A stretch of 64,000 nucleotides of DNA from Alteromonas sp. M12 (GTDB lineage Bacteria; Pseudomonadota; Gammaproteobacteria; Enterobacterales; Alteromonadaceae). The position numbers were made by a program, and so were the translations under genes. Shown here piece by piece: positions 1 through 64,000 of this stretch (positions are counted from its first letter, which is position 1; the number at the start of each line of letters is the position of its first letter). Under the pieces are notes generated by a model. The model did no database searches, was not told the DNA's origin, and saw nothing but the letters and a program-made list of their open reading frames with translations. The stretch is taken from contig NZ_CP144164.1 of assembly GCF_037478005.1 (NCBI RefSeq), positions 3,658,001 through 3,722,000 of the forward strand, written 5' to 3'.

Positions 1-297
1 TTGCACAGAAATGGCCCAACAATGAAACGACTAGCCCCAGAATATGAAGCTGAAACCGGCCGAAGTGCAAGTGAAGACTTTCCTGATTGGATACCAGCTC
101 ACAAATTATTGTTACAGAACGGCATTCCAACTATCGAGAATGTAGGCGGCGACCTTGACTCTGTCACCGGCAAACGCACTACCTTCCATGCCATGCCTTG
201 GCGTTGGAATGAAGGAGATGCTTGCGTAATTCGATTAATGGCAATTTCAGATCCAAATGGGCAATACCGTATCGAACCCGGTACGAATCAGGAATAA
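1..297 (+). CDS. Cyclase-family metal-dependent hydrolase, C-terminal part (cut by window edge)
   Basis: This is the last 98 codons of a gene that begins upstream of the window. The protein aligns end to end with the C-terminal third of the next gene's product: both carry an ETGR segment, a DFPxW segment, 'GIPxIENVGGD', 'VTGKR' and 'PWRW'. It is therefore a tandem paralogue in the cyclase/kynurenine-formamidase-like family (PF04199), whose members hydrolyse cyclic amides, lactones or cyclic diketones with a divalent metal. The metal-binding N-terminal motif is outside the window, so activity cannot be judged. The stop lies just before the AAGGAG ribosome-binding site of the next gene, which points to one operon. 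The ATG-like codons inside the visible part are not starts. Confidence 0.8.
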   Translation: MHRNGPTMKRLAPEYEAETGRSASEDFPDWIPAHKLLLQNGIPTIENVGGDLDSVTGKRTTFHAMPWRWNEGDACVIRLMAISDPNGQYRIEPGTNQE

Positions 298-307
298 GGA
301 GAGCGTA

Positions 308-1120
308 ATGTCACAAACAACACAAGGTTTACAGTTTTTTGATTTAAGTAATCGTTGGGGACATGGTATGCCTCAATGGCCATCTAGCCCTAAAGGTATT
401 GCCATTAGCACCCAACAATTTCATGCCATGAATGGCTGCCAAGTACTTGAATGGGAAGGCATTATGCACCGCGGCACCCATATGGATGCACCTATTCATG
501 TAACCGAAAACGCGCCACATTTAGATGACTTTGAGCCTTGGCGCTTTTTTGGCACCGGCGTAGTAGTGTCGATACCGAAAGGAAAATGGGGCGTAGTAAC
601 ACCCGAAGATTTAGATAAAGCCAGACCACAAATCCGCGAAAACGACATTGTGATAATCAATACTGGCAGCCACAAAAACTTGGGGGATAACGATGAATAT
701 TATCAATATTCCCCGGGACTTTATAAAGAAGGCGCTGAGTGGCTGGTTGAGCACAAAATAAAATTATTGGGCATTGATGTACAGGCCTTAGACCACCCTC
801 TTGGGACTAAATTGGTAGATCATGGTCCTGGCCCTACTCACCACCACTTATTTAAAGAATACAAAGAAGAAACAGGTCGCGATGTGATGAAGGACTTCCC
901 ACATTGGGAACCATCTCATAAAGCACTACTTGCAGCGGGGATCCCCGGTATCGAAAACGTTGGTGGAGACATCGATAAAGTCACCGGAAAACGCTGTACT
1001 TTTATGGGCTTCCCATGGCGCTGGCCTGGTGGCGATGGCTGCGGTATTCGACTTGTGGCGATTATTGACCCAGAACAATCTTATGTGATCGATAAAGGAG
1101 ACGATTATGCAAGTAACTAA
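308..1120 (+). CDS. Cyclase-family metal-dependent hydrolase
   Basis: This 270-residue protein belongs to the cyclase family (PF04199: kynurenine formamidase, isatin hydrolase and relatives). The family metal site is visible as HRGTHMDAP, with H54, H58 and D60 when counted from 308. The C-terminal half holds 'GIDVQALDHPLG' and 'HGPGPTHHH', the usual second-shell region. The start at 308 is chosen because AAGGAG lies at 297-302; an in-frame ATG at 257 lies inside the upstream gene. It overlaps the following cupin gene by 14 bases. The substrate is unknown, but the neighbours (SDR, hydroxyacyl-CoA dehydrogenase, crotonase) suggest opening of a cyclic intermediate in a ring-cleavage catabolic pathway. 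The pathway assignment is inference. Confidence 0.85.
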   Translation: MSQTTQGLQFFDLSNRWGHGMPQWPSSPKGIAISTQQFHAMNGCQVLEWEGIMHRGTHMDAPIHVTENAPHLDDFEPWRFFGTGVVVSIPKGKWGVVTPEDLDKARPQIRENDIVIINTGSHKNLGDNDEYYQYSPGLYKEGAEWLVEHKIKLLGIDVQALDHPLGTKLVDHGPGPTHHHLFKEYKEETGRDVMKDFPHWEPSHKALLAAGIPGIENVGGDIDKVTGKRCTFMGFPWRWPGGDGCGIRLVAIIDPEQSYVIDKGDDYASN

Positions 1121-1451
1121 ATTGAAAGACGCCAAAACCTATGAAGCTAGACAACATTGGGATATGGCAGGTTTACGACTACAAGGCGCAGATGCCACCA
1201 ATATCGACGCATTTAGCTGTTGTTTATCTTACTTCCTCCCCGGTGGCGGTGCGGAATGGGCTTCTTCTCCAAACGAGAAAGCTTATATCGTACTCGACGG
1301 CGAAGTGACTATTCTTACCAAGGAAAATGGAACTCAAAAAGAAACGGTTTTAGGTCCACTAGACTCTTGCGTCATTGAATTTAATGAAGAACGCGCAGTT
1401 GAAAATCGCAGTAATAAAGTTGTCACTATGCTTGTAGTGATATCCAACTAG
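1107..1451 (+). CDS. Small cupin-domain protein
   Basis: A 114-residue single-domain cupin. The double-stranded beta-helix is suggested by 'YFLPGGGAEWASSPNEKAYIVLDGEVTIL', the usual pattern of motif 1 (glycine-rich turn, then a conserved 'vLdGeV' strand). The histidines and glutamates that normally bind metal are largely absent: E and K occupy positions where HxH would be expected. It may bind a small molecule without a metal, or act as a non-canonical isomerase. It overlaps the upstream cyclase gene by 14 bases and is followed 12 bases later by the SDR gene, so it is translationally coupled in the catabolic operon. Its function in the pathway is unknown. Confidence 0.75.
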   Translation: MQVTKLKDAKTYEARQHWDMAGLRLQGADATNIDAFSCCLSYFLPGGGAEWASSPNEKAYIVLDGEVTILTKENGTQKETVLGPLDSCVIEFNEERAVENRSNKVVTMLVVISN

Positions 1452-1463
1452 GAGGATCAGATT

Positions 1464-2273
1464 ATGATATCTGAAACGTTGAAAAATCCATTATCTTTGT
1501 TTGACGTGAGTAACAAATCAGCATTGATTACAGGTGCATCCGGGGCCTTTGGTCGCACTGTGGCCATCACCTTAGCATCACTTGGCGCAAAGTTGACTTT
1601 AGTGGCTGGCAACAAACAAGAATTAGAAGCAGTTGCAGAGGAATGTCGCGGAGTGGGCGGCACTGTACAAACTCTAAATTTGCGTCCAGATACATTAGAA
1701 GACGCCAATGCGATGGTGAATGCAGCGGTAGAAGCCTATGGCGATATTGAATTGATGTTTATCGGTTCAGGTTACAACAAGGCAGGTTTTATTCACGAAC
1801 AAGATTATGAAGATTGGCAAGCTGTTATGGATGCTAATGTGCGTGGTAACTGGTTCATGGCTAAAGCTTATGGCACCTATCGCATCAACAATAACTTAAC
1901 TGGCGGTAAAGTAGTTATGGTGTCGTCTGTGCGCGGTCGCCACGGCAATATTTCAGGCTACACAGGTTATTGCACCAGTAAAGGTGCTACCGATATGTTG
2001 ACCAAAGTACTCGCTACTGAGTGGGGACAACATGGTATCAACGTCAACTCAATTGCGCCTACGGTATTCCGCTCAAAACTCACCGCTTGGATGTTTGACG
2101 AAGACAATGAATTAGGACAAGCAACTAAGCAGCGTTCTTTGTCTCGTTTACCTTTGGGACGCCTCGGCGAACCAGAAGATTTAGTCGGTATGGCGTTGTA
2201 TTTATTGTCACCTGCTTCAAATTTTTGTACAGGTCAGATTATGTACGTTGATGGCGGCTTTACAGCGGGGTAA
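1464..2273 (+). CDS. SDR-family NAD(P)-dependent oxidoreductase
   Basis: A classical short-chain dehydrogenase of 269 residues, the normal family length. The cofactor motif TGASGAFG spans residues 23-30, the active-site YxxxK is Y169-C-T-S-K173, and the catalytic Ser lies in 'MVSSVRG' upstream of it. The C-terminal 'GQIMYVDGG' is typical of the FabG-like group. It would oxidise or reduce an alcohol/ketone pair. An AGGAGG-like ribosome-binding site (GGAGG at 1452-1456) supports the start. The stop overlaps the next start in TAATG, so it is tightly coupled to the hydroxyacyl-CoA dehydrogenase. Substrate unknown; probably the carbinol of the ring compound handled by this operon. Confidence 0.88.
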   Translation: MISETLKNPLSLFDVSNKSALITGASGAFGRTVAITLASLGAKLTLVAGNKQELEAVAEECRGVGGTVQTLNLRPDTLEDANAMVNAAVEAYGDIELMFIGSGYNKAGFIHEQDYEDWQAVMDANVRGNWFMAKAYGTYRINNNLTGGKVVMVSSVRGRHGNISGYTGYCTSKGATDMLTKVLATEWGQHGINVNSIAPTVFRSKLTAWMFDEDNELGQATKQRSLSRLPLGRLGEPEDLVGMALYLLSPASNFCTGQIMYVDGGFTAG

Positions 2274-3196
2274 TGACAATGGCAGATCAACCTAAGGTCA
2301 CCGTAATAGGTGCAGGCTTAATGGGACACGGTATTGCTCAGCGCTTTTTAGCTGCTGGTCACCCAGTCAATTTAGTTGATCCCAATTTGCAAGTGCTTGA
2401 GCAAGCTGAGCAGCAAATCAGTGACATTTTTACACTGCTTGAACAACCTTATGATAAGGGAGATCTTTTAAGCCTATACACAGAGATACAACCTGCGGTG
2501 GAAGACGCTGAGTTTGTCATTGAAGCAGGACCAGAAATACTAGATGTAAAACGTGACATCTTTAGCCAACTCGCCCGCTATACCAGTACAGAGTGTATTT
2601 TAGCGAGTAACACCTCGGCCATCCCGATTTCTGAGATAGCCAAAGGTATTTTGCATCCACAACGTATTGTGGGTGCCCATTTCTGGAATCCACCTCACTT
2701 AGTGAGATTGGTTGAAGTGGTGCAAGGGGATGAGACTAGCGTAACAACGGTGGAACAGACCATTGCATTACTTGATGCGGTAGGCATGAAATCAGTTCAC
2801 GTTAAACGGGATATTCCAGGTTTTATTGGCAACCGTTTACAGCATGCAATGAAACGCGAAGCCATTGCCATGCTTGAAGCTGGGGTCTGCGATGCAGAAA
2901 CCATTGATGACGTGGTGAAGTACGGATTTGGCCAACGCCTAGCGGTGCTCGGTCCACTGGAGCAATCTGATTTAGTCGGACTGGATCTCACCCTGCGTAT
3001 TTTAACCACAATTTATCCATCACTAGATACCAGTTCAACACCGCAAGCCGCATTGGTTGAGCGAGTCGAAACTGGACAATTAGGCATGAAGACGGGTGGC
3101 GGTTTTCGCCAATGGACGCCTGAAGCCGCAGACGACGTGCGCACTCGCGTACGTGAACACTTAGTCGCGAAAGCGAAACAAACAACAACTAATTGA
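2273..3196 (+). CDS. 3-hydroxyacyl-CoA dehydrogenase family protein
   Basis: A 307-residue stand-alone 3-hydroxyacyl-CoA dehydrogenase, with an N-terminal Rossmann domain (GAGLMGHGIA at residues 13-22) and an all-helical C-terminal domain. The catalytic His of the family is H136 in 'HFWNPPHLVRLVEVV', with the partner Glu in 'LVEVV'. The usual sequence there is H-F-F-N-P; W replaces the second F. It would oxidise a beta-hydroxy acid or its CoA ester with NAD+. The first ATG overlaps the previous stop by one base (TAATG); a second ATG two codons later, at 2279, is an equally possible start. It sits between the SDR and crotonase genes in the catabolic operon. Confidence 0.85.
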   Translation: MTMADQPKVTVIGAGLMGHGIAQRFLAAGHPVNLVDPNLQVLEQAEQQISDIFTLLEQPYDKGDLLSLYTEIQPAVEDAEFVIEAGPEILDVKRDIFSQLARYTSTECILASNTSAIPISEIAKGILHPQRIVGAHFWNPPHLVRLVEVVQGDETSVTTVEQTIALLDAVGMKSVHVKRDIPGFIGNRLQHAMKREAIAMLEAGVCDAETIDDVVKYGFGQRLAVLGPLEQSDLVGLDLTLRILTTIYPSLDTSSTPQAALVERVETGQLGMKTGGGFRQWTPEAADDVRTRVREHLVAKAKQTTTN

Positions 3197-3227
3197 GCGA
3201 AAATCGCAACCTAAAGAGGACAACATA

Positions 3228-4061
3228 ATGGCTATTAATCAATATTATCAAGTACCTAAATTGGAAGAATACAGCGAAAAGTTTAAGGACTTTTTCAAGT
3301 TCAAACGTGAAAATGGCATTCTCGAAGTGAAAATGCATACCAAAAACGGTCCAGTAAAGTGGAGTTATCAGTTCCACCACGCACTTGCTGAATTATGGAC
3401 AGTCATTGGTCACGATAAAGAAAATGAAGTACTTATCCTCACCTCAACTGACGATAAGTGGATCAACGAATGGGATGTTGAGTCATTCAAAGAAGTTGAG
3501 CAATCACCAGATGACGACAAACGTTTTGATGTGCAAATCTACGACACTCTCAAAATTGTAGAGAACTTTATTAATGATCTAGAAATTCCCACAATAGCTG
3601 TAATTAACGGCAAAGGGATTCATTGGGAAATGTGTATGATGAGTGACATCACCCTTTGTACTCCTGATTTCGTGTTGCAGGATGACCACTACGGCATGGA
3701 TAGCGGCCATGTACCTGGTGACGGTATGGGTCTTTGTCTACAGGAAATCTTAGGTGTGAAACGCGGTAACTATATGATGCTGACATGCGAAGCTATGGAT
3801 GCTCAAACCTGTTTAGAGCTTGGCGCAGTAAACGAAGTAGTAGAGCGCGAGAACATTGTAGATCGTGCTTGGGAAATAGCCCGCAACATTATGACTAAAA
3901 GTCGTTCATGCCGCCGCCTGACCCATTACATTTGTGTTCGTCCATGGAAAGCCGTGGTTGAAAGAGACTTTAGAATCCATGTTTTATCTGAAATGTATTC
4001 ATTTAATATGTCCAAGTCAGAGCACGATTTTGAATATATAAAATACGATGAAGAAAAATAG
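3228..4061 (+). CDS. Crotonase-superfamily hydrolase, 6-oxocamphor-hydrolase-like
   Basis: A 277-residue crotonase-fold protein. It resembles 6-oxocamphor hydrolase (beta-diketone hydrolase) of Rhodococcus more than ordinary enoyl-CoA hydratases: 'MSDI', 'VPGDG' and 'LDARTALDYGAVNEV'-like stretches align. By eye, H132, H154 and D165 fall at or near the hydrolase's catalytic H122, H145 and D154, with a two-residue insertion between the last two. The glutamate pair of enoyl-CoA hydratases is not seen. A retro-Claisen C-C bond cleavage of a cyclic beta-diketone is therefore more likely than hydration, but this is inference from remembered sequence. It is the last gene of the operon, 31 bases after the dehydrogenase and just before a strong terminator. 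Confidence 0.7.
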   Translation: MAINQYYQVPKLEEYSEKFKDFFKFKRENGILEVKMHTKNGPVKWSYQFHHALAELWTVIGHDKENEVLILTSTDDKWINEWDVESFKEVEQSPDDDKRFDVQIYDTLKIVENFINDLEIPTIAVINGKGIHWEMCMMSDITLCTPDFVLQDDHYGMDSGHVPGDGMGLCLQEILGVKRGNYMMLTCEAMDAQTCLELGAVNEVVERENIVDRAWEIARNIMTKSRSCRRLTHYICVRPWKAVVERDFRIHVLSEMYSFNMSKSEHDFEYIKYDEEK

Positions 4062-4082
4062 AGTGAGTAAATAACCACAGTG

Positions 4083-4108
4083 AAAAAAGATGCTTCGGCA
4101 TCTTTTTT
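4083..4108 (+). terminator. Rho-independent terminator of the catabolic operon
   Basis: A perfect 11-bp stem AAAAAAGATGC/GCATCTTTTTT closed by the stable tetraloop TTCG, ending in six T. It lies 21 bases after the crotonase stop and before the convergent norR gene; the A-run on the 5' side could make it bidirectional. Confidence 0.95.
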
Positions 4109-4198
4109 ATTGTCGCTTCATTTTTCAGCTTGGCTCCTAATGATAGGCCGTTGCTAGAAAAGTAGAATGACTAAAACCTGCACTTAGCACAACGTTGT

Positions 4199-5770
4199 TT
4201 ACAGTGTTTTTTTGATGTTTATACCTAAACGTTTAGCAAGCCTAACTAAGTTCGCCCTATCTAGGTCAAGTGCGCGAGCAACCGCTGCCCAATTGTAATT
4301 GTGCAGTTTTAACTGTTCAGTGATTAAGTTGTACTGCAATGACTCAACGGTTTTTTTCAACGATTGATTGGCTGCATAATCGACAATGTTTTGCTCTGAA
4401 GTCGTCACATTTTGCTGTATCTGTGGCATTAAGTCACAATGTTCACGAGTAATCGTAACTATCGGGTTTTGCCACTGACTCTGCATTGCTTTTAATGCAC
4501 TGCGACTAATCACATGTTCCAGCTCCCGAACATTACCAGGCCAACCATATTGATTGAGTAGCAACTGTGCTTCAGTGCTTAGTTTAAGTTGTTTTATGCC
4601 TAATTTACGGGCTGTTTGCTCGATAAAATAACCGGCTAATAAAGTCACATCATGTTCGCGTTTTCGCAGTGGTGGCACTTTGATAGGATAGACACTCAGC
4701 CGATGATATAAATCAGCCCTGAAACGCCCTTGTGCCACTTCTTTTTTCAAATCCCGATTGGTCGCAGCCACTACCCTTACATCCACATACTTCAGGGTGT
4801 CTTCACCAACAGTTTGTATTTCACCGCTTTGCAAAACGCGAAGTAACTTACTTTGCATTGCCAAAGGAAGCTCGCCAATTTCGTCTAAAAATATGGTTCC
4901 ACCATCGGCTAATTGAAACTTGCCTTGACGTGCGTTCTGCGCGCCGGTAAATGCCCCTTTAGCATGTCCAAAGAACTCACTTTCCGCAAGGTTTTCAGGT
5001 AATGAAGCACAGTTGAGATGAATAAGAGGTTGATCGTTTCGCGCAGAATGCAAGTGGATATTACGTGCAACTAATTCTTTTCCAACGCCTGTTTCACCTA
5101 AAATAAGTACACTAAAATTAGACCCAGCGACCAATTGAATATCATTTTTAAGGGTTTGTATTGCCGGACTTTGACCAATAATTTCGCCACCATCACGGGT
5201 TAACGCTTCGCGGTTGAGCTCTTGTACCAGAGCAGTAGACTGTTGCGCATGATGTTTGTATTGCGCAAGCTGCAAGGCAATTTTGAAGTGGGCGCTACAA
5301 AGTGCTTGTAACTTATTTAAGGTTTCACTGCTGATATTATTAAAGGCGCTGGCATTCAAACTATCAAATGTAAGCACCCCCAATAACAAATCCCCATCTA
5401 ATAATGGTAAACCTAAACAGGCATGAACTGGAATATCTCCCTCTTTTGCTAAAAGTAAACCGTCATATGGATCAGGTAAGGGACAATCGTGAGCAAACTG
5501 CAAAGCCTGTTTAGCACTGCATATGGCTTCTAATCTAGGGTGTTCTGATATGTTAAAGCGCCGTCCCAAACTGTCTGGCATCAAACCTTTGATGGCAAGC
5601 GGTTTTAGTTGCTCACCTTGGAACTGTAACAACGCGCTAGCATCACAAGGAACAACTTGTTGAACGGTGTTGAGTAACAAATCATAAACTTGCTGGTGCA
5701 AAGTTGCTTGTGCCAGTTGCAATGCTACCTTTGAAAAATCAACTTGCCTAACCATGTCAAAAAGACCCAT
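4199..5770 (-). CDS. norR: NorR, nitric-oxide-sensing sigma-54 activator
   Basis: A 523-residue protein with the full NorR architecture: N-terminal GAF domain (about 1-180), AAA+ domain (about 200-430) and a Fis-type helix-turn-helix at the C-terminus. The GAF domain keeps residues that bind the sensory non-haem iron in E. coli NorR, in 'GRRFNISEHPRLEAI', 'LPDPYDGL' and the Cys of 'VHACLGLPL'. Walker A is GETGVGKE, the sigma-54 contact loop is GAFTGA, and Walker B is 'IFLDEIGE'. NO bound to the iron relieves GAF repression of the ATPase. It is divergent from the NnrS/Hmp genes it would control. Lower ranking alternative: a close NorR paralogue with another inducer. Confidence 0.93.
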   Translation of the reverse strand: MGLFDMVRQVDFSKVALQLAQATLHQQVYDLLLNTVQQVVPCDASALLQFQGEQLKPLAIKGLMPDSLGRRFNISEHPRLEAICSAKQALQFAHDCPLPDPYDGLLLAKEGDIPVHACLGLPLLDGDLLLGVLTFDSLNASAFNNISSETLNKLQALCSAHFKIALQLAQYKHHAQQSTALVQELNREALTRDGGEIIGQSPAIQTLKNDIQLVAGSNFSVLILGETGVGKELVARNIHLHSARNDQPLIHLNCASLPENLAESEFFGHAKGAFTGAQNARQGKFQLADGGTIFLDEIGELPLAMQSKLLRVLQSGEIQTVGEDTLKYVDVRVVAATNRDLKKEVAQGRFRADLYHRLSVYPIKVPPLRKREHDVTLLAGYFIEQTARKLGIKQLKLSTEAQLLLNQYGWPGNVRELEHVISRSALKAMQSQWQNPIVTITREHCDLMPQIQQNVTTSEQNIVDYAANQSLKKTVESLQYNLITEQLKLHNYNWAAVARALDLDRANLVRLAKRLGINIKKTL

Positions 5771-5774
5771 TCGA

Positions 5775-5810
5775 GTTATATAAACACGTTAAACAATAGG
5801 TCATTTCGAC
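5775..5810. promoter_or_regulatory. Candidate NorR binding sites
   Basis: Two exact matches to the NorR core GT-N7-AC lie in the divergent region: GTTATATAAAC at 5775-5785 and GTCATTTCGAC at 5800-5810. They are 55-90 bases upstream of the proposed sigma-54 element. Near-misses occur at 5788 (GT-N7-TA) and 5818 (GT-N7-AA). The core is short, so chance matches are possible. Confidence 0.45.
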
Positions 5811-5864
5811 TCTAAATGTAAAGCACAAATACCTAACCAATTGAATTTTATCAATAAAATTTAT

Positions 5865-5880
5865 TGGCACGAAACCTGTA
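5865..5880 (+). promoter_or_regulatory. Candidate sigma-54 promoter for the NO-detoxification genes
   Basis: TGGCACG-N4-CTGTA matches the -24 half of the sigma-54 consensus (TGGCACG-N4-TTGCW) exactly. The -12 half is weaker, GT instead of GC, with correct 10-base GG-to-G spacing. It points toward the small membrane protein, nnrS and hmp, as expected for NorR targets. Confidence 0.5.
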
Positions 5881-5951
5881 AAGTCATTATTGAAGTAAGT
5901 GTAATCAACACCTGCAATATTCCAACCAAGGTAAGTGTTTAATAGGAAGTT

Positions 5952-6206
5952 ATGAACACAGTAAATAGACAATTAACCTTTGATACACAGTTTAAATCAT
6001 TATTGCTAGGCGCTAATTTAGTACTGATTATTAGTGTTATTTTATTCGTTCTGAGTATTTTAATTAGTTACCCCTTTGCCGAGTATTTTTCAATGTTGAC
6101 GCAAACATTTTCCCACATTAGTACGATTATTGTGGCTGCCATTTTGAAAGTCGGCTACGTCGTTCGCTGTATAGCGCAGCACGGCTTAGGTCAGGAGGTA
6201 CGTTAA
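5952..6206 (+). CDS. Small membrane protein of the NO-detoxification locus
   Basis: An 84-residue protein with two predicted hydrophobic helices: about residues 17-40 (LLLGANLVLIISVILFVLSI) and a shorter one around 55-70. I do not recognise a family. Its stop overlaps the nnrS start in TAATG and an AGGAGG sequence for nnrS lies inside its 3' end, so the two are coupled. The first gene after the proposed NorR-dependent promoter, it probably works with NnrS in the inner membrane, for example as an accessory subunit. That role is inferred only from position. Confidence 0.65.
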   Translation: MNTVNRQLTFDTQFKSLLLGANLVLIISVILFVLSILISYPFAEYFSMLTQTFSHISTIIVAAILKVGYVVRCIAQHGLGQEVR

Positions 6207-7438
6207 TGCGCCCTATCAATTTACAGGAGCCAGAAACACCGAAAAAAGGTATTCTAGCGTTTTCCAAAAGTCCTGTTTGGATGCTTGCCTTTAGACCATT
6301 CTTTTTGATGGGAGCGATGCTCGCACTGGTATCTGTGGGTTATTGGCTGCTGATTTTAACTGGATACACTGCGTGGGAATTAACAATTCCCGCAACGCTT
6401 TGGCACGCTCACGAAATGTTATTTGGTTTCGCTGGGGTAGTCGCGGTAGGATTTTTACTGACAGCAGCACAAACTTGGACAGGAGTTCCAAGTATCAGTG
6501 GAACGCCTTTAATCTGGCTCACCTTTATATGGTTAGCTGCGCGATTTTGTTTTTTTATCCTTGTACCAGACTTTGCCAACCTGAATTTATATTTAGTCAT
6601 GATACTGCAGTTAATTTGGTGGTTAGGCGCGATAGCGACTCTGGCTAACATGTTGTTCAAAGTAAAAAATAAAAATAACTATCCCTTGTTAGCCGTTTTG
6701 GTTGTGCTTTGCGCATTAAACACCTTCTATTTGGCGTTAATATTGAACCATGATGTGCAGTATGCTCTGGCCACCGTCGATACTGCGGTATTAATTATGA
6801 CCTTGTTAATTGGCATTGTTGCTGGCCGAGTTATCCCCTTTTTTACCGCCAAAGGATTGCAGCTCGCCAAGCAAGTAAGCACGCCTAAAATCGATATCGC
6901 GCTTTTGTATTCTTCAATACTTGCCATTGCTTTATTTTTTATCAGTAAGTTATTTCTTAACGATATTAATCCAGCTTTAGGATTCACCTTGGTTGCCGTG
7001 CTGCATCTGATTCGATCGTATTTTTGGTGGAATAAAGGTGTGTTAAACGTGCCTTTATTATGGTCGTTACACATTTCTTACTTCACATTGAGTGTGGGAT
7101 TATTTTTAGTCGCTTTAAGTTTAAGTAGCGAGCTAATACCGTTCCAAGATGCGCTGCACCTTATCACCATCGGTACTATTGGAATGATGATTTTAGCCAT
7201 GATGACCCGTGTATCCCACGGTCATACAGGAAGACCCTTAGTGATCCCACATTTTATGGCAGTCGCATTTGCGCTCGTGATGGTCGCAGGAATTATTCGC
7301 TCGCTTTTTCCCCTATTTATTGAGTCATACCTTGCGTGGCAATTGAGTGCTGTGTTGTGGTTAGTGGCCTTTTTATTATTTTTGATTCATTGCATACCGA
7401 TTTTAACTCGGCCTCGCATTGATGGTCGTCGTGGATAA
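6206..7438 (+). CDS. nnrS: NnrS family membrane protein
   Basis: A 410-residue polytopic inner-membrane protein with roughly twelve hydrophobic segments, as in NnrS (PF05940). Family features include 'PFFLMGAMLA' near residue 33, 'WHAHEMLFGFAGVVAVGFLLTA' in the first third and 'MMTRVSHGHTGRPL' near residue 335, with the conserved histidines. NnrS is a haem- and copper-containing protein that protects against nitrosative stress, in particular against iron-nitrosyl accumulation. It overlaps the upstream small gene by one base and is followed 26 bases later by hmp. All three genes lie downstream of the proposed NorR-responsive promoter. Confidence 0.92.
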   Translation: MRPINLQEPETPKKGILAFSKSPVWMLAFRPFFLMGAMLALVSVGYWLLILTGYTAWELTIPATLWHAHEMLFGFAGVVAVGFLLTAAQTWTGVPSISGTPLIWLTFIWLAARFCFFILVPDFANLNLYLVMILQLIWWLGAIATLANMLFKVKNKNNYPLLAVLVVLCALNTFYLALILNHDVQYALATVDTAVLIMTLLIGIVAGRVIPFFTAKGLQLAKQVSTPKIDIALLYSSILAIALFFISKLFLNDINPALGFTLVAVLHLIRSYFWWNKGVLNVPLLWSLHISYFTLSVGLFLVALSLSSELIPFQDALHLITIGTIGMMILAMMTRVSHGHTGRPLVIPHFMAVAFALVMVAGIIRSLFPLFIESYLAWQLSAVLWLVAFLLFLIHCIPILTRPRIDGRRG

Positions 7439-7464
7439 TAGTCACAACACTTTAGGATACAAAT

Positions 7465-8646
7465 ATGCTAACTGATAACACTATAAAAATAGTTAAAAGC
7501 ACAGTTCCGCTATTAGCGGAAGCTGGCACAGTCATAACTGAACATTTCTATAAACGTATGTTTAGTCACAACCCAGAACTTAAAAATATTTTCAATATGA
7601 CAAACCAAGCAAAAGGAAAACAACAATTTGCATTATTTAACGCCTTAGCTGCTTACGCGCAAAATATTGATAAATTGGCTGTACTAAAAGATGCACTGGA
7701 ACGGATTAATCATAAGCATGCCAGTCTTAATATTTTACCGGAACACTATCCAATTGTAGGTGGACACTTAATTGCTACCCTCAAAGAGCTCATTCCTGAC
7801 CAATTTACCCCCGAGGTGGAGTATGCCTGGCGCGAAGCTTACGCAGTGTTAAGTGATATATGCATCACTGAAGAGGCAGCTTTGTACGCCCATAACAAAA
7901 ATACCCAAGGTGGTTGGTCTGGCACACGTCAATTCGAAATGACGAATAAACAGCAAGAGTCAGAGTTAGTGACAAGTTTTGAACTTACCCCTGTAGATGG
8001 TAAGGAAGTAATTTCCCATAAACCTGGCCAGTATTTAGGGATCAAAATCAAACCTGATAATTGTCAGTATGAACAAATTAGGCAGTATTCTATTTCGCAA
8101 AAAGCTAATGGCAAAAATTATCGTATTAGCGTTAAAAAAGAGTTATTCCCCAAACCTGGCGTAGTCTCTAACTATTTACATTCTTTACCTCAAGGCAGTG
8201 TTGTAGAGCTATACCCGCCAGCTGGAGACTTCTATTTACGTGATAATGCAACGCCAACAGTGCTTGTGTCTGCAGGCGTCGGGCAAACTCCCATGATGGC
8301 CATGCTAGAAACTTTGTTGAGCGATAAACACACCGAAAAAATTATCTATTTACACGCATGCGAAACCCCAAAGCAACATTCATTTGCCAATGATTTAAAT
8401 GAGCTTAGTCGCCTTTACAATCGCTTACAAACCGCGACTTGGTTTAATCAAGGTGGAGAAGGATGTAACTATACCGGCTTAATGAATCTTCGCGATTTAG
8501 ATACGGAGTTGCCGATAAATAATGGTGAATTTTATCTTTGTGGTCCGGTTAATTTTATGGCTTTTATTAAAACTCAACTACTAGATTTAGGCGTTGATAA
8601 CAGCCGTATTCATTATGAACTATTTGGTCCTCATCAAGATTTATAA
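7465..8646 (+). CDS. hmp: Flavohaemoprotein, nitric oxide dioxygenase
   Basis: A 393-residue Hmp, the usual length. The N-terminal globin domain (about 1-140) carries the proximal haem His in 'NHKHASLNI', equivalent to E. coli H85, and the distal region 'FYKRMF'. The middle FAD domain (about 150-260) has 'RQYSIS', the flavin-binding RxYS motif. The C-terminal NAD domain shows 'LVSAGVGQTPMMAMLE' and 'FYLCGPVNFM'. The enzyme converts NO and O2 to nitrate using NADH in the cytoplasm. Its place after norR and nnrS indicates control by NO through NorR rather than the NsrR control typical of E. coli hmp; the former is inferred from layout. Confidence 0.95.
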   Translation: MLTDNTIKIVKSTVPLLAEAGTVITEHFYKRMFSHNPELKNIFNMTNQAKGKQQFALFNALAAYAQNIDKLAVLKDALERINHKHASLNILPEHYPIVGGHLIATLKELIPDQFTPEVEYAWREAYAVLSDICITEEAALYAHNKNTQGGWSGTRQFEMTNKQQESELVTSFELTPVDGKEVISHKPGQYLGIKIKPDNCQYEQIRQYSISQKANGKNYRISVKKELFPKPGVVSNYLHSLPQGSVVELYPPAGDFYLRDNATPTVLVSAGVGQTPMMAMLETLLSDKHTEKIIYLHACETPKQHSFANDLNELSRLYNRLQTATWFNQGGEGCNYTGLMNLRDLDTELPINNGEFYLCGPVNFMAFIKTQLLDLGVDNSRIHYELFGPHQDL

Positions 8647-8668
8647 TCGTTAACACTGATCATTTTAT

Positions 8669-8690
8669 TGCGCCCATTGGGTTGGGCGCA
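8669..8690 (+). terminator. Hairpin downstream of hmp
   Basis: An 8-bp perfect inverted repeat TGCGCCCA/TGGGCGCA with a six-base loop, 22 bases after the hmp stop. No T-run follows it, so it may be a weak terminator or an mRNA 3' stabiliser. Confidence 0.5.
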
Positions 8691-8840
8691 TCTGCATATA
8701 GCAGCTCAAAGCTCATTCTCAATCAAGCACTAAAATAAACTAGAAATATACACTGTATCTCTATTATTTCCCCCACGAGTAAACAATCCGTATTTAATAA
8801 GTTAAGCTAGCGCCTCTTTTGTAAAATGTGTTCAAGTTAG

Positions 8841-9248
8841 ATGGCTTTATTAAATATAAAAATAATGCTGCCCAAAGATGCTGCATTCACTATGCATCAG
8901 CTAGCTGACTGTGAGTTTTTGAGCAAAGTATTTGCTACAAAAATCATTGAGTTGGATAACACTGGCAGAAAACCTCGGCGCTTAGTTGATATGCGAGGCC
9001 ATCAGTTTGTTGAGGAGATCATTCAACTTAGTGATACTAAGCTTGTATATCAGATTGTAGGAAACGGACCGATACAACAGCATCAAGGTCAAATTAATTA
9101 TATTAGCAATAGTGCAAAACCACATTTACAGTATCTAATTGAAGGCCAAAGCAATACGTGGGTCCCCAATTGGCTGCTAAAAGTAGTGATGTTTTACGAC
9201 TTTAAATTAGCCGGCAAACGACTAAGGAAGTTACTCTATGAGCGTTGA
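8841..9248 (+). CDS. SRPBCC-like small protein
   Basis: A 135-residue soluble protein without signal peptide. The order of short beta-strands and a long C-terminal helix ('WLLKVVMFYDFKLAGKRLRKLL') fits the START/SRPBCC ligand-binding fold, as in many small polyketide-cyclase-like proteins, but no diagnostic motif is present and the assignment is tentative. Its last 11 bases overlap the start of the sterol desaturase-family gene, so the two are translationally coupled. A role in carrying or presenting a lipid substrate to that enzyme would fit; this is inference. Confidence 0.6.
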   Translation: MALLNIKIMLPKDAAFTMHQLADCEFLSKVFATKIIELDNTGRKPRRLVDMRGHQFVEEIIQLSDTKLVYQIVGNGPIQQHQGQINYISNSAKPHLQYLIEGQSNTWVPNWLLKVVMFYDFKLAGKRLRKLLYER

Positions 9249-10050
9249 ATATATCTTGTTATTGCTCAGCCCGTTATTTCTTATTGCTATTGGCATAGAA
9301 GTGCGTAAACGCAGAGAAAGTTATTCATTAAAAGAGTTTGGTTTAAACCTAGGTTTAGCCTTGTCTCATCAAGCAACAGACATACTTGCTATGCTCGCAT
9401 TAATGCCATTTTTTTATTGGGTACATAGCAATTTTGCTATATTTACTATTGAATTAAGTCCCCTATGGTTAGTTTTAGCATTCGTATTACAAGACTTTTT
9501 ATACTATTGGTTTCATCGTGCTAGTCATCAATGCAATTGGTTATGGGCAGCTCATGTTGTGCATCATAGTTCCACCAATATGAATTTTTCTACTGCTATG
9601 CGGCAAAGTCTTTTCTATCCCATTGTTGGCATGTGGATATTTTGGCTTCCATTGATTATTTTGGGTTATACGCCCGAATTAGTATTGGCAGTGGTAGCCT
9701 TGAATCTGGCATTCCAATTTTTTGTGCATACCGAACTTGGTCCCGAATTCAAAGTACTTGGTAAAGTGTTTAATACACCAACTCACCACTGCTTACATCA
9801 CGCCAGTAATCCACAATATATTGATAAAAATTATGCTGGTGTACTCATTGTTTGGGATAAAATTTTCGGAACCTTCGTCAGCAGCGATGGCGAAGCTCCA
9901 AATTATGGCGTGACTGAACGTCAATACAAGGTGTCATTTTATGATGTGGTATTCACACCATGGCGAATACTATTTAACAAAGTAAGACAGCAAAAAAGTG
10001 CCTCTTGTGCTTTGAAACTATTATTCAACAATCCCCGCAACTTACACTAG
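9238..10050 (+). CDS. Fatty acid hydroxylase / sterol desaturase family protein
   Basis: A 270-residue integral membrane di-iron oxygenase (PF04116). Several membrane segments lie in the first half. The histidine clusters that hold the two irons are visible: HRASH in 'YYWFHRASHQ', HVVHH shortly after it, HTELG-containing 'FFVHTE' and 'HHCLHH' in the last third. The family hydroxylates or desaturates sterols, fatty acids or carotenoids at the membrane. It overlaps the preceding SRPBCC-like gene by 11 bases. The substrate cannot be read from the sequence. It faces a convergent PEP-CTERM gene across a terminator. Confidence 0.85.
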   Translation: MSVEYILLLLSPLFLIAIGIEVRKRRESYSLKEFGLNLGLALSHQATDILAMLALMPFFYWVHSNFAIFTIELSPLWLVLAFVLQDFLYYWFHRASHQCNWLWAAHVVHHSSTNMNFSTAMRQSLFYPIVGMWIFWLPLIILGYTPELVLAVVALNLAFQFFVHTELGPEFKVLGKVFNTPTHHCLHHASNPQYIDKNYAGVLIVWDKIFGTFVSSDGEAPNYGVTERQYKVSFYDVVFTPWRILFNKVRQQKSASCALKLLFNNPRNLH

Positions 10051-10094
10051 GGTTTTATTCACTCTCACCTAAAAAGCGAAATTCCAGATATAAA

Positions 10095-10119
10095 AAAGCC
10101 CCGATTTTATCGAGGCTTT
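10095..10119. terminator. Bidirectional terminator between convergent genes
   Basis: A stem AAAGCC-C-CGA pairs with TCG-A-GGCTTT with one internal mismatch and a five-base loop. A-rich sequence on the left (10092-10097) gives a T-run on the minus strand. It sits between the hydroxylase and PEP-CTERM genes, which converge. Confidence 0.75.
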
Positions 10120-10132
10120 GAATAGTACTTAA

Positions 10133-10720
10133 TTAAGCGTGATATCTTTTTCTTCCAACCAACGCTAATAAACCTAAGCTAAGCAATAAAACGGAAGCTG
10201 GCGCAGGTACTGCTACAGAACCAGATTGAGTTTCAATTTGAAACTGTGCTTGGGTTCCGGTGAAATAGAAAAAGTCATTACCGCTACCAACATCATAACT
10301 GATTTCAATACTATTGGCGGTAAAAGACAATGCTTCAGGAACGGCGATATCGGTTAAATTTCCTGATATCCATGACAATCCTGTAATTGATTCACCGGCA
10401 TCAAAAACGATATTGCTAATAAAAGCAGTGAAAACTTCAAAATCGAGGTTATCTTGTGAACTGAGAGTAACGATGTTTGTTGTCGGGTCGAGATCGATAA
10501 ATACTGAACCTCCAAACCAACCGCTGTCATTACTCAACAAGTCTGTACTGTCTAATTCGTTACCCGCTCCAACCGATGCATTTAAGTTCTCATAAACTAA
10601 TGGGCCAGCGTCGAAACAACAATATGGAAGGTCACTTTCAGTGCGAAAATCACCGGAAATAATAGTGGCATTAGCCACGCCCGCGAAAAGTAAAGCAACT
10701 AAACATAACACTTTATTCAT
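10133..10720 (-). CDS. PEP-CTERM sorting domain protein
   Basis: A 195-residue secreted protein. It has an N-terminal Sec signal peptide (about residues 1-18, 'LCLVALLFAGVANA') and a C-terminal tripartite anchor: 'VPAPAS', a hydrophobic helix 'VLLLSLGLLALVG' and the basic tail RKRYHA. This is the PEP-CTERM variant common in marine Alteromonadales, processed by an exosortase and linked to exopolysaccharide-associated surface display. The middle 140 residues are beta-rich, with acidic/aromatic repeats and no recognised domain. No exosortase gene is in the window. Monocistronic and convergent with the upstream hydroxylase gene. Confidence 0.88.
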   Translation of the reverse strand: MNKVLCLVALLFAGVANATIISGDFRTESDLPYCCFDAGPLVYENLNASVGAGNELDSTDLLSNDSGWFGGSVFIDLDPTTNIVTLSSQDNLDFEVFTAFISNIVFDAGESITGLSWISGNLTDIAVPEALSFTANSIEISYDVGSGNDFFYFTGTQAQFQIETQSGSVAVPAPASVLLLSLGLLALVGRKRYHA

Positions 10721-11233
10721 TTTTAAAACCTCATAAATGATACAACTGTTAAAACAAAAGCAATAGTCAGGCCAATATTTTAAACGATTGATAAATAACG
10801 ATTATTTATCAATTCACGTTTTAGAATAAAAATCTATTGTAAATAAATCTGACAAAAAATCTCATCTCTATCATATACTTAAGTATAATACCCAAGATAT
10901 TATTGAGCGACCATATTTGGCTGTTTTTAAATTTAAGGTTATCGATTCAGATATATCACTACTAGTGAATAGTGTTAGTCGTAAGCACTTATTTTCAAGT
11001 TTAAGCGCAAAAAACAAATATCTAGCTTCGCTGCAATTAAAATTTTGTTTACTAGCATTTATTTCTTTTCACCTCCTCCCGAGTTTAAGACTAATAGCAT
11101 TACGCACTGCAAGCTCGTACAATACGAACTAAGCGTTCGTCGATCTTAAGCTGTGAAACGTTACAATCATATTGTTTATTTAGTCGCTAACGTTGTGCCA
11201 CTTTATTGTTATCAAATCACCAGAAGGTTTGTC
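10721..11233. other. AT-rich intergenic region without a supported gene
   Basis: It holds the presumed promoter of the PEP-CTERM gene on the left and of the DUF1439 lipoprotein on the right. A perfect 14-base palindrome TATACTTAAGTATA lies at 10874-10887. A 71-codon frame at 10917-11132 has no homology I recognise, no good ribosome-binding site and strongly AT-driven composition, so it is not called. No REP element of the kind seen further on is present. Confidence 0.6.
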
Positions 11234-11788
11234 ATGAAAATTTTATTTGTAATTGGAGCTTTATTTCTAACTGGGTGTGCCAGCACACAAGGCTTATCGG
11301 TTTTTTCATTCTCAAACGCTCAAGTGCAATCATTACTAAGCCAACAACTCCCCAATTTAAGCGAAAAGGTCAATGTAATGGGGTTGCCTGTAGAGCTGAA
11401 CGTTAACAATCTAAGTGTTAATATTGGTCCGGACAACCGGGATGTCATCGCCCTTGGCGTTGATTCCGGTGCAGAAATAAACGCCTTCGCATTTAAATAT
11501 CCAGTACGTTTAATGTTGCAAATCGAAGGTAGCCCTTCTTACGACAGTGATAAAAAAGCAGTATATTTACAAAACCTTAAACTCGTCGACTCAACGGTTG
11601 AAGCGGGTAAATATAAAGGTAATTTGAACCTACTAAATGACCAAGTAATGAATCTGATTAATACATTTTTAGCGACCACACCAGTGTATAAATTAGATAT
11701 GGCAGACCCTAAAGTTGCGCTCTTGAGCAAAGTCCCTTTGAATATAAAAGTGGTAGAAGGTGCGATTCAATTGGTGCCAAGTCTTTAG
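11234..11788 (+). CDS. DUF1439 (YceB-like) lipoprotein
   Basis: A 184-residue lipoprotein. The lipobox 'LFLTGC' puts the modified Cys at residue 15 when translation starts at 11234, so the in-frame upstream extension to 11153 is rejected. After the signal peptide it has a beta-rich body with alternating hydrophobic residues, 'VNVMGLPVELNVNNLSVNIG', as in the DUF1439/YceB group, whose fold is related to lipid-carrying tubular proteins. It probably sits on the periplasmic face of a membrane; the molecular role is unknown. It is a single gene. Confidence 0.78.
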   Translation: MKILFVIGALFLTGCASTQGLSVFSFSNAQVQSLLSQQLPNLSEKVNVMGLPVELNVNNLSVNIGPDNRDVIALGVDSGAEINAFAFKYPVRLMLQIEGSPSYDSDKKAVYLQNLKLVDSTVEAGKYKGNLNLLNDQVMNLINTFLATTPVYKLDMADPKVALLSKVPLNIKVVEGAIQLVPSL

Positions 11789-11935
11789 TTTAGATTAGAA
11801 ATCGTCGAACCAGCTATTTAGGTTCAACGAAAGCATAGGCTGCAACTTCTGAGTATTATTTATAAGTGGCCTTGCATTTTTTCAGTTCGTCCTTATTAAA
11901 GTTAACAATTCAACAAGGGTATATTAATCAGTTTC

Positions 11936-12487
11936 ATGTGGACTTGGCGGGCGTTTATTTTAAGTATGTGTATTGCACTTTTTGCGGTACTAAGCTCCCC
12001 TGCCCGCGGTTTAGAAATCTCACTGCATAGCGAAAATAAAACAGTACATATTAGTGTTTATAATCACAACATCGATAATCCAAACAGTGTTGCTAAACTC
12101 AACCACACCACTCAAATTTTGTCGTCGGATTACCTGCTTATTAAACGAAATAACAGGTTAAAAGAGCATAACAATCAAGTAGGCGATGACTTTCGCTCGG
12201 AAATTCCTCCTGAACATATTAGATTTAATCGTGACATACGCTGGCCCCCATTCGAACGCTCAGCATATAGCGCTTTTAGCTCTTCAATTCAAAACGAACC
12301 TATATTTGTTTTAGCCTACGAATTTCTCCCCGAAATTTTAGGCCGTCAGCACTTTTTAGCACCATTAACACCAAGTGTTGATATTCCTTGGTATTTGCGC
12401 CCCGATGCGGCAAGTAATCAAAGCAAATTAAATGGCTGGAAAGACGCAAACACGCTTTATACCGGCACCATTACCTACCTAAGTTAA
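11936..12487 (+). CDS. Secreted hypothetical protein
   Basis: A 183-residue protein with an N-terminal signal peptide, a hydrophobic stretch at residues 4-20 followed by 'SSPARG'. The mature part is hydrophilic, rich in Asn, Pro and His, and has no domain I recognise. The start at ATG 11936 is consistent with the signal peptide. It is followed by a small hairpin and then secD 145 bases later, so it is probably a separate transcription unit. Confidence 0.6.
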   Translation: MWTWRAFILSMCIALFAVLSSPARGLEISLHSENKTVHISVYNHNIDNPNSVAKLNHTTQILSSDYLLIKRNNRLKEHNNQVGDDFRSEIPPEHIRFNRDIRWPPFERSAYSAFSSSIQNEPIFVLAYEFLPEILGRQHFLAPLTPSVDIPWYLRPDAASNQSKLNGWKDANTLYTGTITYLS

Positions 12488-12496
12488 AACGTTCTC

Positions 12497-12512
12497 GCGC
12501 TGGTTAGAGCGC
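12497..12512 (+). terminator. Weak hairpin before secD
   Basis: GCGCT/AGCGC with a six-base loop is followed by ACTTTTATT. The five-base stem is short, so this is only a possible terminator of the preceding gene. Confidence 0.4.
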
Positions 12513-12631
12513 ACTTTTATTAATTGTACTTTCAGTACTGAATTTTATTTTGCATTGGCGCGAATCCGCGCCCTTGCCCCCTAAATGATAGTCGCTTCAA
12601 AGCGCTTCATTTGGGTAAAAAGAGAACGAAT

Positions 12632-14467
12632 ATGCGTAAAACAACTGCAAAACCCAAGCATACTTGGCAAATAATAGTGATCATTGTCACTGTACTCATT
12701 CTGGGATTAAATGCGATTCCAACACTATACGGGAGCAACAACGCGTTATTGATTAGCGCGCAAACCCCAACTCAATCACTGCCGTCGCCACAACAGTTGC
12801 GTAATTTAATGCAACAAGAAGACATTCAAGTTAAACAAATTATCAACGGCGAAGTAGACAGTAAGGTCGTTATTGAAGGAGACGATGAAACACTGTCACG
12901 GGCACAGCAGCAGCTAAAAAGTAATTTAGGTTCGGCATACCAAGTCCGCTTAGGAAGCCAATCTGCGGCCCCTAAGTGGCTCGACGAACTAGGTATGTCG
13001 CCGATTAAATTGGGCTTAGATTTAAGCGGTGGAGTGCTCTTTGTACTGGAAGTGGATATCCACAAAGCTGATCAAGAAAGAATAGAAAGTGCCAAAGACG
13101 AAGCCCTGCAAATCATTCATCAAAATAGTTTGCGCGGTATGACTGTCAAGGTTGCTGCTGATAACGAGGATTTGACGAGCAAAATTAACTTACATTTTTT
13201 GAGTCATCAATCCGGCAATGTGAAAATAGTAGTAAACGAATTACAGAAACGTTTGCCGGGCATAACTTACACATCTGTCGATGATAACAACGGCATTTTA
13301 ATGTATTCCCAACAAAGCCTTAGCACATTTCACAGTGAAACTATGGCCCAGGCAATTACAACTCTACGTGGCAGAATTGAAGAGTTAGGAATTACCGAAG
13401 CAGTTACGCAACGACAAGGAAAGAATCGTATTCGTGTGGAATTACCTGGGGTTAAAGATCCAGAACAAGCCAAACGAATCATAGGAGCGACAGCCTCATT
13501 AGATTTTTATGAAATAGCTGGCGATAGTGCAATTGGAACTAAAACCTTTCGCGATGAAGACGGTCGTCATTTGCGGGTAGCTTCAAAGCCCATTTTTACA
13601 GGAGCGAGTATCGAAAATGCCAGCACAGGCCGCGACGAAATGGGCGTTGCCTTGGTGAACCTGTCGTTAGATGCTATTGGCGGTCAAAAAATGTCAGCGT
13701 TCTCCAAAAACAATATTGGCAAGCCTATGGTAGTGGTTTTTTCTGAGTACCACAGAAACGCTGCTGATGAGATGATCAAAAAAAGCAAAGTCATCAGCGT
13801 TGCGACTATTCAAAGTCAGTTGGGTAACCGTTTTAGCATCACTAATTTAGAAAGTCATCAGGCGGCATCTGACCTTGCATTACTCTTACGCGCAGGCTCG
13901 TTAGACGCTCCCATTACTATAGTTCAACAACGCACAATTCAAGCCTCTTTGGGGCAAGACAATGTCAACAACGGGATCATGGCATTAGCCATTGGTTTAG
14001 GCATTACGTTGCTATTTATGGGCTTGTGGTATCGAAAACTCGGCTTAATTGCTAACACCAGTTTGGTGCTTAACCTAGTGTGTTTATTGGGCTTAATGGC
14101 ATTGTTACCAAATGTGGTGCTTACTCTCCCCGGTATTGCTGGTTTGGTATTAACCGTGGGCATGGCCGTAGATACAAATGTGCTAATTTTTGAGCGAATA
14201 AAAGAACAGCGAAGGCGTGGACAAAGTAACTTCTCAGCCATTGAAACTGGCTATAAAGAAGCATTTTCGACGATTTTAGATGCAAATATCACCACAATGA
14301 TCACCGCGTTAATACTCTTAAGTATTGGCTATGGCCCAGTAAAAGGATTTGCCATGACGTTAAGTCTAGGTATTTTAACCAGTATGTTTACCGGTGTATT
14401 TGTTTCCCACGTTTTAACCTATTTGGTGAAACCACAAATTGCGGTATCACATAAGGAGCTCAGTTAA
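12632..14467 (+). CDS. secD: Protein translocase subunit SecD
   Basis: A 611-residue SecD, close to the 615 of E. coli. It has an N-terminal membrane helix (about residues 10-30), a large periplasmic region containing the P1 head with 'GLDLSGGVLFVLEVD', and a C-terminal six-helix RND-type domain with 'GLVLTVGMAVDTNVLIFERIKEQ', the conserved TM4 motif. It uses the proton gradient to pull exported proteins through SecYEG. The start at 12632 is chosen for the preceding AAAAGAGA; a TTG at 12611 would add seven residues. secF overlaps by one base. No yajC, tgt or queA is adjacent, unlike the usual secDF locus, so this may be a second secDF copy. Confidence 0.9.
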   Translation: MRKTTAKPKHTWQIIVIIVTVLILGLNAIPTLYGSNNALLISAQTPTQSLPSPQQLRNLMQQEDIQVKQIINGEVDSKVVIEGDDETLSRAQQQLKSNLGSAYQVRLGSQSAAPKWLDELGMSPIKLGLDLSGGVLFVLEVDIHKADQERIESAKDEALQIIHQNSLRGMTVKVAADNEDLTSKINLHFLSHQSGNVKIVVNELQKRLPGITYTSVDDNNGILMYSQQSLSTFHSETMAQAITTLRGRIEELGITEAVTQRQGKNRIRVELPGVKDPEQAKRIIGATASLDFYEIAGDSAIGTKTFRDEDGRHLRVASKPIFTGASIENASTGRDEMGVALVNLSLDAIGGQKMSAFSKNNIGKPMVVVFSEYHRNAADEMIKKSKVISVATIQSQLGNRFSITNLESHQAASDLALLLRAGSLDAPITIVQQRTIQASLGQDNVNNGIMALAIGLGITLLFMGLWYRKLGLIANTSLVLNLVCLLGLMALLPNVVLTLPGIAGLVLTVGMAVDTNVLIFERIKEQRRRGQSNFSAIETGYKEAFSTILDANITTMITALILLSIGYGPVKGFAMTLSLGILTSMFTGVFVSHVLTYLVKPQIAVSHKELS

Positions 14468-15441
14468 TGACAACACATTTAATCAACAACTCATCAAGTA
14501 ATAATGAGTCCAATGAAGGTAAAGGTTCAACTCAAACCGTTTCTCGTTTTAGCAAGTATCGTTTGGCGGGCTTTTGTTTGGCTATGGCTTTGATGGTAAT
14601 ATCTGCATTGGGATTAGGTCTGCGCGGGTTAAATTTGGGATTAGATTTTACTGGCGGTTATTTGACCGAATTTACCACCAGCCAGAGTATCGAAAAATCA
14701 CACATGCAAAACCAATTAGCTGCGCAGTTAACTGGCGATTTTGAACTCAATAGCAGCATGACAAATACCCATTGGACTATTCGCCAAGGGGATGACACAA
14801 CGGATGTAATTGATAAACAGTGGCTAAATCAATTTGCCAACCAAAGCGGTTACGATATTACACCTCAGGATTCGGTTTTTATTGGCTCCCAGGTTGGATC
14901 TGAACTGATTGATAACGGTGGTTTAGCCTTGATCGTAGCGGCAATTGCTATGATGGTATACCTAACTTGGCGCTTTGAATGGCGCTTAGCCTGTGGTTCA
15001 TTGGTCGCTTTAGTACATGATGTTTTAGTTGTTCTTGGGCTATTCGCCTGGCTCGGTTTGACCTTTGACTTAACTGTGCTTGCTGCCGTACTAGCCATCA
15101 TCGGCTACTCACTCAACGACTCTATTGTAATAGGCGACAAGCTCCGTGAAGTAATGCGCGCCAAGTCCGGCTTAAAGATGAATGACTTAGTCAATACCGC
15201 AATTAAATCAACATTAACGCGCTCACTGATAACCTCAGGCACAACACTGGCTACAATAGGCGCCATTTGGATATTCGGAGGACAGCCATTACAAGGTTTT
15301 GCCATTGCGTTATTTGCAGGTGTTGTGTTTGGAACACTCTCTTCAATTGCAGTTTCGGCCACAATCCCGCAACTAATAGGTTTAAATCCAGCATTCTATC
15401 AACATCGTGCCCAGGAATTACTACTCAATGATGAGCCATAG
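14467..15441 (+). CDS. secF: Protein translocase subunit SecF
   Basis: A 324-residue SecF, partner of SecD in the inner-membrane RND-type motor of the Sec translocon. It has a first membrane helix at about 35-53 followed by 'GLNLGLDFTGGYLTEF', the SecF periplasmic signature. The last five helices include 'LTFDLTVLAAVLAIIGYSLNDSIVIGDKLRE', the SecF family's conserved TM4 segment. The start overlaps the secD stop (TAATG), and a clear terminator follows the gene. The unusually Ser/Asn-rich 30-residue N-terminus is typical of accessory secF paralogues, but that point is weak. Confidence 0.9.
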   Translation: MTTHLINNSSSNNESNEGKGSTQTVSRFSKYRLAGFCLAMALMVISALGLGLRGLNLGLDFTGGYLTEFTTSQSIEKSHMQNQLAAQLTGDFELNSSMTNTHWTIRQGDDTTDVIDKQWLNQFANQSGYDITPQDSVFIGSQVGSELIDNGGLALIVAAIAMMVYLTWRFEWRLACGSLVALVHDVLVVLGLFAWLGLTFDLTVLAAVLAIIGYSLNDSIVIGDKLREVMRAKSGLKMNDLVNTAIKSTLTRSLITSGTTLATIGAIWIFGGQPLQGFAIALFAGVVFGTLSSIAVSATIPQLIGLNPAFYQHRAQELLLNDEP

Positions 15442-15472
15442 CTATCGCTAGATAGAACCCAGAATCAAGATT

Positions 15473-15500
15473 AAAATGTCCACATAAGTGGACATTTTTT
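15473..15500 (+). terminator. Rho-independent terminator of secDF
   Basis: An 11-bp perfect stem AAAATGTCCAC/GTGGACATTTT with loop ATAA, ending in a run of six T. It lies 31 bases after the secF stop. Confidence 0.95.
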
Positions 15501-15521
15501 GCTTTGAGGTTGCAGTAAAGG

Positions 15522-15690
15522 TATTAGCTAGACCCCGATATTAGCTAGACACCCATCATTGGACATTATGATATTAGCGAGACACCCATAGATATTAGCG
15601 AGACACCCATGATTAGCTGGACACCCATGATAGGGATATTATTAGCTGGACACCCATGATAGAAGGTATTAACTAGACACCACACCCATA
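15522..15690 (+). repeat. Family-1 REP array, about seven units, one orientation
   Basis: Direct repeats of a short element with the form ATTAGCTAGACACCCAT recur at about 15522 (degenerate), 15540, 15571, 15593, 15612, 15640 and 15667 (degenerate), with irregular spacers of 2-20 bases. All point the same way (GACACCCAT on the plus strand). This differs from the paired, inverted REPINs found further right. The rest of the gap to the ureohydrolase (15691-15944) holds no gene or repeat that I can support. Confidence 0.85.
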
Positions 15691-15944
15691 ACAAAATTTT
15701 ACAATGGGTTAATGAACTGGCGTCATATTTGGAGTGTTATTATCAAGTGCAGCAGATATACGGCTTGGCAATCTGAGCCTGAATTTCTATCTGGTTGGCA
15801 AGATTCAGCATCCACTTAATCAAAGCAGAGTAGCTCCTGACGATTTACCATAAAACAAACAGGATAGCAGGTGCCTGCAGGTGGATTTATCATTCATGGC
15901 AATTTAAAGTGGTGCTAATGATATGAAACTTTGAGTACGCCACT

Positions 15945-16769
15945 ATGAAAAAACCGCAAGAGAAACCATTATCTAAAGATGACATTGCTTTACTGAACAT
16001 GCCATTTGACGCTTTTTCGTCACATCTGAAAGGCGCTGCTTTGGGACCAAAAGCAATACGCACAATGATGGAGTCGGGCTCATCAAATTCAGCTACTGAG
16101 TTGGGGCAAGAGCTTAATGATAATCCTAGGTTAGTGGATGCCGGTGAAGTGTCTTGGACACAAGAAGCCGACGCATTTGAAGCGCTTGAGAAAGTCATTG
16201 ATAAGATAGCCTTGCAAGGTGCGAAACCCCTGACTTTTGGTGGCGATCACTCCATTACTTATCCGATTATTAAAGCCTTGGCAAAACATCATTCTGACAT
16301 TACTATTTTGCATTTCGATGCTCATCCCGATTTATATGACATTCTTGATAACAATCCATTATCCCACGCCTGCCCTTTTGCGCGAATCATGGAAAATAAG
16401 TTGGCCAATCACTTAGTACAAGTAGGGATCCGCACCTTAAATCAACACCAACGAGAACAAGCAAAACGCTTTGAGGTTGAAGTACACGAAATGACCCACT
16501 ACAAAGGCGCTCAACAAATCAACATTACCGGCCCTGTATATATAACAATAGACATGGATGCACTGGACCCAGCCTATGCCCCAGGCGTATCTCACCACGA
16601 ACCAGGTGGTTTAAGTGTACGCCAAATATTGGATGTTATTCATCGCTTAAACGTACCCGTAATAGGCGCTGACATTGTCGAATACAATCCCATACGTGAC
16701 ATAAACGATATGACCGCTATGGTTGCCACTAAGTTATACAAAGAAGTCTGCGGTAAAATGCTCGAGTAG
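15945..16769 (+). CDS. Arginase/agmatinase-family ureohydrolase
   Basis: A 274-residue ureohydrolase with the complete set of manganese-binding motifs: GGDHS in the first half, 'HFDAHPDLYD' (family DAHxD) and 'DMDALDPAYAPGV' (family SxDxDxxDP). The following 'SHHEPGGLS' resembles the plant-type arginase/agmatinase group. The enzyme would hydrolyse arginine, agmatine or another guanidino compound to urea. Which substrate cannot be read from the sequence, and no other polyamine or arginine genes are adjacent. The gene stands alone between two groups of REP elements. Confidence 0.85.
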   Translation: MKKPQEKPLSKDDIALLNMPFDAFSSHLKGAALGPKAIRTMMESGSSNSATELGQELNDNPRLVDAGEVSWTQEADAFEALEKVIDKIALQGAKPLTFGGDHSITYPIIKALAKHHSDITILHFDAHPDLYDILDNNPLSHACPFARIMENKLANHLVQVGIRTLNQHQREQAKRFEVEVHEMTHYKGAQQINITGPVYITIDMDALDPAYAPGVSHHEPGGLSVRQILDVIHRLNVPVIGADIVEYNPIRDINDMTAMVATKLYKEVCGKMLE

Positions 16770-16780
16770 TAATGTCTTCG

Positions 16781-16800
16781 TTAATTATTAAGACACCCAT
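16781..16800 (+). repeat. Family-1 REP element 3' of the RAYT gene
   Basis: TTAATTATTAAGACACCCAT is a single REP unit. Relative to the RAYT gene it lies downstream and in inverted orientation to the units upstream of that gene, the arrangement expected for a RAYT flanked by its own substrates. Confidence 0.75.
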
Positions 16801-17001
16801 ATATATGAAAATCTATATGTTCCTCTAAGTTAATACTTGATGACTACGATGCTTTAGTTTCCTTGAGCTTTAGGAGGTTCTATATATATTCTGGAGGGCT
16901 AATGGTCATTTTCAAATTGATAATATCTCTGTTTTAACATTCCAAAGACAACAGTGATTGCCAACTTTTGCTGCAATATTGGTAATTTTAGGTGTATGAC
17001 T

Positions 17002-17982
17002 TTAAATTTGTCTAAGCAACACTTTTGCTTTTCCCATGCCTCGTATTCGTTGATGTTTTGTGTTGCGCTTAAATTGTTGCAGCATATGTTCACTGCCCAC
17101 TGCAATCGAAAAATGCTGTTCAAATTCAGTGGTAAGAGTAAACCATTGCTCTGAATTGATACCTAAATTATCTATAATGGAGCTTTCTTTTGCCTTGATG
17201 TGCCCCACTTTATCTTCTCGAATAAATTGACCGGTACGAACCACTAACTCACAATAGTCAATTAAGCTGAAGGCGATGCCTGATGCCATATTTTTTTGAT
17301 GATTACCGACAAAACGCAGCAGTGAATCAGGTTGTTTACCCGTTTTTACAGCGGCGATACGCTGGAAAATACTGGTATGCTTGGAGGTTTGTGGCGTACT
17401 TTCCATTTTCGCTCGAATTGGGTTCAAGTCAACGTATGCCATACAGGCAATAACGGCTCGTTGGTCTAAGAGCGCTTGAGATTTGAATCTTCCTTCCCAA
17501 AATCTGCCTGTACATTCATCCTCTTTGTTTGCTTCTCTAGCAATGTACTCGTTCAAATCACGCATAAACCAACTTATGTCATACAAGCGTTTACGATTTA
17601 CTTCGGCAATTTGATCCACCGTGAGCTGCTCATATTCGCTTAGCTCTTCACCGCGCATGAATTTTTGCGTAAGCAGAGTGCCTCTGTGTAATTGATGCCA
17701 GCGAGTAAGTACCTCTTTTTTCGACCAACTCTCAGCAAGGTTTTTATCTACAAACAACACCACGTGAGTATGATTGTTCATAACCGCATAAGCCGCGATA
17801 TCGATAGCAAAGACCGAACCTAAAAATAATAGACGAGATTCCACCCAGCCTCGTCGATGCTCATAACTTTGCCCGGTAAATTTATTTTCACCACATAAAA
17901 ATGACTGTCTTACACATCTGGATACACAATGATAATAAGGAGTATCGATTAAACTTATTTGATTTTTTCGAGCTTGCGGCAT
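17002..17982 (-). CDS. REP-associated tyrosine transposase (RAYT), IS200-like Y1 family
   Basis: A 326-residue Y1/HUH protein. The N-terminus 'SLIDTPYYHCVSRCVR' is the standard opening of this RAYT group. The HUH metal motif is HTH in 'MNNHTHVVLFVD'. Downstream are 'CTGRFWEGRFKSQ' and 'YVDLNPIRA', conserved in long RAYTs; the tyrosine of the latter segment is a candidate nucleophile, though I cannot assign it firmly. RAYTs cut single-stranded REP hairpins and spread them in the genome. Copies of the GACACCCAT element flank the gene on both sides (16781 and 18139-18238) and fill gaps throughout 15.5-34.7 kb. No terminal repeats of an ordinary IS are seen, so it is a domesticated single gene. 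Confidence 0.93.
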   Translation of the reverse strand: MPQARKNQISLIDTPYYHCVSRCVRQSFLCGENKFTGQSYEHRRGWVESRLLFLGSVFAIDIAAYAVMNNHTHVVLFVDKNLAESWSKKEVLTRWHQLHRGTLLTQKFMRGEELSEYEQLTVDQIAEVNRKRLYDISWFMRDLNEYIAREANKEDECTGRFWEGRFKSQALLDQRAVIACMAYVDLNPIRAKMESTPQTSKHTSIFQRIAAVKTGKQPDSLLRFVGNHQKNMASGIAFSLIDYCELVVRTGQFIREDKVGHIKAKESSIIDNLGINSEQWFTLTTEFEQHFSIAVGSEHMLQQFKRNTKHQRIRGMGKAKVLLRQI

Positions 17983-18458
17983 ACATCATCCTTCCTTGGT
18001 TGATTGAAGACTTTTAAGTTTAGCCGAGAGTTGAGAATTTAATAGTATTGAAATAGACACATGAGCATAACCTGTTTCAAAACTGAAAGGTTTTAAACTT
18101 AATCCAGCCGTAAAATTGTTTACTTCAAGTTGTCATCCAAAGGTGGGTGTCTTGATAACGGCCTAGAGTCTTGATAACGGCCTCAATAACTAAGCATGGG
18201 TGTCTTAATAATTAATCTAAACATGGGTGTCTTAATAGTGAGTTTGGCTTGAAATCAAAATGGAAAGGCAAGTGATAGCGTTTGCGCAAGCAATGTTAAT
18301 TTTGAAGTATATAACCGAGTTGTCAGTGTGACAGTGACTGACGGAGAACAAATTAACAAATGCCTTAAAATGTTAAATTTAGCCCGCCAGATTTTGAGCT
18401 CTTTTAATTAGAGAACCATCGGTATTTAAAAGTTAATTGTCAGTATACCTTCCATTAC
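17983..18458. repeat. Intergenic region with family-1 REPs upstream of RAYT
   Basis: Units on the plus strand read ATGGGTGTC: AGGTGGGTGTCTTGATAACG at 18141, a degenerate one at about 18164, and AACATGGGTGTCTTAATA-type copies at 18195 and 18221. They are inverted relative to the unit at 16781. The remaining sequence (18241-18458) has no gene or repeat I can support; it contains the 3' side of the U32 gene. Confidence 0.8.
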
Positions 18459-20801
18459 TTAAAGCCCAGCATGATATTGACTAACTGTTGATTCCGGCAC
18501 CATAGCATTTAACGTTGCCTCCACCATTTTATCTCCCGCGAGTAATTGTTCGAATTGATGAATTAACGCAATTTTATCCGGAGAAACTTTATCGCCAGCA
18601 CCAATGTTAGTTAAATCAATCATAAAACCATCAAATAAGTCAGCCAAATCATGTATCACCTGCATATTCAAAAACTGGTCTTCGTTGTAAATGCTAGGGT
18701 AACCCGCTTTTTGTTTATCAATGGCAAAAGACATCCCTTTAAGATTAGTAATACTAGTGGATTTATCACAAGACAGCATACATCCGTTATCTATTCTCGG
18801 TTTTTCACAACCGACACTTTGCTGGAAGAAACACTGTCGGCTAGTCATCAGTAAAATTGGGTGATAGATGCTGTAAAATAGTTTGAAATTGTCAGGACGT
18901 GCAATGTTTTTCATTTGCATACGATTAAGCTCATTCGAAATAAATGCGCCACTACAATCAAAATCTTCTTTCATTGCCATCAATGCATACGAGTTGGTTG
19001 TATTTAAAAATGGTCCTGCTATCCACTTTATTCCTAACTGATTAGCACGGTAAGCAATACCTGTATTGTTGGTAACGATTAATGGCGGCATAACTTTTTC
19101 CAAAATATTAATTGCCACATCATAATCTTTGCCAATTAATACTGCTGGAAACCATGGTATCAGGCGCGGATTGTCAGCCAAAAAGTCAACGTACTTCGTG
19201 CAATCACGTTTATAAGCATCGGGTAATTTAAAGTAAATATCAGCGCTGGAAACCTCTGCCAAAGCAACATCTGCTTGGTCACAAATTAATATGGAAAGCT
19301 TAACGTTAGTATCTGCAGTTTTTGGGTAATTTTTCAATTTAGGTAATGTCACAGGAGGGATCAACGCTTGCGCACCATTAAGCAATCTAATCGCTTCATT
19401 TTTCAAGGTTGTCATTTCACTAAAAGGCACAGTTAACCCAGTTGACAGATGCTGAGTATCAATGCTTTGGAGCTCATAATCCCCATTCCCCAAACTTCTA
19501 AAGCGTTTCTCTAAGACCTGTTCGTCAATCGCATTTTTATCACTTTTTGCTAATAAACTGCTCGATTGTAATGTAAAACTTTTGCTTCGCCCTTGAGATA
19601 CTTGAGCCTCAGTGCTTCGATAAAAAGCTCCATCATCGGTGCGAATATTTAGGGTTAATTGACTACCTTGCTGACCAGAAAAAACTAAGATTAAAGGGAC
19701 TTTATCTATACTCAAATACTGAATTTTTTCTCGTACAATATCATGAAGCTCATTTTTTTCTTGATAAAGAGTTTGCTTCACTTCTTGTATTTGTACCACT
19801 GATATACGATTGCTGTCGTCGTTAGAGGTGGCTTTAGCAATGGCATGGTTTTTAGAGTTGTCTCGAGGGTTATCGATAAACATTGACTGATTCAAGTCAC
19901 CGCGCAAAAACGCATTTGAAAAATCCCGATTAAAGACTTTATACAAGCGCTCACCATCTTCAAGCAATTCGCCGGTTTCAATAAAACCGTCGATTTGTTT
20001 ACGAAAACTATCTACTACCGTATGTACGTAACTTGCACCTTTTATTCGTCCTTCAATTTTAAACGAATAAACACCGGCTTCTATGAGTGCTGGCAGATCA
20101 AAGAATGCCGAGTTATCTTTAAGATTAAGGGGGAAATTGTGCCCCGACTCGGTGGTTTCATATTCTTCACGGCACGCTTGACTACAGCGGCCACGATTCC
20201 CCGAATTACCAGCGCTTGCAGAAGTTGAATAACACAACCCCGAGAACGCCACGCACAATGAACCATGAACGAACACTTCAGTTAAAATATCGTGTTCACG
20301 GCTAACTGCAGTTAAGGCTGTTATTTCTCGTAGGTTTAACTCTCTAGATAAATTAACCCTTGAGGCCCCTAATTTTTTTAGGAAAGCTATTTGGCCCGCA
20401 TTATGAGTAGTGAGCTGTGTAGAAGCATGAATATCCAAGCTGGGAAAATGTTTTTTAATCAGGTTAAACATACCTATATCTTGAACAATTACACCGTCTA
20501 AAGTGGTGTTTACTAGCTTACTGAGTAATTTAGCTAAGGTCGTAAACTCTTGCTCTAGAATCACAATATTCAAGGTTAGAAATATTTCGCAATCATATTG
20601 ATGGGCTAAGCGAATTACCCCAACAAGTTGTTCAAAAGAAATATTAGACGCGCGATTACGGGCATTAAAGTTGTCTAAACCACAATAAACGGCATCGGCA
20701 CCCGCAATAATGGCCGCTTTAATGGCATCAATATCTCCACCTGGGGCTAATAATTCAATTTTTTGTGTGGTTTGGAGATTATTCATGCCGATATTACTCA
20801 T
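18459..20801 (-). CDS. Peptidase U32 family protein (RlhA/YdcP-like)
   Basis: A 780-residue U32 protein. The N-terminal TIM-barrel-like part opens with 'IELLAPGGDIDAIKAAI' and contains the U32 signature 'EVFVHGSLCVAFSGLC' near residue 180, followed by a Cys-rich stretch (CYS..C..AC) that in this family binds an iron-sulphur cluster. The C-terminal third has a further Cys group (CFFQQSVGCEKPR...CMLSCD). Such long U32 proteins include RlhA (23S rRNA C2501 hydroxylation) and relatives of UbiU/TrhP, so RNA or cofactor hydroxylation is more likely than proteolysis. This copy is longer than E. coli RlhA (about 650), with extra sequence in the middle. Start uncertain: 20801 or the Met five codons later. 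Confidence 0.82.
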   Translation of the reverse strand: MSNIGMNNLQTTQKIELLAPGGDIDAIKAAIIAGADAVYCGLDNFNARNRASNISFEQLVGVIRLAHQYDCEIFLTLNIVILEQEFTTLAKLLSKLVNTTLDGVIVQDIGMFNLIKKHFPSLDIHASTQLTTHNAGQIAFLKKLGASRVNLSRELNLREITALTAVSREHDILTEVFVHGSLCVAFSGLCYSTSASAGNSGNRGRCSQACREEYETTESGHNFPLNLKDNSAFFDLPALIEAGVYSFKIEGRIKGASYVHTVVDSFRKQIDGFIETGELLEDGERLYKVFNRDFSNAFLRGDLNQSMFIDNPRDNSKNHAIAKATSNDDSNRISVVQIQEVKQTLYQEKNELHDIVREKIQYLSIDKVPLILVFSGQQGSQLTLNIRTDDGAFYRSTEAQVSQGRSKSFTLQSSSLLAKSDKNAIDEQVLEKRFRSLGNGDYELQSIDTQHLSTGLTVPFSEMTTLKNEAIRLLNGAQALIPPVTLPKLKNYPKTADTNVKLSILICDQADVALAEVSSADIYFKLPDAYKRDCTKYVDFLADNPRLIPWFPAVLIGKDYDVAINILEKVMPPLIVTNNTGIAYRANQLGIKWIAGPFLNTTNSYALMAMKEDFDCSGAFISNELNRMQMKNIARPDNFKLFYSIYHPILLMTSRQCFFQQSVGCEKPRIDNGCMLSCDKSTSITNLKGMSFAIDKQKAGYPSIYNEDQFLNMQVIHDLADLFDGFMIDLTNIGAGDKVSPDKIALIHQFEQLLAGDKMVEATLNAMVPESTVSQYHAGL

Positions 20802-21008
20802 TTAGGTGCGATTCATTGGGGGTGATACTCACAGAAGTATTATAAGTCCTGTAATTTTATGCTGGCGATTTTACCTGTATCTTTAGCCAATGAATATGAC
20901 TAGAGTAGATTATTATCTGTAAATACTGCAAAGTACCAAATTAAGCTACTCAAAACATGAGATAAATGTCATCAGAGCTAACTTTGAAGAACACTAGAAC
21001 GATAAACT

Positions 21009-21677
21009 ATGACACTGCCAATACTTTACTCATTACGAAACTGTCCTTATGCGATGCGAGCTAGAATAGCTCTTTTCAAAGCCAATCAATCTGTTGCTGT
21101 GCGCGAAGTAAATTTAAACAATAAACCCGTAGAAATGCTCGACGCTTCAGCCAAAGGGACTGTGCCAATTTTAGTTGTAGGTGATGAATTACAACCATCG
21201 TTGATCGTTGATGAAAGCCTTGAGGTTATGTTGTGGGCCTTGGCTCAGAATGATCCTGACGATCTACTTCGTAAAGATGATCCAGTGGCACTACCTTCAA
21301 TGCTTTCAATGATTGCACGTTTTGATGACGAATTTAAAACTCGCTTAAATGCCTATAAATGCGCACAACGATATCGAGAAAATAATCTGACTGAATGCAG
21401 GCAGGCTTGTGAGATTTATATTCAAGAATTAGAAGGTCTATTATCAGTTGAGAACGCTAAAAAGAATACTAACAAAGCCAGTTATATCATGTCAGACAGA
21501 GAAAGCTTAGTTGATATCGCACTTTTACCCTTTATTCGTCAATTTGCTAAAGTAGAACGCCAATGGTATCAGCAATCCCCTTATCCCAATTTGAAAAAAT
21601 GGCTTAAGCATTACCTACAAAGTGTGATGTTCACCAAGGTAATGACAAAGTTTGAGGTATGGGATGCGAGCAAATAG
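21009..21677 (+). CDS. Glutathione S-transferase family protein
   Basis: A 222-residue GST. The N-terminal thioredoxin-like domain starts 'LPILYSLRNCPYAMRARIAL', with a Cys-Pro-Tyr at the position of a glutaredoxin-like active site. The cis-Pro lies in 'GTVPILVV' and the glutathione gamma-Glu contact is in 'VDESLEVMLW'. The C-terminal part is all helical with the usual 'SLVDIALLPFIRQFAKV' signature (conserved Asp of the N-capping box). It is probably cytoplasmic; the substrate is unknown. It is monocistronic and converges on the lipoprotein gene. Confidence 0.85.
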   Translation: MTLPILYSLRNCPYAMRARIALFKANQSVAVREVNLNNKPVEMLDASAKGTVPILVVGDELQPSLIVDESLEVMLWALAQNDPDDLLRKDDPVALPSMLSMIARFDDEFKTRLNAYKCAQRYRENNLTECRQACEIYIQELEGLLSVENAKKNTNKASYIMSDRESLVDIALLPFIRQFAKVERQWYQQSPYPNLKKWLKHYLQSVMFTKVMTKFEVWDASK

Positions 21678-21704
21678 CCCTGTCACTTCTGGATAAAAGT
21701 CATA

Positions 21705-22187
21705 CTATTTTCTAACAACCCAGCTACCATCTGCTCCACGGCAAGCAACTCCATGCACTATCTCAGCGTTCCCTCCAATGGTTGCATCAACAGTATATTC
21801 GCGACATGTTTGACCATCAATTAAGTACGTTTTGGTAGGTACCACGCGGTATTCATATCCTGTATCCGGGTTATACCATTGTGTTGCAACGCCAGTACGA
21901 ATCGTTTCTAGAGAATGGGAAATATATATTCGTTCATGTCGATTCATATGACGCCCCACATTGCCGCCTATATGTATTTCAACCGTTGGGCCGACAATTG
22001 TAGCTTTCGCGCGGGCCTCACCTTTGCCAATCTCATGACCGATTACGCCACCGATAATTAAACCTGTGAGCGGGTTTGCTCCTCCACCATGACCATGGTG
22101 TATACCTCCGCGCCCCGCACAAGAAGATAACAATAAAACACTGATGCAAGACAAAGCGATGACTACTTTTTTAGAACCTGTAAACAT
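21705..22187 (-). CDS. Glycine-zipper outer-membrane lipoprotein (RT0821/Lpp0805-like)
   Basis: A 160-residue lipoprotein with lipobox 'LLLSSC' (modified Cys 23 when started at 22187). It then has a Gly/His-rich linker, a glycine-zipper 'LTGLIIGGVIGHEIG' and a C-terminal domain 'TGYEYRVVPTKTY...CREYTVDATIGGNAEIVHGVACRGADGSWVV' typical of 17-kDa surface-antigen-like proteins. It would sit in the outer membrane and may affect envelope integrity. The start at 22187 follows GAGAGG; an ATG eight codons upstream (22211) would spoil the signal peptide. Confidence 0.8.
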   Translation of the reverse strand: MFTGSKKVVIALSCISVLLLSSCAGRGGIHHGHGGGANPLTGLIIGGVIGHEIGKGEARAKATIVGPTVEIHIGGNVGRHMNRHERIYISHSLETIRTGVATQWYNPDTGYEYRVVPTKTYLIDGQTCREYTVDATIGGNAEIVHGVACRGADGSWVVRK

Positions 22188-22771
22188 TATAAGTACCTCT
22201 CTATTTGGCATGACCGAATTTGGTGTAAAAAAACAAAATGCCTACTCTCCAGTAAGTTAATTCATAAATGCAAGATTATCTTGAGACGCATGGAGTTTTT
22301 TACTGAGAATGCAATCAATATTAACGATCAAATATTGAAAGAAGGTGCAGGTAATGTGGAGAAAATGCAGATTTCGTATCTACAGACAAAAAGAAATAAA
22401 CAGGACACCCATAACTAGCACGTGAATAAACAGGACACCCACCGCAAAGTTTCGTATTCGGCGCTATTGATGTAGGAATAAACAAGACACCCATAATTAG
22501 CAAGTGAATAAACAGGACACCCATCGCAAAGTTTCGTATTCGGCGCTATTGATGTAGGAATAAACAAGACACCCATAATTAGCAAGTGAATAAACAGGAC
22601 ACCCATCGCAAAGTTTCGTATTCGGCGCTATTGATGTAGGAATAAACAAGACACCCATGTTTAGCCATGTATGCAAAACTCAAAAAGATATCTATGAATT
22701 TATAACAAAGATATCTCAGGTTTAGCTTTTTCGGAAAACATCATAAAAGAATCAATCTACTGGCAAACTCG
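22188..22771. other. Intergenic gap with a REP tandem array
   Basis: Apart from the 82-bp tandem array at 22394-22660, this gap holds only the upstream region of the lipoprotein gene and the 3' flank of the response-regulator gene. No further gene is supported; the two open frames on the minus strand (22321-22606) are translations of the repeat. Confidence 0.7.
22394..22660 (+). repeat. Tandem 82-bp repeat built from paired family-1 REP cores
   Basis: The segment starting GCAAAGTTTCGTATTCGG recurs at 22444, 22526 and 22608, an exact 82-base period. Each period has two same-direction cores, AACARGACACCCAT, about 30 bases apart, giving seven cores in all from 22404 to 22657. Periods two and three are almost identical, which indicates recent expansion by slippage or recombination. 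Confidence 0.9.
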
Positions 22772-23383
22772 CTATAACCACCCTTTCTGATTGGCAATTC
22801 GCGCCGCATCAACTCGGTTGGTCGCATTCATCTTAGATATGGCTTCTGAAAGATAGTTACGCACTGTGCCTTGCGCAATAAATAATTTCTCTGAAATTTC
22901 AGCGGTAGACAAGCCTTCAGCCGCAAGTTTTAGTGCTTTACGCTCTTTGCTGTTAAGTGGATCCTTATCCCCTAACGCCATCATGGCTAGCTCGGTATCA
23001 ATTACTCGCTCGCCGCTTATCACTTTACGTAAACTGGTAATTAAATAGTTACTGGGAGCTTCTTTGAGCACGATCCCCCGTACCCCAGCCTCAATTGCTC
23101 GACGCATATAGCCGGCTTTGGCGAAAGTCGTCATGATCACAATTTTTATGCTTGGATGTTGCTTCTGCAAGGTTTCGGCAAGTTCGATGCCCGTCATATG
23201 TGGCATTTCAATATCGGTCAATACAATATCGGGGATTACATCTGAACTATTAATAAAACTAAGCGCTTTTGCCCCATCACCACAAGACGCCACTACCTTT
23301 ATATCTGATTCAAAACCAATTAATGCGGTCAGTGCATCGAGCACTAAGGTTTGATCTTCAGCAATAACTAAATTTGTAGTCAT
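22772..23383 (-). CDS. LuxR-family response regulator (DesR-like)
   Basis: A 203-residue two-domain regulator. The receiver domain (about 1-120) has the acidic pair near the start 'IAEDQ' and the phospho-acceptor Asp in 'VLTDIEMPHMTG'. The C-terminal LuxR-type helix-turn-helix is at 'LSTAEISEKLFIAQGTVRNYLSEAISKM'. The start at 23383 gives the canonical receiver beginning 'MTTNLVIAEDQ'; the frame extends 12 codons further to 23419 without a good start. It follows the histidine kinase gene on the same strand by 48 bases and is its cognate regulator. Confidence 0.88.
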   Translation of the reverse strand: MTTNLVIAEDQTLVLDALTALIGFESDIKVVASCGDGAKALSFINSSDVIPDIVLTDIEMPHMTGIELAETLQKQHPSIKIVIMTTFAKAGYMRRAIEAGVRGIVLKEAPSNYLITSLRKVISGERVIDTELAMMALGDKDPLNSKERKALKLAAEGLSTAEISEKLFIAQGTVRNYLSEAISKMNATNRVDAARIANQKGWL

Positions 23384-23431
23384 TAAATTTCCCTTTTCAA
23401 TTAATTCATTTCTTAACACCAGCGGTTAGCC

Positions 23432-24553
23432 TTAAGACAATGCGACGCTTATTAAAAGGTGCATCCCCTTGTCATGCTTAATAAGCAAAGTACCATCAAT
23501 CATCTCTAAGCGTTCTTGCATACCGGTTAAACCATTTCCAGCTTTATAGGGCATATTGGACTTACTGCCGTTATCCCCAATACGCATATTCATTATGTCA
23601 CCGTCAATATACGCCTCAATATAGGCTTTACTCGCATCACTATGACGCAGAATATTAGTCACTGCTTCTTTGGCAACAAACGCCATTTGCAACTCAATAT
23701 TTACCGGCAGGTCCACTTCACTCAACTTATTTGTCGTTAATGCTACTTCGATATTGGCATTTTCGAGCAATTTAGTCAGAGTCTGTAATTCGCTTTGCAA
23801 TGAGAGTTTTTTCATGCCTGAAACTGCTCTCCTTACATCAGACAAGACGTCGCGGGAAACGGCACTAAGCTCAGCAAGTTGCGTTTTTGCTTCGTCGGTG
23901 CGGTCGTGTTGGAGGAGTTTTTCTGCTAGCTCAGCCTTTAGTGCAATAGTTGAAAGAGTATGCCCAACTAAATCGTGTAAATCTCGACCTATGCGCTCTC
24001 GCTCGGCAATGGCACTAACCTGCGCTAGTTCATTTGCAGCATGCTGTTTGTGTATTTCAATGAAGGCTTCTTTTCTTTCCAGTAATCCAAATGCGAATAA
24101 TGCCAAACACGCAAAAACTGAGGGGATTAGATAACGTAAATCAACGGTTTGATAGTGCATCACCGAAGCAACCATAGCACTCAAAACAATTAAAAGACTA
24201 ATTGCACGTACCCAACCACGGCCATGATAGCCTATCAAAAAAGTCGCAAAGCCAAATAAAAATAACCCTGCAAAATTGAGCAACGTGCCACCTATACAAG
24301 CTAACACAAGGCAAATGATTGGCAATATCACAGCCGTTCCACTAGCAAAAACAGCCCAAATATAAAACACGATAAAGGATACATAAATACCGATAGAAGC
24401 AATCAAATGATTAGTACTAAGAGTATTGGAACCGATAAACAGGGGAACGAAATAAAAAAATGAAAAAACGAGTGAAATGAAAGACCATTTCTTGCGCTCA
24501 CCACGCCCAAGGGCGGGCAAGCTTATATTGCTGTTTGGTATAGTGTTAGCCAT
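23432..24553 (-). CDS. Sensor histidine kinase (DesK-like, HisKA_3)
   Basis: A 373-residue membrane kinase. Five to six hydrophobic segments fill residues about 20-160. The dimerisation/phospho-acceptor box is 'ERERIGRDLHDLVGHTLS', with the His of 'DLHD'. The C-terminal ATPase contains 'NGLTGMQERLEMI', the G-box of the HisKA_3 class. This arrangement is that of DesK, the thermosensor of membrane fluidity, though many relatives sense other membrane or envelope cues. AAGGAA precedes the start. It lies between the upstream membrane protein and the response regulator in one operon. Confidence 0.88.
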   Translation of the reverse strand: MANTIPNSNISLPALGRGERKKWSFISLVFSFFYFVPLFIGSNTLSTNHLIASIGIYVSFIVFYIWAVFASGTAVILPIICLVLACIGGTLLNFAGLFLFGFATFLIGYHGRGWVRAISLLIVLSAMVASVMHYQTVDLRYLIPSVFACLALFAFGLLERKEAFIEIHKQHAANELAQVSAIAERERIGRDLHDLVGHTLSTIALKAELAEKLLQHDRTDEAKTQLAELSAVSRDVLSDVRRAVSGMKKLSLQSELQTLTKLLENANIEVALTTNKLSEVDLPVNIELQMAFVAKEAVTNILRHSDASKAYIEAYIDGDIMNMRIGDNGSKSNMPYKAGNGLTGMQERLEMIDGTLLIKHDKGMHLLISVALS

Positions 24554-24579
24554 TTTATTTCCTTGTGATTATTACATCA

Positions 24580-25194
24580 TCACTTAGCAAGGCTTGCTGT
24601 AAAAGCCGCATCCTTTAGTGCCTTACTTTGACTGCCAGTTGCACCTTTGATGTTGGCATAGCGCTTTTCTTGGATATAAATACTGACAATATATACCACT
24701 ACAATTACAGCCGGTACAGATACAAATACATGCTCAGGGGCACCAAAGTAGCAGGTCACAATCGCAATAGTTCGAGTAATAGCATGGAAATATCCAACCC
24801 AATGCTGAATTGCCCATGATAACGGCATCCACATTAATCCGGCAAGAATACCAACTGACATAGGAATCGATTCATTTTCTTTAGTTGCGAAAGGCATGAC
24901 GATGGCAAACACTAACAACGCCATTACTACTCCTGCCATAAACAGGTTATCAAATTCATTTTTAAGGCCTTTGCGGTTAAAGAAGTCTTCACCGGTGAGC
25001 TTGGCAAAGAAAATCCCCAAATAGAAAATAGCACCACAACCTAACCATACTGACCATACTTTTATTTCCATTGATTCAACAAAAAAGCCGATAAAGCCAA
25101 TAATGCTCCAAACTATCATTCCAGCTAAAGGCATCGCTAAAAAACGACGTTGACGAAACTGTTCGCGTTGCTGATCTAAGGTTAATATTTTCAT
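24580..25194 (-). CDS. Polytopic membrane protein of the two-component operon
   Basis: A 204-residue protein with about six hydrophobic helices, starting at residues 20-42, and soluble ends ('LTLDQQREQFRQRR' and a Lys/Ala-rich tail). I do not recognise the family with confidence. It is the first gene of the operon, 26 bases before the histidine kinase, so it may be the sensed transporter-like protein or a target of the system. In DesKR-like operons the neighbour is often an ABC transporter or desaturase; here neither fits. Confidence 0.7.
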   Translation of the reverse strand: MKILTLDQQREQFRQRRFLAMPLAGMIVWSIIGFIGFFVESMEIKVWSVWLGCGAIFYLGIFFAKLTGEDFFNRKGLKNEFDNLFMAGVVMALLVFAIVMPFATKENESIPMSVGILAGLMWMPLSWAIQHWVGYFHAITRTIAIVTCYFGAPEHVFVSVPAVIVVVYIVSIYIQEKRYANIKGATGSQSKALKDAAFTASLAK

Positions 25195-25377
25195 TTTTTA
25201 ACTCGCTAGTTGTTTAAAAGACGAGTTTATTATTGCCAAAGTGTGAACAAAGAATAAGGCACAAATGTCACCAATAAGATGTGACATTTGTCACAAAAGA
25301 AACATAGAGGCCGGCTCTGAGGTATTAATAACTAATTCTTAGCATAATGGGTATTTGATAAGTTCTTTATGTAAGTA

Positions 25378-26652
25378 TTAACGATTGCGCTTGCTACTAG
25401 ATGACTTGGCAAGCCGTTTTCCCCGCCCTAGAAATTCACCTTTTCGCTTAGATTTGAGCTTAGGATCAGGCTCAAAATTACCGTAAAGCTCTCCATCAGA
25501 GGTTTTTACTGATGCCTTCTTATTGGGTGTAAAACCAGAGATGATTTCACGCGGCAACTTACAACCAATCACCCGTTCAATTGTTTGCAACTGTTTTGAT
25601 TCATCCTCACTGAACAATGATAAAGCTAAGCCAGTGTTATCAGCACGCCCAGTGCGACCGATGCGATGCACATAATCTTCGGCAACATACGGCAAGTCAA
25701 AATTAATCACGCAAGGTAGTTGGTTTACATCAATACCTCGAGAGGCAATATCAGTAGCAACCAAAACTTGAATATTACCGTTACTAAATCCATCTAATGC
25801 TAGCGTGCGTGCATGCTGGGTTCGGTTCGCATGGATTGAATCCGCGCTAATACCGGCATTTTTTAGCTGGGATACTAAATCATCGGCTCCGCGCTTAGTG
25901 CGACAAAATACCAACAGTTGATGCCATTTATTTTTCTTGATCAGGTATATCAGCGCTTCACTTTTCCGGGCTTTGTCGACGGGATGTATCAATTGCTTAA
26001 CTGAATCGACAGTGCTATTAGCCGTCGTCACTTCAATCACAAGAGGGTTATTCAACATACTTTTAGCTAGGGCTTTTATTGATTTAGAAAATGTCGCTGA
26101 AAACATTAAAGTTTGACGTTGGTTGGGTAACAAGTTTTGGATGCTGCGAATGTCGTCGATAAAACCCAATTCCAACATACGGTCAGCCTCATCTAAGACC
26201 AATATTTCAAGTTGTTCAAAGTTAATCGCTTGTTGATGATACAAATCAATGAGACGACCAGGTGTAGCGACTAAGATATCCAAACCATCTTTCAGCATTG
26301 ATATCTGGGGTTCTATCCTGACACCACCGAAGACCGCTCCACAACGGATTGCCATATTACAACAGTAATTTTCTACACTCTTTGCAACCTGAGAGGCGAG
26401 TTCTCGTGTTGGCACAATGATCAACCCACGTACGTTTTTTGCAAGTGGATTAGTGCCACCAGATAATAGCTGTGCAACTGGCAGTGCAAAAGCCGCCGTT
26501 TTACCCGTGCCAGTCTGGGCCATAGCCATGACATCACGTCCATCAAGCACTGCCGGAATAGCTTCAATCTGTATGGGTGATGGTGTTGTGTAACTTTTTT
26601 CGGCAAGAGTATTCAACAACGCGTCACACAGGCCTAACAAACGAAAAGACAT
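25378..26652 (-). CDS. rhlE: DEAD-box RNA helicase, RhlE-like
   Basis: A 424-residue DEAD-box helicase. The Q-motif region is 'SYTTPSPIQIEAIP', motif I AQTGTGKT, motif II DEAD in 'VLDEADRMLELGF', motif III SAT in 'LMFSATF', and motif VI 'HRIGRTGRAD'. The N-terminal 'IPAVLDGRDVMAMAQTGTGKTAAFALP' is closest to RhlE among the E. coli paralogues. The basic tail (KRKGEFLGRGKRLAK) is an RNA-binding extension. RhlE-type helicases act in ribosome assembly and cold adaptation. AAGGAA precedes the start. Monocistronic. Confidence 0.88.
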   Translation of the reverse strand: MSFRLLGLCDALLNTLAEKSYTTPSPIQIEAIPAVLDGRDVMAMAQTGTGKTAAFALPVAQLLSGGTNPLAKNVRGLIIVPTRELASQVAKSVENYCCNMAIRCGAVFGGVRIEPQISMLKDGLDILVATPGRLIDLYHQQAINFEQLEILVLDEADRMLELGFIDDIRSIQNLLPNQRQTLMFSATFSKSIKALAKSMLNNPLVIEVTTANSTVDSVKQLIHPVDKARKSEALIYLIKKNKWHQLLVFCRTKRGADDLVSQLKNAGISADSIHANRTQHARTLALDGFSNGNIQVLVATDIASRGIDVNQLPCVINFDLPYVAEDYVHRIGRTGRADNTGLALSLFSEDESKQLQTIERVIGCKLPREIISGFTPNKKASVKTSDGELYGNFEPDPKLKSKRKGEFLGRGKRLAKSSSSKRNR

Positions 26653-27192
26653 AGAGTAAGTATTCCTTGGAAAGATTAATATTTTCTAAACAGTGGAATT
26701 GAGATCTGTATTTGATTTATTGATAGCGCAAACCAAAGGTATAACAAAACCGTAAATATAAGTACTGAAATCAGGATATTTGAGATTACAAAAAGCAAAC
26801 CGACAGAAGACTATTTAAAAGTTCTCAAATCTATTGCTTTTTGCGTACTTTAATAATTAGCTAATTGACGTGGGTGTCCTGATAATATATTGAATGATTT
26901 CCTACAACATTTAAGAAGACACCCATGATTATATCTTTTCATCTAACTTAATTATTCGCCTGAATTAACATGGGTGTCCTGATAATTCGATAACTAACAT
27001 GGGAGTCTTGATAATTTAATGAATAATTTCCTACCCAATAGGTCAAAACGATACATTCGGTGCTCTAAATTTCCCAATAAGGTAAACCTAGAATACAAAA
27101 AGTAATACCTATCTAGATTGATCGATTTAAGATGTTGAACCGTAGTAGTTTTGAAATTTAAGACCCTATTTACTCTTAATATGGAGATTTAA
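26653..27192. repeat. Intergenic region with family-1 REPs, including one REPIN pair
   Basis: On the plus strand: TGGGTGTCCTGATAAT at 26870-26886, then an inverted pair AAGAAGACACCCATGATTAT (26913-26932) and TAACATGGGTGTCCTGATAA (26966-26985), then a variant TAACATGGGAGTCTTGATAA (26996-27015). The inverted pair about 50 bases apart is a REPIN-like hairpin. A BoxA-like gene is not visible in the rest of the gap. Confidence 0.85.
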
Positions 27193-28176
27193 ATGGATCG
27201 CTATATAGTTCGAAAGCCTTTCGGCGAATCGTTTACATATCAGTATCCCACAGGGAAAACGGTTAAAAATAAGGGAATTAAGCGTTGGGTGCGAAGCTTA
27301 GCAATACCACCAGCATGGCAAGAAGTGCAGATTGATCTTGATCGCAGTGCCAAAATATTAGCCTTTGGTCGAGATGCACAAAACCGCAAACAATACATTT
27401 ATAACCCCAAGTGGACAGAGCAAGCTAGCGAACAAAAATTTGAACGAATTTTACGATTCGCCAAAGAATTATCTACGATGCGAAGAGTCACCGGACAACA
27501 TATAACACGCCGTCCCATCGATGAAAAAGCCGTTCTAGCTTGTATGACGCGTATGCTCGATGAAGCCTTTTTCAGGCCTGGCAACCCCACTTATACCCGT
27601 GACAACCAAACATACGGTTTAACCACCTTGCGAGTCAAACACATGAGTTTTGACGATGGTCAGGTTCAATTTGATTACATTGGCAAAAGTCAGCAACCTC
27701 AACACCGGGAAGTCGACGATAAACACGTAAGCAAGGTTTTAACCCATCTCGAAAAAATGGCTGGCTATGAGTTGTTTGACGTTACCTTGCCTGATGGCGA
27801 ACGCAAAAAAATCAACGCGCAAGATTTAAATCAATATATTGCCGAAGTTATGGGTGAAGACTTCAGCGCAAAATACTTTCGAACATGGGCCGGAACCGTA
27901 CTTATGGCAATCGCCCTTGAGGAACTTGGCCCGGCAAGTGACCAGAAACTAAATAAGAGTAATGTATTAACCGCTGTTAAAAAGGTCGCAAGCGAATTAG
28001 GTAACACACCCGCAGTATGCCGCTCAAATTACATTCATCCCAACGTCATATTACATTACGAAAGTGGACGGACTCTTGCTTATTTCCGCAAGCAACTTAA
28101 ACGCTCGCGAGCCAAATATTTCAGTCCAGACGAAAAAGCAACGTTGAAACTACTCGAATATTTAGTCGCGACTTAA
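27193..28176 (+). CDS. DNA topoisomerase IB (poxvirus-like)
   Basis: A 327-residue type IB topoisomerase. The N-terminal domain (about 1-80) has 'GIKRWVRSLAIPPAWQEVQID', typical of bacterial TopIB. The catalytic core shows 'LTTLRVKHM', the general acid/base and transition-state residues in 'KYFRTWAGT', and the nucleophile Y280 in 'CRSNYIHPNV'. It relaxes supercoils by a 3'-phosphotyrosine intermediate without ATP. ATGGAG upstream supports the start. It lies alone between two REP-filled gaps. Bacterial TopIB genes are sporadic and often of horizontal origin. Confidence 0.93.
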   Translation: MDRYIVRKPFGESFTYQYPTGKTVKNKGIKRWVRSLAIPPAWQEVQIDLDRSAKILAFGRDAQNRKQYIYNPKWTEQASEQKFERILRFAKELSTMRRVTGQHITRRPIDEKAVLACMTRMLDEAFFRPGNPTYTRDNQTYGLTTLRVKHMSFDDGQVQFDYIGKSQQPQHREVDDKHVSKVLTHLEKMAGYELFDVTLPDGERKKINAQDLNQYIAEVMGEDFSAKYFRTWAGTVLMAIALEELGPASDQKLNKSNVLTAVKKVASELGNTPAVCRSNYIHPNVILHYESGRTLAYFRKQLKRSRAKYFSPDEKATLKLLEYLVAT

Positions 28177-28284
28177 TATTCAAACATATAAACTTTTTAG
28201 TACTATTTATTACTTTTAAAGTCACAATTACCGTCACTCACCTTTATCCAACAAAGCATTAAACGCCAATATTTATACGTCGCT

Positions 28285-28362
28285 TTTAACAAGACACCCA
28301 TGATTATATTATTCTGAGCATTTAAATTACTTACTCGTTAACATGGGTGTCCTTATAATTCT
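28285..28362. repeat. Family-1 REPIN
   Basis: An inverted pair: TTTTAACAAGACACCCATGA near 28286 and GTTAACATGGGTGTCCTTAT near 28338, separated by about 35 bases containing 'TTACTCG'. It is the same layout as the pairs near 26913, 29226 and 32922. The rest of the gap 28177-28397 has no gene. Confidence 0.85.
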
Positions 28363-28397
28363 TATAATTTTCTAATGTCCGTGGATTAATGAGCCAA

Positions 28398-29117
28398 CTA
28401 TTCGTCTAAATTGTCTTTCGTCGGAAGGTATTTATAACCACTTATCATTGAAGACACCAAAGCAGTTTTTTCTCTACGCTCACTAATAACAACGCCGATA
28501 ATATGTAATGGAATTAAGCACAATAGCGCATAAAAAGCGTAGACATGTGCAGTGATAAATGGCTTTCGAAGTTCGCGCATTTTTTGGTAAGCTTGTTCAT
28601 CAACATTTTCTTTAGAATAGGGTTTAATGCTATCAAGTTTACTGCTATCAACTGCAATACTTTTAGCAAAATATTGCCCCAATGGAGGATAATAAATATC
28701 AGTACCTGCGATAACTAAACCACTAATCATTTGAATACACATTGATAACAATAGCGCCCCTACCATAAGCTTCCCTAGCGGGTTGTGCCCTTTGTATTTT
28801 TTATGGGGTTGTTGTTTAAAGTCGGCTAACTCTTTAGTAAATCCTTTAGCAAATGGTAGAGTCTTATGCCAGCGTTCATATCCTTTACCGAAAAACCCCA
28901 TAACAACTCTTAACAACAAGTTAGCTGCAAACACGTAACCAGTTAAGACATGAACGGTTTTAAGTAGAATTTTGCCATCAACGCTTACTCCTAAAGTTTT
29001 CGCATTAAAAATAATTAAGCCGAAACCCAGTAACATCGTGATTGTGAGAACATTTATCCAATGAAATAGTCGCAAATATTGACTCCAAACATAGACTTGT
29101 TGATATTGAGTATTCAT
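28398..29117 (-). CDS. Cytochrome b561-type membrane subunit
   Basis: A 239-residue inner-membrane di-haem cytochrome b of the Ni/Fe-hydrogenase/cytochrome b561 family (PF01292). There are four predicted helices with haem-ligating histidines: 'LRLFHWINVL' in helix 1, 'KTVHVLTGYV' in helix 2 and 'ITAHVYAFYALLCLIPLHIIGVV' in helix 4. It would pass electrons between quinol and a partner. The partner (cytochrome c or dehydrogenase) is not in the window. GAGGTG precedes an ATG at 29117; the GTG at 29123 is a less likely start. Confidence 0.8.
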   Translation of the reverse strand: MNTQYQQVYVWSQYLRLFHWINVLTITMLLGFGLIIFNAKTLGVSVDGKILLKTVHVLTGYVFAANLLLRVVMGFFGKGYERWHKTLPFAKGFTKELADFKQQPHKKYKGHNPLGKLMVGALLLSMCIQMISGLVIAGTDIYYPPLGQYFAKSIAVDSSKLDSIKPYSKENVDEQAYQKMRELRKPFITAHVYAFYALLCLIPLHIIGVVISERREKTALVSSMISGYKYLPTKDNLDE

Positions 29118-29754
29118 ATTCACCTCGATGTAGTCAGGAAATTTACTGTCTTTTCAGCATAAATGATTAAGATGTTCAATTCATTGATCTGGCGCATAAC
29201 CTAAGCTTCTTACTTAACAAGATACTTAACAAGACACCCATGATTATTTTATTCCGCGTATTTAAATTACCTGCTCGTTAACATGGGTGTCCTGATAATT
29301 TCCGAGCATTTAATTTACCTACCCGTTAACATGGGTGTCCTGATAATTCATTCCAGCCCGTTAACATGGGTGTCCTGATAATTCATTCCAGCCCGTTAAC
29401 ATGGGTGTCCTGATAATTCGGATAATTCTCAAGATGTGTTTAAGCGGTTTAAGGCTGGCTTGAAGCTGCAGATAGATAATCGGGTAAACCAGTTCCCTGC
29501 TGATGAAGCCCTGTTATTCGGTCTCTAGGGTATTTCTTTGTTTATTACTGTGTTGGTAATTAAAACTGATCATCTCGAATAAAAGCAAAATGTGTCACCG
29601 TAATAAGTAGTTGAAAGTCATGCCAATGCGCAGCTAAATCTCGTAGTTACTAGTTTTAACTTTTATAAGGCGACATATCTAAACCACCATGATCACTAGA
29701 AATAACTCACTTTGTTGGTTAATCTGTGTATATGAATAAAAACCGATAAGTGCC
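29118..29754. repeat. Intergenic region with a REPIN and tandem family-1 REPs
   Basis: An inverted pair occupies 29226-29300 (AACAAGACACCCATGATTAT, then GTTAACATGGGTGTCCTGAT). It is followed by three more plus-strand units of GTTAACATGGGTGTCCTGAT at about 29325, 29359 and 29393; the last two share a 34-base period that includes 'CATTCCAGCCC'. After the repeats (29421-29528) is a possible gene remnant described separately. The remaining 220 bases hold only the promoter region of the GGDEF gene. Confidence 0.85.
29421..29528 (+). pseudogene. Possible 3'-terminal gene remnant
   Basis: An open stretch of 35 codons ending in TAG begins right after the last REP. It reads 'VFKRFKAGLKLQIDNRVN' and 'FPADEALLFGL', with gene-like amino-acid composition and no start codon of its own. 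I do not recognise the family. It may be the end of a gene removed by REP-mediated deletion, or simply chance. Confidence 0.3.
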
Positions 29755-32748
29755 ATGGTACTAAATTTTTTTAGTCTTATTTGTCGTATCTCCGTGCTGA
29801 TTTTATTTTTGGTAGGTTTTAACGGGGTTTATGCTGCCGACCAAGCAAATGTATCTTACCAGTTTTATTCGGTTGAGCAGCCAGTCGTTGCGCATCAGTC
29901 TTCTGTATACCATGTTGTATCAGATCAAGATGATTTAATCTGGCTGGCCACAGATACAGACGGTTTGGTCCGTTACGATGGTTATAGTTATCAAGCTTGG
30001 TCAAAAGTACTACTAAACGGACACGAAAATGCCAACATTTCCAAACTGTACCTTGACCAAGGAGTCATATGGGCCGCGACTTGGGGAATGGGCATAATAA
30101 GATGGGAATCTGCCAGTCAAACAAAAACGAATTATCGAGTTGAGACCGATAAACCATCGATCAGTAATGACCATGTACAAACCTTTTTCAAAGACAGTCT
30201 TAATAGGTTATGGATCGGCACCCTATCGGGACTCAATTTTATCAACCTTTCAAATCCTGATTTAGTGCACAGCTTGCCATCTGAAAACCCACTCAGTAAT
30301 GTGAGGATATGGTGGATGCAAGAGTCAGATACTGCCCTTTGGGTGGCGACGTCAAATGGCTTATATAAGCTTTCAAAAGATCTCTCGAAGTGGCAAGGAT
30401 ATACGCTCACTGGAGATATCCCTGAAAAAAGTCGTTCGAATGAAATTCGTACCCTACAGCTTGTTCAAGATGAACTTTGGGTAGGCACAGATAGTGGACT
30501 ATTTATATTTGATCAAGCTTCTTCTGCATTCAAGCCTATTAGCTTAACCCAAAATCAACAGCAATCATCCAATGTAAGAATCAATGACATTCAACCAGAC
30601 GCTGAGAAGAAAACAGTGTTCGTTGGCACTAACAACGGTATATATCGTTTGCAAGCGGACACCTATTCACTATTAATCAAAGATGGAAAAGCATCAGATC
30701 TGTTAGGAACTGATATTAGAAGTTTATTTTTAGACCAAACCGGAAGCATATGGGCAGGGGCAAGAGACAAGGGTTTATTTATTGGTATACGGACTGAAAG
30801 TCGTTTTACTCAACTGTTACAAAATACAGACTTCCCCACGGCCTTAAATGGGAAGCTTGCGGTGAAATCGATTCATTACTCTCATTCAAATGAACTTTGG
30901 CTAGCGACCAACGACGGGGTATACCGGCGTTATAATTCGTCACTTGAAAACGCGTGGCAATTTATACCTTTCCCAAATAACTATAAAACAGACGAAATTA
31001 GCGTCCTTTTTGTCGATAGCACAAACAATTTATGGGTCGGTGCTAACAATAAGGTGTTCCGAAGCAAAGTGTCTAAACCAATGGCGCTAGAAGAATATTT
31101 CGGTTTTGCTGACTTGGCCTTGAAAGACGTTCGATTGACGGCGATATACGAAGATAATGATAATAAAATCTATTTTGGTATTTGGGGAGTAGGCATTGCT
31201 CAACTTTCTATTGAGGAAAATCGACTAACTTGGATTGACCAAAGCATCTCGAATATACGCAGTAATATGGCCTATTCCATATTTCAGTTAGCCAACGGTA
31301 ACCTTTACGCTGCGACACGATTTTCAGGAATAATCCCGCTCGGCTCGAGCCCCAAATTAGCTACCGCTGTTTCCTCCTCGCAACTCTATTGCGCCCATGT
31401 TGATATGAACAATACGCTATGGCTTTGTTCTGACGAGGGCTTGTGGCGAGTCCCCCCCGAAACAGGCGCTACTGTACAATATAGCCTTCAAGATGGTTTG
31501 CCATCAAAACGCATTTTAGGTATCACCCACGACAACAACGGAATGATATGGGTCGCTACAAATCAAAGTTTAATATCTATTAATCCTAACAATGAGCATA
31601 TTCAGCGAGTGGGTATTGCTCATGGTTTGCCTATCGAGACCTTTACAGAACACGGGATCAAGCGTTCAGAAACAGGTATAATTACGCTGGCTAGTTCACA
31701 GGGCGCTTTTGAATTTAACCCAAGTAACATGTTTACAGACATATCGCCTTCTCATGTGCGATTAACCCAAATATCTATTGGTTACGAAAAAGAAAAACAC
31801 GACGCGATTTATTCACAGTCTAGCTTTGAGTTAACCCATGATCATGGTCCGGTCCGTTTACAATTTAGTGTGACAGACTTTAGAGAGTCGAGCAAAAACA
31901 TGTTCCGCTATCGTTTAACTGGTCGAGACCCAGATTGGACCGATTGGAGTTTAGATAATCATTTGGTGCTGAGAAACCTGCCAATTGGTGACAACATATT
32001 GGAAATCGAAGGTAAAAATAGTCAAGGGACAATTACCGCAGAGTCGCTAAAACTTCACTTTAAGGTCACCGCACCATGGTGGATGAACAAGGCTTTGATA
32101 TTTTTAATTTTCATCATCTTTGTTTTTCTTATTTGGACCATCATCAAATGGAGAACCCAGCATTTGGCAAAAGTTGCCGCAAAACTTGAGCGCGATGTGC
32201 AAGAAAGAACCCAACAACTAGAAGAAGCTAATCTGACTTTGAGTCGATTAGCTGAAACGGATCATTTAACTGGGTTAACGAATCGACGAGGCTTTTTGAG
32301 AGCCTTTACGTTTGCACAAGAACTTAGAAAAAGGTCAGCTAATCCATTGGCGATTTTATTACTGGATGTCGATTATTTTAAGAAGTTTAATGATACTTAT
32401 GGTCACCAAGCTGGAGATGACTGTTTAAAACTGATCGCTGATACTTTATCTGAAATACTACGTTCTCAAGATGTATTGGCTAGATGGGGAGGCGAGGAAT
32501 TTGCGCTATTGTTGCCAAACACAGAACAAGCTGGAGCCGTGACTTTAGCTGAGAAGCTAAGGTTGGCCGCGCAGCAAGCTATCCATAAGAAATTTAACGT
32601 ACATACTTGCGCCACTTTAACTATAGGCGTGGTTGCTAACCTTGAACCAAATATCTCATTAGAAAAGTGGTTGCAGCGAGCAGATAGTGCCTTATACAAA
32701 GGAAAAGAATCCGGACGAAACCAGGTAGTTGTTTACCAGAATGAATAA
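29755..32748 (+). CDS. Two-component-type beta-propeller sensor with GGDEF domain (diguanylate cyclase)
   Basis: A 997-residue membrane protein. A signal peptide (about 1-27) is followed by many Reg_prop repeats of the form 'DxxxxLWVGTxxGLY' to about residue 700 and a Y_Y_Y domain ('YRLTGRDPDWTDW') near 720. One membrane helix lies at about 778-798, then a short coiled coil and the GGDEF domain. The active site is GGEEF (912-916) and an inhibitory site RSQD at 903-906 lies five residues before it, so c-di-GMP synthesis with product inhibition is likely. The periplasmic propeller probably senses a carbohydrate-type ligand. It is a stand-alone gene; the start ATG at 29755 has no strong ribosome-binding site. 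Confidence 0.9.
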   Translation: MVLNFFSLICRISVLILFLVGFNGVYAADQANVSYQFYSVEQPVVAHQSSVYHVVSDQDDLIWLATDTDGLVRYDGYSYQAWSKVLLNGHENANISKLYLDQGVIWAATWGMGIIRWESASQTKTNYRVETDKPSISNDHVQTFFKDSLNRLWIGTLSGLNFINLSNPDLVHSLPSENPLSNVRIWWMQESDTALWVATSNGLYKLSKDLSKWQGYTLTGDIPEKSRSNEIRTLQLVQDELWVGTDSGLFIFDQASSAFKPISLTQNQQQSSNVRINDIQPDAEKKTVFVGTNNGIYRLQADTYSLLIKDGKASDLLGTDIRSLFLDQTGSIWAGARDKGLFIGIRTESRFTQLLQNTDFPTALNGKLAVKSIHYSHSNELWLATNDGVYRRYNSSLENAWQFIPFPNNYKTDEISVLFVDSTNNLWVGANNKVFRSKVSKPMALEEYFGFADLALKDVRLTAIYEDNDNKIYFGIWGVGIAQLSIEENRLTWIDQSISNIRSNMAYSIFQLANGNLYAATRFSGIIPLGSSPKLATAVSSSQLYCAHVDMNNTLWLCSDEGLWRVPPETGATVQYSLQDGLPSKRILGITHDNNGMIWVATNQSLISINPNNEHIQRVGIAHGLPIETFTEHGIKRSETGIITLASSQGAFEFNPSNMFTDISPSHVRLTQISIGYEKEKHDAIYSQSSFELTHDHGPVRLQFSVTDFRESSKNMFRYRLTGRDPDWTDWSLDNHLVLRNLPIGDNILEIEGKNSQGTITAESLKLHFKVTAPWWMNKALIFLIFIIFVFLIWTIIKWRTQHLAKVAAKLERDVQERTQQLEEANLTLSRLAETDHLTGLTNRRGFLRAFTFAQELRKRSANPLAILLLDVDYFKKFNDTYGHQAGDDCLKLIADTLSEILRSQDVLARWGGEEFALLLPNTEQAGAVTLAEKLRLAAQQAIHKKFNVHTCATLTIGVVANLEPNISLEKWLQRADSALYKGKESGRNQVVVYQNE

Positions 32749-33326
32749 CGAGTAGCGTCCTAATTTACTCAATCGGTTAATCCCCTAAAAAGGTCAAAAA
32801 TACCAAATCGACCATGACTTACCGTTAATTTTGCTTAACCTAGTGCTATGTATTGAAAAACAGCCCCCCTTGTAAGCAACCGTGAGGGGGCAAAGACTGA
32901 AACGGTTAAACAAGAAAACGCTTTAACAAGACACCCATGATTAAATTTTATAGCGTTACGAGGTTATCGGTCCTAACTAAGGTGGGTGTCCTGATTATAT
33001 GCTTGCTTATTAAGGTGGGTGTCCTGATTATTTTTGATTGCCGAGAACTTAAAATAAATACTCGTTAACATGGGTGTCTTAATAATTTTATAATTTTTTT
33101 AATAATTTTGATAATCCCTTCTCAAAACAAAGGTCGCCAATCCAAGAGCATGATTGCCACTTTTTAGTGCAGACTTTTTTAAATTTTCATGTCGGTGCGA
33201 ATAGATATGTAGTCCCTAGCACCAAAACTCGATTAAACACTGCTTTTAGGCTGACAAAAGTTTAGATGTGAAAAAGGAATAAAACTTGCTCATATTGCTC
33301 GAAATTGAATTACTGAGAGCAAAATT
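32749..33326. repeat. Intergenic region with family-1 REPs and a REPIN
   Basis: An inverted pair occupies 32922-33000 (TTTAACAAGACACCCATGAT and AAGGTGGGTGTCCTGATTAT). Two plus-strand units follow: AAGGTGGGTGTCCTGATTAT at about 33013 and GTTAACATGGGTGTCTTAAT at 33064. At 32871-32892, CCCCCTTG and a GAGGGGG segment can form an imperfect hairpin without T-run, possibly a weak terminator of the GGDEF gene. No gene is seen. Confidence 0.8.
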
Positions 33327-34334
33327 ATGCAAGCATTTATCGATAACATCCCAAAAGCCGAGCTACATGTTCATTTGGAAGGCACTTTAGAGCCAGAGCT
33401 TAGTTTCGCATTGGCGAAGAAAAACGGTATTCCACTACCCTATAAAACCCCCGAAGCATTGGTTGAAGCATATGACTTCACCGATCTCCCATCGTTTCTA
33501 GAAATATACTATGCGGGTATGAATGTGCTTGTGGCAGAGTCCGATTTTTACGATTTAACCATGGCATATTTAACTAAGGCAAGTAATCAGAATATTGTAT
33601 ACGCCGAATTATTTTTTGACCCGCAGGCGCATACATCCCGTGGCATCGACTTTTCAATTGTGATCAACGGCATACATAAAGCGCAAGTTGACGCTGAACA
33701 AAAACTCGGTATAAAAAGTCAGTTAATCATGTGTTTTTTGCGTGAATTGTCTGCCGAGTCTGCCATGGAGCATCTGTCAATGGCAGAGCCTTATTTATCC
33801 TATTTAGTGGGCGTGGGACTTGATTCGAATGAACGCGACAATCCCCCCATAAAATTCAAACAAGTATTTAAAAAAGCAAGAGAGCTAGGACTTAAGCTAA
33901 CCATGCATTGTGATGTGAATCAAAAAAACACGCTCACGCATATTGGACAATGTTTAGATGATATCAAGGTTGACCGCATTGACCATGGTGTTAACTCTCT
34001 AGAAGACGCTTCACTGGTTGCTAAATTGCGCGATAGCAAAATTGGATTAACGGTTTGTCCTGTGTCTAATAGGTTTGTGGTGCAATCACTTACCGCAAAA
34101 GAAATTAGAACCATGTTAGACGAGCAAATAATGGTAACGATAAATTCTGACGACCCAGCTTACTTCCGAGCTTACTTAAATGAAAATTTTATCGAACTAC
34201 AAAAAGAGGGAGATTTTGATAAGCAGGACCTACAAACCCTTGTGGAAAATTCATTTCGCATAGCTTGGTTGCCAGAAACCGAGAAACAACAGTATCTATC
34301 GAGCATAAAAGATTATGTGGTAACTAGCTCTTAA
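33327..34334 (+). CDS. Adenosine/adenine deaminase family protein
   Basis: A 335-residue TIM-barrel amidohydrolase. Metal ligands H14 and H16 lie in 'ELHVHLEGT', the catalytic His-Asp region is 'RIDHGV' and the last metal Asp is in 'NSDDPAYF'. The order and the 'FFDPQAHTSRG' and 'VGLDSNE' segments place it with the adenine-deaminase-like branch. The usual catalytic Glu in HAGEE is absent: residues 194-197 are H-C-D-V. I recall this H-C-D-V form as a recurring subgroup in marine gammaproteobacteria, so it is probably not inactivation, but the substrate (adenosine, adenine or a modified purine) is open. Monocistronic between REP regions. Confidence 0.82.
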   Translation: MQAFIDNIPKAELHVHLEGTLEPELSFALAKKNGIPLPYKTPEALVEAYDFTDLPSFLEIYYAGMNVLVAESDFYDLTMAYLTKASNQNIVYAELFFDPQAHTSRGIDFSIVINGIHKAQVDAEQKLGIKSQLIMCFLRELSAESAMEHLSMAEPYLSYLVGVGLDSNERDNPPIKFKQVFKKARELGLKLTMHCDVNQKNTLTHIGQCLDDIKVDRIDHGVNSLEDASLVAKLRDSKIGLTVCPVSNRFVVQSLTAKEIRTMLDEQIMVTINSDDPAYFRAYLNENFIELQKEGDFDKQDLQTLVENSFRIAWLPETEKQQYLSSIKDYVVTSS

Positions 34335-34376
34335 GTCTTCGTAAAGAAAACAGGCTATCTATATTTCAATTAGATT

Positions 34377-34652
34377 GTGCTGCTTTAGATTTTAACAAGA
34401 CACCCATGAATACGTGGTTATAGGTGTTTTAATTTCCTATGATTTAACGTGGGTGTCCTGATTATTTTGTGCTGCTTTAGATTTTAACAAGACTCCCATG
34501 AATACGTGGTTATAGGTGTTTTAATTTCCTATGATTTAACGTGGGTGTCCTGATTATTTTGTGCTGCTTTAGATTTTAACAAGACACCCATGAATGCGCG
34601 GTTATAGGTGTTTTAATTTCCTATGATTTAACGTGGGTGTCCTGATTATTCC
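34377..34652. repeat. Three tandem 92-bp REPIN units
   Basis: Units start at 34377, 34469 and 34561 with GTGCTGCTTTAGATTTTAAC, an exact 92-base period. Each holds an inverted pair: AACAAGACACCCATGAAT on the left and AACGTGGGTGTCCTGATTAT on the right, 45 bases apart. The second copy has GACTCCCAT, the third ACGCGG in place of ACGTGG. This is a triplicated whole REPIN; the gap upstream (34335-34376) is plain. Confidence 0.92.
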
Positions 34653-34859
34653 TTCCTGATTACTCCTTTGATAGTTCCTATCCAAAAACATGATTCGTGG
34701 ACGTTTCGTCTAACCCCATCTACGTTTTGCTTTACGAACTCAGTAAAAACCTCAGAACAATAATTCTTGTAGATATTGATCCCCCATGGATTCACTTTTG
34801 ATTGTGGTCTGCCATTGGCTGGAGCCATACCTTCTGGCGCTCTGGTTATCTGGTCAACT
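34646..34859 (-). pseudogene. Possible gene remnant, 3' end only
   Basis: On the minus strand an open frame of 70 codons runs from just after a stop (about 34859) to the stop at 34646. It reads 'QITRAPEGMAPANGRPQS', 'NPWGINIYKNYC', 'DGVRRNVHESCFWIG' and 'VIRKE'. The composition is that of a real protein end, but no start or family is recognised. It adjoins the last REPIN, so it may be the tail of a gene cut by a deletion. Could be chance. The rest of 34860-35053 holds only the promoter side of the next gene. Confidence 0.35.
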
Positions 34860-35053
34860 TAAGGAATATTGCACTTTTTGGAAACGGCTGAAAAATTTGC
34901 CGGAGTATAAACCTCACCAAAACTGTACAAAAAATGAGCTATTTGGACGATATGAACTACACTATTCCAAATAAGGAGATGATTTTTATCTACTTATATT
35001 ACGGTTGAAGTCTATCCGTATCCAATAGTTAAGAAATATAACAGGGAGAAGTT

Positions 35054-35932
35054 ATGAAATTTATTCAATATATAAAGTTATTTCCATACGCGCTGCTATT
35101 ACTTGGGCTGTCAGCGTGCACTCTAAACGTCGACGTATCAGAAGATGACGATCCAATTTCGGGTTCTAGTATTTATGAATTATTTGTCATTCAACCAGAT
35201 ATGGATGACGCGTTCAATATACTATTTGTTCCCGATGCATCCTATGGTGATCTAGCTGAATTGGCCAATCGTCAAGCCTTTGTAGATGACCTAACCAATG
35301 CGATTGAAAATAGCTACTGGCAAAACCAAGCGTATTATTTCAATCTAGGGCGCTTCAATTATTATTACACTCTCGAATCTGGAAGTGTCGTAGAAAACGA
35401 GCCCGATGAAGAAGGGAATTTTCGTTGTCCTTCAGTGACATGGCCTAGCTCTATTAGTTCAGACGGCGCTTTTGCCGATGCGACTATATTGATACACAGC
35501 AATAACTTACGCGATTGTGCTAACCCAGAATCCGGCCTCGCTACTGCAGAGCCGACAAGCTATGGAACTATTGTTCATGAAACTTCACACGCAGTGTTTG
35601 CCCTGCCCGACGAATATTGCTGTGATTCAAATTACAGTACTAACGTACCTATTCTGTATGCAACTGAGACTGCATGTGAAAATGATCCAATCAACGCGGC
35701 TTGGAGAAACTGTACAAGTTTCGTTTCAGATAGAGATGGGAACGACTGGTGGCGTTCAGAAGGCAATATCACGACCAATGCAATTATGTTATCAGGGGGA
35801 AATACAGTTTGGGAATTTGGTCCAGCTGACTGGGTGATCATGGAAGCGGCTTATCTTTCGTTTCCACATGCTAGCTCAAGTTCAACAGGAACCCCCGCAA
35901 TCTTTGCACCAAATAATTGGAATCGTCCCTAA
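35054..35932 (+). CDS. M64-like zinc metalloprotease lipoprotein
   Basis: A 292-residue lipoprotein (lipobox 'LLGLSAC', Cys 22). The zinc site is H175-E-T-S-H179, followed by 'AVFALPDEY' so that the pattern is HExxHxxxxLxDEY, typical of the peptidase M64 (IgA peptidase-like) clan. Several Cys pairs follow (CC in 'EYCCD', 'ACEND', 'NCTSF'), suggesting disulphides outside the cytoplasm. It is probably anchored in the outer membrane facing the periplasm or outside. GGGAGAAG supports the start. A small secreted protein follows 14 bases after its stop and may be a partner or substrate. Confidence 0.72.
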   Translation: MKFIQYIKLFPYALLLLGLSACTLNVDVSEDDDPISGSSIYELFVIQPDMDDAFNILFVPDASYGDLAELANRQAFVDDLTNAIENSYWQNQAYYFNLGRFNYYYTLESGSVVENEPDEEGNFRCPSVTWPSSISSDGAFADATILIHSNNLRDCANPESGLATAEPTSYGTIVHETSHAVFALPDEYCCDSNYSTNVPILYATETACENDPINAAWRNCTSFVSDRDGNDWWRSEGNITTNAIMLSGGNTVWEFGPADWVIMEAAYLSFPHASSSSTGTPAIFAPNNWNRP

Positions 35933-35946
35933 TAAAGGAATATAAC

Positions 35947-36447
35947 ATGAGATATCTATTACTGATTTTAACGGCTTTATTGAGTACCTCGCCATTAGCG
36001 CAAACGATTAGCCAGATGCCAATCGAAACACCTAAATTTGAACCCGCAAAACAGCATAAACCGATGGCAAAGCCTGCAAATTACCAACGCATAGCGATTT
36101 TAAATATCAACTTAAAATATGACAAAGGTGAAGCGGTCAATGCAGAACTAGTGCGTTCACGAATTATCAAATCCGTTGCTCCCAAAGTCTTTACGCGACA
36201 GATGGGAGACTGGCAGGTGATCATTGACAACAACCCGAAAAATACATTTTTTGTTAATGATCCAGGTTATTTAGAAGTAGAAAACGATGATCAAAGCGAA
36301 GCTCCTTATCATTATGTCTCTCTGGGCGTTGATGTGGCTTGGGATCTAGTAATCCCCCTTTACAAAGATGGCCAAACAATCGATGCTTCGACGATTACCA
36401 TAAAACGGGTGAAAGACGGAAAACAAATTTTCGAAACGAAAATTTAG
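35947..36447 (+). CDS. Secreted hypothetical protein
   Basis: A 166-residue protein with signal peptide ('LLLILTALLSTSPLAQ', about residues 3-18). The mature part has a Pro/Lys-rich stretch then a beta-rich domain without a recognised family. The start at 35947 is supported by AAAGGAATATAAC and is preferred to 35917, which overlaps the protease gene. It is co-oriented and 14 bases behind the metalloprotease, hence probably co-expressed. A terminator with a perfect 9-bp stem follows. Confidence 0.65.
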   Translation: MRYLLLILTALLSTSPLAQTISQMPIETPKFEPAKQHKPMAKPANYQRIAILNINLKYDKGEAVNAELVRSRIIKSVAPKVFTRQMGDWQVIIDNNPKNTFFVNDPGYLEVENDDQSEAPYHYVSLGVDVAWDLVIPLYKDGQTIDASTITIKRVKDGKQIFETKI

Positions 36448-36456
36448 CCTCACCAT

Positions 36457-36483
36457 ATAGGCCAGACTGCGCTGGCCTATTTT
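36457..36483 (+). terminator. Rho-independent terminator
   Basis: Perfect 9-bp stem ATAGGCCAG/CTGGCCTAT with a six-base loop, followed by TTT. It closes the metalloprotease operon. Confidence 0.85.
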
Positions 36484-36609
36484 CAAATAGTTGGAAAGTG
36501 AAAATCCGCTGCTAAAAGTGACCTTTCCAAGCATTTTTATAATCACCAAACTGTAGAGTTAAACCTGCCCCTGCCGTTAACTTATATGCCTTGTAAAATC
36601 CAAGATTTG

Positions 36610-37163
36610 TGCAATTAACATTCATAGATGATGGTATCGAGTGAGGGAATTACTGTGAGACGCGGACCACCAAAACCATAGGCAGAAAAAGCAAAAGGGT
36701 ACAGCCTTTACATTTCCAGGTGTCCACCGATATCCATACCCCCTATTACTTTCACCGTTACCTGGTGAAGTATCAACCACATGTCTCGTTGTTGTTTGGC
36801 GAACACAATTCTCACTTACAATACTTTTCCACTTGCTATTGCGCAACATCATAAGTCCAACCCGCGCTAGATCATGAGCTGAGAGATAAAGCCATCCCAA
36901 GCGGTCGACTTCTTTATCTGGCATAATATTCCAATGATAAGACGCGATACCAATAGGTCCGAATAGCTTTTCCGCGGCCCATTTACACAATCTTTTTCCC
37001 GTTGCTACGCCAAAGATTTTACCTAGAAGAGCGCTTGCCCCATTGTTATACTCAAACAACTTTCCAGGTTCCATTTCCATTGGCTAGCTGAGCACAAATT
37101 GGCTCCAGATATCGGCATTTTCAAAGTCATACGCGGAACTTCCACTGTAGTTATTTAATGAGT
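36610..37163 (-). pseudogene. Decayed serine hydrolase (beta-lactamase class C-like)
   Basis: This is the C-terminal 180 residues of a gene related to the intact serine hydrolase just upstream. Matching pieces, in order: 'SAYDFENADIWSQFVLS', an in-frame TAG at 37084-37086, 'EPGKLFEYNNGASALLGKIF', 'LSAHDLARVGL', 'YGYRW', then a frameshift near 36690 after which 'AYGFGGPRLTVIPSLDTII' continues in another frame. The N-terminal half, including SxxK, is missing and replaced by REP-like sequence. It is a tandem duplicate that has lost function. Confidence 0.85.
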
Positions 37164-37165
37164 CT

Positions 37166-37448
37166 GTCCACTAAGTTAGCACGGCAAAACACCATAGAAG
37201 AAACCAATTTTTTGATATTAGTGCTTACGCGAGAACGAGGCTTTAGCCTCAAATTAATATGACTGTCCATAACAAGTTTTTTTCTACGAACCTGACCCCG
37301 CAGCTCTTCATAGTCTCGTTTGTGACGGTCCATGTAATTCTGTGTAATTCGTTGCAAGCTACTTGTAATCTTTATTGTTGTATCAGGAGACACGCCGATC
37401 GCAGCCATATAGAAAATCAGCTTTATCCCCACTTGGTAGTCTTTCAAT
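37166..37448. repeat. Family-2 REP-like element and possible RAYT debris
   Basis: Between the decayed and intact hydrolases is AAATTAATATGACTGTCCAT (37249-37270), part of a segment that recurs at 39085-39150. At 37155-37172 a related 'GAGTCTGTCCACTAA' marks the edge of the pseudogene. On the minus strand 'DYEELRGQVR' runs into the element; the sister copy reads 'DLRGQIR' then a stop. The rest (37310-37448) is open on the minus strand but has no recognised homology. Confidence 0.6.
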
Positions 37449-38720
37449 CTATTCGTTTTTTTTGAGAGACGCTGGCAATACAATCGTTTGGAAGGCGTAA
37501 CTGGCTTTCCAATACTCGGCGACAGGGTCCCACCCCTGAAACACAGCAACGATGTCGTATTCAGGGAATACCATGATCCGCTGTCCCCCAAGTCCATACC
37601 CTCCGAAAACCGTTGTGCTTCCGTTTGTCTGATTAGGTATCCACCATTGATAGCCGTATTCAGTGGAATTATCGCTCGCCTTGCTCGAGGCATCCGCATT
37701 ATAAGGTGTTACAGAACTGCGAACCCATTCTTCAGATATGACTCTCTCGCCGTCCCATAACCCATTTCGCAAGTAGAGATAGCCAATCCGCGCCATGTCA
37801 TGTGCTGTCAGGTAAAGTCCACCTTCAGTATCGGCCTCGTTATCGGGCGTGATTTTCCAATGAAAATTATCGATACCAATTGGGCTGAAGAGTTTTTCCT
37901 TCGCCCAAGCATCGACGCGTTGACCAGTCGCTTCGTGCAGGATTTTTCCGAGAAGAACGCTCACCCCATCATTATATTGGAAGACTGTGCCGGGCTCTGC
38001 ATACATAGGTTGGTCAAGGATGAACTGAATCCAATCCTCGGAGTTTTCAAGGGCGTAAGTACTGTCGGTTTCAGAGCCGAAACCATTCTCATCATCCCAC
38101 GCGATACCGCTACGCATGGTCAGGAGATCACCAATCGTAATTCGCGCTTTGCGCGGGTCAGACTTATCGAATACATAGTCATTTAAAAAGGACAAAGCCA
38201 GTGTATCGGTTCCTTCGATAAATCCTTCGTCGACAGCGATACCAAATGCAGCGGAATTAATGCTTTTCGTGACTGACTGGACAGTATGCAGATCGGTTCC
38301 CTGATAATAAGGATGCAGTTCAGGATTATCGTAATTATAGATTGGATTGCTAAAGTTTGGCGTTAATCGCTCATCTGGATCAAGGCTAGACGCCAACGCG
38401 GCATAGTCCCGCTCGATCTTTTTTTCGGCGACGATGCGGCCGTGTCGTATGAGTAGAAAATGATCAACCCGGCCGTATTCTCCGGCTACCAGATCTTCGA
38501 TGAACTGATTAACGGGCTCGGGATTGAAACCTTCCGCTGCGAGGGAAGAGTATTCCCATTCTTCCTGCGGCCATGAAATATCTGGAACGTTTTCGGAAGT
38601 GCTAACTGGGGCGGCGTCTTCGTTTTTAGAAGCAACGCAAGCCACCGTCAAAAACGCCAAGCCACCAATTGTCAACAAACGTATTCTTTTAAAGGCATTT
38701 TTCAAAAAGTGTGTCTTCAC
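37449..38720 (-). CDS. Serine hydrolase, beta-lactamase class C family, lipoprotein
   Basis: A 423-residue lipoprotein (lipobox 'FLTVAC', Cys 28). The catalytic SxxK is SVTK in 'HTVQSVTKSINSA' and the second motif YxN-like is YND in 'FQYNDGVSVLLG'. The C-terminal 'FGGYGLGGQRIMVFPEYD' corresponds to the region of the KTG/HxG box. This group contains esterases and D-Ala-amidases (EstB-like) more often than true beta-lactamases, so resistance should not be assumed. The periplasmic or surface location follows from the lipobox. A decayed partial copy lies directly downstream. The base composition is less AT-rich than its neighbours. Confidence 0.82.
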   Translation of the reverse strand: MKTHFLKNAFKRIRLLTIGGLAFLTVACVASKNEDAAPVSTSENVPDISWPQEEWEYSSLAAEGFNPEPVNQFIEDLVAGEYGRVDHFLLIRHGRIVAEKKIERDYAALASSLDPDERLTPNFSNPIYNYDNPELHPYYQGTDLHTVQSVTKSINSAAFGIAVDEGFIEGTDTLALSFLNDYVFDKSDPRKARITIGDLLTMRSGIAWDDENGFGSETDSTYALENSEDWIQFILDQPMYAEPGTVFQYNDGVSVLLGKILHEATGQRVDAWAKEKLFSPIGIDNFHWKITPDNEADTEGGLYLTAHDMARIGYLYLRNGLWDGERVISEEWVRSSVTPYNADASSKASDNSTEYGYQWWIPNQTNGSTTVFGGYGLGGQRIMVFPEYDIVAVFQGWDPVAEYWKASYAFQTIVLPASLKKNE

Positions 38721-39594
38721 GGTGTATCCCCTTTTTTAAGATTAAGAGTAGTTGACAACACTATTCTATGCAACAGGTGCTACTTTTTGAGCTTTGTGCT
38801 TGCTGGCTTGTTTGCTGTGCAGGTTTAAATTGAGTGAAATATTGTTTCGTGACTAAAAATTTGCGCGACCAGAGCAGATAAAAAGCATTTAATTGGACAG
38901 CCATGTTAATACCGCAAAAGCCATCATGATTACCCACCCTCATAGCTAAGCAATCCTCTCAACATAGTTGACTTATTAAGTGTCTGAAAATGACGTGCAG
39001 GCAAGGCAACCTTTTAAAGCAGAGTCACAATGTTCGCACTAGTGAAATTGGCATTAGAACCGAATAAACACAGCCCACAAGAACGAAACTTTGGACTCAA
39101 ATTAAGATGACTGTCCATATAAGTTGTGTTCAACGGATCTGACCTCGCAGATCACAAAAAGCCGGTCGAACACAGCGGGATACGCAATGATAATATGGGG
39201 TATCTAAGAGACTGATTAGTCGTTTCCTTGGCAGTGGCATCATTCACTCCATTAATTAAGAATACTAAAGCATAGGTGACTCTATTTTTCTCATAGTCTA
39301 TTTTATGGCTGTCCATGTTAATTCGCTAAGAGTTTAGTTTGTGGCTGTCCATGTTAATTCGGTTCATGTTAATTACGGCGCTTAATATCCTCTAGTTACT
39401 GTCTAAGGTTTTATAGTTCGCTGCCTAGTTGATATTTATAACTCAGTCTTTTCTCGCCGCTTACGATTGATAGACTCTTTCTATTTAATTATTTTAAATC
39501 CCACGCTTTACGAAATTGAATTAATAATTACGTTGTTTAGGCCCAAAATTTATACTAACCTTAGTGTTCATTTTTTGTTCAACAAGGAAGTGTA
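38721..39594. repeat. Intergenic region with family-2 REP-like elements
   Basis: Units share GGCTGTCCATGTTAATTC: inverted (AATTGGACAGCCATGTTAAT) at 38891-38910, and forward at 39305-39323 and 39341-39360. A further ATGACTGTCCATATAAG lies at 39107-39124 next to the RAYT remnant. The family-1 core GACACCCAT is absent here. 39376-39594 contains only the promoter of the next gene. Confidence 0.7.
39130..39240 (-). pseudogene. RAYT transposase remnant with internal deletion
   Basis: From ATG at 39240 the frame reads 'MPLPRKRLISLLDTPYYHCV' then 'SRCVRPAF', which matches the first 28 residues of the intact RAYT at 17002-17982 (MPQARKNQISLIDTPYYHCV...). It then jumps to 'CDLRGQIR' and a stop at 39130. 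The HUH motif and the rest of the catalytic domain are gone. Directly after the stop comes a family-2 element (TATGGACAGTCAT), as expected at the end of a RAYT gene. It may be the fossil driver of the family-2 repeats. Confidence 0.8.
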
Positions 39595-40713
39595 ATGAGC
39601 CTCCCTTCTAATGATGCGTCCTATTATAGTTATAAGTGGGTCGGTGCAATGCCAACAGATCCCATTGAAAGTCACGTATATAATAAAGAACTTACAGTAG
39701 TTTCCGACGATCAATTAACTCGTAAACATATTGCCAACTTCAAACTCACACCAATAGTATTGTTTGATCTGAAATGCCAGCTTTGGCGCTTTACTCCTTT
39801 AATCGCTCCAGGACAATTAGGGTCACCTATAAAAGTATTTACCTGTGAAACCGACGGCACAAGAGTAGTTCCTGGCCAACCTTCAGCAACCGGAGAGGCT
39901 ATGAATAATAGCAATCCAACTGCCGGTGACCAAATAGAAATTTTGTGGGGAGTTCAGGAAAAAACTGGAAGACGCGGCGAAGATCTTCCGAATTGGTTTC
40001 ATTTAACTAGGCCTTTTATCGAAAAAATTGACGTCTCAATGCAGTTCAAGGACAGTGATAAAGCTAGACTAGTAACTCACGCCCCATTGACCGATACTCA
40101 AAGGGGAAGTACGTCAACATCTAGCTCTGTTAGCTATTCGTTTAACCTAGGAATGTTTGGAACAGATGCTACCGCCGGTGGTGCAATATCCGCAGATTAT
40201 TCGCATAGTAACTCCATGGAATTAAGCGACTACATGGTGCGCTCAGATTCAAATGAATTTGCCACCAAACACAGTATTCGAATGTCTATGTTAAGTGGGG
40301 GAATAGAGTACGACGATTATACTAGTGCTCCGGTAAATGCAAAACTACCTCAGCGCGCAACCTCCGATATGCCGCTAGCATGTCAAGGGATTTGGGAGTT
40401 ACCAGATATTTCAGATGAACTTGAATTTGTAGTAACCATTGAAGTCACTATTGCCACTTTATTCAGTCGCGATCTGACTCCGATGATGAACCAACAATTC
40501 TATATTACCGACCCCGGTGCGCCAGTGTTTTTGCCAGCAGATATATTTGGACCGAACGCGCCGGCTCGTGATCTTAATGGAAAACAAAAAATTAAGTATC
40601 CTCCGCTGCGTGAAGCTGATAAACACTATACTCAATCTACATTTAAATGGGAGCGAACAATAAAAGTACCCTTAGCTAAAGCAGATACAAAAATTCCAAC
40701 TAGGGAGCGTTAG
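39595..40713 (+). CDS. Unknown protein, possible beta-pore-forming (leukocidin-like) fold
   Basis: A 372-residue protein without signal peptide. The central stretch (about 160-210) is Ser/Thr/Gly-rich with alternating polar and small residues, 'STSSSVSYSFNLGMFG' then 'AGGAISADYSHSNSMEL', reminiscent of the membrane-inserting stem of beta-pore-forming toxins. It is flanked by beta-rich sequence with 'FYITDPGAPVFLPADIFGPN' near the end. I do not recognise the family, and the toxin idea is a weak inference. AAGGAAG before the ATG supports the start. The next gene begins two bases after the stop. It marks the left edge of the accessory region. Confidence 0.55.
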   Translation: MSLPSNDASYYSYKWVGAMPTDPIESHVYNKELTVVSDDQLTRKHIANFKLTPIVLFDLKCQLWRFTPLIAPGQLGSPIKVFTCETDGTRVVPGQPSATGEAMNNSNPTAGDQIEILWGVQEKTGRRGEDLPNWFHLTRPFIEKIDVSMQFKDSDKARLVTHAPLTDTQRGSTSTSSSVSYSFNLGMFGTDATAGGAISADYSHSNSMELSDYMVRSDSNEFATKHSIRMSMLSGGIEYDDYTSAPVNAKLPQRATSDMPLACQGIWELPDISDELEFVVTIEVTIATLFSRDLTPMMNQQFYITDPGAPVFLPADIFGPNAPARDLNGKQKIKYPPLREADKHYTQSTFKWERTIKVPLAKADTKIPTRER

Positions 40714-40715
40714 AT

Positions 40716-41195
40716 ATGGCAATACCATTTGAAGAAGCGGAACAAATGTTAATTCAAGCAGGATTTAAATTTATGTATGAAGACCCTGCAACTCCCGCTA
40801 TCGGAACAATTCGCACTGAGCGATCTGGCTCTTACCGTTACGTGATCTATATTGAATATAATGATGGTACGTATAGCCCCCCATTAGAAACAGAAGCTGG
40901 CAGGTATAATGGTCCGCTTGCAGACGAACCTATCGCTAACTATGTTTTTTCGAATGAGAACTTATATCGTTGGGTTGAAGAAAATAAAATTCGTGTTGAT
41001 TCGGAATTTGAAGAACAACATAAACGTCCTTGGCTTCGTGGTGAACGAAAAACTGACGCCGAATTGGCCGCAGAACGGGAGCGGGCGCGTGAGAGACAAC
41101 GTGAAACCGAACGCCAGTTGGAAAGGGAACGTGAGCGACAAAGGCAGCAAGAGCGAGACCGTGAAAGAGAAAGACGAGAGCACGGCAAAAAATAG
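40716..41195 (+). CDS. Hypothetical protein with Arg/Glu-rich helical tail
   Basis: A 159-residue protein. The first 105 residues form a soluble domain with alternating aromatic and acidic residues and no recognised family. The last 50 are almost pure Arg/Glu/Gln in RERE-type runs, expected to form one long charged helix. The codon pattern GAR/CGN produces long spurious frames on the other strand. The gene starts two bases after its neighbour's stop, so the two are co-expressed. Function unknown. Confidence 0.6.
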   Translation: MAIPFEEAEQMLIQAGFKFMYEDPATPAIGTIRTERSGSYRYVIYIEYNDGTYSPPLETEAGRYNGPLADEPIANYVFSNENLYRWVEENKIRVDSEFEEQHKRPWLRGERKTDAELAAERERARERQRETERQLERERERQRQQERDRERERREHGKK

Positions 41196-41444
41196 TACAA
41201 TTTTAATATAATTATTTTTTACTTGGATTTATGAGGGATGAAATCAATATACTCAAGAAGCATAGGGGCATGGATACCCTTGAACAGTGATTAACTCAAC
41301 GCATTATAGTTTATATTCGGCTGAGTACTTCTTGATTTTTGCGTAGTTGGTTTTAGGTATCATGCCTCCAACAAAGTGCTTTGAATAATTAGACCTTTGC
41401 ACACGGCTCATGCATTAGAAAACTTTGAAGAAGTAGAAGGTAAT

Positions 41445-42608
41445 ATGCTCCCACGCTTTTTCGAGGTGGTTGATAAAATCGATAACGTATTCTTCGAACT
41501 TAGCGAATTCAGAATGCTGCCGAAGACAGTGCAACGCAGTGGGATTAACAGCACCTCCATATCTCTACCTTTACCCGATGAATGCTATTCAAAGCTAAAT
41601 GACAAAGCAATGTCTGCATTTGACAGTAATTTTGAGCATTTTCGAGAAGTTGTTAAAGGTGAAGATATCTATTCTGAAAGAGAAGAGTTATACAAGATCA
41701 ACCATGTAAACGGTAAGTATGACCTCTGGATCCCGATTCCAGTCGAGTACTACATCGATACTGATGCGCCAGATGTGTTGCAAACTGCATATGAAGACTC
41801 AAATCTTGACGAATGGGACATCAACAAATCACTGTTTAACTATATGGATTCAGCAATCAATACTAAGCCCTATAGTGATGTCACTAGAGATTTTAGCGAT
41901 TATATAAGCGCTACCGATGATCCGATATTAACGCAGTACTGGAACGACAAAACCAATAGTTTCAATATTGAGTTGCTTCTTAAGCATTATGCTGATGGAA
42001 TGGCTCATCATTCAAAAGATACACAACTCATTGTCGGTAACCTGTATTCAGACTTCAATTCTCAAGCTCTTACTGAGAAGTTAAAAGAAATATTCCCGAA
42101 AAAGCCAAAGTCGAGCGGACTAATCTGGCTTTCAAAAGGCGACAATTCAACGTGGGGGCGCACCTCAGAGTTCGGTGCATTACTAGAATCGATAACCTCA
42201 CTATTTGATAACAGGAAGAAAACTTCCAAAGCGGTTTTAGCTCTTCCATGCTCGAGTGTCAGCGAAGCCATTGAGCAACGGAAAGTTTACCGAAATCGAG
42301 ATATTGCCCCAGCTCTGATCGGCTGCGAAAAGCAATTCGGTGGGGAAAACTGTGAAGTATTACTCTTACCTAATATCATGGTTGCTTGCCTGCTCCACCT
42401 ACCAATGACGGATGAAAGAAATATTTCGCTTCCGGTAGGCTACGTAAGTTTTGCTCCTGAGCTAATAGAGTCGGTAACGAGTAATATCGTCAGGTGGGCA
42501 AGCTCAGATAACAATCTCAATGACTTCTTCGAGAAAAGAAACACACCACCGGACGATACAGTTTTGTACAAATACTTCAGCAAAATTCTGGCTCAAGAAC
42601 AAAAATAA
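41445..42608 (+). CDS. Hypothetical protein
   Basis: A protein of about 387 residues from the ATG at 41445 (GAAGG four bases upstream), or 403 from a TTG at 41397. It is acidic, has no signal peptide or membrane helix, and carries 'LLHLPMTDERNISLPVGYVSF' and a Cys-containing 'ALPCSSVSE' stretch without a known motif. It lies 250 bases after the Arg/Glu-rich gene, converging on the CBASS operon. The position next to defence genes makes a defence role conceivable, nothing more. Confidence 0.6.
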   Translation: MLPRFFEVVDKIDNVFFELSEFRMLPKTVQRSGINSTSISLPLPDECYSKLNDKAMSAFDSNFEHFREVVKGEDIYSEREELYKINHVNGKYDLWIPIPVEYYIDTDAPDVLQTAYEDSNLDEWDINKSLFNYMDSAINTKPYSDVTRDFSDYISATDDPILTQYWNDKTNSFNIELLLKHYADGMAHHSKDTQLIVGNLYSDFNSQALTEKLKEIFPKKPKSSGLIWLSKGDNSTWGRTSEFGALLESITSLFDNRKKTSKAVLALPCSSVSEAIEQRKVYRNRDIAPALIGCEKQFGGENCEVLLLPNIMVACLLHLPMTDERNISLPVGYVSFAPELIESVTSNIVRWASSDNNLNDFFEKRNTPPDDTVLYKYFSKILAQEQK

Positions 42609-42694
42609 GAAAGGGATACCAACGAGCTACTATTAAACGCCTGTCGGATAACTTATTTTAAAGACTTGTTTCATCAGAAAATGTCAAAAACAAA

Positions 42695-42717
42695 CTATGC
42701 CATCAGCATGACATAGC
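42695..42717. terminator. Possible bidirectional hairpin between convergent genes
   Basis: CTATGCCAT and ATGACATAG pair with one mismatch around a short loop. It lies between the plus-strand unknown gene and the end of the CBASS operon. T-runs are poor on both sides. Confidence 0.4.
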
Positions 42718-42742
42718 TTTACTTCCTAGGATACCCTAATGG

Positions 42743-43210
42743 TTATTGATTGAAATCTTTTAAAGGCGCAAGAAAAAAGCCATCTTTGTCCTCTGTAGCC
42801 GGTTCAAGCCTCCCCTCATCTGTGTCTAAAACTTTTAACCAAAACTGAGTCGACTTCTTGGGGATATCCACAATAGAGAGCATTCCAGAGAAACTGGTTG
42901 TTGGGGAAACATTAAAAGCAGATATTGCTTTTTTCAAGATAAACTCCCCTAGTCCTTTTTTTCTCAAAGAAACAGGAACAATGAAATCATCAATGTCAAT
43001 ACTACCATCACTTTTCAACTTGAAATGTGTCACGGTATGAGAGACGCGAACAATTCTGCCCGAACAAAACGCATTCGAAGGACTCAACTCTTCCGGTAAA
43101 CCTGATTCCAGAGTTACTATTATTCGCTTGTCACTGAGTTTAGGATGGAACTTAATGACAACAGTACCTTCGTCCACCTCATACAGATAATGCTCGTCCA
43201 ATTCAATCAT
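42743..43210 (-). CDS. GNAT-like acetyltransferase at the end of the CBASS operon
   Basis: A 155-residue protein. Acetyl-CoA binding motif A of the GNAT fold is suggested by 'IVPVSLRKKGLGEFILKKAI' (RxxGxG followed by a helix). The N-terminal 90 residues are beta-rich. It starts 46 bases after the HNH-SAVED gene on the same strand, with AAGAAG upstream of the ATG, so it is probably the last gene of the CBASS operon. GNAT proteins are not standard CBASS ancillary genes. A degenerate GNAT fold without catalysis is possible. Confidence 0.55.
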   Translation of the reverse strand: MIELDEHYLYEVDEGTVVIKFHPKLSDKRIIVTLESGLPEELSPSNAFCSGRIVRVSHTVTHFKLKSDGSIDIDDFIVPVSLRKKGLGEFILKKAISAFNVSPTTSFSGMLSIVDIPKKSTQFWLKVLDTDEGRLEPATEDKDGFFLAPLKDFNQ

Positions 43211-43256
43211 GAATACTTCTTATCTCCTACTTTACATGTCATTTCTAAAATTTTTC

Positions 43257-44819
43257 TTAAGGCAATGACAAATGAACCTTATTCTTTTTTTGAGAAATGA
43301 CGATTACTGGCATCATCTCTTTGCCATTAAAATCATAAACCACCATTTCTGGCTGATATAAATCAAATGCTTGCCCTACGAATACGCAGGCAGCGTTTGA
43401 GGCGCAAATTAACAAATGTACTCGCTCGACTTTATATTTGTCACGTAATGTTTGGAGTAGTGAGTGCAGCTCTGCTTTTAGCTCCTGCCCATTCTCAGGA
43501 TGAGGTATTGCAGCGTTCCCCATTTGCTTTGCAATAATAGATATTTCAGGGTGTGCCAGATTATCAGCAGCAACCTTCATAGCGTCAGGAAAATTGGTAA
43601 GAGCTACAGTTAATGTAACGTCTGTCGACTGCACCATATCGCTAAGACCGTTTATTTCATAAGGCTTCTCTATCTTTGCACTCTGGGGCCAAAGCCAGTT
43701 GTTACCATCTCGATATCTTAGCATTGGTGTAATTTCAGACTTGTTACCTAGGCTAGCTCCCAACCCGACTAATGCAGGCATGGGCCCGAATGCGAATAGA
43801 GCTGCGCGATACCCGAAATCCTTTGATTGATTGATAATATCCTTAGCTTCATCGGACACGATTTCATCCATATCTTCCACAAATCGCTCTGGCTTTGAGA
43901 TATATCGACGTTCATTACCACTTAAATTGTTCAGCGTTCCCTTGATGCGAGCTTTTAAACGAGATAAACATCCTGCGATATCCTTCATTTCTGGGGGGGA
44001 AACAACATGCCCCCCGACAGGCCACAGTACAGAGAAAACCGGGATGGGATGGTAGCTAAGCCCTTCAAGCAATTTCTCTGTATTAATTTGAAATTCAGAC
44101 CGCATTTGAGTCAGTCTGGTTGCAGGATAATTTGCACAAGCAACTCTATCGATTAATCTGTGGTGTTTATCACATAACAGGAGAACATTACTTGGTGTAT
44201 CTGATAGCTGCTCTGACAAATAGATGATACCCCGAGGACCAGACTCTGAGGAAGCAACATTGTGTGCCAAGTAAGAGTAGTTGCCTGATTCACCAGTAAG
44301 GGAATCAATATCTAGTTTTTCTCCACAACCCTCAAACATACAATAGCCATGGCTATCACGCTTGACTTGGTTGACTGTAGGTGTTGTGAAATCGTTTCCC
44401 CGTCCTTTGTTAAACCTGTTTGCTGTACTTCTGGTGATATAATCTATCAAGTCTGCAACTGATATATTTGAAGACTGACTGTTGCACGCATCCCACACAC
44501 TGAAAAGCGCATCAATAGAGCTGAGATTTGCCCGAGTCAAACTTCTCCCCTGTAGATGCCTTAGTTCAATATCACCTTTTGTAGCAATTAAATTCAGAGC
44601 CTTTACCATTTCATCATCAGGTAGGTTAAGCCGGAAGCTGGCTTTGATCTTATCTGAATACATTACATACACTTGGTTCATTACATGTTCGTCAGTAAGC
44701 AACCCAACATGCATCTCACTGCCGTCAACATTGAAGCTATGTAAGAACTCCGTAAGCTTGGAAACCGACTCCAATGGATAAAAACAGGCCTGATGAAAAA
44801 TCAAAGTTTTATTACTCAT
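43257..44819 (-). CDS. CBASS effector: HNH endonuclease with SAVED domain (Cap5-like)
   Basis: A 520-residue protein. A central HNH/zinc module begins with 'CMFEGCGEK', continues 'YLAHNVASSESGPRG' (the first catalytic His) and 'NVLLLCDKHHRLID' (last His and Cys). The C-terminal 270 residues, with 'GPMPALVGLGASLG' and 'RVHLLICASNAACVFVGQAF', match the SAVED nucleotide sensor. When the cyclic nucleotide binds SAVED, the nuclease is expected to oligomerise and degrade DNA. The N-terminal 130 residues precede the nuclease and are not part of ordinary Cap5. The gene overlaps cap3 by eight bases. Confidence 0.82.
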   Translation of the reverse strand: MSNKTLIFHQACFYPLESVSKLTEFLHSFNVDGSEMHVGLLTDEHVMNQVYVMYSDKIKASFRLNLPDDEMVKALNLIATKGDIELRHLQGRSLTRANLSSIDALFSVWDACNSQSSNISVADLIDYITRSTANRFNKGRGNDFTTPTVNQVKRDSHGYCMFEGCGEKLDIDSLTGESGNYSYLAHNVASSESGPRGIIYLSEQLSDTPSNVLLLCDKHHRLIDRVACANYPATRLTQMRSEFQINTEKLLEGLSYHPIPVFSVLWPVGGHVVSPPEMKDIAGCLSRLKARIKGTLNNLSGNERRYISKPERFVEDMDEIVSDEAKDIINQSKDFGYRAALFAFGPMPALVGLGASLGNKSEITPMLRYRDGNNWLWPQSAKIEKPYEINGLSDMVQSTDVTLTVALTNFPDAMKVAADNLAHPEISIIAKQMGNAAIPHPENGQELKAELHSLLQTLRDKYKVERVHLLICASNAACVFVGQAFDLYQPEMVVYDFNGKEMMPVIVISQKKNKVHLSLP

Positions 44820-45276
44820 CTATTTCTTCCTTATAAACACACTCAAAAATCCCTTCAACTTCCCTAAAGATGCACATATTTACTTGGCCAATAATCACAA
44901 AAAGGAGTCTTCGGTCTGGATTACGCTTGATGCATTCACACCAATCAGAAATATCAACATTCGACGGTATAGGTGTGTGTTGTGGATGTGTGTGCCATGT
45001 TCCAACATATCCCAATGTACCTTTAGAGCTTTTGAAATAAGAATCAACAACACGTTGATGGTGTGACGCTCGCAAATTAAAACTTGTTCTAGTTGCAGAA
45101 TCCTGCTTCTGGGGTAACGTGCATGTGTCCAACCAGAATTCGGAGGCACATTCAGACTGAGAGCCAATTAACGCCCCAAATGCTTCATGCGAATCTTTGT
45201 CTAATTGACGGTTATCTCGCCAAATGTTGAGCAACTCCAAAGGTACATGAACCTTTGTTTTACCATTGGTCGCCAT
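44812..45276 (-). CDS. cap3: Cap3, JAB/MPN metallo-isopeptidase of type II CBASS
   Basis: A 154-residue JAMM protease. The complete zinc motif is visible: E31, then HTHPQHTPIPSNVD with H95, H97, S105 and D108 (HxHP-x6-S-x2-D). Cap3 removes the CD-NTase from proteins to which Cap2 has joined it. The start at 45276 gives a normal N-terminus ('MATNGKTKVHV') four bases after the cap2 stop; longer frames run back into cap2 to 45330 and are rejected. It overlaps the effector start by eight bases. Confidence 0.88.
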   Translation of the reverse strand: MATNGKTKVHVPLELLNIWRDNRQLDKDSHEAFGALIGSQSECASEFWLDTCTLPQKQDSATRTSFNLRASHHQRVVDSYFKSSKGTLGYVGTWHTHPQHTPIPSNVDISDWCECIKRNPDRRLLFVIIGQVNMCIFREVEGIFECVYKEEIDE

Positions 45277-45280
45277 TTCG

Positions 45281-47038
45281 CTATTGAGAACAAACATCGC
45301 AGTCCTCATCAGTAAGCGGCAAATATTCAAGCGAATGCTTAAAATTGTAGAAACGATGAGTTAACTTGATACCTTCATTTACCGCATCATCGTCATCACC
45401 TTTCCAGCTTGTTTTGCATGATTCCGTTTGCTTACCTTCCAAATATCTAATCGCTAGATTAGCCGTCATTACACCAGTCTGAGCTGAACTTGCAGCACCA
45501 TAAGAAATAAATTGTTCACCGCATCCAGCGATACTTTTCATAGTCACTTGGTTTGGTTCTATAAAGTTCATGTTTGAAACTAACCCCCGGGCACCAGATT
45601 CTGGGCAGACATAAGAACACAGCAGGCACCCTTTTGACTCAGAAACATCTAATACCGCATGGCCACCAATCCCAAATCCCTCCAACCAACTATTGATTAC
45701 CGCCACGTCTGTGTTGGTATCTAATAAATATTGCTTAAACAATCGCTCCTGCGTCGGATTACCAATAGCAATGACAAGCAAATCATAACTTTCCATATTT
45801 TGGTTCCGCGCAAATTTCATTAGATCATCTGGATACCATGTTGCGTTAGACCAAGGAAACTGCCTCTGAATAGCCACACTTAGGGCAAATGATTTAGGTG
45901 CACCGACCCAGCCTTGCTCTAAAACATGGCGATACAAATTATTGATTTCATATATGTCCGGATCTACCAGAGTTAAAGATTTGACACCAGCAGCTGACAA
46001 CTTGTGCGCAATTTCGCATCCGACAGAACCGACGCCTATTACTGCCACCTTTTTATCTGAAAGAGACAATCGTCCACCGCCTCGTTGTACCGTACTTTCT
46101 TGATTAAATAACCGGATGGGTAAGGCTGCCAGTGTCCAGTCTTTTAGCTTTTCACCCGTTAGAGGTAGCGCTTTCTTTGATTTGCAAACAAGCTTTAGGG
46201 CAAACCATGTACGATCATCATTGACTGTATTAGCTGTAAAAACTATCCAATAAGTAGTATCACGCCATTGGCCAAACTTTTGCTGTAATTCATTTCTGAT
46301 TGTTGTTGGTAATGCTGTGATGGTATCAATGTACCATTGCTCAAGAGAGTCAAATCGAGACGGTGCTGGAGTGAGCTTATGGATAGGAATGACTAATGCT
46401 ATACCTGCGGCTTCCCTATTTCCCTTCACCATAGACAAGTGAATATCGCTGATTCCAGAAAAGGAATTATCAGCAGGGTGCACCATATAATGACTTTCGA
46501 TGCCAAACTCTTTGTCGCTTAAAGGTGCGTATACTGCCAGCCTTTGCAATATGGGCTTTTCAATATTCGCCAGTAACGGTTTAGAATCATCCTGCCGACA
46601 TTTTCTTAGCCAGTCACTATAGAACTCACGAAGCAACTCCTTATTATTCCAATCGGGATTTGTTAAGCACATCTCTAACAGTGCCACATGCCGTTTAAGG
46701 GACTCTTCGACAACTAATTGTGGTTGCTCGAAATTTATTGATAGGGAATCAGGATCATTAACACAAACAGCGCCAAATATTGCACCAGAATACTGGTATA
46801 CAGTAACGTGAGCTAGCCTGCCAAAAGAGTCAGCGTCAATCAATACAAACTCTGGAAGGCTATGAAAAGGAGGCTCAGCCGCCAGCATCAACTGGATTTC
46901 GGACTCTGCAATAGTTACGTTGACAACGAGCCGAGGGAATCCACCTATGTCACTCACAATGCAGTCATACCCAATCCGCGTAAGATGCTGCTTGATTTTA
47001 CTTTGCAAACTACGCTCCTTGCGACGTTCCAACCACAC
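45281..47038 (-). CDS. cap2: Cap2, E2-E1 fusion conjugating enzyme of type II CBASS
   Basis: A protein of 576-585 residues. The N-terminal half is an E2-like region ('PPFHSLPEFVLIDADSFGR'). The C-terminal E1/ThiF adenylation domain has 'VAVIGVGSVGCEIAHKL', 'LVDPDIYEINNLYRHVL' and an E1 Cys-containing segment 'AGCGEQF'. Cap2 adenylates the C-terminus of its CD-NTase and links it to lysines on cell targets, priming it for activation. GTG 47038 is the longest start; TTG at 47008, with AAGGAG six bases upstream and one base after the CD-NTase stop, may be the true one. The end carries a CxxC ('DCDVC'). Confidence 0.85.
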   Translation of the reverse strand: MWLERRKERSLQSKIKQHLTRIGYDCIVSDIGGFPRLVVNVTIAESEIQLMLAAEPPFHSLPEFVLIDADSFGRLAHVTVYQYSGAIFGAVCVNDPDSLSINFEQPQLVVEESLKRHVALLEMCLTNPDWNNKELLREFYSDWLRKCRQDDSKPLLANIEKPILQRLAVYAPLSDKEFGIESHYMVHPADNSFSGISDIHLSMVKGNREAAGIALVIPIHKLTPAPSRFDSLEQWYIDTITALPTTIRNELQQKFGQWRDTTYWIVFTANTVNDDRTWFALKLVCKSKKALPLTGEKLKDWTLAALPIRLFNQESTVQRGGGRLSLSDKKVAVIGVGSVGCEIAHKLSAAGVKSLTLVDPDIYEINNLYRHVLEQGWVGAPKSFALSVAIQRQFPWSNATWYPDDLMKFARNQNMESYDLLVIAIGNPTQERLFKQYLLDTNTDVAVINSWLEGFGIGGHAVLDVSESKGCLLCSYVCPESGARGLVSNMNFIEPNQVTMKSIAGCGEQFISYGAASSAQTGVMTANLAIRYLEGKQTESCKTSWKGDDDDAVNEGIKLTHRFYNFKHSLEYLPLTDEDCDVCSQ

Positions 47039-48041
47039 CGGCGTTGCTATATGCTACTTTTCCAGCATTGTCACTTTGCTCTTTTTCGGGAACTTCGAAA
47101 TCATTACCAAATAGTCCTTGTAATATTTCACATTGCTTCTTCAGTGAATCTTCCTCTAAAGCTTGATCAAGCTTTGTGAGCAATAACTTAAATTTGTTAT
47201 AGAGCTGAGTGCCTGTATCAATACTGCTGTTTTCGAACACATTTATATATGGCTGCACAGGTAAATAAACGTTGACCTTATATTTATTGTCACCGGCCCA
47301 ATGAAAATAATTACTGGCCATAATTGCCCCGACGGTGTCGCGCAGTGATTGAAGATCATCGACCTTACCGTTGTTATCTATCGCAGGACGAAACTGCTCT
47401 TTCAGCATTAAGGTTAATCCGATTGAAAAAACCTTCTTGCCAATAGCCTGCCCGAACTTCTCATCACGCCATCGCTTAAAATATCTAACCAACCGCTTGA
47501 ATTGCTTTATTTTAAGGTCCGCTGAGCCAATAAACAGGCTACTATTGTTAATGTGCTCGATCAGCTTTTTAGGTTCTGAGGGTGACCATTCTCGATTTTG
47601 TTCATTCGAGTTTAACTTACCGACTGCCAACTCATACTGCTCACCACCTTTCCTGTACACAACAATGTCGATATGCAGACTTAGGTTAATGTAGTCGGCA
47701 GTGACACAAGGCTTTTTAACCCTTGCGTTTTTAAATCCACGCTTCTCAAGTACCTTCAATACAAGCTTTTTTAGCTCAACTGGGTTATCGGGAGCATTGT
47801 CGGCGTCAATCACTACGGCTCTGTCAATATCAAAGTCGTCTACTGGATGCTTTATTCCTGTATATGTACTCAGTGATCCCTGAATAAAAGTTTCGATTAT
47901 TGGATAGCCCGCACTTCTAAATTCGGCCTTAATCTCATCCAATATGCTATTGTCCTTGGCTCTGGCTTCTCGGTAAGCATCGTCCTCTCTACCTAGCTTT
48001 ATTTTGTCGTGAAATTTTGAAAACCTATTCTGTATCGACAT
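47010..48041 (-). CDS. CD-NTase (cGAS/DncV-like nucleotidyltransferase) of CBASS
   Basis: A 343-residue CD-NTase. The nucleotidyltransferase signature is G55-S56 followed by the metal-binding D71-I-D73 in 'VDDFDIDRAV', with the third carboxylate D125 in 'LHIDIVVY'. On phage infection it would make a cyclic di- or oligonucleotide. The C-terminus ends '...GTSQGA', a small flexible tail as required for conjugation by Cap2. It sits 16 bases after the YdjM-like gene and overlaps the longest cap2 frame by 29 bases. The product nucleotide cannot be read from sequence. Confidence 0.88.
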   Translation of the reverse strand: MSIQNRFSKFHDKIKLGREDDAYREARAKDNSILDEIKAEFRSAGYPIIETFIQGSLSTYTGIKHPVDDFDIDRAVVIDADNAPDNPVELKKLVLKVLEKRGFKNARVKKPCVTADYINLSLHIDIVVYRKGGEQYELAVGKLNSNEQNREWSPSEPKKLIEHINNSSLFIGSADLKIKQFKRLVRYFKRWRDEKFGQAIGKKVFSIGLTLMLKEQFRPAIDNNGKVDDLQSLRDTVGAIMASNYFHWAGDNKYKVNVYLPVQPYINVFENSSIDTGTQLYNKFKLLLTKLDQALEEDSLKKQCEILQGLFGNDFEVPEKEQSDNAGKVAYSNAGVVGTSQGA

Positions 48042-48057
48042 ATTAAACTACCTTTTG

Positions 48058-48438
48058 CTAAGAACTTTTAAGCTTACCTACTAAAGGCAAACTTCTGGGA
48101 GTAACGGCATCAAGCACTAAATGACTTAAATATCCTGCGCTGGCGCACAATAAAAGTAGCCGAACTACTTTCTCTAAATTGTCCTCAGGATCCCAGTCAT
48201 ACACTCTCTTTGTGCCGTATCCCACTAATCCTACAAAAGCTAGGCTATGGAAAAACTGTCTATGATGAGGATTTTTAAACGCGGGCTCTAAAATATCAGG
48301 TAACTTTCCAAAAAGTGTTCCAACAATGGGCGCGGTTAATAATAATTTGGGATCTTTATCTATTAACTCAGGATTAGCTAGCCCGACCGCGAGGCCTGTT
48401 AACCCACCCGCCAAGCTATGAGTTCTGCCGTTAGCCAT
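48058..48438 (-). CDS. YdjM-like (DUF457) putative membrane-bound metal-dependent hydrolase
   Basis: A 126-residue protein with the YdjM layout: an N-terminal 'RTHSLAGGLTGLAVGL' (conserved His and small-residue helix), 'FGKLPDILEP' (Asp), 'HHRQFFHSLAF' and 'GYLSHLVLDAVTPR' (H, D, T). These positions match the metal-binding residues of the family, and two or three hydrophobic helices suggest inner-membrane location. It starts one base after the stop of the small basic gene (AAGGAGAAG is its ribosome-binding site) and 16 bases before the CD-NTase. Its role in CBASS is unknown. Confidence 0.75.
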   Translation of the reverse strand: MANGRTHSLAGGLTGLAVGLANPELIDKDPKLLLTAPIVGTLFGKLPDILEPAFKNPHHRQFFHSLAFVGLVGYGTKRVYDWDPEDNLEKVVRLLLLCASAGYLSHLVLDAVTPRSLPLVGKLKSS

Positions 48439-48439
48439 A

Positions 48440-48613
48440 CTACTTCTCCTTCCTTACGCCTTTAAAAGGAGTCTTATCGGACGTTTTCACGTCTAAAAAC
48501 CTGCCCGTATCGGAGTCACGTTTAACATAGTGACCAGAAGGGGTTTTAGTTTGTGAGCGACCCCGCACGGCACCATGCCGACGGTTATCACCTGATTTTC
48601 CATTGGTAGCCAT
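48440..48613 (-). CDS. Small basic protein, first gene of the CBASS operon
   Basis: A 57-residue protein of which about a third is Lys or Arg: 'GDNRRHGAVRGRSQT', 'HYVKRDSDTGRFLDV', 'PFKGVRKEK'. It is too short for the usual length cut-off. GGAGG lies eight bases before the ATG at 48613. I recall similar small proteins (GDNRRxGAVxxRSQ... RDxxTGRFMDVK...FKGVRxE) near phage-defence genes. The sequence is real coding DNA: it has a ribosome-binding site, and the next gene starts one base later. A nucleic-acid-binding or regulatory role is guesswork. Confidence 0.75.
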   Translation of the reverse strand: MATNGKSGDNRRHGAVRGRSQTKTPSGHYVKRDSDTGRFLDVKTSDKTPFKGVRKEK

Positions 48614-48648
48614 GAGGGCCTCCTATTAGTTGTTTATAAAATTAAAAG

Positions 48649-48700
48649 ATCGCAATATGCGATACTTATGATATTTATACATCATCATATTGATGATGTA
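48649..48700. promoter_or_regulatory. Two palindromes in the CBASS/capW divergent promoter, candidate CapW operators
   Basis: ATCGCA-ATA-TGCGAT (48649-48663) is a perfect 6-bp inverted repeat. TACATCATCA-TAT-TGATGATGTA (48678-48700) is a perfect 10-bp inverted repeat with a 3-bp centre. Both lie between the first CBASS gene (start 48613) and the divergent WYL regulator (start 48756). Dimeric CapW/BrxR repressors bind such sites. Confidence 0.7.
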
Positions 48701-48755
48701 AAGTGATTATAAGTAGTTTATATTATTAACATAAAAGTAAAAAAATGGATGGCAC

Positions 48756-49643
48756 ATGAAAGATATCAATGAAGTTCCAAAAAATGTGCATGATAGACTG
48801 GAGTACATCGAGTTTATGTTGCGATTCAGAGGCTGGGTTTCTCGTTCTGATCTGACAGAAAGGTTTGAACTAGGAGAAGCCGCAGCAACAAGAGACATAC
48901 GTCTTTACCGAGAGCATGCAGAACAAAACCTTGCCCTAAATCAGAAAACAAAAAAATATGAAATATGTGAAAACAAATTTAAGCCGTTGTTTGCATTTTC
49001 TATTCAACGTGCCCTTTCGAAACTGCGTACCTCAAAAGTTGCAGAGTCGCTGGGCCTATCAGAATTTAATGGCGTACTTAATCCCCCACGACTGGCTTAC
49101 CCTGACGTAGATGTGCTATCTAGCGTTACTCGTGCAATCTCATCTTCAAGAGCACTTAAGGTAACTTATAAGGCATTAGTAAGTGGTAAGTCGAATAAGC
49201 TGCTGTATCCATTAGCTATATTTGACAATGGAATCCATTGGTACTTAAGAGCATTTGATCCTTCTAAAAAAGAATATAGATCATATGTATTAACAAGGTT
49301 TGTTTCTGTAGAAATCGATCACGACAATCCAGTTAAAGGTGAAATGAAGCTTTCAGATCATCAATGGAATAGAATGGTTGAATTAGAATTAGTTCCACAT
49401 CCAAATAAACGAAATGTTAGACAGCCGGATACCATATCACATGACTTTAACATGGAAGGTGGCAAGCTAAAATTAACTGTCAGAGCTGCCGTAGCCGGTT
49501 ACTGGCTAAGACATTGGAATGTGGACTGTACGGAAGATCACAGCCTTGAGGGTTTTCACTATCAATTGTGGCTATGTAATCACCAAACCTTGTACAACGT
49601 CGAAAGTCGCTCACTAGCACCCGGACTGTCTGAATACCAATAA
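48756..49643 (+). CDS. capW: CapW-like WYL-domain transcriptional repressor
   Basis: A 295-residue regulator. It has an N-terminal winged helix-turn-helix ('FRGWVSRSDLTERFELGEAAATRDIRLY', about 22-50), a WYL domain in the middle ('YPLAIFDNGIHWYLRAFDP' and 'YVLTRFVSVEI') and a C-terminal WCX-type domain. This is the architecture of CapW and BrxR, which repress defence operons until a ligand appears during infection. It is divergent from the CBASS operon, with palindromes in the 142-base gap. hsdM follows 107 bases later on the same strand. Confidence 0.85.
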   Translation: MKDINEVPKNVHDRLEYIEFMLRFRGWVSRSDLTERFELGEAAATRDIRLYREHAEQNLALNQKTKKYEICENKFKPLFAFSIQRALSKLRTSKVAESLGLSEFNGVLNPPRLAYPDVDVLSSVTRAISSSRALKVTYKALVSGKSNKLLYPLAIFDNGIHWYLRAFDPSKKEYRSYVLTRFVSVEIDHDNPVKGEMKLSDHQWNRMVELELVPHPNKRNVRQPDTISHDFNMEGGKLKLTVRAAVAGYWLRHWNVDCTEDHSLEGFHYQLWLCNHQTLYNVESRSLAPGLSEYQ

Positions 49644-49750
49644 CAAAAATAACAACAAACATTTTAGAACTGCCTGTTGGCCCTTTCTGCATAAATTGTA
49701 TGGGGCAATTCAACAGCATTGTTCTTACAAAAGGAACTTAAAGGAATACC

Positions 49751-52219
49751 ATGGCAATTAAAAAAACAGAACTCTATTCATCCCTTTGGGCTAGCTGTGA
49801 TGAGCTGCGTGGCGGGATGGATGCCAGCCAATATAAAGATTACGTGCTTACTATGTTGTTTATGAAGTACGTTTCAGACAAGTTCAAAGGTGACCCTTAC
49901 GGCATGATTGTAGTGCCAAAAGGTGCTAGTTATGACGATATGGTTGCCGCGAAAGGCGATAAAGAAATTGGCGATAAGATTAATAAAATTATCGCGGCCT
50001 TAGCCGAAGAAAATGATCTTAAAGGTGTGATTGACGTTGCCGACTTTAACGATGAAGACAAGTTAGGTAAAGGCAAAGAAATGATCGACCGCCTGACTAA
50101 ACTGGTGGGTATTTTTCAAGGTTTAGATTTAACTGCCAACCGCGCTGCGGGTGATGATTTATTAGGTGATGCATATGAATATCTTATGCGTCACTTTGCT
50201 ACCGAATCAGGTAAATCAAAGGGGCAGTTCTATACGCCATCTGAAGTATCACAAATTCTAGCCAAGGTTGTGGGGATAACAGAGGACACTCCACAGGACG
50301 CAACTGTGTATGACTGTGCGTGCGGGTCGGGTTCACTATTGCTAAAAGCCAGCGATGAAGCCCCGCGTGGTTTATCTATTTTTGGGCAGGAAATGGATAA
50401 CGCCACTAGTGCATTAGCCCGTATGAATATGATATTGCATAACAACGCCACCGCCAAAATCTGGAAAGGTAATACCTTGTCAGATCCGCAATGGAAAGAT
50501 GCGGCCAACCAATTAAAAACCTTTGATTTTGCAGTAGCTAACCCACCTTTTTCAAATAAAAATTGGACTAGTGGCTTAACCCCAGAAAACGATTTATACA
50601 ACCGCTTTACTTGGGGTATTCCACCAGAAAAAAACGGTGATTACACCTTCTTATTGCACATTATCAAAAGCTTAAAAAGCACAGGTAAAGGCGCGGTTAT
50701 CTTGCCTCATGGTGTGTTATTTCGTGGCAATGCTGAGGCCACCATTCGTGAAAATCTCATCAAGCAAGGTTACATTAAAGGCATTATTGGTTTACCTGCT
50801 AACTTGTTTTACGGCACAGGCATTCCTGCTTGTATTATTGTGATTGATAAAGAGCACGCACAACAGGCAGTGACTAACTTTAATGAAGGTGATGACAACC
50901 TGCCAACAGTTACAGGCCGCCCTATCTTTATGATTGATGCCAGTAAAGGCTTTATCAAAGATGGCAATAAGAACCGCTTACGTAGCCAAGACATTCATAA
51001 AATTGTGGATGTGTTTAACAAAGGTATAGTGTTAGATGGATTTAGCCGTTTAGTGCCGCTGGATGTCGTTGCTGCTAACGATTACAACCTCAATATTCCG
51101 CGCTATATCGACTCGTCAGAGCCAGAAGATTTGCACGATTTGAGCGCCCATTTGCAAGGTGGCATTCCAAACCGTGATATTGATGCTCTAGAGCACTACT
51201 GGCAGGTATTCCCAAGCATTCGCGCCACACTGTTTAAACCCGCCCGTGATGGCTACAGCCACGGCATGATTGAAGCAAGCAAGGTTAAAAGCAGCATTCT
51301 TGCCCATCAAGAATTTAAAGACTTTGCCAGCCGCAGCTTATTGCCATTTAAACAATGGATACCACAGGCTAAGTTGAAAGAAATCAAGGTAGGCGATAAT
51401 CCGAAAAGCTTCATTTTTAATATTTCTGAAAGCTTACTTAACGCCTATGCCAATAGCGACCTGCTCAGTAAATACGACATTTACCAAATCTTAATGGATT
51501 ATTGGGCAGATACCATGCAAGACGATGTTTATGTATTGGCGCAAGACGATTGGCAAGCAGGAAACATCTTACGTGAGTTAGTGGCGAAAAAGGGCGAAAA
51601 ACTCAAAGAAACGCCTGACTTAATCATTAATAAGAAAAAGTACAAAGCTGAGCTTATTCCACCAAGCCTGATAGTGGCGCGTTACTTTGCCGCTGAACAA
51701 ACACATGTGGATGCGCAGCAAGCCAAGCAAGACGAAGCCACTCTAGCTCTTGAAGCCTACTTAGAAGAACATGGTGCTGAAGACGGTTTATTGGCTGATG
51801 CAATGAACGATAAAGACAAGATCACCAAAGCCAGTGTCTTAGCACGAACTAAACTAGTAGCCAATTCTGAAGAATTGAAAGCTTTAATGCATGCCTCTAA
51901 GTTATTTAACGCAGATGCCGCAGCCAAAAAAGCCGTAAAAGAAGCGCAAGAAAAACTCGATTTAGCAGTGTTTAACCAATACCCCAAACTTTCTATCGAT
52001 GAAATCAAAACTCTGATTGTCGATGATAAATGGTTAGCTACACTGCAAGCGAGCATCATTGCAGAAATAGAACGTGTTACTCAACATATGGCAAATCGCG
52101 TAAAAGAACTGGAAGAGCGCTACAGCAAACCATTACCGACACTAACCAAATCGGTTGAAGACTTGAGCGACAAAGTGGCAGATCATCTAAAAGCAATGGG
52201 CTTGGAGTGGTCGCTATGA
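49751..52219 (+). CDS. hsdM: HsdM, type I restriction-modification methyltransferase subunit
   Basis: An 822-residue N6-adenine methyltransferase. The N-terminal helical HsdM domain (about 1-150) precedes the SAM site DCACGSG (188-194) and the catalytic N264-P-P-F267. The family mean is about 500-530 residues: an extra C-terminal region of about 300 residues (from 510) is Lys/Glu/Ala-rich with coiled-coil character ('QQAKQDEATLALEAYLEE'). AAAGGA precedes the start. The stop overlaps hsdS in ATGA. With HsdS it modifies adenines in a bipartite site, and with HsdR cuts unmodified DNA. Confidence 0.92.
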   Translation: MAIKKTELYSSLWASCDELRGGMDASQYKDYVLTMLFMKYVSDKFKGDPYGMIVVPKGASYDDMVAAKGDKEIGDKINKIIAALAEENDLKGVIDVADFNDEDKLGKGKEMIDRLTKLVGIFQGLDLTANRAAGDDLLGDAYEYLMRHFATESGKSKGQFYTPSEVSQILAKVVGITEDTPQDATVYDCACGSGSLLLKASDEAPRGLSIFGQEMDNATSALARMNMILHNNATAKIWKGNTLSDPQWKDAANQLKTFDFAVANPPFSNKNWTSGLTPENDLYNRFTWGIPPEKNGDYTFLLHIIKSLKSTGKGAVILPHGVLFRGNAEATIRENLIKQGYIKGIIGLPANLFYGTGIPACIIVIDKEHAQQAVTNFNEGDDNLPTVTGRPIFMIDASKGFIKDGNKNRLRSQDIHKIVDVFNKGIVLDGFSRLVPLDVVAANDYNLNIPRYIDSSEPEDLHDLSAHLQGGIPNRDIDALEHYWQVFPSIRATLFKPARDGYSHGMIEASKVKSSILAHQEFKDFASRSLLPFKQWIPQAKLKEIKVGDNPKSFIFNISESLLNAYANSDLLSKYDIYQILMDYWADTMQDDVYVLAQDDWQAGNILRELVAKKGEKLKETPDLIINKKKYKAELIPPSLIVARYFAAEQTHVDAQQAKQDEATLALEAYLEEHGAEDGLLADAMNDKDKITKASVLARTKLVANSEELKALMHASKLFNADAAAKKAVKEAQEKLDLAVFNQYPKLSIDEIKTLIVDDKWLATLQASIIAEIERVTQHMANRVKELEERYSKPLPTLTKSVEDLSDKVADHLKAMGLEWSL

Positions 52220-53469
52220 GTGTGATTGAACGAGAAGTTCCGAAAGGATATCAACAAACGGATGTTGGAGTTATTCCTGTTGAGTGGGAAAGTGTCAATT
52301 TTGGCGATCTATTCCAGCAGTCAATTACAAGAAAACAACTAAAACCAAATGATTGCATAACTTTTATTGGAATGCAGGATGTTAGTGAGTCAGCTCAGTT
52401 AACTAGTCCTAAGAATAGAATATACGAACAAGTAAAGACAGGATTTACATATTTCGAAAAAAATGACGTTTTAGTAGCTAAAATTACGCCATGTTTTGAA
52501 AATGGAAAAGGATGTTATACGCATGAAATAAATACTGAAGTAGGTTTCGGTAGTACAGAGTTTCATGTACTGAGAGCGAAAGAAAAGTCGGACTCTAAGT
52601 TTATATATTTTTGGACTACTAGAAATAGTTTAAGGCAAGACTTAGAAGGAGAAATGGTTGGAAGCGCTGGACACAGACGAGTGCCCTTAGCTGCTTTACA
52701 AAATTATCGTATACCTTGCCCAAGTAATAGTGAAGAACAAACCGCCATTGCCAATGCTTTATCCGATGTCGATGCTCTATTAACTGAATTAGAAAATCTA
52801 ATTGCCAAAAAACAAGCGATTAAAACCGCCACTATGCAGCAACTGCTAACAGGCAAAACCCGTTTACCGCAATTCGCTACCCACACCGAAGGTGAAAAGC
52901 AAGACCAACCCAAAGGCACCAAACCCAGTGAACTAGGCGAAATCCCTGAGGATTGGGATGTAAAAGCTTTTGGACAAGTTATGTGTATTAGACATGGCAA
53001 AGATCAAAAAGCTGTACAAGTAGTTGATGGACTTTATCCGATCTTTGGTACTGGTGGAAAAATGGGAACTACCAATACTCCCCTATATGATAAGCCTTCG
53101 GTACTTATTGGACGAAAAGGTACAATAAACAAACCAAGATATGCTGATAATCCATTCTGGACTGTAGACACTTTATTTTATTCGGAAATCGCACCTAATG
53201 CTGAACCCAAATTTATATTTTACAAGTTCTGTATGATTGATTGGATGCAATACAATGAGGCTTCTGGTGTTCCTAGTCTAAACGCTTCAACCATCGAGAG
53301 CGTTACAGCTTCTTTTCCTAGTAAAGAAGAGCAAACCGCTATAGCCACCATTCTCTCGGATATGGATAACGAAATCCAAACCCTTGAACAGCGCCTAAAG
53401 AAAACCCGCCAAATCAAACAAGGCATGATGCAAGAACTACTCACAGGCCGCACAAGGTTACCATTTTGA
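52216..53469 (+). CDS. hsdS: HsdS, type I restriction-modification specificity subunit
   Basis: A 417-residue HsdS with two target-recognition domains (about 1-175 and 225-375). They are separated by a conserved central helix ending 'ATMQQLLTGKTRLP' and closed by a conserved tail 'GMMQELLTGRTRLPF'. Both recognition domains carry the 'SNSEEQTAIANALSDVD' or 'SKEEQTAIATILSDMD' repeat. Start at 52216 from the ATGA overlap with hsdM; the GTG three codons earlier is rejected. The DNA of its tail (53411-53466) recurs at the end of the DUF429-like gene 2.1 kb downstream. Confidence 0.92.
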   Translation: MSVIEREVPKGYQQTDVGVIPVEWESVNFGDLFQQSITRKQLKPNDCITFIGMQDVSESAQLTSPKNRIYEQVKTGFTYFEKNDVLVAKITPCFENGKGCYTHEINTEVGFGSTEFHVLRAKEKSDSKFIYFWTTRNSLRQDLEGEMVGSAGHRRVPLAALQNYRIPCPSNSEEQTAIANALSDVDALLTELENLIAKKQAIKTATMQQLLTGKTRLPQFATHTEGEKQDQPKGTKPSELGEIPEDWDVKAFGQVMCIRHGKDQKAVQVVDGLYPIFGTGGKMGTTNTPLYDKPSVLIGRKGTINKPRYADNPFWTVDTLFYSEIAPNAEPKFIFYKFCMIDWMQYNEASGVPSLNASTIESVTASFPSKEEQTAIATILSDMDNEIQTLEQRLKKTRQIKQGMMQELLTGRTRLPF

Positions 53470-54716
53470 TTTGCGTGAATTGTGTTTACCTCCGCTCTTT
53501 AAAAGAGTTTGTTACTAGTAATGGTCTAAGTGCAAGTTGTGACTATTGTGATAACCAAGATATCTGTGTAGACGATGAAAAGTTTGAACAGTTTTTGCTA
53601 GGTAAGGCGAAAGAAATATTGGTCACTACGGACGAGTTATCAAAGTATGACCAAGCGATGATATTCGAATGCGGTAGCCCTGACCCTCATGTATTTAAAC
53701 TATTTGACTTCTTTGAATCCCACCTCGATTTAGTAAATGAGTCATTTGTAGAGCAATTTATCGAAAAAGTACCGGATGAAACCAATCAGAATGGCTATTC
53801 AATTTTATATGTTTTAAATGATGGCAACCTTGATGAATTAAATGATTTCGAAGAGCGTTGGTATAATTTTACTCATTCAATACGACATAGTAAGCGGTTT
53901 TTTAATAAGTTGGCCTTCACGTTTTGTAAGGACTTATTTGAAACAATTGTCGAGGACGGTCAGTTACTAAAGCATTTAGTTGTTGATTTACCAGCCACAC
54001 AACCTCTTTACCGTGCAAGAGTGGGTTACTCTATTGCTGATATTGAAGCCATTGATAAAGATCCTATAAACCAGTTAGGAGCGGTGCCTGCAAAATTTGC
54101 TAGTTCACAGCGAATGACTCCAGCAGGTGTATCCGCATTCTATGCAGCATTTGACCGAAATACATGTATTAGTGAATTAAGACCAATTGTAGGCGATGGT
54201 GTGGTTTCCGGAGAATTTCGCCCGAATAGAGCTTTAAAACTCTTGGATTTGAACATTTTGAAAGATGTTCAAATTAATGACGATATATTTTCAGATAGAT
54301 GGCTGGTTTTATCTCATGCTTACGCTTTTTTCCCAGAGTTGGTCTTCAAACTTACACGACCGTCTAGTCGTAATAATCAACATGATTATTTAGCGACTCA
54401 AGTCATCTTTGAGTTTCTCAGTACCGAATTTGGTTCTCAAATTGACGGAATTATATACCCTTCAATACAAAAAAACGGTGACAGCAAATGTGTGGTTTTA
54501 TTCCCAGAACATTCGCTAGCAAACAACGGTTTAGTAAATATCAACAATGTCGATGATCCTTTCGAAGAAAATAACCCAGCATTATTTTTTGTTCCTGAGT
54601 CAATCAAGTTTCATAAAGTGAAGAGTGCAAGCTTTGAAGCAACAGAAGAAGACAACTCAGTAATGCTAACATCCAGTGATTCGATGCTAAGAACGTTTTT
54701 CCCAAGTGAGAGATAA
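53466..54716 (+). CDS. RES-domain protein with zinc-ribbon-like and HEPN-type N-terminus
   Basis: A 416-residue protein. The N-terminus has CxxC ('CVNC') and CDYC (residues about 26-29), a putative zinc ribbon. Residues about 60-180 are helical, as in the HEPN/RES N-terminal domain. The RES domain begins at 'PLYRARVGYS' and continues 'KFASSQRMTPAGVSAFYAAF' and 'CISELRPI'. RES proteins degrade NAD+ by an ADP-ribosyltransferase-like fold. No Xre-type antitoxin accompanies it. TTG at 53466 overlaps the hsdS stop; GTG at 53475 would lose the first Cys. It lies in the hsd operon. Confidence 0.8.
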   Translation: MICVNCVYLRSLKEFVTSNGLSASCDYCDNQDICVDDEKFEQFLLGKAKEILVTTDELSKYDQAMIFECGSPDPHVFKLFDFFESHLDLVNESFVEQFIEKVPDETNQNGYSILYVLNDGNLDELNDFEERWYNFTHSIRHSKRFFNKLAFTFCKDLFETIVEDGQLLKHLVVDLPATQPLYRARVGYSIADIEAIDKDPINQLGAVPAKFASSQRMTPAGVSAFYAAFDRNTCISELRPIVGDGVVSGEFRPNRALKLLDLNILKDVQINDDIFSDRWLVLSHAYAFFPELVFKLTRPSSRNNQHDYLATQVIFEFLSTEFGSQIDGIIYPSIQKNGDSKCVVLFPEHSLANNGLVNINNVDDPFEENNPALFFVPESIKFHKVKSASFEATEEDNSVMLTSSDSMLRTFFPSER

Positions 54717-54749
54717 TAAACATGGTATTACTAATATTGGTGCAAGCCT

Positions 54750-55601
54750 GTGACTGAATTTGATGGTGTGCTTAAAGGGCATTATTTTATCGGCTGGGAT
54801 GTTGGTGGTTGGAATTGTTCAAAGAATAGTAACAGTCGCGACGCCCTTGTGATCTTAGACAGCCAAGGTCAGATAGTAGGTTTGCCTTGGCGCGGCAATT
54901 TATCATCCATTATCCATGAATCACCGGATCAACCGTCCTTTATTCAGGCCATGTTTACACTGTGCAAGACTGAATATTTACATGGTAGGGTAACTCTAGC
55001 GATTGATACGCCGCTTGGGTTCAGCGACGGTTTTCGGACATTGCTGGAAGGAAAATATTTAGATGGTGAAACACCCAATGCTTTAAACCCTTATCTTTTT
55101 CGAAAAACCGAGCAGTTTTTAGCAGGCTGGGGTTATACACCGCTTTCTTCCATCAAAGATATGATTGGTAGTCAAGCCACTAAAGGGATGCATGTTGTGG
55201 CCAAGTTTGCTGCGAATATTTTACGAACAGGCGTATGGCAAAATGAAAACCTAACCATTATCGAAGCTTATCCTTCACCTTGTGCATATTCTGAACTTAT
55301 TTTTAGTATGCAAAAACAAGCATCGTTAAGCTGGATTATAGATGAACTTGGTAATGAACAATTGTTAGATACGAGGTTGCCAACACAGGATCATATAGAT
55401 GCGTTAACTTGTGCATTGATTGCTAAGCTATTCGTAATTAGGCCACAGTGCCTAACTGCCCCAGATAACAATGCGTCTCAAAAAGAAGGTTGGATTTTTG
55501 TTCCCAAAGATTGTTTACAAGACGAAGACAAAATCAAACAAGGCATGAAGCAAGAGTTACTGACAGCTCGCACACGGTTGCCCTTTGACAAAAAACAATA
55601 A
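54750..55601 (+). CDS. DUF429-like (RNase H-fold) protein with an HsdS-derived C-terminal tail
   Basis: A 283-residue protein. The body (1-250) shows 'GWDVGGWNCSKNSNSRDALVI', 'LAIDTPLGFSDG', 'IIEAYPSP' and 'DHIDALTCALIAKLF'. The Asp/Glu spacing resembles DUF429, a predicted RNase H-like nuclease, but I would not call it firmly. The last about 25 residues, 'IKQGMKQELLTARTRLPF', are a copy of the HsdS tail, and the DNA of 55531-55586 matches 53411-53466 at about four bases in five. Start is a GTG with weak ribosome-binding site. Nine bases separate it from the next gene. Confidence 0.75.
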   Translation: MTEFDGVLKGHYFIGWDVGGWNCSKNSNSRDALVILDSQGQIVGLPWRGNLSSIIHESPDQPSFIQAMFTLCKTEYLHGRVTLAIDTPLGFSDGFRTLLEGKYLDGETPNALNPYLFRKTEQFLAGWGYTPLSSIKDMIGSQATKGMHVVAKFAANILRTGVWQNENLTIIEAYPSPCAYSELIFSMQKQASLSWIIDELGNEQLLDTRLPTQDHIDALTCALIAKLFVIRPQCLTAPDNNASQKEGWIFVPKDCLQDEDKIKQGMKQELLTARTRLPFDKKQ

Positions 55602-55610
55602 GGAACATGG

Positions 55611-57476
55611 ATGTCTGAATGTAACGAATTAGAATTAAAACCCATTAACGACCTACTTGAACTGTCGTTTTTTATACCTGCCTACCAGCGCGGATATCGT
55701 TGGTCTAAAAGGCAAGTTACTGAACTGCTTGATGACATTAAAGAGTTTCAGCAACAAGCTGAAAATAGCAATAAAAATGCTTTTTATTGCTTACAGCCTA
55801 TTGTGGTTAAACAACATAATGGCGATTGGGAATTGGTTGACGGTCAACAGCGGCTGACCACCATATATATAATTCTAACGTACTTAAAAGGCATCCTGAC
55901 CTTACTTGGTAAATCTAATTATCAATTAAGTTATGAAACACGAGAAGAAAGTGCTGGATTCCTTGAAGATATTAATGAGGAACGCGGTGAGGAAAATATT
56001 GACTTCTTCCATATCGCACAAGCTAAAAAAGCAGTAGAAGAATGGTTTAAGGCACAAGATGGTACATATCAAATAAAGTTTATCCAAACGTTATTAAACG
56101 ATGATGAAACGGGGAAAAACGTAAAAGTTATCTGGTATCAAATTGATGAAACTGAAAATGTCACTGAGGTATTTACTCGGCTAAATATGGGCAAGATCCC
56201 TCTGGTCAATGCGGAGCTGGTCAAAGCGCTATTTTTAAAATCGAATAACTTTGCTCAAGACGTAGAAGACTCCATAAGCAAAAAGCCGATTCAAGATCTT
56301 CAACAATTAAAGATTTCTCAAGAGTGGGATGCAATTGAAAAACGCTTACAAGATGATGCGTTTTGGTATTTTATTAGCAACAAGTCCATTACCACTAATC
56401 GAATCGAATTTGTTTTAGATTTGGCATCCAGAGATTTAGATAGTGATGGCATTTTAGACTCGGACAAATTGAAAATATTTTTAACATTTAACCGATTATT
56501 AAGTACCAAAGGCGATAAAGATAAACCTGTTGATGTAACCCGTGAATGGCTAAAGATAAAACAGTGCTTTATGACTCTAGAAGAGTGGTATAACGACCGG
56601 GCACTATTTCATTTGATTGGTTACTTAGTTTCGCAAAATATTTCTATTGCTCAAATCTTTAACGTACACCAAGAAGCACTCACAAAGTACGATTTTCGAC
56701 AGACATTGCTGAAGCTAGTCTTCAGAGAAACCTTTAAAGGTAGAGAGGTTGAGTCATTATCCCAAGAATGGCTGGAAGATAAACTAAACACGTTCACCTA
56801 TGAATCAGGTGCACATAAGCTAAGATCCGTATTATTACTATTCAACGTTGCTAGCCTGCTTGCAAACCCAGCAAGCAATGCGCGTTTTCAATTTGATAAA
56901 TATAAAGACCCATCAAATGCTTGGGATATAGAACATATCCGCTCTGTTGCGTCAGATATGCCAAACAGTAAAGACAAACAAAAAGCATGGCTTGAAAATG
57001 TTGTTGAATATATTTCTAGCGATGAACACGTTGAAACATACGAATCTGATACTGAAACGGTTAGTGATGAGCAAAATATCAGGTTTGAAGCCCAAGCTTT
57101 GCTAAAAACTGCCACTTTCAACAATGACCTGTTTGAAACCTTGTATGACAAGGTAAGAGAACACTATGACCCTGACGGCAACGAAGACGTTGATAATTCC
57201 ATCGGTAACTTAACATTGCTGGATAGTTCAACTAACCGCAGTTACCAGAATGCTGTGTTCCCGATTAAACGAGCAAGAATCATTTCCTTAGATAAAAAGG
57301 CAACCTTTGTCCCCCTATGCACCAAAAATGCATTTCTTAAGTACTACAGCAAACAGGTAGATAAGATGCTGTACTGGGAAGCGAAAGACAGCGAAGATCA
57401 TCAACAAGCTATGGTAGAAATGCTACTAGGTTTCTTTCAGGGTGTGGGTGTTCATCAAAAAGGAGTTAGGTCATGA
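55611..57476 (+). CDS. DUF262/DUF1524 protein (GmrSD-like), first of a pair
   Basis: A 621-residue protein. The N-terminal DUF262 ParB-like domain has 'FIPAYQRGYRWSKRQV' and the nucleotide-binding D77-G-Q-Q-R81. The C-terminal DUF1524 HNH nuclease domain shows 'WDIEHIRSVASDMP' (catalytic His) and 'SIGNLTLLDSSTNRSYQN'. This is the composition of GmrSD and related type IV restriction enzymes that use NTP and cut modified DNA. AAGGAA precedes the start. It overlaps the next gene in ATGA, so the two are translated together. Modification specificity is unknown. Confidence 0.85.
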   Translation: MSECNELELKPINDLLELSFFIPAYQRGYRWSKRQVTELLDDIKEFQQQAENSNKNAFYCLQPIVVKQHNGDWELVDGQQRLTTIYIILTYLKGILTLLGKSNYQLSYETREESAGFLEDINEERGEENIDFFHIAQAKKAVEEWFKAQDGTYQIKFIQTLLNDDETGKNVKVIWYQIDETENVTEVFTRLNMGKIPLVNAELVKALFLKSNNFAQDVEDSISKKPIQDLQQLKISQEWDAIEKRLQDDAFWYFISNKSITTNRIEFVLDLASRDLDSDGILDSDKLKIFLTFNRLLSTKGDKDKPVDVTREWLKIKQCFMTLEEWYNDRALFHLIGYLVSQNISIAQIFNVHQEALTKYDFRQTLLKLVFRETFKGREVESLSQEWLEDKLNTFTYESGAHKLRSVLLLFNVASLLANPASNARFQFDKYKDPSNAWDIEHIRSVASDMPNSKDKQKAWLENVVEYISSDEHVETYESDTETVSDEQNIRFEAQALLKTATFNNDLFETLYDKVREHYDPDGNEDVDNSIGNLTLLDSSTNRSYQNAVFPIKRARIISLDKKATFVPLCTKNAFLKYYSKQVDKMLYWEAKDSEDHQQAMVEMLLGFFQGVGVHQKGVRS

Positions 57477-59944
57477 ATAAGGGAAAAAGTTTAACATTTT
57501 TCGGTTTATTTGACGTTGTTGAAGCGATTGAAATTCCAATATTGCAACGTGATTACGCACAGGGCCGAAAAGAAGAGCTTGAAGTTAGAACACTGTTTTT
57601 AAAATCACTCTTTCAAGCGCTAAACAACAAAGATGAGTCACGCCAGCCTCTAGATTTAGATTTTGTTTACGGCAATTTTGAAGAGGGCCAAAGTAAGGCT
57701 TTTTCTGTTCTGGACGGGCAGCAACGTTTAACCACACTATTTTTACTGCATTGGCACTTAGCGATGCATCATGAACATATTGAAGATTTTAGAAGTCGAT
57801 TTGTAACTGATGACCAACGATCTCGCTTCACATATAAAACACGCCCAAGCACAACAGAGTTTTTCGATGCATTGACCTCTAAAGATATCGAACTATCAGG
57901 TGCAGAGATGAGTAAACAGATTAAAAATAGTCAGTGGTTTTACTTGTCTTGGCAACAAGATCCAACAGTGCAAGCTTGTTTAAATATGCTAGATGCGATT
58001 CAAGCATTGTTTTGTCAAAACGATATCGACTTGTACGAGCGAATCATCAATAACTGTGAACCTTACATTACGTTTCAGTTTTTAGATCTTCACTCGTTTG
58101 GTTTATCTGATGAGCTTTATATAAAAATGAATGCTCGTGGTAAACCGCTTACTATTTTTGAGAATTTCAAGGCGAAGTTAGAGCAAAAAATTAAGTCTTT
58201 TGAAGAGCCTTGGCCCGCATACTCTCTACCATTTAACAAAAACGCTAGCGGTTATGATTACTTTATACATAAAGTAGATACTGACTGGGCAGACCTATTT
58301 TGGCCTTATAGAAATGTCTGCTCTAATGACAATACCTTTGATGATGAACTAATGAATTTCATTCGCTTAGTCATTGCCTATCAATACCTAATTGACCATC
58401 GAGATTCACCAATCGATCTTCATGTGAATAGCGGAGAACTCTTTGGGCGTAACGGACGATTAGAGGCGCTTACGCTTTCTAAATATGAAGAACTAGACTG
58501 CTTAAATAAAGAGTTTATTGTTCGCCTTATTAGCTTCCTTGACCTCATATCTAGAGATGGTTTAATCGATAACCAAATACATAGCTACTTAGAGAATGAC
58601 TATCATTATTCTGAGTATAAAACTTTTAAAAATGTATTAAAAAATGACGCTAGTTATGATGATAAATTAAGATTCTATGCATTTTATAACTATGTTTCCA
58701 AATCACCTTCTGACACGGAATTAAATGAATGGTTGAGAGTTGTATTTAATCTAACCGAAAACACCATTACCAATACCTCAGATGAATTTTACAAAGCATT
58801 CTTTGCTATTGATAAGTTGTGTCAATCAGATAAACCTATCCTAGAAAGCCTAGCTGCTGATGTTGAAATATCTGGTTTTGCTGGCGCTCAGATTATTGAA
58901 GAAAAGATAAAAGCTCACTTGCTCTTAAAATCTAACGAATGGCGTGAAGCAATTGTCAGTGCAGAAAAACACTCATTCTTGAAAGGCCAGATTGGCTGTC
59001 TTTTAAATTTTTCAGAAATATTAACTTACTACCGAGAACAAAAGCACTGTGATTGGGGAGTAGATAAAGATAGTAAGTATTTAGAAAAATTCACACGATA
59101 TTCCAATGCAATTCAACGCGTATTAAACCAAATTGAAAACAACTCGGCATCAATTGATTACCTTTGGGAAAGAGCGGTGCTAAGTAAAGGCGAATATTTC
59201 ACTGATAAACGAGGCGATAAGTACAATATGCTCTCCTCTCGCGATACTAGAAACAACATCCCTCGTGATCATAGTTGGAAGAGGTTATTGCGGTTCGGAA
59301 CAGCTTCAATTGAACAAAAGCAAAGTTACGTAAAAGCAGTATTAGATGACCCACTATTTAATTCTAATGAAGTACAAACATCACTATCTGCTATTTGCTC
59401 CAACGCTATAGAGTCAGAGGAAATTGAGCCTTGGAGGAAAGCTTTAATTAAGCATGAAGAACTAATGCGGTACTGCCAGCAAGGCTTTATAGAGAAAAAT
59501 AATTCTGAATTTGTGTTACTTGGACAGTCACAGCGGAACCATCCTCATGTTGAGCTTTACACGAAAACTCTAGAACTTGAATTATCGCTGGACGAAACCC
59601 TATTAACACCGTTTTCAAGTTTATGGTATGTACCAGTTAAATCGCGTGAAGAAAGTGCGCATTTGAAACTAAGCGGTTTTGTTCATCATGGAGAGCGATA
59701 TTATATTGAGATCCATAAAACAGCTGGCTGCTTTGATATTAGAGTTATAGGTGGTGAGATAGAGAATGCACCTGATACATTAGTAAGTGTATTAGAAAGT
59801 GAAGGTTTTGAACTGAGTGGCTTAGCATTACCAAGCCTTGGTATTTACAAATACTTCAGTGATAAAAATCAGAAAAGTATCAACGATGCCAAATCAAAGA
59901 TTCAGAAACTATGCGCAAGTTTAAAGGATTTAAGCGATGAGTAA
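57473..59944 (+). CDS. Large DUF262 protein, second of the pair
   Basis: An 823-residue protein. The N-terminus has the DUF262 motifs 'IPILQRDYAQGR' and D81-G-Q-Q-R85. The central and C-terminal regions (from about 250) have no domain I recognise, with long helices and no HNH triad evident. It is therefore probably the NTP-sensing or DNA-binding partner of the preceding HNH-bearing protein. The ATGA overlap (57473-57476) links the two. This two-gene arrangement recurs in defence islands, but its exact name is unknown to me. Confidence 0.8.
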   Translation: MNKGKSLTFFGLFDVVEAIEIPILQRDYAQGRKEELEVRTLFLKSLFQALNNKDESRQPLDLDFVYGNFEEGQSKAFSVLDGQQRLTTLFLLHWHLAMHHEHIEDFRSRFVTDDQRSRFTYKTRPSTTEFFDALTSKDIELSGAEMSKQIKNSQWFYLSWQQDPTVQACLNMLDAIQALFCQNDIDLYERIINNCEPYITFQFLDLHSFGLSDELYIKMNARGKPLTIFENFKAKLEQKIKSFEEPWPAYSLPFNKNASGYDYFIHKVDTDWADLFWPYRNVCSNDNTFDDELMNFIRLVIAYQYLIDHRDSPIDLHVNSGELFGRNGRLEALTLSKYEELDCLNKEFIVRLISFLDLISRDGLIDNQIHSYLENDYHYSEYKTFKNVLKNDASYDDKLRFYAFYNYVSKSPSDTELNEWLRVVFNLTENTITNTSDEFYKAFFAIDKLCQSDKPILESLAADVEISGFAGAQIIEEKIKAHLLLKSNEWREAIVSAEKHSFLKGQIGCLLNFSEILTYYREQKHCDWGVDKDSKYLEKFTRYSNAIQRVLNQIENNSASIDYLWERAVLSKGEYFTDKRGDKYNMLSSRDTRNNIPRDHSWKRLLRFGTASIEQKQSYVKAVLDDPLFNSNEVQTSLSAICSNAIESEEIEPWRKALIKHEELMRYCQQGFIEKNNSEFVLLGQSQRNHPHVELYTKTLELELSLDETLLTPFSSLWYVPVKSREESAHLKLSGFVHHGERYYIEIHKTAGCFDIRVIGGEIENAPDTLVSVLESEGFELSGLALPSLGIYKYFSDKNQKSINDAKSKIQKLCASLKDLSDE

Positions 59945-59984
59945 TGTTGTTCAGTTTAAAGTAAAACAATAAAAGGAATGAACA

Positions 59985-60560
59985 ATGATTAGAGATGGAA
60001 GATTAATTTATCACTTATCTGCTTTAGAAAATCTAGAATCGATTCTTCAGCATGGATTGCAACCAAGGTGTGAGCTAAGCAATGATGGATTTGAAGATGT
60101 TGCTGATGGTGAAATATTAGATTCTAGGGCTAACCACAGCTTAGATCTTTATGTACCGTTCCACTTTTTCGCCAAAAACCCCTTTGATTATGGCGTACAG
60201 AGATCGTACCCGAATAAAGATTTCGTCTTAATTGCTATCCGGAGAAGTACAGCAAGAGCAAATGGCTGGCAAATTGTACCTACACACCCTTTAGCTGAAC
60301 AGGGTTATCAAATTTTAGACTATGATGCCGGCTTTTTAGCGATTGATTGGGAATTGATGGAAGAAAGAGATTATGATGATAGAGCGTGCAAAGTAGCCTG
60401 TATGGCGGAGTGTTTATCGCCTACAAGTGTAAACCCCAACTTGATTTTCTGTATTTATGTTAAAAATGCACGAGTGAAAGCAGTTGTAGATAGGCTGCTG
60501 AATTCACATAATGTTGAATGTCATGTAGATATTAATCCTGCAATGTTTGTTGGTGAGTAA
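59985..60560 (+). CDS. DarT-like ADP-ribosyltransferase (shorter, first copy)
   Basis: A 191-residue protein of the DarT/DUF4433 family. It opens with 'IYHLSALENLESILQHGLQP', the NAD-binding start of DarT, and has 'LYVPFHFFAKNPFDYGVQ', corresponding to 'VPFYFxPxSPM' in DarT. A candidate catalytic Glu is E142 in 'MAECLSP'. DarT enzymes transfer ADP-ribose to thymidine or guanine in single-stranded DNA. It differs in the target-binding region from the second copy, so may modify another substrate. AAAAGGA precedes the start. Its end overlaps the next gene by eight bases. Confidence 0.75.
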   Translation: MIRDGRLIYHLSALENLESILQHGLQPRCELSNDGFEDVADGEILDSRANHSLDLYVPFHFFAKNPFDYGVQRSYPNKDFVLIAIRRSTARANGWQIVPTHPLAEQGYQILDYDAGFLAIDWELMEERDYDDRACKVACMAECLSPTSVNPNLIFCIYVKNARVKAVVDRLLNSHNVECHVDINPAMFVGE

Positions 60561-61209
60561 ATTGTATAACTATAGTCAAACTCTTAACCCACAAAAAGCG
60601 CTAATTTGGCGCATAGTGCATCGCAACAATATACCGTGGATCTTAGATAACGGTTTGTATTGTGGTAATAGTCAGGTGCAGTCACCTAATTGGGAAGCAA
60701 TCGGTAGTTCGGAGTTAATACAAAAACGAGCAACTCATCCAGTCCCGATTTCTCCTTTTGGTTCATTAAATGACTATGTGCCTTTTTACTTTACCCCTTT
60801 CTCACCTATGTTGCTCAACATAAAGTCAGGACGAGGTGTTATTCAGAGAGCTAACGAAGACATTGTTATTTTGGTATCATCATTACATAAAGTTGAGCAA
60901 CTAAACTTGGAATTTGTCTATACAGACATGCATGCATACTATCAATGGGCTAATTTCTATTCTGACTTAAGCTACTTAGGGAAGGTAGATTGGCCTATTT
61001 TACAAGCAAGGAATTTTGCTAGAGATCTGAATGATCCTGCGAAGTTCGAGCGATACCAAGCTGAGGCATTAATCAAACAGCATTGTCCAATAAATGCTTT
61101 ATTAGGCATAGCTTGTTACGACGTTCAAGTTGAACAACAATTAAAACAACATATTCAACAACGCAATATGAATTTGGACGTTATTGTACGTCCGGGATGG
61201 TATTTCTAA
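60553..61209 (+). CDS. darT: DarT, ssDNA ADP-ribosyltransferase toxin
   Basis: A 218-residue DarT. Motifs: '[19 protein letters not shown]' at the start, '[22 protein letters not shown]' in the middle and a catalytic-type Glu, E171, in '[13 protein letters not shown]'. The family ADP-ribosylates bases on single-stranded DNA, which stops replication, including that of phages. The start GTG 60553 overlaps the upstream DarT-like gene by eight bases; TTG 60547 is an alternative. Its stop overlaps the antitoxin start in TAATG, as expected for a toxin-antitoxin pair. Confidence 0.88.
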
Positions 61210-62273
61210 TGATCACTTATACACAAGGTAATTTACTCGAAGCTAACGCAGATGCACTAGTAAATACAGTGAATACTGTAGGGGTCATGGGAAAAGGCAT
61301 TGCGTTAATGTTCAAAGAGCGCTTTCCTAAAAATATGGCAGAATATGCAAGTGCATGTAAAGCTAAACAAGTAACTACGGGCAAAATGTTTGTTACTGAA
61401 ACAGGCGAATTAATGGGGCCTAGGTGGATTGTAAACTTCCCTACCAAGCAGCATTGGCGTGCAAAATCTAAAATGGAATGGGTTCAAGATGGCTTAGTTG
61501 ATCTTCGCCATTTTATAGAAAACAATAATGTCAGTTCTATAGCAATTCCTCCTCTTGGTGCAGGGCAAGGTGGTCTATCTTGGCCTGAGGTGAAATTTGA
61601 AATTGAAAAAGCATTATCAGACATTAAAACCACAAATATTATTGTATTTGAACCTACAAGAAAATATCAAAATGTAGCTAAAAAATCAGGTGTAAAGAAA
61701 CTAACTCCTGCAAGAGCGTTAGTTGCAGAATTGGTAAGACGCTATTGGATATTAGGCATGGAGTGTAGCCTACTAGAAATTCAAAAGTTAGCTTGGTTTT
61801 TACAGAGAACCATTGAAAATTCAGGCCTGAAAAATGAGTTGAAGCTTAACTTCGAAGCTAATTATTATGGCCCATATGCCAACAACTTAGAGCACTTGTT
61901 AAATGCTTTAGATGGTAGTTATTTGAAATCAGATAAACGTATTCCAGATTGTGATCCTTTAGATGTCATCTGGTTCAATGAAAGAGAGAGGCAAAAAGTT
62001 TCGACCTACTTAAGTACCGAGGCAAAAGAGTATTTACCAGCATTAGAAGAAGCAACTGAAGTCATTAATGGCTTTGAGTCTCCTTTTGGTCTTGAGCTTT
62101 TATCTACAGTAGATTGGCTTATTACTAAGCAACATTGTGATGCAACAGTTGAGTCTATTAGGGACGGAATAGCTAATTGGCCAGCTGGAGCAAAATGGGC
62201 ACAGCGAAAATTAAATCTATTTAGTGATAGAGAAATTAAATTTGCTTTAACTAACTTGGAAAAACTAAGTTAA
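61209..62273 (+). CDS. darG: DarG, macrodomain antitoxin
   Basis: A 354-residue protein. The N-terminal macrodomain has '[30 protein letters not shown]' and '[14 protein letters not shown]', which form the ADP-ribose pocket and remove the modification from DNA. The C-terminal half ('[27 protein letters not shown]', '[20 protein letters not shown]') is the DarT-binding domain. Start at 61209 from the TAATG overlap; an ATG four codons earlier (61197) is inside darT. hsdR begins 36 bases later. A single DarG for two DarT-like proteins would have to neutralise both. Confidence 0.92.
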
Positions 62274-62309
62274 TTAAGTTAGTTCAATAAAAAAATATAA
62301 AGGAACTAT

Positions 62310-64000
62310 ATGAGTAATGTCGGTCAATTAGAACGAAAAACACAAAACCGCATTGTTAAGTTTTTTAAAGAACAACTTGATTATGACTACCTCGGCAATT
62401 GGGAATATCGTGAAGGCAACAGCAATATTGAAAAAGGCCTGTTGACCAAATGGCTTAAAGGCCGAGGGTTTTCTGACTCGCTGATTAACCGCACATTACG
62501 CCAACTCGATACTGCCGCAGCCCTTGGTGAAGGTAAAAAACTCTTTGATGCAAATAAAGATGTTTATCGCCTACTTCGCTATGGAGTAAAAGAAAAAGAA
62601 GGGGCTGGTGAACTAAACCAAACCGTTTGGCTGATTGACTGGAAAAACCCTGATAATAATGACTTTGCCATTGCAGAAGAAGTCACTGTAAACGGCGAGC
62701 TTAAAAAGCGCCCTGATATAGTGATCTACGTTAACGGTATTGCTTTAGGTGTTATTGAACTTAAGCGCTCAACCATATCTGTCAGTGAAGGTATTCGTCA
62801 AAATCTAGATAATCAAAAGAAAGCCTTCATCCGCAATTTTTTCACTACCATGCAGTTAGTCATGGCGGGTAACGACACGCAAGGCATTCGTTACGGAACC
62901 ATTGAAACATCAGAAAAATATTATTTAGAGTGGAAAGAGCCAGACCTTTCTGGAGGCTTGCCATCAGCCGATAAAAAAACAAATTCTTTATTAGATACCC
63001 ATATTACTCAGCTTTGTGACAAGAAAAGGTTTTTACAGCTTATTCATGACTTTATTGTGTTTGACGCAGGTGTTAAGAAAACCTGTCGTCACAACCAGTT
63101 TTTTGGAATCCAAGCAGCCAAGAGTCATATTAAATCAAAACAAAATGGCATCATTTGGCACACCCAAGGATCGGGAAAGAGCTTAACTATGGTGTGGTTG
63201 GCAAAGTGGATTAGAGAAAATATTACCGATTCTCGTGTTTTAATTGTCACGGACAGAACTGAATTAGATGAACAAATCGAAAAGGTGTTCTCTGGTGTTG
63301 ATGAAGACATATATCGAACAAAAAGTGGCGAAGACTTAGTTGCTACGTTGAATCAACCTAACCCTTGGTTGTTCTGCTCGCTAGTGCATAAATTTGGTCG
63401 AAATGGTGAAGCTCCTAGTGATGAAGAGGATGAGGAAGCTACTAAAGGTTACCTTGCTGCACTCACCCAAAATCTACCTAGCGACTTTATTGCTAAAGGT
63501 AACTTATTTGTGTTCGTGGACGAATGCCACAGAACCCAGTCGGGCAAACTCCACGAAGCAATGAACGCAATACTACCAGAAGCAATGTTCATTGGTTTTA
63601 CGGGCACCCCGTTGATGAAGAGGGACAAGAAGAAGTCGTTAGAGGTATTTGGCCCCTACATTCACACCTATAAGTTTGACGAAGCTGTTAGTGACGGTGT
63701 GGTACTTGATCTTCGTTATGAAGCAAGAGATATCGATCAACATTTAACGTCAGAGAAAAAAGTAGATCAATGGTTTGAAGCTAAAACAAAGGGGCTGTCA
63801 AACCTTGCTAAGATGCAACTCAAGCAGAAATGGGGCACGATGCAAAAGGTGCTTTCCAGTAAGTCTCGCTTAGAGCAAATCGTTAGCGATATATTGATGG
63901 ATATGGAGATCAAACCCGCGCTGATGTCTGGCAGAGGTAACGCCATGTTGGTATGTGCTAGCGTCCATCAAGCTTGTGTGGTTTATGAGTTATTTAATAA
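62310..64000 (+). CDS. hsdR: HsdR, type I restriction endonuclease subunit (3' truncated by window)
   Basis: The first 563 codons of hsdR; the gene continues beyond the window. The nuclease PD-(D/E)xK core is D136, E150 and K152 ('RPDIVIYVNGIALGVIELKR'). The translocase has Walker A G287-S-G-K-S291, motif II DECH in 'FVDECHRTQSG' and motif III 'FTGTP'. It pumps DNA and cuts at a distance after an HsdS-recognised unmethylated site. AAAGGAA supports the start. It completes the hsdM-hsdS-hsdR set but is separated from hsdS by about 8.8 kb of inserted defence genes. Confidence 0.93.
   Translation, partial: MSNVGQLERKTQNRIVKFFKEQLDYDYLGNWEYREGNSNIEKGLLTKWLKGRGFSDSLINRTLRQLDTAAALGEGKKLFDANKDVYRLLRYGVKEKEGAGELNQTVWLIDWKNPDNNDFAIAEEVTVNGELKKRPDIVIYVNGIALGVIELKRSTISVSEGIRQNLDNQKKAFIRNFFTTMQLVMAGNDTQGIRYGTIETSEKYYLEWKEPDLSGGLPSADKKTNSLLDTHITQLCDKKRFLQLIHDFIVFDAGVKKTCRHNQFFGIQAAKSHIKSKQNGIIWHTQGSGKSLTMVWLAKWIRENITDSRVLIVTDRTELDEQIEKVFSGVDEDIYRTKSGEDLVATLNQPNPWLFCSLVHKFGRNGEAPSDEEDEEATKGYLAALTQNLPSDFIAKGNLFVFVDECHRTQSGKLHEAMNAILPEAMFIGFTGTPLMKRDKKKSLEVFGPYIHTYKFDEAVSDGVVLDLRYEARDIDQHLTSEKKVDQWFEAKTKGLSNLAKMQLKQKWGTMQKVLSSKSRLEQIVSDILMDMEIKPALMSGRGNAMLVCASVHQACVVYELFN

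Follow-up and report, generated by a model that had tools for sequence, protein, structure and literature searches.

Junction scars of hsdR heads and hsdS tails suggest that defence modules are stacked between hsdS and hsdR in a type I restriction-modification locus of Alteromonas

In the type I restriction-modification (RM) locus of Alteromonas sp. M12, the interval between hsdS and hsdR is very probably a cargo slot that now holds three stacked blocks, RES-DUF429, GmrA-GmrB and DarT-DarT-DarG, built by illegitimate joins. The locus lies in a 64,000-nucleotide stretch of contig NZ_CP144164.1 (positions 3,658,001 to 3,722,000; hereafter the window, in whose own coordinates all features are given, all of them on the forward strand).

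The slot is preceded by hsdM (49751..52219; N6_Mtase and HsdM_N, PADLOC MTase_I) and a complete hsdS (52207..53469; Methylase_S, Specificity_I). Its right wall is hsdR (62310..63998; HSDR_N, SWI2_SNF2), which extends past the window and is complete in relatives. Between the complete hsdS and hsdR lie non-hsd, co-directional genes that, going by their family names, would be defence genes. Block 1 opens with a RES protein (53466..54716; RES, 2.8e-14) with a HEPN_RES-type N-terminus (HEPN_RES_NTD1, 1.3e-4, under its curated cut-off), the TTG start of which overlaps the hsdS stop. The second gene (54750..55601) encodes a DUF429-like protein that matches PADLOC PDC-S44 over its full length (7.3e-94, profile 6-254 of 257), the match to Pfam DUF429 itself (PF04250; E 0.012) falling at 15.8 bits under the curated cut-off of 23. 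In the gap between the two genes (54717-54749) a decayed hsdR head was considered by eye only, and we make no claim for one. Block 2 comprises GmrA (55611..57476; GmrSD_N and GmrSD_C) and GmrB (57473..59944; GmrSD_N), and block 3 two DarT genes (gene a, DarT-like, 59985..60560, DarT 6.8e-24; gene b, 60547..61209, DarT 6.3e-55 and NCBIfam toxin_DarT over cut-off) followed by a DarG macrodomain antitoxin (61197..62273; Macro 5.2e-22, PADLOC DarG).

As the initial annotation had observed, the 3' end of hsdS occurs a second time at the end of the DUF429-like gene: the last 56 coding bases of hsdS (53411-53466) match 55531-55586 at 47/56 bases, ungapped, 2120 bases apart and on the same strand. Elsewhere in the window, this 56-mer reaches at best 33/56 without gaps; random window 56-mers (n=400) have a mean best match of 30, and 6/400 reach 46, indicating that other repeats are also present in the window. 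The hsdS tails also align better than chance, the 66-nt hsdS tail scoring 67 against its own hsdS-hsdR slot with a shuffle maximum of 31. Copy 2 is, as had been stated, translated in frame (IKQGMKQELLTARTRLPF), ending in DKKQ and a stop. The resulting 283-aa protein matches PDC-S44 in PADLOC over residues 11-259 and HsdS (positions 421-442 of 443, E 3.4e-5) over residues 260-281, so that the PDC-S44 match stops where the HsdS tail starts. Copy 2 also holds the apparent stop of a donor hsdS together with the leader belonging to the gene that follows (TAAGGAACATGGATG), a stretch found unchanged at the hsdS-GmrA junction of a related locus, L146. Copy 2, which with the donor stop codon spans 55531..55601, is the leftover 3' end, or stump, of a second hsdS.

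How did this stump come to be fused to a DUF429-like protein? In the sister locus of Aliiglaciecola lipolytica (L002), DUF429 has its own end, followed by a 34-nt hsdR 5' head that is directly adjoined by an out-of-frame hsdS 3' stub. L002 positions 8825-8858 match hsdR from codon 2 onward at 30/34 bases (score 48; maximum of 2000 shuffles 32), and the 50 bases at 8801-8850 find their best match exactly at the hsdR start in the window, in L003 and, outside the scar, in L002 itself. The direction of change follows from the likeness of the DUF429 ends in L002 (..RTKFLLS) and L003 (..DHFLIS..): L002 shows the earlier state, and the window lost about 70 bp, fusing DUF429 to the stub at a joint with 6-bp microhomology (ACAAAA, 55528..55533, by alignment with L002). 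The two loci form a mosaic, with 68-100% identity per 250 bp. Counting against the stacking account, the DUF429 gene of L002 is itself broken by a premature stop, which places its native end beyond that stop.

These comparisons bear on both origins that had been offered for the tail. The idea that a cassette had replaced most of a second hsdS survives in part: the tail is a second-hsdS stump, but the stump did not arrive with DUF429, which in L002 keeps a C-terminus of its own ahead of the hsdR head and the out-of-frame stump. Judging from sequence comparison, the stump instead forms the left border of GmrA-GmrB, the block that follows, and the fusion is a later deletion. Recombination between hsd loci remains the best account of the tail. 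RES and DUF429 do not form a conserved cassette: among the best 80 of 103 loci, only the window and A. lipolytica have a RES relative (tblastn, E up to 1e-5) adjoining DUF429. Direct repeats that bracket 2 kb of accessory genes might also be the attachment-site-like ends of an integrating RES/DUF429 element. However, only the RES and DUF429-like genes, and no recombinase family, lie between the repeats; the right copy continues into an hsdS stop and GmrA leader that form a native junction elsewhere; an hsdR head sits between DUF429 and the repeat in L002; and DUF429 is present without a second hsdS tail in 18 other D429 slots tested. We therefore find such an element barely credible.

A different reading of the tail, put forward in the initial annotation, is that it serves as a functional docking module recruiting the DUF429-like nuclease to an HsdM-containing complex. 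As a candidate RNase H-like nuclease, the protein is modelled with a pLDDT of 89.9, its top PDB fold matches are mostly terminase nucleases but also transposases, Argonautes and EndoV (all weak, none below E 0.001, with TM-scores of about 0.2-0.3), and the acidic residues D17, D86, E172, D214 and D217 are invariant across 42 sequences. The tail is open, in frame and recognisable as HsdS, has a helix at 259-275 in the AlphaFold model, and differs from the L002 stub silently in 7/18 codons versus three amino-acid changes, all of which would suit docking. Yet the tail is not conserved, being found on DUF429 in 0/80 homologous loci (best 80 of 103), and it carries K and A where 50/50 HsdS tails, picked by profile score, have M6 and G12. 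Moreover, confidence in the helix is low (blocks of 76, 64 and 52), the rest of HsdS beyond the tail residues is missing, and the tail arose through deletion in the window lineage. Docking is thus very unlikely; the tail, stemming from a deletion at a joint, is most probably a footprint rather than an evolved docking domain. Its one plausible use lies at the RNA level: translation of DUF429 now ends at the old hsdS stop, with GmrA starting 9 nt further on, an arrangement also seen where hsdS meets GmrA in L146.

Under the stacking model, each block, or its relatives, would formerly have been the only cargo between an hsdS stop and an hsdR start. Illegitimate recombination would then have joined the hsdR start that followed one block to the hsdS end ahead of the next, perhaps because two tandem hsd loci collapsed or through unequal exchange between two loci, with loss of the redundant hsdR-hsdM-hsdS and retention of both cargos in one operon. 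Every joint would initially have read hsdR head followed by hsdS tail; at the first joint of the window, the later microhomology deletion would have removed both the DUF429 end and the hsdR head while putting DUF429 in frame with the stump. Counting against the model, the joints are not explained by any homology that hsdR heads share with hsdS tails (3/51 loci at <=5 of 100 shuffles), so that the join must be illegitimate, its mechanism being conjectural.

As the model predicts, blocks 2 and 3 have single-block relatives: L146 reads hsdS-GmrA-GmrB-hsdR and L149 reads hsdS-DarT-DarT-DarG-hsdR. The L146 orthologs are 86% (GmrA, directly after hsdS) and 82% (GmrB) identical to those in the window, which keeps the native joints in the form of an hsdS-GmrA 15-mer and the GmrB-hsdR overlap. 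The latter belongs to a second, weaker scar, an hsdR 5' head remnant (59937..59968) that overlaps the GmrB stop, an arrangement that hsdR itself shows in L146. This scar is short and rests on synteny with L146: it scores 39 against the L146 junction and is not significant in its own slot (6/200 shuffles; 29 vs maximum 28). It is followed by a leader (59969..59984) that, by alignment and eye, resembles the hsdS-stop/DarT leader of L148 and L149. For block 1, we found no locus with RES-DUF429 only; L003 (hsdS-nuclease-DUF429-hsdR) carries a different first gene. Searches for a donor genome with the exact composite found none, no DNA match to 53411-55601 turned up in E. coli genomes, and plasmid records gave one 27% protein match. 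Stacking is replicated in L144, where an AlbA-type block, a scar and a GmrSD pair follow one another; the former block is found alone in L147 and L156, the latter pair alone in L152 and L160. L151, which has both blocks without a visible scar, counts against the account, as do the shortness of the second window scar and the failure to find a RES-DUF429-only locus or a donor genome. Cargo blocks vary among the orthologous loci L003, L146, L147, L148, L149 and L152.

To what extent do such scars recur? Extra hsdS tails and/or hsdR heads are present in 8/56 slots (6/54 without the window and L002). An in-slot test of 51 slots (window 1, D429-search loci 20, family 12, class 18) detected an hsdS tail in 6/51, an hsdR head in 4/51 and either in 8/51, and none of six control pieces gave more than one match, a marginal one. 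A further point against the account is that just one half passes the DNA test in several scarred loci, the tail in L047, L164 and L174 and the head in L165. The query, 66 nt taken directly upstream of the hsdS stop, overlooks the conserved tail in loci whose hsdS continues past it, 20 in all including L144; with 66 nt ending at the conserved tail, 7/56 slots match, L144 now among them (42 vs 28), and the union is still 8. The control match of L164 may be real, as its stub extends further into hsdS, and the L176 slot (145 bp) is oddly defined, with a stop 624 nt beyond the tail. The D429 scan covered the best 80 of 103 confirmed loci; in the family, 13 regions were taken from 16 genomes with HsdM (the rest being the window and apparently L002 and L003), in the class 20/23 places besides the window's, and in the phylum 8/9 new places. 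Loci whose stretch does not hold both a complete hsdS and the start of hsdR fall outside the 51 (including L049, L050, L057, L154, L158 and L173), so the L057 scar is not part of the count. An hsdS-tail DNA pattern matched in 6 of 394 order genomes, the pattern being too strict. In a fresh sample, for which 10-25% scarred slots had been predicted beforehand, we found scars in 0/5 usable slots, which are among the 56 above (L177, L179, L180, L181 and L184, with L180 and L181 near-duplicates; L178, cut, and L182 and L183, without cargo, were left out): a small sample, yet a miss.

Duplicated hsdS genes have reportedly been described for many type I loci, and the stub might be what remains at the end of a second hsdS, silent or phase-variable, beside the active one. 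We regard this as highly improbable: what is left are the last codons only (24 residues in the window, at most about 40 in L164), with no target-recognition part and hence not the extra TRD of a phase-variable hsdS locus, and in L002, L144, L047, L057 and L163 the stub comes after an hsdR head, which a silent hsdS does not predict. The head-tail joints are in frame in L144, L047, L057 and L163 and out of frame in L002; the numbers are small (4/5; about p 0.045, worked out by hand against one in three), and protein profiles pick up in-frame joints somewhat more readily. It is conceivable, if rather doubtful, that type I RM operons are integrase-free immunity accretion arrays, in which incoming hsd loci with other cargo would have collapsed onto the resident locus via hsdR-head/hsdS-tail joints, and in which joints are kept preferentially when in frame (as an hsdR::hsdS mini-ORF or a cargo::hsdS fusion) because ribosomes then continue from one defence block into the next.

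The hsdS-hsdR slot and the clustering of defence genes in type I loci are already known. TgvAB (PMC11411939), a GmrSD-like pair inside a type I RM operon, is the same kind of defence cargo as the GmrSD-family pair in the window, but it forms one block, and the words 'scar' and 'remnant' are absent from the main text of that paper. In the RptR-RMS-DarTG island, DarTG2 lies between hsdS and hsdR, the same slot as here, which its authors call a potential recombination hotspot (PMC12255303); the island as described there has one DarTG block and an M48 gene, whereas in the window DarT-DarT-DarG is stacked behind two other blocks with junction scars. RloF and further R-linked ORFs of Campylobacter (cited in PMC4619093) likewise include DUF262 genes in the hsdS-hsdR interval, the cited passages giving no account of several blocks sharing it. 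PrrC, an accessory effector embedded in EcoprrI, resembles the window cargo in its placement within a type I locus and responds to inhibition of the RM enzyme (PMC12707154), nothing comparable being indicated for DUF429 or RES here. The DUF429-like core covers nearly the whole profile of the PADLOC candidate PDC-S44, the HsdS tail lying outside the match. Literature searches of open-licence papers found no description of hsdR-head/hsdS-tail junctions.

The way in which a single hsdS-hsdR interval comes to hold several unrelated modules has apparently not been described in print. Our results suggest that some type I loci gather defence modules via illegitimate joins that leave readable scars. 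For annotators, they carry the warning that a defence gene may bear a short stretch of HsdS or HsdR that is debris from a junction rather than a domain. As a readable record, the scars mark block borders and show the direction of joining; they allow sequenced hsd loci to be searched for stacking events and for freshly added, uncharacterised cargo, and could reveal loci that have been stripped of their RM genes (perhaps L050 and L070).

In the window, hsdM (49751-52219) and hsdS (52207-53469) of a type I operon are followed by 8.8 kb of genes running in the same direction, which separate hsdS from hsdR (from 62310) and lie in the order RES, DUF429-like, GmrA, GmrB, DarT-a, DarT-b and DarG. The initial annotation correctly stated that the DUF429-like gene ends with a second copy of the hsdS 3' end: 55531-55586 repeats the final 56 coding bases of hsdS (47/56 identical) and is read in frame, and PADLOC places a boundary in the protein at 259/260, with PDC-S44 on the N-terminal side and the HsdS C-terminus beyond. 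A WYL-domain gene (48756-49643) lies immediately upstream of hsdM, and a CBASS operon on the minus strand (43257-48041; SAVED-HNH effector, JAB peptidase, E1-E2, CD-NTase) is divergent from the hsd operon. The hsd operon may be accessory, since G526, a genome labelled as the same species, gave no DNA match to 48000-64000, an empty search result that proves little.

Might the fused tail dock on HsdM and so recruit the DUF429-like protein to the type I complex, as was first suggested? Neither the homologs nor the tail itself support this reading. Among the best 80 of 103 loci with a DUF429 homolog, no DUF429 gene carries an HsdS tail (0/80; 74 were read to the stop, the other six have the stop inside the aligned range, and a six-frame profile scan covered all loci). 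Furthermore, tail positions M6 and G12, invariant in 50 HsdS tails, are K and A in the fusion. Nor is a conserved RES/DUF429 cassette supported: in the same best 80 of 103, RES lies beside the DUF429-like gene only in the window and in L002, a homologous locus of Aliiglaciecola lipolytica E3, and the DUF429-like gene occupies the hsdS-hsdR interval (hereafter the slot) at at least 20. DUF429 translation now terminates at the stop codon of the former hsdS, 9 nt upstream of GmrA; this would be the only visible advantage of the fused tail, which is best read as debris.

The protein itself is likely an RNase H-like nuclease, and we put this no more firmly because its top Foldseek PDB matches, mostly such nucleases (phage terminase, Argonaute, EndoV), all have E > 0.001 and low TM-scores. 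The structure model has a pLDDT of 89.9 and a pTM of 0.88, with the final 24 residues poor; D17, D86, E172, D214 and D217 are common to 42 aligned DUF429-like sequences, and the Pfam DUF429 score is under the cut-off.

L002 (INTERMEDIATE) has the gene order of the window, whose genome is probably of the same genus, since a handle from that genus gave identical matches. In L002 the DUF429 frame runs to its own end (..DADKRTKFLLS). Next come 34 bases corresponding to hsdR from its second codon onward (30/34; score 48, 2000-shuffle maximum 32); a 50-base piece has its top match at the start of hsdR in the window, in L003 and in L002 outside this site. An hsdS stub lies immediately 3' of this hsdR head in a different frame. 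L003 (Aestuariibacter halophilus; hsdS-nuclease-DUF429-hsdR) has a similar DUF429 end (..DHFLISEELQG). Because both loci keep these ends, we regard the window state as derived: a deletion between two ACAAAA copies took DUF429's end and the hsdR head, creating the fusion. DUF429 of L002 (8001-8807) is broken, with an in-frame premature stop at codon 190 and, in the alignment, H at a family-invariant D; its native end therefore sits past a stop.

Close HsdM homologs (E up to 1e-250) occur in 16 of 395 family genomes, and slots were read in 13 fetched regions, one incomplete. L146 reads hsdS-GmrA-GmrB-hsdR and L149 hsdS-DarT-DarT-DarG-hsdR; in L148 the same Dar block is followed by a gene containing a GmrA-like stretch. 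Both native joints that the window keeps are present in L146, namely hsdS stop TAAGGAACATGGATG GmrA, and an hsdR start that overlaps the stop of GmrB. At window 59937-59968 the latter joint persists as a decayed hsdR head, followed by a DarT leader resembling those of L148 and L149; weak alone (6/200 shuffles; 29 versus a shuffle maximum of 28 in a second test), this putative scar is identified by position. Given the single blocks of L146 and L149 and the native joints retained, we interpret the window slot as a stack of three blocks. Identity to L002 per 250-bp bin ranges from 68% (in hsdS; 73% elsewhere) to 100%, with the Dar block and hsdR at 99-100%, a mosaic as would be expected under piecemeal exchange.

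Two overlapping DarT-like genes precede a single DarG (59985-61209). DarT-a is far under the NCBIfam DarT cut-off (67 vs 150 bits) and may be a distinct partner, since the pair is retained in L148 and L149. L131 (genome G042) also has a GmrA-GmrB pair, with 70 and 59% identity to that of the window; a different, R-subunit-like gene precedes it and dndBCD-like genes follow it, the dnd names coming from sequence reading.

Profile and DNA scans for further orphan ends revealed such joints elsewhere. In L144, an AlbA/HATPase block is followed by a 26-codon hsdR head that runs in frame into a decayed hsdS tail (50/64 aligned bases to the L003 tail, 0/500 shuffles), then a GmrSD pair. L147 (82%) and L156 (72%) carry the first block by itself, and L152 (75 and 69%) and L160 (58 and 57%) the second; L151 has both without a visible scar. 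L047 (Prosthecobacter) and L057 (from a Verrucomicrobia MAG) have in-frame hsdR-head::hsdS-tail mini-ORFs between cargo genes. Both halves of the L057 mini-ORF were identified by profile; in L047 the tail was identified by DNA and the head by profile alone (17.7 bits). L163 has a head and tail remnant immediately 3' of hsdS; by eye, this scar (4230-4560, reverse complement) is broken up by a repeated short sequence, e.g. TTCCCACGGAGGACC, possibly a mobile repeat inserted in the joint. L164 has two additional hsdS stubs, ahead of a zeta-toxin-like gene and of a Kiwa pair, and L174 one ahead of an AlbA-type gene. In L165, a Kiwa pair precedes an hsdR head joined to the C-terminal region of an AlbA/HATPase-type protein. 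This region matches its counterpart in L057 at 67% over 36 residues and the one in L050 at 48% over 33; Fic-like_C is the sole domain named by Pfam. The Kiwa pairs lie inside the slot, at 5660-7070 of L164 (reverse complement; KwaA and KwaB by PADLOC) and 4445-5855 of L165 (82 and 74% identity to the L164 pair).

A uniform in-slot test found an additional hsdS tail in 6/51 slots (scores 54-97; shuffle maxima 24-34) and an additional hsdR head in 4/51 (scores 40-88), giving 8/51 scarred slots overall, or 6/49 without the window and L002. Six control pieces matched 1, 1, 0 and 1 of 51, 0/47 and 0/44 slots (scores 28-33). By sample, scars occur in 1/1 (window), 2/20 (DUF429 loci), 1/12 (family) and 4/18 (class) slots; a new phylum sample gave 0/5, versus 10-25% predicted beforehand. 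With the conserved hsdS tail as query 7/56 slots match, the union still being 8/56.

How might such joints arise? Collapse of a tandem pair of hsd loci between hsdR-1 and hsdS-2 would yield a head/tail joint; unequal exchange between two hsd loci would lead to the same product, and we can choose between the two only by inference. Since hsdR heads and hsdS tails show no special homology, breakpoints vary among loci and the window deletion joint has a 6-bp microhomology, the joining appears to be illegitimate.

That the slot is a home for defence genes is already published. RloF (via PMC4619093) and DarTG2 (PMC12255303, 'potential recombination hotspot') occupy it, TgvAB is embedded within a type I operon (PMC11411939) and PrrC within a type I locus (PMC12707154), and lateral transduction of defence islands is demonstrated in Staphylococcus (PMC12829572). 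Our searches of the open-licence literature turned up no account of blocks stacked through hsdR-head/hsdS-tail joints.

Finally, some restriction-modification (RM) loci themselves appear decayed. In L050, DUF429 has an hsdM head adjacent to an hsdS tail on one side and, farther along on the other, a weak remnant of an hsdR head (15 bits). An hsdR-head match in L070, also weak (8.7 bits, MSTVGQI), comes immediately after DUF429, and L054 and L056, with no match to the window hsd genes, retain a decayed hsdS stub ahead of DUF429. Cargo, these remnants suggest, may outlast the RM system.
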